NCBI GenBank assembly: GCA_006503475.1
Contig: RSEH01000403.1
Span: 1-24,569, forward strand
Direction of reading: 5' to 3'
DNA length: 24,569 nucleotides
Origin: Stentor roeselii
Lineage: Eukaryota; Ciliophora; Heterotrichea; Heterotrichida; Stentoridae
A program made the position numbers and the translations under genes. The notes below the pieces were generated by a model. That model was given only the letters and a program-made list of their open reading frames with translations. It did no database searches and was not told where the DNA came from. This document shows, one piece after another, positions 1 through 24,569 of the stretch. The number at the start of each line of letters is the position of its first letter. The stretch's first letter is position 1.

Positions 1-240
1 GAGATTTTTCCTGAAGAGGTTTTAGATTTTACTTTGTTTGATAAGATTAAGAATAAGTAGGATGGTTAATGATTGGGGTATTTGGAAGTAATTCAGGGGT
101 TTTTTGGGAGGATTTGAACTTTTTTAGGGTTTTTATGAATTTTTTAGCATCGATTTGTTGTGGATTGAAAGGTTTGATTTTTAGAATATTTTTAGTTGTT
201 TTAGGTTTATTTATGGGTCCAGGGTGCTGAAATCATTGAA
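1..240. other. C-poor left edge, probable 5' flank of an off-window minus-strand gene
   Basis: The + strand here is very poor in C (about 11 of 240) and rich in T and G. The same composition lies directly upstream of the minus-strand genes starting at 3605 and 8278, so this may be the 5' flank of a minus-strand gene beginning left of base 1. Two open stretches are visible: a + strand tail of 19 codons ending in TAG at 58-60, and a minus-strand stretch of about 58 codons without an ATG (roughly 230 to 55). Both can be explained by the skewed base composition. I therefore do not call either as a gene; the + tail could still be the last codons of a gene from the left. Confidence 0.3.
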
Positions 241-778
241 GTACTTGATTGTAAAGTGTGTTGAATACTTAAAGATTTTCATCAATATGGGTGTAAATGA
301 AAAAATATTTTGAAAGTTATAAAAATTTTGCTCTTTTGAGCGAAGTTCAGCTATCTTTACTCTTAGGTTATACGTTGATTTATGAAATCTCAAGGAAATT
401 AATCAAACTGTTTACTGGATAAATAACCCGAATGCCAAAATATGAAAATGTCTACGATAATCTTTAATGCTTCAAATAGTTTTAAGTGCTTTGGTTACCT
501 GATGAATTAGATTTCTTAAATTAGTTTCTTTATTTTCACAGGCTTATTTAGGAGAGAGACTTTTTTGTTTACGAAAACTACTGGGCGAATTTTTTTAGGA
601 GTTCATCCGAAAAGGAAATTTGGTGAATTTTAGGTGTTATTTAAAAGTCCTTGTGCAAAGTTAGAGTATTTAGTTAAACTCATGAAAATCTATCTTTTTA
701 AGTACAGGCTGAAGCTGCAAGTGGAAATTGATGAAAACCTCGTATTGTTGGAATTTCTAAAAGATTGAAAATTTTATA
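241..778. other. Gene-free stretch with weak coding-like remnants
   Basis: No convincing gene is seen. In + frame 1, bases 535-633 and 634-768 are open and separated only by a TAG at 631-633. Their translations are rich in K, R, E, L and F and look partly coding-like; the second contains an ATG at 682 giving 28 residues to TGA at 766-768. No 15- or 16-nt GT...AG intron removes the TAG, because an intron ending at 633 would have to start at 618 or 619 and there is no GT there. This may be a decayed gene fragment or chance. On the minus strand an open stretch at 211-393 has no coding character. Confidence 0.25.
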
Positions 779-997
779 CTAATTATGATTAATGACACTG
801 AGGTTCACTCTTCGCTGAGGAGAAACTTCAAGGAATGACCTGACTTCTTTTATTGGAATCAAATCTGATTTATGAAGAATTTGAGCCTTCCGAGCGGCTT
901 TCAATTTTAAGTTGACTCTGAGAGTTTCTCTTCGAAAATTTTGGTGATTAGGTATATTGTCTGATGTTTCTCTTCTTCTACTAGTACCACAACCCAT
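779..997 (-). CDS. Small protein with N-myristoylation/palmitoylation-type N-terminus
   Basis: This is a 72-aa minus-strand frame ending in TAG. The ATG at 997-995 is chosen because it gives MGCGTSRRR: Gly2 and Ser6 fit the MGxxxS N-myristoylation pattern and Cys3 could be palmitoylated, so the product is probably attached to a membrane. The rest is short, basic and without a recognised domain (several RR and KxxRK clusters, with an isoleucine/lysine-rich middle). A longer in-frame reading upstream lacks an ATG. No 15- or 16-nt intron extends the 3' end: the 15 nt before the TAG do not begin with GT. The 40 bases upstream on the coding strand are C-rich and G-poor, like other 5' flanks here. 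Function is unknown; a chance ORF cannot be excluded. Confidence 0.5.
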   Translation of the reverse strand: MGCGTSRRRETSDNIPNHQNFRRETLRVNLKLKAARKAQILHKSDLIPIKEVRSFLEVSPQRRVNLSVINHN

Positions 998-1608
998 ATT
1001 TATCCATTCTATATAACTCAATATGGAAAATCGGATGGAATGTTAGATGGAAAATGTTTAGATAACTATATTTAACAATCTGATCAGATTATAATATTTT
1101 ACCTAAATGAATAATTTAATCTAGCATATCCTAAAATCATCGAATCATTGAAAACTTTAATGATAATTTCTTCTATAATTTTAATTAAGCTTCATTCACG
1201 CATCAAAAAGGATAAATTTCTTGTTAATGAATTTTTCTATAATACTGCTTCTCAAATAACACTTTGTATATTCTATTAAAACTAATTAGCGTTTTATATA
1301 TATAATTACCTCAAATATCGCAATTTAAGAGTTCTGAGAAAATCAGAGACAAATTCTAAATTATGGAATTTATGTTTCATTTACTTAAATTCATGCCTTC
1401 GATTGGTAGTTTTGATTAATGTTGGCTCTGATCAGCTGAGTTTGATAGAAAAGCTTAACATTTCAATTATTTGAAACGAATGAAAATGTCTAAAATATAT
1501 TTTTGGATGCTCACATTGACTCAAATCATAACACTTACACATTTCTCATTAAGTTAGATCTTATGCCATAATCCTCTCTAAAAAAATATTCAAAACTTAG
1601 AAACTCTA
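998..1608. other. Intergenic AT-rich region
   Basis: About 610 bases lie between the start of the small protein and the end of the 246-aa gene. It is AT-rich with runs such as TTTTATATATATAA near 1292. The longest ATG-started + strand frame I noticed is 18 codons (about 1362-1418), too short to call. No tRNA T-loop consensus or other RNA hallmark was found by eye. It should contain the 5' leader and promoter of the gene starting at 997 and the 3' flank of the gene ending at 1609. Confidence 0.5.
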
Positions 1609-2349
1609 TCAAAAATTATTTTTTTTAATTAACATCGTGCTTTTCGATAACTTTTCATGTAAATTCTTAAGAACTTCTTTTTTTCTTACCCCAAAATTCA
1701 CATTAGGTATCGGCTTCAGTTTCTTCATCTCCTTCAAAGCGATTTGGTTCTTTAAACTTAAGTCTTTGATATGAAATTCACATGGTTCAGTCTGACATGC
1801 TTCGAAGCTGTTGTTTTGCTTCTTCAAAGGATAATTCCTTGAGTTCTTCATCATAATGGTTTGAATATCCTGCAAAATTGTTTCTTCAGGGTTGACTGTG
1901 CCACTAAAACTTTTCACCTTTGGTTTTCTTTTTGAAAAGTGGTAACTTATTTCTTTCAATGGGGAACCGAAATCTCTTCGGTTGTTTGAAAAAAACTTGA
2001 TTATTTCCTGGTTCGCTAGGTCAGAGTCGTTGATTGCTTCATTTTTTCGGTATACTAAAAATTTTGACATTCTTAGTGCTTTTTCATTGATTTGAGTTCG
2101 ATAAATTTCCCTGATTTTTTGATGAATTTCTTCGGATACTGTCTGAAAATTCGAGTTCTTTGGAAAAGAATGATCAGACAAGTTCTTCGAAATTTGTTTC
2201 CAATCAAATTTTTGTGAAAAATATTGCTTTTTAATTTTCTGGACATCAGATGAAATTTCCTTTTTCGTTTCTTCGCATTTGGTGATAAGACTGTCAACTT
2301 TAATGAACTTTTTCGCCATTAAGGGTGGGCTGAATGATTTTTTGTGCAT
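1609..2349 (-). CDS. Hypothetical basic protein, 246 aa
   Basis: This is a complete minus-strand frame from ATG to TGA. I do not recognise the family. The protein is very rich in Lys, Ser and Asn, with charged, probably helical stretches (about residues 15-100), a Pro/Lys/Ser segment around 125-150 and a basic tail. No signal peptide, membrane segment, Cys/His zinc pattern or catalytic motif is seen. A second Met at residue 11 (after HKKSFSPPL) is an alternative start. The TGA terminator matters for the organism: a code reading TGA as Trp would extend the frame. The start is preceded by TTATAAAA. The next gene upstream, the zinc-ribbon protein, ends 107 bases away on the same strand. Confidence 0.75.
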   Translation of the reverse strand: MHKKSFSPPLMAKKFIKVDSLITKCEETKKEISSDVQKIKKQYFSQKFDWKQISKNLSDHSFPKNSNFQTVSEEIHQKIREIYRTQINEKALRMSKFLVYRKNEAINDSDLANQEIIKFFSNNRRDFGSPLKEISYHFSKRKPKVKSFSGTVNPEETILQDIQTIMMKNSRNYPLKKQNNSFEACQTEPCEFHIKDLSLKNQIALKEMKKLKPIPNVNFGVRKKEVLKNLHEKLSKSTMLIKKNNF

Positions 2350-2456
2350 TTTTATAATAAATAAGAGAAGTTTATAATGATTTCATCTTAATTTGATAAC
2401 AGTCATCCAAATCATCTCAATCTACTTATCAATTATCAATAAACCTTAACTAAATC

Positions 2457-2855
2457 TTACTTCAAATTAAACTGTTTATAAGCCAAAGACAAACCCTGTA
2501 CAATCTTCGCGATTTGATCACATTCATCCAAACAATCCGATTTAACAATCCTCTCAAGTAAATTTCCACAAGCTTGCTCAAAGCACCCTTTAAGTCTCTC
2601 AGAAATAACACCCTGATAATTCCCTTCGCCTTCAACCCTCTGATTCACATCATCATTAAAAACTTTTTCTCTTCGTCGATCCTTTTTTTCCACTTTCTTC
2701 GGAACATTAATAAAAATCTGACACCCACAACAGAATTCTTTCTTTTCCTTATCCATCATAATGGGAGTGTTGCAAAGGTCACAAGCCTTGTCAAGCATGC
2801 ACCAACCTTGAAGCAACTTTGCTGACAACCTGCTGGCGACTTCATCACTTGACAT
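2457..2855 (-). CDS. ZNRD2: ZNRD2-like zinc-ribbon protein (Sjogren syndrome/scleroderma autoantigen 1 family)
   Basis: This 132-aa protein has the family layout (Auto_anti-p27). An N-terminal helix with RLSAKLLQGWCML (residues 9-21) corresponds to the conserved LLxGWxML block. A zinc ribbon follows with Cys25-x2-Cys28 and Cys42-x2-Cys45 spaced 13 residues apart, then a charged linker and a C-terminal helix pair (about 84-130) ending in a QGLSLAYKQF segment, comparable to the family's ALxxL helices. The human protein is longer; this is a compact version. The molecular role of the family is poorly defined, with proposed links to centromere/mitosis and tankyrase in animals. The start is preceded by ATAA. 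The coiled-coil gene on the same strand ends only 18 bases upstream, so the promoter must be within or overlap that gene's 3' end, unless the two are co-transcribed. Confidence 0.85.
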   Translation of the reverse strand: MSSDEVASRLSAKLLQGWCMLDKACDLCNTPIMMDKEKKEFCCGCQIFINVPKKVEKKDRRREKVFNDDVNQRVEGEGNYQGVISERLKGCFEQACGNLLERIVKSDCLDECDQIAKIVQGLSLAYKQFNLK

Positions 2856-2873
2856 TTATTAGTCAATCTTTCA

Positions 2874-3605
2874 TTATTTATTCACACCTTTAGTAAAAAC
2901 ATCTTCTAAATCTTTCGTGTCACAAACGGTTGAGTTGTTTATCAAAACTGCTACTTTTTCTTCAGCTTTCTTTTGTGACTCGTAAGCAGTTCTTAACTTT
3001 TCTATTAGAAGCTTTTCGAGCTCTTCAAGTTTTGAGATTTCTTTTAGGGCTTCACTTGTTTTTTCTTTTTCTTCGTCGATTCGAGAGGATTGGAGCTTTG
3101 AATCTTGAGATTTACCTGTGAGGACACTTGGTCTGGGAGAAAGGGAGGCAGTTCTAACATTTTGTTCAGCAGCAAGCTGAGTTTTCCTCTGTAACTGCAA
3201 ATCTTTCACAAACTTCGCCTTAAGTTTATTTTTTTCAATTATTTCCTCTTTTTTATTCTGTATGGAAAACTTAAGAACTTCTTTCATTTCTTTATTCCTT
3301 TCCCTTAATTCGCTGATTTCCTGTTCCTTAATTTTTTTAAGGTTTTCTTTGAATTCTTCGTTTTGTTTCTTTTGCACCCGACGATCAATGATGTTAGTTG
3401 CGAGTTCTAAAGCGTTCTGAGCTTTAAGTTTCGCTCGTTTTTCTTCCTTTTCCAGTTGTTTTATTCGAACTCGCATTAACTGAAGCTGCTCAGTGATGTT
3501 TTTTCGCTCTTTTGATAAAGCGTAGACTTCGCTTCGACTTGTTTTCTTGATCTTGTGATTCACGTCGTTGGCTGTCAGGTAAGGCGACCATCTATCTTTG
3601 ATCAT
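2874..3605 (-). CDS. Coiled-coil protein, 243 aa
   Basis: This is a complete frame from ATG to TAA. Residues about 30-148 form one long Lys/Glu-rich coiled coil, including KERKNITEQLQLMRVRIKQL. A Ser/Pro-rich hinge follows (about 150-176, with SLSPRPS), then a second coil (about 177-224). The tail is short and ends in GVNK. There is no signal peptide, membrane segment or enzymatic motif. Such proteins in ciliates are often cytoskeletal or basal-body associated, but nothing here fixes a family. The start context AAAATATAA-ATG is shared exactly with the beta-helix gene at 6817. It faces a 583-bp divergent region and is followed after 18 bases by the ZNRD2-like gene. Confidence 0.8.
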   Translation of the reverse strand: MIKDRWSPYLTANDVNHKIKKTSRSEVYALSKERKNITEQLQLMRVRIKQLEKEEKRAKLKAQNALELATNIIDRRVQKKQNEEFKENLKKIKEQEISELRERNKEMKEVLKFSIQNKKEEIIEKNKLKAKFVKDLQLQRKTQLAAEQNVRTASLSPRPSVLTGKSQDSKLQSSRIDEEKEKTSEALKEISKLEELEKLLIEKLRTAYESQKKAEEKVAVLINNSTVCDTKDLEDVFTKGVNK

Positions 3606-3614
3606 TTATATTTT
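3603..3614 (-). promoter_or_regulatory. AAAATATAAATG start-context element
   Basis: This 12-mer (minus strand, including the ATG) is identical to the one at the start of the beta-helix gene (6815-6826). It contains ATAA directly before ATG, which recurs at six of ten starts in the window. It could be a core promoter/initiator giving a very short leader, or a translation start context. Confidence 0.5.
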
Positions 3615-4188
3615 GATTATGTTGTTTACTTGAATGGAAGTTTAAGGAATGATTAAAATCGAGGAATCAATTTATTTTAATTGGTGTGAATTAAGGAAAT
3701 TAATTGGGTTTAGAACTGGGTTTATAAGAATGGTTAATTTGAGAATATTAGAAATTTGTGAGGGTTAGAGGTGGTTATTTTGGTTAATATATCAGAGGAT
3801 TTAATTTTTTTAAGTGGACTTGGTTAAAATGTACTTGAGTTATGAATTGAAGAGTATTTGATCTAAGAATCAAGGAAAATTCATAAAATAAGCCACTTTC
3901 AACTTTCAGGATTTTTTCACTATCTGAATAAAAGTACCTTTTACTTCAAATCAACAAAAAATCGACTTTCTTTAATTTCTCAGTACAAAACAACCAAATT
4001 TCAACAATAAATTCTCATCTCCATAATCATCTCTCTAATCTCATTACCCAATAAACCAAACTTCAAAATAAATCCCTTCCCTATAATCATCTCTCTAAAT
4101 CTCATTATTAATCCTATTATTCCTCTTTTCAACCCATGACTACCAATCCAAAAAGCCAATTCTCTAACCTTCCCATAAAACTTAATAA
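3606..4188. promoter_or_regulatory. Divergent intergenic/promoter region with a strand-composition switch
   Basis: This 583-base stretch separates the divergent starts at 3605 (-) and 4189 (+). The left half (to about 3890) is T/G-rich with about 9 C in 277 bases. The right half (about 4000-4188) is C/A/T-rich with about 2 G in 190. Each flank is therefore G-poor when read in the direction of its own gene, and polarity flips between about 3890 and 3960. CATCTCTCTAA-type pyrimidine blocks recur near 4025 and 4085. It probably holds two promoters; no individual factor site is recognised. Confidence 0.5.
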
Positions 4189-4587
4189 ATGATTCAAGCC
4201 ATCTGGGAGTCGATCATTCACAGCATTTCTCTCTGGCGAGCTTCAGTGAAAAAAGGAAAACTTCTTCTTGAAAACAATTCCGGTAGTCTTGAGCCATGTT
4301 TATTAGAACTTGTGATCTTTACTTAGAACTCAGTCATCATCAAACTCCGAGGTCATCAAAACACTTTATATGAAGAAAAAGTGAAAGACATGAAAAAAGT
4401 CGTTGTTTTGGCTTATCTTGAAAAAATCATTGAAATGTTTCGAGAAGAGTTCGACTTGAAAGTTTGCATTAGTGGGCAAGTTGCTGGAACATTTGAGAAA
4501 AGGAAGATGATCGCTTATATGTGGGTGATGGAAGCTCATATCGATGATGAGTTCCTTGAAGGACTGCCAAGTAAAATCAGTGATTAA
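4189..4587 (+). CDS. Hypothetical protein, 127 aa, two exons joined across a 15-nt intron
   Basis: Exon 1 is 4189-4311 (41 codons) and exon 2 is 4327-4587 (86 codons plus TAA). Read without splicing, the frame hits TAG at 4324-4326; removing 4312-4326 joins LLEL to NSVIIKL in frame. The spliced protein starts MIQAIWESIIHSISLW and has mixed hydrophobic and charged helices, including VVVLAYLEKIIEMFREEFDL, then a Gly/Lys segment and an acidic C-terminus with DDEFLEGLPSK. There is no signal peptide or clear membrane segment. I do not recognise the family. The upstream flank is nearly G-free and ends in TTAATAA-ATG. The unspliced second part alone would need a non-ATG or internal start and would lose the coding-like first exon. 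Confidence 0.8.
4312..4326 (+). other. 15-nt spliceosomal intron
   Basis: The sequence GTGATCTTTACTTAG has GT and AG ends and an in-frame TAG as its last codon (phase 0). Removing it opens the reading frame across both exons. Introns of 15-16 nt are the established hallmark of Stentor and related heterotrichs. Confidence 0.88.
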
Positions 4588-4675
4588 TTGAATTTTATAA
4601 GATTCATCAAAAACTTTCCTTTCGATTCAGCGATTTTTACTTTATTACTGAAAAGTCCTCTAAATATTATTAAAT

Positions 4676-4915
4676 TCAAGGAAAAGTCAACCTGATTACT
4701 TCTTTTCTAGATTTTTCAATAATTTCATCTTCTTCTCTCGTAAATTTAAAATTTTCCTGTTTTTCTTTCATTTCTAAGATTTTTACTATTTTCTCAGGTC
4801 CTCCAATCCGAGCATTCAAAACAATTTCATGAAAGTTTCTCCTCATATCTAAAGGAACTTCATTTTGACTTGAAGCGAGTAAAGCAAAACATAACAAAAG
4901 AAGAAAATTTTTCAT
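4676..4915 (-). CDS. Short secreted protein, 79 aa
   Basis: The N-terminus MKNFLLLLCFALLASSQ is a textbook signal peptide: one Lys, a hydrophobic core, and probable cleavage around residue 16-17. The mature part is about 62 residues, strongly charged and probably helical (KILEMKEKQENFKF and EEDEIIEKSRKEVI), without cysteines, so it is not a disulfide-knot peptide. It ends at TGA. I recognise no family. Its start codon is only 5 bp from that of the PLAC8 gene on the other strand. Secretion or lumenal targeting is well supported; the role is unknown. Confidence 0.75.
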   Translation of the reverse strand: MKNFLLLLCFALLASSQNEVPLDMRRNFHEIVLNARIGGPEKIVKILEMKEKQENFKFTREEDEIIEKSRKEVIRLTFP

Positions 4916-4920
4916 TATAA
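4916..4920. promoter_or_regulatory. 5-bp divergent start-to-start spacer (TATAA)
   Basis: Only TATAA separates the minus-strand ATG (4915-4913) from the plus-strand ATG (4921). With one flanking base it forms the palindrome TTATAA, so both strands present an AT-rich element abutting the ATG. Any promoter or leader must overlap the opposite coding region. Confidence 0.55.
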
Positions 4921-5241
4921 ATGGAAAAACCTGATTGGAAAGTTAGCAAATGTGATTACTGCGGAATTTGTCCTTTGTTTCTTTTCAGTTGTTTCTGTCC
5001 TTGCATCGTTCAAGGAGTTACTATCTGGGAACAAAATAAACAAGGAGGATGTGGCGAGTGTCTCATCGCCTGCTGTTGTCTCTCAATTGGAATGTCTTTG
5101 AACCGTGAAAAAACTAGAGCGAATTATAAGATAAAAGGCAATTGCATCTCAGATTGCTTGATGTTCTGTTGCTGCATGTATTCCTGTCTAACAACCCAGG
5201 AGTACCTCCACGTGATCAGATCTAAAATAGATATAAATTAA
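4921..5241 (+). CDS. PLAC8-family cysteine-rich protein
   Basis: This 106-aa protein is almost entirely a PLAC8 (cornifelin/FWL/PCR) domain. A CDYCGICPLFLFSCFCPC block (residues 11-28) has the family's CPC preceded by a hydrophobic run. The central GGCGECLIACCC (42-53) gives a second hydrophobic Cys segment, and a conserved R/Y segment (NREKTRANYKIKG) leads to DCLMFCCCMYSC (79-90) and QEYLHVIR. Length is typical of the family. PLAC8 proteins are usually membrane-associated and act in cell-size control, cadmium/metal export or calcium flux, so the precise role here is open. An in-frame TAA sits directly before the ATG, fixing the start. It is divergent with the secreted-protein gene and ends 7 bases from the end of the convergent beta-helix gene. 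Confidence 0.9.
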   Translation: MEKPDWKVSKCDYCGICPLFLFSCFCPCIVQGVTIWEQNKQGGCGECLIACCCLSIGMSLNREKTRANYKIKGNCISDCLMFCCCMYSCLTTQEYLHVIRSKIDIN

Positions 5242-5248
5242 TACATTT

Positions 5249-6817
5249 CTAATAAATCAAACAAGATCCCCTACATGACTTCTGTGATTTAATCTGCGTG
5301 AGTCCACTAAAAGAAGTCCGATCATCAAACCTAACATAATGACTTGAGTCTTCACCAAAAAGCACTTCTCCCATAGCATTCTCCTGAATATTAACCTTCC
5401 AAAACAAACACCTACTCTTCACAACAACAACTCCATATTCACTATTAAAATTGATTTCACAATTACGAGTTTCAATAACTTCCAATGCATCTTCCTTCAA
5501 GTTATTCATACAACAAAGTCCACTTCTACTATTTTCAGATATTTTACAATTTTCAATTAACACCCTATTCGAGTATCCACTTATTTCAATTCCATTTCCA
5601 CCATTCAAATCAATAGAATTTGAAGAAAAAGTAAAAATTTTAGTAAAATCAGGTCCTTTTGAGCACTTTCCAGTAATAAAAACTCCTCCAAGAGAATTTC
5701 TAAAAATTTCATTCTTACTTAAAATGACTGAAGAAGAGTAAATATAAAGACCATATCCCATCAACGAGTCTGAAAAGCGATTTGAAGAAATTTCAAAATT
5801 TCCTTCATTTTCAATTCTCTGAACTTTTTGTATCCAGCAACTCGTCATCCCATTATAAGCAAAGTCGTTATTTTCACAAGTAAAAGAAAAAATTGCAAGA
5901 TGTCGAATAGAAAGTCCTTCTTTTTTATTATTCGAGATTTTATTCCTGGTGATCACGATTTTTCCTCCAAGGTGATGAAAAGTATCAGAAAATATTGAAA
6001 GACCTGCACCTTGATTATGGACGATATCGTTTTGATCTATAAGAAGGTCGTTATTTTTAAAATCTGAGAGAAATGAAATCTCAACTGCGGACTTTTTACA
6101 TTTTTCGATAAAACAAGTCGAAATCACTACAGATGAAGGGTCGACAAGGACCAAAGCACTTCCGTTACAACAGGAAAAATGACATTTACAAACAGTCACT
6201 TCACATTTAAAATGAGTTCTAATCACTTCTTCGAAACCTGTAATGTCACAAGAGTTTAAAGTCAATTTTGAATCGTTAACAACTGAAATGAATTTGCTTT
6301 GGTCGGAACCTGAAACAACACAGTCAGAAACTTCTAAAGAAATTTTTGAGTCTAATGTTATTCCAATGCCTGAGATCACGGAAATTGTTAGTTCTGAAAA
6401 AGTCACTTCGAGGTTTTCACCTGATATGGTAATTCCTTCGTTTTCCAGAAGAAGTTTTGTACCTTGAATGCCTTTCAGATGAATTGATTTTGTTATTGAT
6501 AGACTTGATAGTTTTAAGGAGTCTCCCGGAAGGGTTATTGTTGAATATGATGGAGAATCGTTGAGTTTTTGTTGTAAGGGGAAGGGGGTTGGCGTGGGTG
6601 GATTGATGAAACTGGGGAAAAATGAGGATTTTGAGATGTGGGAAATGTCTTCTTTGTATATTGTGCTGCAGTTTTGGCTTTTTCTGGAGAATAGAGAGAG
6701 ATGTGAATGGGACCTTTCCTTTGTTTGAAGGCAGTTAGAATTAGTGAATAAAGTATTCTTTATTACTTTTTTTTCAACACTTGTGAGATTCATGTCGATA
6801 CTTGGATTACTTGACAT
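5249..6817 (-). CDS. Right-handed parallel beta-helix (pectin-lyase-fold) repeat protein
   Basis: This 522-aa protein has an N-terminal Ser/Pro/Thr-rich, probably disordered region (about 1-95, including PPTPTPFP). Stacked turns of about 22-30 residues follow (about 95-490) with the PbH1 pattern: hydrophobic strand, Asn ladder, then GxGI/L. Examples are DLLIDQNDIVHNQGAGLSI, ILSKNEIFRNSLGGVFITG, IDLNGGNGIEISG and INFNSEYGVVVV. No F-box, signal peptide or membrane segment is seen, so it is probably cytosolic. Eukaryotic proteins with this fold include SHCBP1 and FBXO10/11-like factors and many ciliate proteins; catalytic residues of polysaccharide lyases are not evident. The C-terminus is Cys/Ser-rich (SCRGSCLIY). 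The stop is TAG. Its 3' end lies 7 bases from the PLAC8 gene's stop and its start is 25 bases from the divergent membrane-protein gene. Confidence 0.85.
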   Translation of the reverse strand: MSSNPSIDMNLTSVEKKVIKNTLFTNSNCLQTKERSHSHLSLFSRKSQNCSTIYKEDISHISKSSFFPSFINPPTPTPFPLQQKLNDSPSYSTITLPGDSLKLSSLSITKSIHLKGIQGTKLLLENEGITISGENLEVTFSELTISVISGIGITLDSKISLEVSDCVVSGSDQSKFISVVNDSKLTLNSCDITGFEEVIRTHFKCEVTVCKCHFSCCNGSALVLVDPSSVVISTCFIEKCKKSAVEISFLSDFKNNDLLIDQNDIVHNQGAGLSIFSDTFHHLGGKIVITRNKISNNKKEGLSIRHLAIFSFTCENNDFAYNGMTSCWIQKVQRIENEGNFEISSNRFSDSLMGYGLYIYSSSVILSKNEIFRNSLGGVFITGKCSKGPDFTKIFTFSSNSIDLNGGNGIEISGYSNRVLIENCKISENSRSGLCCMNNLKEDALEVIETRNCEINFNSEYGVVVVKSRCLFWKVNIQENAMGEVLFGEDSSHYVRFDDRTSFSGLTQIKSQKSCRGSCLIY

Positions 6818-6826
6818 TTATATTTT
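6815..6826 (-). promoter_or_regulatory. AAAATATAAATG start-context element (second copy)
   Basis: The 12-mer is identical to 3603-3614 and again ends in the ATG. It falls inside the 25-bp gap between two divergent starts, so it must also lie in or near the 5' leader of the + strand gene. Confidence 0.5.
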
Positions 6827-6842
6827 AGAACCTGGGGGATAA
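6818..6842. promoter_or_regulatory. 25-bp divergent start-to-start spacer
   Basis: This gap separates the ATG of the beta-helix gene from the ATG at 6843. It contains TATATTTTA near the minus-strand start and GGGGGATAA before the plus-strand start. It is too short for two conventional promoters side by side. Confidence 0.45.
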
Positions 6843-7070
6843 ATGGACTGTCAGATGGAACTAAGATGTCTTCTAAAAAAACATAAAGCTTTTGTCACCA
6901 GGTTCATGTTTTACCGAATGGCTTACAAACTAAAGGAAAAACATCAAGGTTCTAAAATTTTATTGAAAATTTCACTTTTTCTTTTAATCATTTCAGTTAT
7001 TTTCTTGATTCTTGGATTGACAATAATTTATTTTGCAAGGTTTTTAATAACTAAACTTGAATTATCATAA
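6843..7070 (+). CDS. Small single-pass membrane protein, 75 aa
   Basis: An N-terminal, strongly basic part (residues 1-38; RCLLKKHKAF and MAYKLKEKHQGSK) is followed by one long hydrophobic segment of about 28 residues (about 40-67, with ISLFLLIISVIFLILGLTII) and a short tail ITKLELS. The positive-inside rule predicts the N-terminus in the cytosol. An in-frame TAA directly precedes the ATG, so translation cannot start further upstream without splicing. No family is recognised. It is divergent with the beta-helix gene (25-bp gap) and convergent with the septin gene (110-bp gap). Confidence 0.65.
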   Translation: MDCQMELRCLLKKHKAFVTRFMFYRMAYKLKEKHQGSKILLKISLFLLIISVIFLILGLTIIYFARFLITKLELS

Positions 7071-7180
7071 AATAACAACTAAATAACCTTATCTCTTTAA
7101 ACAAAAACCAATAATCCCTTTACACCCAAAAAGAAAATCCTTAAAATCCATTTATCATCTCCAATCATTCCCCAACACAT

Positions 7181-8278
7181 CTACAACAAATTCAATATTA
7201 ATTTAGAAGTAACCCTCGACAACCACTTGACTTTCCAATTCCTTTCAGCAACCTGTTCTTCTTTTTTAACTTTCAAAGCAACAATCTTCAAATTCTTCAG
7301 ATTTTTGCGATGAAAAGCCTTCGAATGTCGAATCAAAGGAATAACAAGTGACCCAAACAACAAATTAGCCAAGACCTTAAAATCCGAAGATTCCTGGCAA
7401 TGAACATCAAGTACTCCCCAAGGATACTCCCTTAAAAACTTAAGTTTTTTCCCAATTTCCACGATTTTTCCAGCAGAAACAACAGCAAAAGGTGGAATCA
7501 TTCCAAGTCTAGTCGAATTTAAAAGTTTTGCAGCATCAGAAACAGCTCCAATATCAAAAAAATTAATCTCAGCATCAATACATTGACTTAAAATCATTCC
7601 TTTAACCTGAACGATTTCATTCTGAGTAAACATATCAGCTTTTGCAAGAACTGGTATAAGACTGACGACTTTTTGCAATAAAAACATCATCGACAAGTCA
7701 CTTTCCTTACATCGAGGACCTTCAATAAAGTAAAGTGCAAGATGAACCCTTTTATCCTCGAGTTGATTTTTATCGACAGTCTTTTTCAGCTGTTTATATT
7801 CAGAAGACTTGGCGAAAATGTACTCAGAAATGTAAGAAAACCACTTTTCTTTACTTGAAAAAAAGCCAAAACCTGGGGTGTCGATAAGGTTCACCCGAAG
7901 TTCAAGGTCAGAACTAGAAATCGTTCCTTTGTTACTTGTGATGCTTCTTGTCGGCTTTGAATGCACTTTTGACTTCAGGTTTATTAAATTAAAGTACTTT
8001 ATCAACAGGGACCGAATGAAACTTGTCTTCCCGATGTTGGAATCGCCTAGAACTAAGATGTTTAAAGTTAGAGGAGAAGTCAAAAGTTCAAGCTGGGCTT
8101 TTTTTATAAGCGTCAGGTCTGGGTGCTTTGAACAGGATGAGGAGTAAGGCGAACTTGATGGGGTTTCTATGTAAACGGATTTTAAAGTTGATGTGCTTGA
8201 GATTCGGTGAAGGCCGTGCATTGGCGGATCTGGAAGTGAGTTTGAGTTTAGGATTTGGAATTCGTCGGAAGATGTCAT
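7181..8278 (-). CDS. Divergent septin GTPase
   Basis: This 365-aa protein carries the septin GTP-binding core. The P-loop (G1) is GDSNIGKTS at residues 78-86, G3 is DTPGFG at 133-138 and G4 is AKAD at 212-215. Septin-specific stretches include VHLALYFIEGPR (178-189), SLIPVLAKAD, PPFAVVSAGKIVEI (262-275) and the septin-unique YPWGVLDV (285-292). Septins assemble into membrane-associated filaments that scaffold the cortex, division site or organelles. The N-terminus (1-70) is Ser-rich and probably disordered. After the core, the C-terminus lacks a long coiled coil; it is basic (RKNLKNLKIVALKVKK) and ends in an amphipathic LSRVTSKLILNLL. The residue after DTPGFG is Phe where Asp is usual. The start follows a nearly C-free 200-base flank; the stop is TAG. 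Confidence 0.88.
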   Translation of the reverse strand: MTSSDEFQILNSNSLPDPPMHGLHRISSTSTLKSVYIETPSSSPYSSSCSKHPDLTLIKKAQLELLTSPLTLNILVLGDSNIGKTSFIRSLLIKYFNLINLKSKVHSKPTRSITSNKGTISSSDLELRVNLIDTPGFGFFSSKEKWFSYISEYIFAKSSEYKQLKKTVDKNQLEDKRVHLALYFIEGPRCKESDLSMMFLLQKVVSLIPVLAKADMFTQNEIVQVKGMILSQCIDAEINFFDIGAVSDAAKLLNSTRLGMIPPFAVVSAGKIVEIGKKLKFLREYPWGVLDVHCQESSDFKVLANLLFGSLVIPLIRHSKAFHRKNLKNLKIVALKVKKEEQVAERNWKVKWLSRVTSKLILNLL

Positions 8279-8500
8279 TTTAGATTATTAGGGATTTTGA
8301 TTGGGATTAGGGTGGAGTTGATTTTTGGGTTTATTTGGAGGATTTGGAGGGTGGATGGAAGATGGAAGATGGACGGACTTTAGAGGATTGTGGGTTTTGG
8401 GATGATTGATTTTTTTTTGGGTTTTGAGATTTGGAATGGGAGATGATTTCTGTTGTTAGGATTTTTTGGGAAATTTGAGGTTTTTTAGAATTATTATTAG
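8279..8500 (-). promoter_or_regulatory. Strand-asymmetric 5' flank of the septin gene
   Basis: The + strand of this segment has about three C in more than 200 bases, so on the coding strand it is almost G-free. It contains a short direct repeat of GATGGAA units (8353-8375). This is the most extreme of several G-poor 5' flanks in the window. It is presumably the promoter/5' leader region of the septin gene; no specific sites are recognised. Confidence 0.45.
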
Positions 8501-9161
8501 AATATATAAGTAGATAGGGTTAGATTTATTACCTGGAATAAGTGAAGATAGCTGATAGAATACCACTTGTAATGAACATATTTTATTTGAATTTTTTGAC
8601 GATTATATATTAATACTATTGGGATCTTCAAGATAAAGTTTATCCGAATCAGCCTAAATATTCAGGCCTTCAAATTATTTCCTTATTTTTATCTTAAACT
8701 CGTAGATTTTATTTATGAAATTTGATGATTTTTTCTTTCATGGATTCAGATGTGGTTGAGTTTTATTTGAAGATTGAAATCTTTGTTTTATATATTTTTT
8801 CAAACTATATAATCACCAGACATTAATTTTATATATTTTTCATTAAACTTAATTCATTTAATCAACACCATCAAGCAGATTCATTAAGATCAAGTAAATT
8901 TTAATAAGATATATTACAAATAGCTTTGTTCAAGAAAAATTCATAAGTTTATCTTGATTACATAGAAAACCTTCATTCATATAAATTATTTTTAGGTTAA
9001 GTAATTTTAACTTACCAGATTTTTCGATATATTAGTTTTCAGCATAAAAAACTTAAAGTTCATTGAAATTTATTATTACGATATTTGAATACCTAAATCA
9101 ATCAAACAACCTTAATACTCAATAAAAGTTAAAGATAATCTTACCTATCATTCCCAAAACT
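8501..9161. other. Intergenic AT-rich region between septin gene and giant repeat gene
   Basis: About 660 bases without a convincing gene. An open + frame of 28 codons (8740-8826) starts like coding sequence but becomes AT-rich and hydrophobic; I do not call it. TTTTATATATTTTT occurs twice about 43 bases apart (near 8786 and 8829). No tRNA or snRNA consensus was seen. It should hold the 3' flank and poly(A) signals of the giant gene ending at 9162. Confidence 0.5.
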
Positions 9162-12100
9162 TTATTTTTTCCTACTTTCCTTCGATAAATTCTGTTCCTT
9201 TCGACTTGCCTCCAAAGGACTTCCAACTTCAATAGCAGTTTGTCGAGATTTCAAATTAAAATTTGATTCAGTTTTAGAAAAAATCTTTTCATTGTCTTCT
9301 CCTTTCTTTTCAACCTTATCTTTCAAGTACTCAGCACTCGCTTTTTTCTCAATAATAGCAAAATTCGAAGAACCTTTCGTAGCAGGAGACTTTCGAGCGG
9401 CTCCTAAGTCAGGAACTGACTTGAAACTTTTAATGCTCGAGCTTTGGTCATCGATTTTTCCCAAATTTTTCCCTTTTTCAAGAGGTTTGGCTTGATACAT
9501 CGAATATTTTTCTTCTTTGAACTTTTTCTTAGTTATCAGTTGATGATCTTTACTTTTAGGAGGCTTTTTTGGGTCTTTTGAGGACTTCTTGTCGGTTTGG
9601 GATGAGTCTTCACCTTGCTTTCTCTGTGAGTCAGAGAGTTCTCCGTAGGGAGAACCTGGTTCAGAAAAGTTGAAAGTTTTAATGATTTTTTGCCTGTCTC
9701 CTTCAGCGATCATTTTATTTTCAACGAATTGCAAGTTCTTTTGAGTTGCAGGTCTCGAAACAAGAGGTGAACTAATCCCCATATTTTTATTCTCTTCCTC
9801 ATAAGCCATCTTCTTCCTTCCATCACTGGCAATAATATAACTCGAAACAACTTTATTCCCTTTAATTTCAAAGTTCTTACTTTCCTTCCCTACCTTATCA
9901 CCAGGAACTTTGATATTGACCGGTATTTTTTCAATTTTTTCCCTAACCTGCAGTTTTTTCCTTCCAGAATCTTCAAATTTCGAGGAACTTTTAACACTAC
10001 TCCTTCCAGACCCAGCTGAATCTTCTAATTTATCTTTCTTTTCACTTGAAAAAATCGATTTCCCGTAATTCTGTGCATTTTGCATTGATTTCCTGTAATT
10101 CACTTCAGAAGAAGGTGTAACAATAACAGGATTCGCAACTTCCGACCTTTTAAAATAAAAATTTTCAGCTGAAAGACTTTCTTTAATTCCAGATTTGACT
10201 TGATCTTTCTCATCTTTCAACATTTTTCTTGAATTTTCCAATGAAAGTTTAAATTCTGCAAGTTCTGCATCGTTAGGGTCGACTTCGATGACTTTTTCTC
10301 TTCTTGACTTGAATTTTTGCTGATTTTCAATGATTTGTGCTCTAGGAGAAGGAAGTGGTGGTTTGTTATTTTCATTGTTTCGAGAAGAAAAAGCCATTTC
10401 AGGATTTTTTGATTTATTTTCTTGGGTTTTATCTTGTATCTGATAAATTTCAGTCATTTCAGTGACCAGGACTTTTTCTCTTGATTTTCTTTTGATTGAA
10501 GGTTTTTCTTTTGATGTTAGTTCTGTTATTGATTTGAAGTAATTGCCTTGACTTTCTTCTGACTTGTAGTTAATTGAGTAGTAAGGACCTGAAGGAACAC
10601 CCTGGGCGTAGGACTCTATTGATGGAGATTCAATCACGTCGTGTAAGGCTTGTCTTGAAGACTCTCCTGATCGTGGTTGGACTTCTTCAGCTCCAAAGGT
10701 CCATCCTGTTCTTTTCACATTGTTTTGAACTTCAGACTCAAGAGTTTTCTTTGATTTTAATGAAAATTCTTCATTTTGGATTTTTGTTGTTAGGTCTCTT
10801 TTGGAGATTTCATTGTAAGTTTTTATTGAAGAGTATTGAGGACCTTTTTGTAGGTCTTTTTTAGTTTCAACTTGTTCTGAAGGATTTTCGATTTTTTGAA
10901 GGCCTTGATTTGAGAATTTTTCTTGAAAATCTTTGAATTGATTAGAATTTATTAATTTTTCTGTTGAAAAGACTTCATCGGGTTTTGTTTCATTTTTGAC
11001 TTCACGTTCTTCGCTTGTTCTTAGTTTTAAATTTGTTTGCCATTTGCCTTGAGAGTAAAAATCACTTCCTTGTAAAGGTTCTTTGTTACCTGAAACTTTA
11101 ATATTTTCTGTTTCTGATTGAAATTTAGATTCAATACCTGAAAAAAGATTTTCATTTGAAATCGCCTTTGATTCACCTGAAAACTTGTAAGAAGAAAAAG
11201 TTTCTTTGGACTTTAAAGATGCAGGGTTTGAGATTTCGATTTTTTTCTGATTTTTTTCTTGAAGAAGGTTTTGATAAGGTTCAGAAGGTGCTAAGGGCTG
11301 AATTTCATCTATTTTTAAACCTGGTTCATTATCAGTTATCTTGAATTTTCGATTGACTGAGTCGTCTTCATTAAGGTCCATTCCAAGTTTTCCTTCTGTC
11401 ATAACCTTCACTTCTTGTCCTTCTCTCCTTCCCTGAACCTGATAATATCCTTGAGAATAGTCATTTTCCCCAATTTTCTCAGTAAATTCATAACTAAATC
11501 GATACCTAGGAGACTTTTCTTCTCCTTTCACTTCATATTCACGATGTTCATAAAACCCTGGATCATGACTAGTCTCTTTCAAAATACCTTTCATCCCTTG
11601 AACCAAATACTCTGAACCTTCAGTCATCACTTTAGAACTTTCATAGTTTCCAGTTTTTATCCCTTCTGAAGTTTTTCCTATCAAGGCAATTGCAGATGTT
11701 CCAAAAACTGATCTTCTTGAATTCGGACTTGGAACTCTTGGGAAATATTCAGTTTCTCTTAAAGACTCTTGAGATCTTCTGCCAGGTGAAAACTTTGAAA
11801 CTCCTGAAGGCGATTTCAAGTCATTCATCGGTAATTCACCATCTGTTACTCTTATTGGAGAAATTCTTGAACCTTGAACTAGGACAGGTCCTTTTGTTGA
11901 AGGACTTGAATTTCTTGAAGTTTGTTCACCTGAGAGTCTTTCAGAGAAAATCTTTGAAATGGCTTTTTCTTTTAGTTCTGAATCTTTATGAGAGTCGAAG
12001 GCTTCTGGGAGTCCAGAGGTTTTTGTATATTGAGATTTTTCTTCTGGGTGTTGAGAAGAGTATTTTCCTTGAAGGTTAAATTTTCCGTATTCTGGGGATT

Positions 12101-12620
12101 CAGAGACTTCATATAAAGTTCTTTTTGAAGATTCAATTGGAATCTTGGATGTCGGGCTTGATTTTCTTGGAGAATGATGAGATGACCTTGGAAGGTTTTC
12201 GTATTTTTCCTGGAATTTTTGTTCTGGTGAATCTTTTCGGTCAGTGATAAATTTTTTGTATTCAATTCGATAAGTTTCTCTAGAATTATCATTAAAATTA
12301 CCTCTTGGTGAATACCTGAAACCTTCATCTCCTGGAGTTTTTTGAAGATTTTCATTAGTTTTTTTATCTGATTGTTCTGATCGAAGCTTCCATTCAACTA
12401 GCCTTTTATTTGCCTCTATATCATAAGTGCCTATATTAAACTCATCATTTTCGAAGACTATATCTCTTCTTTCTTGTCCAAATGTATAGGCAGGACTTCT
12501 TGGCATTGTGAGTTTTACTCCTGGTTCTTCATTGTAATCTCCAGGGCCGGGCGTTATAAATTTCTCTGGGTCTTGATATTTTCCTTGCATGGTATATTGA
12601 GGTCCTTCTGGCATTCCTTT
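9162..12620 (-). other. C-terminal, mostly non-repetitive tail of the giant protein (about 1,150 aa)
   Basis: An eighth, diverged module (KGMPEGPQYTMQGK, with PGPGDYNEE) opens the tail. After about 12250 PG cores almost vanish and the sequence becomes Lys/Ser/Glu/Gln-rich. Scattered relicts remain (for example VPSGPYYSINYK near 10560-10600 and TGWTFGAEE near 10690). A probable helical stretch, ELAEFKLSLENSRKMLKDEK, lies near 10200-10260. The end is strongly basic. No folded domain is recognised. Confidence 0.7.
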
Positions 12621-15600
12621 TAAGAGATAATAACCTGGTCCTGATGTTTCTGATGATTGACTATCTGGAAATCTTGAAGCAGTTCCGATAATTGCAGCTT
12701 TTGATGAGTATCTTGGATCTGTTGGGTCGTAATCTGAAGGAGTTGATTCAATTTTAATTTCATTTCTTTCAGATCCGAAAGTCCATCCAGAGCCTTTCTT
12801 TTTATTTTCATAATCAAGGTCGTATGTGCCTGGGGCTGGGTTTTCATTGTTCACAGTCTTTCCCCTACCATCAGAGCTGAATTTATATGAAGGGTGTCTA
12901 GGCTTTGAAGGATCATCTGAATCTTGATTGTAATATCCAGGACCTGGACTTTCATATTTTGGTGATTGTTGATGTTTACTTTGAATTGAGTAATGAGGTC
13001 CTTCTGGCATTCCTTTCAAGTCATAATAACCAGGTCCTGATGTTTCTGATGTTTTAGGAGCTGGGAATCTGGAAGCAGTTCCGATTATAGCGGCTTTTGA
13101 TGAGTATCTTGGATCTTTTGGATCGTAATCTGTAGGTGCAGGTGTTGATTCAATTTTAATTTCTTTTCTTTCCGATCCTAAAGTCCATCCAGATCCTCTC
13201 TTTTGCAAATCATAATCAAGGTCGTATGTGCCTGGGGCAGGGTTTTCATCATTCACAGTCTTTCCCCTACCATCAAAGCCAAATTTATATGAAGGGTGTC
13301 TAGGCTTTGAAGGATCATCTGAATCTTGATAGTAATATCCAGGACCTGGGCTTCCATACTTGGTATATTCCTGATGTTTACTTTGAATAGTATAATGAGG
13401 TCCATCTGGCATGTCTTTCAACTCATAAAACCCAGCTCCAGATGTTTCTGAAGTTTGAGGAGCAGGGAATCTTGAAGCAGTTCCAATAACAGCAGCTTTT
13501 GATGAATATTTCGGATCTTTTGGATCGTAATCTGAAGGTGCAGGTTTTGATTCAACTTTAACTTCTTTTCTTTCTGATCCGAAAGTCCATCCAGATCCTT
13601 TCTTTTTATCATCATAATCAAGGTCATATGTGCCTGGGCCAGGGTTTTCATTGTTCACAGTCTTTTCCCTACTATCAGAGCTGAATTTATATGAAGGATA
13701 TTTTGGCTTTGTAGGATTATCTGAATCTTGATTGTAATATGCAGGACCTGGGCTTACGAACTTGGTAGATTCTTGATGTTTACTTTGAATTGAGTAATGA
13801 GGTCCTTCTGGCATTCCTTTCAAGTCATAATAACCAGGTCCTGATGTTTCAGATGTTTGAGTAGCTGGGAATCTGGAAGTAGTTCCAATGAAAGCTCCTT
13901 TTGATGAGTATTTAGGATCTTTTGGATCATAATCTGAAGGAGTTGATTCAACTTTAACATCTTTTCTTTCTGATCCTAAAGTAAATCCAGATCCTCTCTT
14001 TTGCGATTCATAATCAACTTCATATTCACCTGGATTAGGATTATCGTTTTCAACTCCTTTGACTCTCTTTTTAACATCTGATTGATATGAAGGATGTCTG
14101 GGCTTTGTAGGGTCATCCGAATCTTGATAGTAAATTTTAGGACTGTCCTGTTTTTTAGTTTCGTGAGGTTTACTTTGAATAGTATAATAAGGTCCTTCTG
14201 GCATTCCTTTCAACTCATAAAAACCAGGTCCTGATTTTTCAGAAGTTTTAGTTTCTGGGAATCTAGAAGCAGTTCCGATAATAATTCCTTTTGATGAGTA
14301 CTTTGGATCTTTCGGATCATAATCTAAAGGCGTTGATTCAACTTTAACATTTTTCCTTTCGGATCCTAAGTTCAACCCAGATCCTCTCTTTTGTGACTCA
14401 TAATCAACTTCATTATCATCTGAACCACGCTTATCGTTTTCTCCTCGTTTATCTTTCTTTTCAACACCAACTTGATATGAAGGATTTCTGGGCTTTGTAG
14501 GATCATCTGAATCTTGATAATAAATTCCAGGACTTCCATATTTTGGTGATTCTTGATTTTTACTTTGAATTGAGTAATGAGGTCCTTCTGGCATTCCTTT
14601 CAACTCATAATAACCAGCTCCTGATGTTTCTGAAGTTTGAGGAGCAGGGAATCTTGAGGCAGTTCCAATGACTACAGCTTTTGATGAGTATTTTGGATCT
14701 TTTGGATCGTAATCTGAAGGAGTTGATTCAACTTTAACATCTTTTCTTTCTGATCCGAAGGCCCATCCAGATCCTCTCTTTTGCAAATCATGATCAACTT
14801 CATATTCACCTGAAGTAAAATCTTTTTCAACTCCTTTAACTTTCTTTTCATCACCAATTTGATATGAAGGAAGTCTTGGCTTTGAAGGATCATCTGAATC
14901 TTGATAGTAAATTTTAGGACCTCCGTATTTTGGTAATTCTTGATGTTTACTTTGAATAGAATAATGAGGTCCTTCTGGCATTCCTTTCAACTCATAAAAA
15001 CCAGGTCCTGATGTTTCAGATGTTTGAGTAACTGGGAATCTCGAAGCAGTTCCAATGAAAGCTCCTTTTGATGAGTACTTCTGATCTTTTGGATCATAAT
15101 CTGAAGGAGTTGATTCAACTTTAACATCTTTTCTTTCAGGTCCTAAAGTAAATCCAGATTCTCTCTTTTGTGACTCATAATCAACTTCATATTCACCTGG
15201 AGTAAAATCTTTTTCAACTCCTTTGGCTCTCTTTTCAACACCAGATTGATATGAAGGATGTCTGGGCTTTGAAGGATCATCTGAATATTGATAGTAAAAT
15301 CCAGGACTGTCTTGTTTTTTAGTTTCATGAGGTTTACTTTGCATTGAAAACTGAGGACCTTCAGGCATTCCCTTAATATTGTAAAAACCTACTCCTGAAG
15401 TTTCACTAGTCTTACCAATAGGAAATCTTGGAGATCCAACATTTTCAGCTTTCGATGAAAAATCAGGATTTTTTCTTGCTGAATCTAATATTCCAGGATT
15501 TTCATCTTTTTTATCTCCACCTTTTTCTTCTGAAACTTTTGATTGAAAACCTTCTCTTTTTGAATAAATTTCATAATATCCTGTTCCAGGTGATTCTCCA

Positions 15601-18600
15601 GTTTGTTGCTTTGATCTTGAATCAATTCCAAATTTATAACCCGGCGATTTTGATGAAGTTACGAAATCTTCTCTTTCTTTATCATATTCTTCAGTTTCTT
15701 GAAGATTTTCACGTTTAGGGTCATGAGCCTTTGGTTGTACTATGAACTGTCTTTTTTTACTTTCTTTGACATCATAACTTGTGACTTCTGGAGAATCTTT
15801 CTTTTCACTGTCCTTTCTTGCAGCACTACTATAAAAATTCTGTTTTAATAAATAATCTTCATTCGTGTATTCCCTTTCTAAAAGTTTTCCTTCATAAATC
15901 ACTTTTTCCCTTTTTTCTAAAGAAAATCGGCGTTCATTCCCTTGTCTCTGATTTTCAATATAGTAAAATCCTTCACCTTCCTTCTCAATAGGACCTCTTC
16001 CAGTACTTTCCTTTGAAAAAATCACTGAAGGAGCTTTTGGCCTAATAGCTTTATTTCCCTCTTCAACAGAATAATCTCCAGGGCCAGGACTATCATCTTT
16101 ATTAAAATCTCGTGGTCTTCCTTGCATAGTATAATAAATTCCTCCAGGTTTTCCTGAAACATCATAAGTTCCAACAGATGCGCCTTCTTGATTTTCAGTT
16201 AAAGGAGATCTTAAGCTTGTTCCAAAAACAACACCTTTGGTACCAGGACTTGATTCTCGCGGGGAATAATCAGCAGGTCCAGGGTGTTGATCCCTTTGAA
16301 CCCTTTCCTTTCTTTCTGGGGAAAATCTTTGTCCAGTACGTGGATTGTTCACATCATAAAAGGCAGGAGAATTATCATCTTTTAAACTTTTTCTTGTTTC
16401 TGTCCTGTATTGATAAGAAGGTGATTTTTTTCGTTTTTCGATTTCATCTGGTTCTTTCTTGTCTTCTTCTTGAAGAGTCTCAGGTTTTTCTTTTAAAGGA
16501 ATTTTTTCTCGCTTTTCTTTCAAGGTGTTATTTTTTAATAATGGATTTTCTGCAGTTTCAATTGAACCCTGTCGAAAAGCAGTGCCGAAGATAGGACCTT
16601 TGGAACTTTCTGAAATTCGAGGAGAATAATAACCAGGTCTATCTTCATTTGAATTCTTGAAGTTTTCTTTAAGGTCTTTTGAAAATCGTTTTTCTTGGAC
16701 TTGGTCTTTAAATTCAGGGTTTGACTTTGAAGAAACAAGATCATTTTTTTGAAGTTTTTCTTTTTTTTCATTGACGAATTTAGAAGAAGAAGATTTTAGA
16801 TTTTTTGGATTTTCAGATTTTTCTTTGTTGGAAATTGAAGGGTGTAGGTTTTTTAGAGATTCTGAAGGAGTTGGTTTGAAGGAGGATTGAGGCATGTTGG
16901 AAGATGGAATATTAGAGGATTTAGTTCCAGAGGTATTTTTTTCTTCTTTTAAAGGAGATTTTGAGGTAGTTTTAAAGATTTGGCCTTTTCGACTAGGACT
17001 TTGTTCTCGAGAAGAAGATTCTTCTAGTGAAAGGTTTGGATCTTTAGTTTCAATTACACGTTTCTCAGTTCCGAATTTATAACTGGGCGATTTTGGATGA
17101 GTTGCAAGGTCTCCAGTTGACGGGTAATAGTTTGAACCTGGAGTATCTTCTGAAATTTTTTGAGATGGTCTGGTTCCCATTGAGTAATGTGGTCCTTCTG
17201 GCATCCCTTTAATATTAAAGCTGCCTATTCCAGGAGGATCAGACACTTGATTTAAAGCAGGTCTTTCAGAGGCAGAAAATAGAAATTCTGTTGATTTCTG
17301 ATTTTTTTCATGAGGAGAATATTCTTCAGGTCCAGGTGAATTTTCAATCTTTTTTACAACTCGTGATTCATTCGAAACCTTCCATTGTGTTCCTTTATTT
17401 GCTTCAAAATTAATATCATAATTGGCAGAATCCAGTTTTTCATCTTTTAAAACCTTTTCTCTGGTAAACTGAGGATATTTTACTTTACTTGCCTTGTCTT
17501 CGTTTTGATTATAAGGGTCTGGACTTGATTCTGGTATTTTTTCAAGAAGCCTTTCTTGCATAGTGATTTCTTTTCCTGGTCTTTCTTTATTAAGTTGATG
17601 TGTTCCAGGACTTGGTGTATCAGGAGAAAATTTTTCAGTTGTTTTAGAAGGTTTTGGAATAACTGATGATTGACCTGGTTCTGGGGATTTTTCAGTGATT
17701 TTGACTTGTTGAGTTTCAGAGGACAATTGATGTTTGGGTACTTTTTCTTTTGTTTCGATATTATAGCCTCTTGGTGAAGGATTTTCATCTTTTATGATTT
17801 TTTCTCTTGTTTCAGTGCTTAATTTATAAGAAGGAGATTTTTGCTTTGATAACAAGTCACCAGAATCTTTATCATAAGTTCCTGGACTTGACTCTCTTAC
17901 TTTTTCAACTGGTCTTCCAGCCATTGTAAATCCAGTTCCTTGATTCTTATCCTTTACTTCATTTACTCCAGGACTATCTTGTTCTTTTCTTAAGGTTTGT
18001 CGTTCAGAAGTCCCGAATACAAATCCCTTTGTATTACTTTCCCTCTTATAATATTCTCCAGGTATTTTTCCTTCCTTTTCATCATTTCTCTTCTCAGTTC
18101 CAGATTTCCAAGTCCCTTTATCTTTCAAATCTCTTTCATAAGAACCTGGTACTTGACTATCTTTCTGCAAAACTGAAGATCTTTTTTCATTTCCAAATTT
18201 ATCCAATTCTGAAATTGTTTTTGTTATAAATTCATCTTTTTCTTTATAAATTTTTTTGCCAGGACTTGATTCTCTAACTTTTTCAGAAGTTTTTCCAGAG
18301 ATAGTATAATGAGGTCCTGAAGGGATTTCTTTCGGGTTAGAAGACCTGACGTCAGGTTTTTCTGGAGATTTATTGAAAGTTGGTTGATCTGATGTTGTGA
18401 ATTTTAAAACAGGTGATCGAGGAGTGTTTTCTTGAGGAGAAGACTGATCAGGTTCTGGATTTTTTTCGATTTTAGAAGGATTTTTTTGTTTTGATTCGAA
18501 GGGTAGTTGAGAAGATTTATCTTTGATGTTGACTTGATATGATCCTGGGGAAGGGTTTGTTTCTTTTGTAGGTTTCTCTTGGTTTTCACTGATGAATTTG

Positions 18601-21600
18601 GAACTTGGTGATTTAGGAACTGTGGTAAGGCCGTGGGGAGTGTATTCTGTTGGAGCTGGAGTAATTTCAGTTGTTTTTTCAAGAGATTTTCCTGTTTGGG
18701 AATAGGAAGGTCCTGAAGGCATTCCTTTAAACTCGTAAGAAACAACTCCAGGGGTCTCAGGTGCTTGACTTAAAGCAGGTCTTTCAGAATGAGAAAATTT
18801 GAACCCTGCTTGTTTCAAGTCTTTATCACGTGAAGAGTATTCTCCAGGTGTTTGTTCAAACTTATCTTTCGTTCTTTTATCTATTCCAAACTGCCATTCA
18901 ATCCCTCTTTCTTTAAAGTTTATATCATAAGTTCCTGGTGCTGGATTTTCATTTCTTTCTTCAGTTTCTCTTTTTTGTTTCGCGAAGGTGTAGGCCGGAG
19001 ATTTCGGCCTTGTAGCAGTTTCTCCAGCTTCTTTGTCATAAGAACTTGGGCCTGGTGTTATTTCAATAGCTTTTTCAGGAAGTCTTCCTCTCAAACTGAA
19101 TTCAGGTCCTTGAGAAGTCTCTTTGATGTCATACGTTCCAACTCCAGGAGTTTCTGATTCTTTGGGTGCAGGTCTTTCAGAAGTACCAAAAGTTGGGCCA
19201 GTTTTTGAATCTTTTTCACGTGGAGAATAATCACCGGGTCCTGGGGTTTGTTCGATTTTTGTATGGTCTCTTGGTTCTGAAGAAAATTTCCATTGTGGAG
19301 ATTGCTGTTTGTTTTCGATTGTGTATGTTCCTGGGGCTGGATTTGAATCTTTGATTTGTTGATTTCGATGTTCAGTTCCAAATTTGTAACTTGGAGACTT
19401 TGGACGAGTGGCTTGATCTCCTGAAGAAGGATTGTAAGTATTTGGAGCTGGGGTAGATTCTTGGATTTTTTCGGAAGGTCTTCCGTGAAAAGTGTAGTGT
19501 GGACCCTCAGGCATTCCTTTGATGTCATAACTTCCGACTCCTGGACTTACTGGTGCTTCATGTAAAGTTGGTCTCTCACTACTTGAAAACACAAATCCAC
19601 TTGTTTTTGGGTTATTATCTTCTGGATTGTATTCTCCAGGTCCAGGAAAGTTATCAACTTTAGTTCTTAACCGTTGTTCAGTTGAGAATTTCCATTCCGG
19701 TCCTTTTTTTAAGTCAAAATTAGTCTCATAACTTCCAGGCGCCGGGTTTTCATCTTTAATCACTTTTTCACGAGTTTCTTTGCTAAAGGTATATTGAGGA
19801 GACTTTGGTTTTGTAGCAGTTTCTTCAGTTGGACTGTATGAACCTGGTCCTGGACTTGATTCTCGAATTTTTTCAACTGGTCTTCCTTGCATAGTAAAGC
19901 CTTCTGGTCTTTCTTTTGTGATTTCATATGTTCCTGGTCCTGGAACATCAGATGGCGAATTAAAGTCAGTTTTTGAAGTTTTCGAAAAAACTGGTGCTAA
20001 TGAATGGGGCTGAGTTTCTTGAGGAGAATACTGACCTGGTCCAGGTGCTCTTTCAGTTATTTTGACTTGTCGAGTTTCAGATCCGAATTGCCATTTCGGC
20101 CCTTTTTCTTTTGGTTCGATATTATAGGCTGTTGGAGAAGGATTTTCATCTTTTATGGTTTTTTCTCTTGTTTCAGTACTAAACTTATAAGAAGGAGATT
20201 TCGGTCTTGTTGCAAGATCGCCAGAATCTTTATCATAAGTTCCTGGGCCTGGAATTAATTCTCTAACTTTTTCAAGAGGTCTTCCAGTCATCGTTAAACC
20301 AGTTCCTTGATTGTGTTCTCTTATTTCATATGTACCAGCTCCAGGAGTATCTTGTTCTTTGCTAAAAATTTGTCGTTCAGAAGTTCCAAAAGTAAATCCA
20401 GTTGGCTTTGGTTTAGTATCAAGAGGAGAATAATCAGCAGGACCTGGCTTTTCTTCTATTTTTAGGTGGGATCTTGACTCTGAGCCGAATTTCCATTCTA
20501 ATCCTTTGTCTTTAATAGTTAAATCATAATCTCCAGGAGCAGGAGTAGTTTCTTTTACTTGGTCTTCACGTCTTTGACTGCTGAACTTGTAACTAGGTGA
20601 CTTCGGACGAGTTACCACATCCCCAGTCTCAGGATAATAACTCGCAGGCGAAACATTCGATTCTTTAATTTTTTCCACAGGTCTTCCAGCCAAACTATAA
20701 TAAGGTCCTTCAGGCTTTGCTCTAACTTCATAACTCCCGACTCCAGGAGTATCAATAAAATTACCAATACCAGGTCTCTCAGAACTACCAAATCCAAAAC
20801 CCTGTGATTTTTCCTTTAAATTCCCAGGAGAGTACTCTCCAGGTCCAGGTGTAATTTCAACTTTTTCCTTATTTTTATTCTCAGTTCCGAACCTAATTTC
20901 AATTCCTTTATCTTTAAAATTTATTTCATAATCACCAGGTGCAGGATTTTCATTTCTTTCAACAGTCAATCTTTTTTCAGTTCCAAATCGATGCGAGGGT
21001 GACTTTGGCTTTATTAACTGATCAGAAGTTTCTTTATTATAAGTCGTAGGTCCTGGACTTGATTCTTTTAATTTCTCATTTTGTCTTCCTTGCATTGAAA
21101 ACATTGGACCTTCTGGCATTCCTTTCACTTCATAAGTTCCAACCCCTGGAGTTTCATTTTCTTTAAAAGTAGGTCTTTCTGCAGTACTTATATAAAAACC
21201 AGTTGATTTGATAATATTTTCTTGATAATATTCTCCAGGTCCTGGTGAACTTTCAATTTTATCTTTCAAGCGAGTTTCATTTGAGAACTTCCAAGAAGGT
21301 CCTTTATTTGCATCGTAATTTACATCATAAGTTCCAGGAGCAGGGTAATGATCTTTGATGTCTTTATTAAGAGACTCTTTTGGAAACTGGTATTGAGGAG
21401 ATTTAGGTCTTGTGATGAAGTCTTTATTATGATCATATTCACCTGGTCCAGGACTTGATTCTCGATTTTTTTCAAGTTGTTTAACACCCATCGTAAACTG
21501 AGGACCTTCAGTTTTTTCAGTCCTTATTTCATATGTTCCAACACCTGGAGTTTCTGATGGTGCATCGAAAAGAGTTCTTTTAGATGACCCGAAGACAGGT

Positions 21601-24569
21601 GCTGATGAATGAGGATTTATTTCTTTTGGAGAATATTCTCCTGGGCCTGGGACTTTTTCTAGTTTTTTTATATTTCTTTCTGCTGTTGAAAATACCCAAG
21701 TTGGTCCTTTTTCTTTTGGTTCTATGTTGTAGGTATTTGGAGAAGGGTTTTCATTTTTTATTATCTGTTCTCTTGATTCCGTGCCAAAACGGTAAGAAGG
21801 AGATTTTGGTCTTGTTGCTAAATCTCCTGCTTCTTTTGAATAAGCTCCTGGGCCTGGACTTGATTCTCTTATTTTTTCAACTGGTCTTCCAGTAATCGAA
21901 TACCCAACACCTTGATTTATTTCTTTTACTTCATAAGTTCCTACTCCAGGAGTATCTAAAGCTTTACTCAAAGCAGGTCTTTCTGAAGTTGTATAAGCGA
22001 AACCTGGTTTATTACTTTCACGAGGAGAATAAAATCCAGGGCCTGGTGTTTGTTCAAATTGAAGATGATCTCTTGGTTCTGAAGAAAATTTCCATTGATA
22101 TCCTTTATCTTTTATCTGAACATCGTAATCTCCAGGAGCTGGAAAAGTTTCTTTTAAAAGATTTTCACGTTTTTCAGTACCGAATTTATATTCAGGGGAT
22201 TTTGGCCTTGTTGCCTTATCTCCAGTTTCCGGATGATAAAAATTTGGAGCAGGAGTTGATTCTTGAATTTTTTCAAGAGGCTTTACACCCATGGTGAATT
22301 GGGGACCTTCAGGCTTTTCGGATCTTATTTCGTATGTGCCTACACCAGGGGATTCGTTTGGTTTGGTTATAGATGTTCTGGAAGATGTTGGGAAAATTGG
22401 AGCTGTTGAGTGGAATTGAGTTTCTTGAGGGGTGTATTGACCTGGACCTGGGGCTTTTTCTATTGTTTTGGTTTCTCTTTTTTCAGTTCCAAAGGACCAG
22501 AGTGGACCTTTTTCTTTAGTATCGATGTTATATGAAGTTGGTGATGGGTTATCATCTTTAATGATTTTTTCTCTTGTTTCTGAATTGAACTTATAGGAAG
22601 GAGATTTAGGCCTTGTAGGTAAGTCATTAGGATTATACATTGCAGGGCCTGGACTTGACTCTATGATTTTTTCAAGTGGTCTGCTTTTCATTGTAAATTG
22701 AGGACCTTGGACAGTTTCTTTCAATTCATATGTGCCGACTCCGGGAGTTTCTGGAGCCTTACTCAAAGCAGGACGTTCTGATTTTCCAAATAAAACTTCA
22801 GGAGACTTAGGCCTTGTAGGTAAATCATCAGGATTATAATTCGCAGGCCCTGGACTTGACTCTGTCACCTTTTCAAGAGGTCTGCTTCTCATTGTATATT
22901 GAGGACCTTGAACAGTTTCTTTAACTTCATATGTACCGACTCCAGGAGTTTCAGGTGCTTTACTTAATTCAGGACGTTCTGATTTTCCAAACAAAACTCC
23001 AGGAGACTTAGGCCTGGTTGGTAAGTCATCAGGATTATAATTTGCAGGACCAGGATTTGATTCTTTGATTTTTTCAAGTGGTCTGCTTACCATAGTAAAC
23101 TGAGGACCTTGAAGAGTTTCTTTCAATTCATACGTTCCTACTCCAGGAGTGTCAGGTGCTTTACTCAACTCAGGACGTTCTGATTTATCGAATACAAATC
23201 CAGAAAACTTGGGCCTTGTTGGTAAATCATCAGGATTGTAATTACCAGGACCCGGACTTGACTCTCTCACCTTTTCAAGTGGTCTATTTCCCATGGTATA
23301 TTGAGGACCTTGAAGAGTTTCTTTCAATTCATATGTTCCGACTCCAGGAGTATCAGGTGCTTTACTTAAAGCAGGTCGCTCTGATTTTCCAAACAAAACT
23401 CCAGGAGATTTCGGCCTAGTAGGTAAATCATCAGGATTATAATTTGCAGGACCAGGATTTGATTCTCTGATTTTTTCAAGAGGTCTGCTTCCCATGGTAA
23501 ACTGAGGACCTTGAATAGTTTCTTTCAATTCATATGTTCCGACTCCGGGAGTTTCAGGTGCTTTACTTAAAGCAGGACGTTCTGATTTTCCAAACAAAAC
23601 TCCAGGAGATTTTGGCTTGGTCGGCGAATCATTAGGATTATAATTTGCAGGGCCTGGACTTGATTCTCTGACCTTTTCAAGTGGTCTGCTTCCCATAGTA
23701 AATTGAGGACCTTGAAGAGTTTCTTTCAATTCATACGTACCAACTCCAGGAGTTTCAGGTGCTTTACTTAGTTCAGGGCGTTCTGATTTTCCAAACAAAA
23801 CTCCAGGAGATTTCGGCCTGGTAGGTAAATCATCAGGATTATAATTTGCAGGGCCTGGACTTGACTCTCTGACCTTCTCAAGTGGTCTGCCTCTCATTGT
23901 ATATTGAGGACCTTGAACAGTTTCTTTGATTTCATAAGTACCGGCTCCAGGAGTCTCAGGTGCTTTACTCAATTCAGGACGTTCTGACTTTCCAAATAAA
24001 ACTCCAGGAGATTTCGGCCTAGTAGGTAAATCATCAGGATTATAATTTCCAGGACCAGGATTTGATTCTCTTATTTTTTCAAGTGGCCTACTTCCCATGG
24101 TATATTGAGGACCTTGAAGAGTTTCTTTAACTTCATATGTACCGACTCCAGGAGTATCTGGAGCCTTGCTCAAAGCAGGCCTCTCTGATTTTCCAAACAA
24201 AACTCCAGGAGATTTCGGCCTAGTAGGTAAGTCATCAGGATTATAATTTGCAGGGCCTGGACTTGAATCTCTGACTGTTTCAATTGGTCTGCTTCTCATT
24301 GTATATTGAGGACCTTGAAGTGTTTCTTTATGTTCATATGTACCAACTCCAGGAGTATCTGGAGCTTTACTCAAAGCAGGTCGTTCTGATTTTCCAAACA
24401 AAACTCCAGGGGATTTCGGCCTGGTTGGTAAATCATCAGGATTATAATTGGCAGGACCAGGATTCGATTCTCTGATTTTTTCAGCAGGTCTGCTTCCCAT
24501 AGTAAACTGAGGACCTTGAATAGTTTCTTTCAATTCATATGTTCCGACTCCGGGAGTTTCAGGTGCTTT
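9162..24569 (-). CDS. Giant SHIPPO/STPG (sperm-tail PG-rich) repeat protein, partial, N-terminus off the right edge
   Basis: The frame is open from the right edge (KAPETPGVGTYE) to TAA at 9164-9162: 5,135 codons visible, no stop and no need for an intron. The initiator ATG lies outside the window. The protein consists mainly of about 33-aa SHIPPO/STPG repeats whose signature is (S/T)PGPGxY, often followed by a charged linker and an aromatic-containing (K/R)F(G/S)xExR motif. From the N-side there are nine 67-aa double repeats, fourteen 131-aa quadruple repeats (decaying toward the C-side), a degenerate zone, seven homogenised 129-134-aa modules, and a K/S/E-rich tail ending in KESRKK. Known STPG proteins (ODF3/CIMAP, STPG1/2) associate with ciliary and sperm-tail microtubules and are a few hundred residues long. 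By analogy this one may bind axonemal or cortical microtubules. It is predicted to be mostly disordered, with no membrane segment or enzyme domain visible. Confidence 0.92.
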   Translation of the reverse strand, partial: KAPETPGVGTYELKETIQGPQFTMGSRPAEKIRESNPGPANYNPDDLPTRPKSPGVLFGKSERPALSKAPDTPGVGTYEHKETLQGPQYTMRSRPIETVRDSSPGPANYNPDDLPTRPKSPGVLFGKSERPALSKAPDTPGVGTYEVKETLQGPQYTMGSRPLEKIRESNPGPGNYNPDDLPTRPKSPGVLFGKSERPELSKAPETPGAGTYEIKETVQGPQYTMRGRPLEKVRESSPGPANYNPDDLPTRPKSPGVLFGKSERPELSKAPETPGVGTYELKETLQGPQFTMGSRPLEKVRESSPGPANYNPNDSPTKPKSPGVLFGKSERPALSKAPETPGVGTYELKETIQGPQFTMGSRPLEKIRESNPGPANYNPDDLPTRPKSPGVLFGKSERPALSKAPDTPGVGTYELKETLQGPQYTMGNRPLEKVRESSPGPGNYNPDDLPTRPKFSGFVFDKSERPELSKAPDTPGVGTYELKETLQGPQFTMVSRPLEKIKESNPGPANYNPDDLPTRPKSPGVLFGKSERPELSKAPETPGVGTYEVKETVQGPQYTMRSRPLEKVTESSPGPANYNPDDLPTRPKSPEVLFGKSERPALSKAPETPGVGTYELKETVQGPQFTMKSRPLEKIIESSPGPAMYNPNDLPTRPKSPSYKFNSETREKIIKDDNPSPTSYNIDTKEKGPLWSFGTEKRETKTIEKAPGPGQYTPQETQFHSTAPIFPTSSRTSITKPNESPGVGTYEIRSEKPEGPQFTMGVKPLEKIQESTPAPNFYHPETGDKATRPKSPEYKFGTEKRENLLKETFPAPGDYDVQIKDKGYQWKFSSEPRDHLQFEQTPGPGFYSPRESNKPGFAYTTSERPALSKALDTPGVGTYEVKEINQGVGYSITGRPVEKIRESSPGPGAYSKEAGDLATRPKSPSYRFGTESREQIIKNENPSPNTYNIEPKEKGPTWVFSTAERNIKKLEKVPGPGEYSPKEINPHSSAPVFGSSKRTLFDAPSETPGVGTYEIRTEKTEGPQFTMGVKQLEKNRESSPGPGEYDHNKDFITRPKSPQYQFPKESLNKDIKDHYPAPGTYDVNYDANKGPSWKFSNETRLKDKIESSPGPGEYYQENIIKSTGFYISTAERPTFKENETPGVGTYEVKGMPEGPMFSMQGRQNEKLKESSPGPTTYNKETSDQLIKPKSPSHRFGTEKRLTVERNENPAPGDYEINFKDKGIEIRFGTENKNKEKVEITPGPGEYSPGNLKEKSQGFGFGSSERPGIGNFIDTPGVGSYEVRAKPEGPYYSLAGRPVEKIKESNVSPASYYPETGDVVTRPKSPSYKFSSQRREDQVKETTPAPGDYDLTIKDKGLEWKFGSESRSHLKIEEKPGPADYSPLDTKPKPTGFTFGTSERQIFSKEQDTPGAGTYEIREHNQGTGLTMTGRPLEKVRELIPGPGTYDKDSGDLATRPKSPSYKFSTETREKTIKDENPSPTAYNIEPKEKGPKWQFGSETRQVKITERAPGPGQYSPQETQPHSLAPVFSKTSKTDFNSPSDVPGPGTYEITKERPEGFTMQGRPVEKIRESSPGPGSYSPTEETATKPKSPQYTFSKETREKVIKDENPAPGSYETNFDLKKGPEWKFSTEQRLRTKVDNFPGPGEYNPEDNNPKTSGFVFSSSERPTLHEAPVSPGVGSYDIKGMPEGPHYTFHGRPSEKIQESTPAPNTYNPSSGDQATRPKSPSYKFGTEHRNQQIKDSNPAPGTYTIENKQQSPQWKFSSEPRDHTKIEQTPGPGDYSPREKDSKTGPTFGTSERPAPKESETPGVGTYDIKETSQGPEFSLRGRLPEKAIEITPGPSSYDKEAGETATRPKSPAYTFAKQKRETEERNENPAPGTYDINFKERGIEWQFGIDKRTKDKFEQTPGEYSSRDKDLKQAGFKFSHSERPALSQAPETPGVVSYEFKGMPSGPSYSQTGKSLEKTTEITPAPTEYTPHGLTTVPKSPSSKFISENQEKPTKETNPSPGSYQVNIKDKSSQLPFESKQKNPSKIEKNPEPDQSSPQENTPRSPVLKFTTSDQPTFNKSPEKPDVRSSNPKEIPSGPHYTISGKTSEKVRESSPGKKIYKEKDEFITKTISELDKFGNEKRSSVLQKDSQVPGSYERDLKDKGTWKSGTEKRNDEKEGKIPGEYYKRESNTKGFVFGTSERQTLRKEQDSPGVNEVKDKNQGTGFTMAGRPVEKVRESSPGTYDKDSGDLLSKQKSPSYKLSTETREKIIKDENPSPRGYNIETKEKVPKHQLSSETQQVKITEKSPEPGQSSVIPKPSKTTEKFSPDTPSPGTHQLNKERPGKEITMQERLLEKIPESSPDPYNQNEDKASKVKYPQFTREKVLKDEKLDSANYDINFEANKGTQWKVSNESRVVKKIENSPGPEEYSPHEKNQKSTEFLFSASERPALNQVSDPPGIGSFNIKGMPEGPHYSMGTRPSQKISEDTPGSNYYPSTGDLATHPKSPSYKFGTEKRVIETKDPNLSLEESSSREQSPSRKGQIFKTTSKSPLKEEKNTSGTKSSNIPSSNMPQSSFKPTPSESLKNLHPSISNKEKSENPKNLKSSSSKFVNEKKEKLQKNDLVSSKSNPEFKDQVQEKRFSKDLKENFKNSNEDRPGYYSPRISESSKGPIFGTAFRQGSIETAENPLLKNNTLKEKREKIPLKEKPETLQEEDKKEPDEIEKRKKSPSYQYRTETRKSLKDDNSPAFYDVNNPRTGQRFSPERKERVQRDQHPGPADYSPRESSPGTKGVVFGTSLRSPLTENQEGASVGTYDVSGKPGGIYYTMQGRPRDFNKDDSPGPGDYSVEEGNKAIRPKAPSVIFSKESTGRGPIEKEGEGFYYIENQRQGNERRFSLEKREKVIYEGKLLEREYTNEDYLLKQNFYSSAARKDSEKKDSPEVTSYDVKESKKRQFIVQPKAHDPKRENLQETEEYDKEREDFVTSSKSPGYKFGIDSRSKQQTGESPGTGYYEIYSKREGFQSKVSEEKGGDKKDENPGILDSARKNPDFSSKAENVGSPRFPIGKTSETSGVGFYNIKGMPEGPQFSMQSKPHETKKQDSPGFYYQYSDDPSKPRHPSYQSGVEKRAKGVEKDFTPGEYEVDYESQKRESGFTLGPERKDVKVESTPSDYDPKDQKYSSKGAFIGTASRFPVTQTSETSGPGFYELKGMPEGPHYSIQSKHQELPKYGGPKIYYQDSDDPSKPRLPSYQIGDEKKVKGVEKDFTSGEYEVDHDLQKRGSGWAFGSERKDVKVESTPSDYDPKDPKYSSKAVVIGTASRFPAPQTSETSGAGYYELKGMPEGPHYSIQSKNQESPKYGSPGIYYQDSDDPTKPRNPSYQVGVEKKDKRGENDKRGSDDNEVDYESQKRGSGLNLGSERKNVKVESTPLDYDPKDPKYSSKGIIIGTASRFPETKTSEKSGPGFYELKGMPEGPYYTIQSKPHETKKQDSPKIYYQDSDDPTKPRHPSYQSDVKKRVKGVENDNPNPGEYEVDYESQKRGSGFTLGSERKDVKVESTPSDYDPKDPKYSSKGAFIGTTSRFPATQTSETSGPGYYDLKGMPEGPHYSIQSKHQESTKFVSPGPAYYNQDSDNPTKPKYPSYKFSSDSREKTVNNENPGPGTYDLDYDDKKKGSGWTFGSERKEVKVESKPAPSDYDPKDPKYSSKAAVIGTASRFPAPQTSETSGAGFYELKDMPDGPHYTIQSKHQEYTKYGSPGPGYYYQDSDDPSKPRHPSYKFGFDGRGKTVNDENPAPGTYDLDYDLQKRGSGWTLGSERKEIKIESTPAPTDYDPKDPRYSSKAAIIGTASRFPAPKTSETSGPGYYDLKGMPEGPHYSIQSKHQQSPKYESPGPGYYNQDSDDPSKPRHPSYKFSSDGRGKTVNNENPAPGTYDLDYENKKKGSGWTFGSERNEIKIESTPSDYDPTDPRYSSKAAIIGTASRFPDSQSSETSGPGYYLLKGMPEGPQYTMQGKYQDPEKFITPGPGDYNEEPGVKLTMPRSPAYTFGQERRDIVFENDEFNIGTYDIEANKRLVEWKLRSEQSDKKTNENLQKTPGDEGFRYSPRGNFNDNSRETYRIEYKKFITDRKDSPEQKFQEKYENLPRSSHHSPRKSSPTSKIPIESSKRTLYEVSESPEYGKFNLQGKYSSQHPEEKSQYTKTSGLPEAFDSHKDSELKEKAISKIFSERLSGEQTSRNSSPSTKGPVLVQGSRISPIRVTDGELPMNDLKSPSGVSKFSPGRRSQESLRETEYFPRVPSPNSRRSVFGTSAIALIGKTSEGIKTGNYESSKVMTEGSEYLVQGMKGILKETSHDPGFYEHREYEVKGEEKSPRYRFSYEFTEKIGENDYSQGYYQVQGRREGQEVKVMTEGKLGMDLNEDDSVNRKFKITDNEPGLKIDEIQPLAPSEPYQNLLQEKNQKKIEISNPASLKSKETFSSYKFSGESKAISNENLFSGIESKFQSETENIKVSGNKEPLQGSDFYSQGKWQTNLKLRTSEEREVKNETKPDEVFSTEKLINSNQFKDFQEKFSNQGLQKIENPSEQVETKKDLQKGPQYSSIKTYNEISKRDLTTKIQNEEFSLKSKKTLESEVQNNVKRTGWTFGAEEVQPRSGESSRQALHDVIESPSIESYAQGVPSGPYYSINYKSEESQGNYFKSITELTSKEKPSIKRKSREKVLVTEMTEIYQIQDKTQENKSKNPEMAFSSRNNENNKPPLPSPRAQIIENQQKFKSRREKVIEVDPNDAELAEFKLSLENSRKMLKDEKDQVKSGIKESLSAENFYFKRSEVANPVIVTPSSEVNYRKSMQNAQNYGKSIFSSEKKDKLEDSAGSGRSSVKSSSKFEDSGRKKLQVREKIEKIPVNIKVPGDKVGKESKNFEIKGNKVVSSYIIASDGRKKMAYEEENKNMGISSPLVSRPATQKNLQFVENKMIAEGDRQKIIKTFNFSEPGSPYGELSDSQRKQGEDSSQTDKKSSKDPKKPPKSKDHQLITKKKFKEEKYSMYQAKPLEKGKNLGKIDDQSSSIKSFKSVPDLGAARKSPATKGSSNFAIIEKKASAEYLKDKVEKKGEDNEKIFSKTESNFNLKSRQTAIEVGSPLEASRKEQNLSKESRKK
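12621..15374 (-). repeat. Second homogenised array: seven modules of 387-402 bp
   Basis: Modules begin at K-G-M-P-E-G-P; their P/G codons lie near 15355, 14968, 14581, 14191, 13801, 13399 and 12997, and an eighth, diverged one near 12601. The steps are 387, 387, 390, 390, 402, 402 and 396 bp. Each carries KGMPEGPHYSIQSK, YYxQDSDDPSKPRHPSYK, GTYDLDY/GEYEVDY, ERKDVKVESTPSDYDPKDPKYSSK and IGTASRFP...SETSGPGYYEL. The four on the N-side have lost part of the PG core of the first two sub-repeats (387-390 bp); the three on the C-side keep PGPGYY and APGTYD (396-402 bp). Confidence 0.93.
15375..17210 (-). repeat. Degenerate SHIPPO zone
   Basis: It starts as a fifteenth module (KGMPEGPHYSMGTRPSQK, from 17210) but quickly becomes a Ser/Lys-rich segment with few PG cores (about 16550-17000). 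Isolated good repeats then reappear: DRPGYYSPR, QHPGPADYSPRE, EGASVGTYDV and DSPGPGDYS. It separates the two more regular arrays and looks like old repeats that escaped homogenisation. Confidence 0.75.
17211..22721 (-). repeat. Fourteen SHIPPO modules of about 131 aa (about 394 bp)
   Basis: Each module has four sub-repeats in order: (a) xEGPxFTMxGRPxEKxxESSPGPxxY; (b) ATRPKSPSYKFGTExR...NPxPxxY; (c) KEKGPxWxFxxExR...PGPGxYSPxE; (d) FxxSERPxxxxxxETPGVGTYEI. The first begins at 22721 and the fourteenth ends before 17210. Modules on the N-side keep all four PG cores. From about 18750 leftward many cores are lost or altered (for example PEPDQ, PGKKIY, PDPY), so the modules are diverging. Recognisable module types recur in the same order (see findings). 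Confidence 0.88.
22722..24569 (-). repeat. Array of 201-bp (67-aa) tandem units, about 9.2 copies
   Basis: Unit starts (KET[I/L/V]QGPQ[F/Y]TM) fall exactly every 201 bp from 24530. Each unit carries two PG cores: ES(S/N)PGPANYNPDD and ETPGVGTYE, joined by LPTRPKSPGVLFGKSERP. Units differ at a handful of sites with no length variation. Residue patterns (I/L/L/V/L at the fourth position, IN/VS/IN/VS/VS in the ES(N/S) motif) recur every five units, revealing a 1,005-bp higher-order period: 24481-24569 matches 23476-23564 with only 3 mismatches in 89 bases. The array continues beyond the right edge. Confidence 0.93.

Follow-up and report, generated by a model that had tools for sequence, protein, structure and literature searches.

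The window analysed here, 24,569 nucleotides that make up all of contig C351 (1–24569) in an assembly of 44.4 Mb and 522 contigs, contains a giant gene whose product is, as judged by its sequence, a genuine and outsized member of the SHIPPO repeat family, distinguished by its size, by a super-order of its repeats and by its tail. On balance, this product is probably a microtubule-associated protein of the ODF3L/STPG type and would form an extended lattice staple, in which about 100 units run over about 0.8 μm; this reading draws on the repeats themselves and on analogy with solved PG-rich proteins. The gene and its parts are arranged as follows:

9162..24569, reverse strand: giant SHIPPO/PG-rich repeat gene, with 5,135 codons visible and then TAA; the 5′ part is absent (contig end)
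22569..24569, reverse strand: two-unit array, residues 1–667; ten 67-residue periods, unit spacing 31/36, DNA period of 201 bp
18480..22568, reverse strand: first four-unit (A-B-C-D) super-repeat, residues 668–2030; period of about 134 residues
15420..18479, reverse strand: degenerate, motif-poor stretch, residues 2031–3050 (1,020 residues); 14 units at iE<0.01
12450..15419, reverse strand: second four-unit block with its own consensus, residues 3051–4040; DNA period of 402 bp, 26 units at iE<0.01
9162..12449, reverse strand: Lys/Ser/Glu-rich basic tail, residues 4041–5135 (1,095 residues); pI 9.2

The frame of the giant gene runs for 15.4 kb without a stop, and the longest competing stop-to-stop frame that overlaps it has 154 residues. 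It is left open at its 5′ side because the contig ends inside the 201-bp tandem array (22599–24569). A preliminary description of this DNA had read a single open frame of more than 5,135 residues leaving the window, in agreement with the 5,135 codons and TAA cut by the contig end. It had also pointed to neighbouring sequence as the place of the 5′ end, and there the search came back empty: the terminal 402 bases of the window match genome DNA in 10 places, all on C351, and no continuation was found on 18 other contigs with SHIPPO matches. On 17 of these 18, as read from the match coordinates, the match stops at least 3.5 kb before the relevant contig end; on C58, where the match lies near the contig start, a 390-residue frame is judged too short to reach that end. 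The visible part of the protein has a predicted mass of 574 kDa and a pI of 8.7, with no Cys and 18 Trp in 5,135 residues, and its gene has no TGA codon. Within the frame, 35 strings of the form GT-N11-AG occur, one of which resembles the introns of this genome in having at least 10 A/T and ending in YAG (the 15-nt introns of this genome have 10–12 A/T; 16-nt strings were scanned at 12 A/T or more). By eye, this single candidate aligns with ordinary repeat sequence of another unit and was rejected, so that the gene is intronless, as described before, as far as 15-nt introns are concerned.

The remainder of the window is occupied by smaller features. A frame of the septin GTPase family (7181–8284, reverse strand; PF00735, E 1.8e-49) adjoins the giant gene, and a right-handed β-helix protein (5249–6817, reverse strand; PF13229, E 3.2e-26), a PLAC8-family frame (4921–5241, forward strand) and an Auto_anti-p27 frame (PF06677; 2457–2855, reverse strand) lie farther away from it. 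About two copies of a tandem repeat of 60–62 bp are found in the intergenic stretch 3992–4107. A 15-nt GT..AG string (GTGATCTTTACTTAG) is located at 4312–4326 on the forward strand, and its removal opens a 127-residue frame from 4189, in which no Pfam family scores over the cut-off.

The SHIPPO/STPG family assignment of the preliminary description is confirmed by the profile search that it had proposed: against a curated Pfam cut-off of 20 bits, PF07004 scores 296 bits (E 8.5e-92) with the N-terminal half of the protein and 34.4 bits (E 3.6e-8) with the C-terminal half. A profile trained on the giant itself detects 101 units at iE<0.01, or 96 with an extra length filter, and one for which solely paralog units located on other contigs were used detects 84 at the same threshold; the latter finds no unit in any of five shuffles and none in the reversed giant sequence. 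There are 20 exact PGPG.Y motifs and 80 matches to a relaxed form, the latter being sparse in the second four-unit block (9 per 990 residues), and Val replaces the second Pro of the motif in 27% of the units of the first arm. An earlier estimate of about 100 repeats consequently stands for units (84–101 at iE<0.01) and fails for exact PGPGxY motifs. Pro-4 and Tyr-9 are present in 100% of the detected units that cover those columns, a figure that is partly built in, since the seed units were chosen for P and Y.

The units are evenly spaced. Among 100 unit intervals, 88 measure 29–37 residues (mean 33.1, sd 2.2), and the remaining 12 range from 57 to 166 residues—ten of them close to a multiple of 33, the exceptions being 57 and 152. 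A mean deviation from multiples of 33 this small arises in 3 of 100,000 uniform draws; as the units descend from duplications, the register indicates few insertions and deletions and is not proof of constraint. The two-unit array and the first four-unit block together hold 61 units at iE<0.01. The tail (residues 4041–5135) is free of units at iE<0.01 and of Pfam matches, and its segment 9162–11861, searched against the genome, retrieves itself plus one other stretch of the giant, with no match outside the gene.

Above the single unit, a super-order is apparent. Two-unit order prevails in the first 667 residues. In the two four-unit blocks, units four apart are alike (p 0.001) and units three apart are not (p 0.94–0.98), with the motif columns omitted from the comparison. 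With profiles of the unit types, for which eight cassettes were used, the chain begins with eight A-D pairs and continues with two A-B pairs, the first of which resembles the A-D pairs by eye; from there to about residue 4040 it consists of A-B-C-D cassettes, each about 134 residues long, with gaps in the middle. At iE<0.1 this reading comprises 119 rows, five of which overlap a better row and leave 114, some of them weak and three lying in the tail.

Selection was gauged from the repeats themselves. The ten 67-residue copies give a median dN/dS of 0.15 over 45 pairs. Adjacent 201-bp copies share 75–89% of their DNA sequence, at a synonymous divergence of 0.3–0.7 and with little amino-acid change, and are therefore old and constrained copies, not one read copied. 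Constraint is weaker in the longer blocks outside the N-terminal array, where four in-register comparisons give a dN/dS of about 0.4–0.65; two further comparisons (starts 3284 and 3416) of the six made were out of register and left unused, and in the comparison of 267-residue blocks synonymous change is near saturation.

The giant has many smaller relatives in the same genome. PF07004 matches over the cut-off were counted by hand on at least 55 contigs including C351, with 150 of 296 candidates scored; many of these are single weak units, and they are matches, not proven genes. Units were counted in ten paralogs, which have 9–21 each, with 11–13 in seven of the ten, on open frames of 326–688 residues. 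Among the SHIPPO frames listed, the next largest after the giant are 944 residues on C77 and 688 residues, without a stop, on C24; the former crosses one TAG, which lies inside a 15-nt intron, and a 734-residue frame on C92 likewise crosses one TAG. All seven in-frame stops inspected in paralogs (C320, C505, C92, C77 and C148) lie within 15-nt GT..AG strings and represent six distinct introns, one being seen twice (L003/L033). TAA and TAG serve as stops in these paralogs, compatible with the standard code. Tiny 15-nt introns and standard-like stops are traits of heterotrichs such as Stentor, and the introns of the paralogs suggest a heterotrich-like ciliate as the source; the ciliate origin proposed in the preliminary description is in line with these introns and with the stops. 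Four of the six distinct introns, on four contigs (L026, L003/L033, L005 and L032), interrupt the PG motif at the same codon junction (P^GPG).

The relation between giant and paralogs bears on how the former arose. The four-unit cassette of the giant scores best when placed from unit 3–5 in 9 of 11 paralogs, the exceptions being L025 (unit 2) and L031 (unit 8); for L028 and L034 other placements score nearly as well, and in L003, an exon fragment, the units are not numbered from the protein start. That the giant arose when the central part of an ODF3L-like ancestor was amplified is a fair inference, short of proof. Pooled, the 11 paralogs follow a three-unit order at p 0.001—the least possible value with 1,000 permutations, with motif columns omitted and with the pooled sequences being related and thus not independent. 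Taken singly, four of the 11 (L002, L024, L028 and L030) show this order at p<0.02 and seven lie above that value; L025 and L034 tend non-significantly toward a four-unit order (p 0.07 and 0.29).

Among proteins of known structure, the relatives of these repeats are microtubule-binding PG proteins. A segment of the four-unit block of the giant, searched alone against PDB sequences, finds ODF3/CIMAP1A of sperm doublets at E 2.1e-7; with residues 1–668 as query, no chain reaches E≤1. A profile that combines one segment of the giant with seven paralogs finds the "Sperm-tail PG-rich repeat" chains 9y6s/9e5c at 1.5e-21 and Tetrahymena STPG1A (8g2z) at E 4.6e-7. Four lectin chains from the search with the giant segment and a tau chain from that with the mixed profile, at E 0.1–0.54, were taken as chance. 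AlphaFold2, run on an alignment of only eight sequences, yielded no usable fold (mean pLDDT 47, pTM 0.11); this low confidence would fit, as weak evidence, a chain that becomes ordered only when bound.

An extended chain reaches about 0.34 nm per residue, that is, 9.9 nm for 29 residues and 12.6 nm for 37, so that the regular intervals could each bridge one step of 8 nm and not two. In Tetrahymena cryo-EM, PGPGxY was described as a microtubule-binding motif sitting on consecutive tubulins, about 40 residues serve as 8-nm spacers between PG motifs, and the 12 motifs of ODF3L suggest a length of 96 nm (PMC10105768). The microtubule association that had previously been assigned from family knowledge is thereby carried further, by analogy, to a placement of the motif on the lattice. 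It is from the even units of the giant together with this motif on successive tubulins at 8 nm (PMC10105768) that a lattice staple of about 0.8 μm is proposed. The Pro/Gly-rich chain would lie extended along the groove between protofilaments, with a PG motif gripping each tubulin dimer and about 33 residues of spacer bridging the 8 nm to the next, and about 100 units would thus staple about 0.8 μm along a single microtubule. Slack, or an anchor to another structure, might be provided by the basic tail and the motif-poor middle. Lattice binding, an extended conformation, the length of the bound chain and a role as stabilizer are predictions for this protein, whereas its frame, its units with their even spacing and super-order, and its kinship with solved microtubule-binding PG proteins are read from the sequence.

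Several points weigh against such a staple. The spacing is 33 residues here versus "about 40" in Tetrahymena (PMC10105768), the exact motif occurs just 20 times, and the second block is poor even in the relaxed one. Tandem duplication alone would also yield even spacing, the longer blocks are under weaker selection, and the first 668 residues by themselves match no solved chain at E≤1. With about 1,000 motif-poor residues in its middle, the chain may be attached over only part of its length.

The staple may sit either on cortical ribbons or in axonemes. An axonemal ruler, which would run along ciliary doublets over at least eight 96-nm repeats, is a sub-case that overlaps the staple and appears doubtful. 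The recognized relatives among solved chains are proteins of doublet microtubules, and three four-unit cassettes make 12 units, which at 8 nm each come to 96 nm. Doublet periods are multiples of 24 nm on the outside, where ODF3L is placed, and multiples of 16 nm on the inside (PMC10105768). An order of two and four units, corresponding to 16 and 32 nm, would thus fit the inside period and keep the lumen compatible, whereas it speaks against the outer axonemal wedge. The pooled paralogs follow three units, equal to 24 nm, and the blocks of the giant four, without a three-unit signal. The super-order may, however, only record which block was duplicated. Also against an axonemal ruler, shippo-rpt genes of Stentor fall into late regeneration clusters within gene sets whose expression, according to the authors, is not cilia-specific (PMC9371601); this mildly favors a non-ciliary role for some SHIPPO members and says nothing on the giant itself. 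Instead of following one track, the chain might be a bivalent cross-linker, with its arms of 61 and 26 units on two microtubules or grooves and the 1,000 motif-poor residues as a flexible hinge for the bundling of ribbons. The unit consensus of the two arms is indeed distinct, and over the 1,020 residues that separate them just 14 units are detected; yet 10 of the 12 long intervals, several of them in this middle stretch, hold the 33-residue register, which would fit one continuous track. A cross-linker is judged unlikely.

Two further explanations dispense with the microtubule lattice or with the protein altogether. Giant Sfi1-like scaffolds with hundreds of centrin/spasmin sites occur in protist myonemes (PMC12661445), but that the present protein is such a scaffold for calcium-binding proteins of a contractile myoneme is scarcely credible: residues 1–2030 contain 13% Pro and 9% Gly, a composition that speaks against a long helix as in these scaffolds, the Sfi1 motif, written as a regular expression, matches nowhere in the giant, and the units are SHIPPO by Pfam, with no Sfi1 among the Pfam matches of both halves or the tail. 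A search of the genome for the Sfi1 family gave no match, without a positive control, and hence says nothing on absence. An assembly artefact or a decaying locus, in which arrays were mis-joined and the protein does not exist, would account for a contig that ends within a tandem array and for the motif-poor middle. Against this, and rendering it very improbable, stand the age and constraint of the adjacent 201-bp copies, evident from their identity and synonymous divergence, and the length of the frame without a stop.

For the lattice staple, a more specific version is put forward as a tentative possibility: a sub-micrometre, single-chain ruler outside the 24/96-nm register of the outer axoneme. 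Amplification of the four-unit cassette of an ODF3L-like ancestor would have turned a 96-nm doublet protein into one of about 0.8–1 μm with a 16/32-nm order, which might staple or cross-link non-axonemal (cortical) microtubules. If the 8-nm rule of Tetrahymena holds, one polypeptide could keep register over about 100 successive tubulin dimers—a scale reminiscent of titin. The four-unit order of the giant versus the three-unit order of the pooled paralogs offers an entry, at the level of sequence, to the question of whether the period of a decorated microtubule is encoded in its PG proteins.

In titles and abstract openings of the open-licence literature, no giant SHIPPO/PG-rich member was found. 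The Sfi1-type and spasmin-binding giants of myonemes resemble the present protein in being giant, repetitive and part of a protist cytoskeleton and differ in the chemistry of their repeats; GSBPs are the spasmin-binding giant proteins of myonemes. The paralogs of the same genome share the 33-residue unit with the giant, but have 9–21 units and a pooled three-unit order in place of its four-unit order. ODF3/CIMAP1A and 1B of sperm doublets (8otz, 8iyj and 8snb) have SHIPPO-type repeats in common with it by sequence and differ in being chains of 251–303 residues from animal sperm. STPG1A (8g2z) shares the PGPGxY motif, which in its case sits on consecutive tubulins, and matches by profile; unlike the giant, it is described with five motifs in 364 residues, and it extends over the 48-nm repeat and threads its way into the lumen. 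The closest parallel is Tetrahymena ODF3L, which likewise combines PG motifs with a fixed spacer and is inferred to lie on the outer microtubule wedge at 8 nm per motif (PMC10105768). It has 12 motifs (96 nm) versus about 100 in the giant and spacers of about 40 versus 33 residues, and the long unit-free tail of the giant has no counterpart mentioned for ODF3L in the portion of PMC10105768 available. The earlier statement that known proteins of this family have a handful of repeats needs amending, given these 12 motifs and the counts in the ten paralogs, the usual 11–13 units of which resemble those of Tetrahymena ODF3L (PMC10105768).
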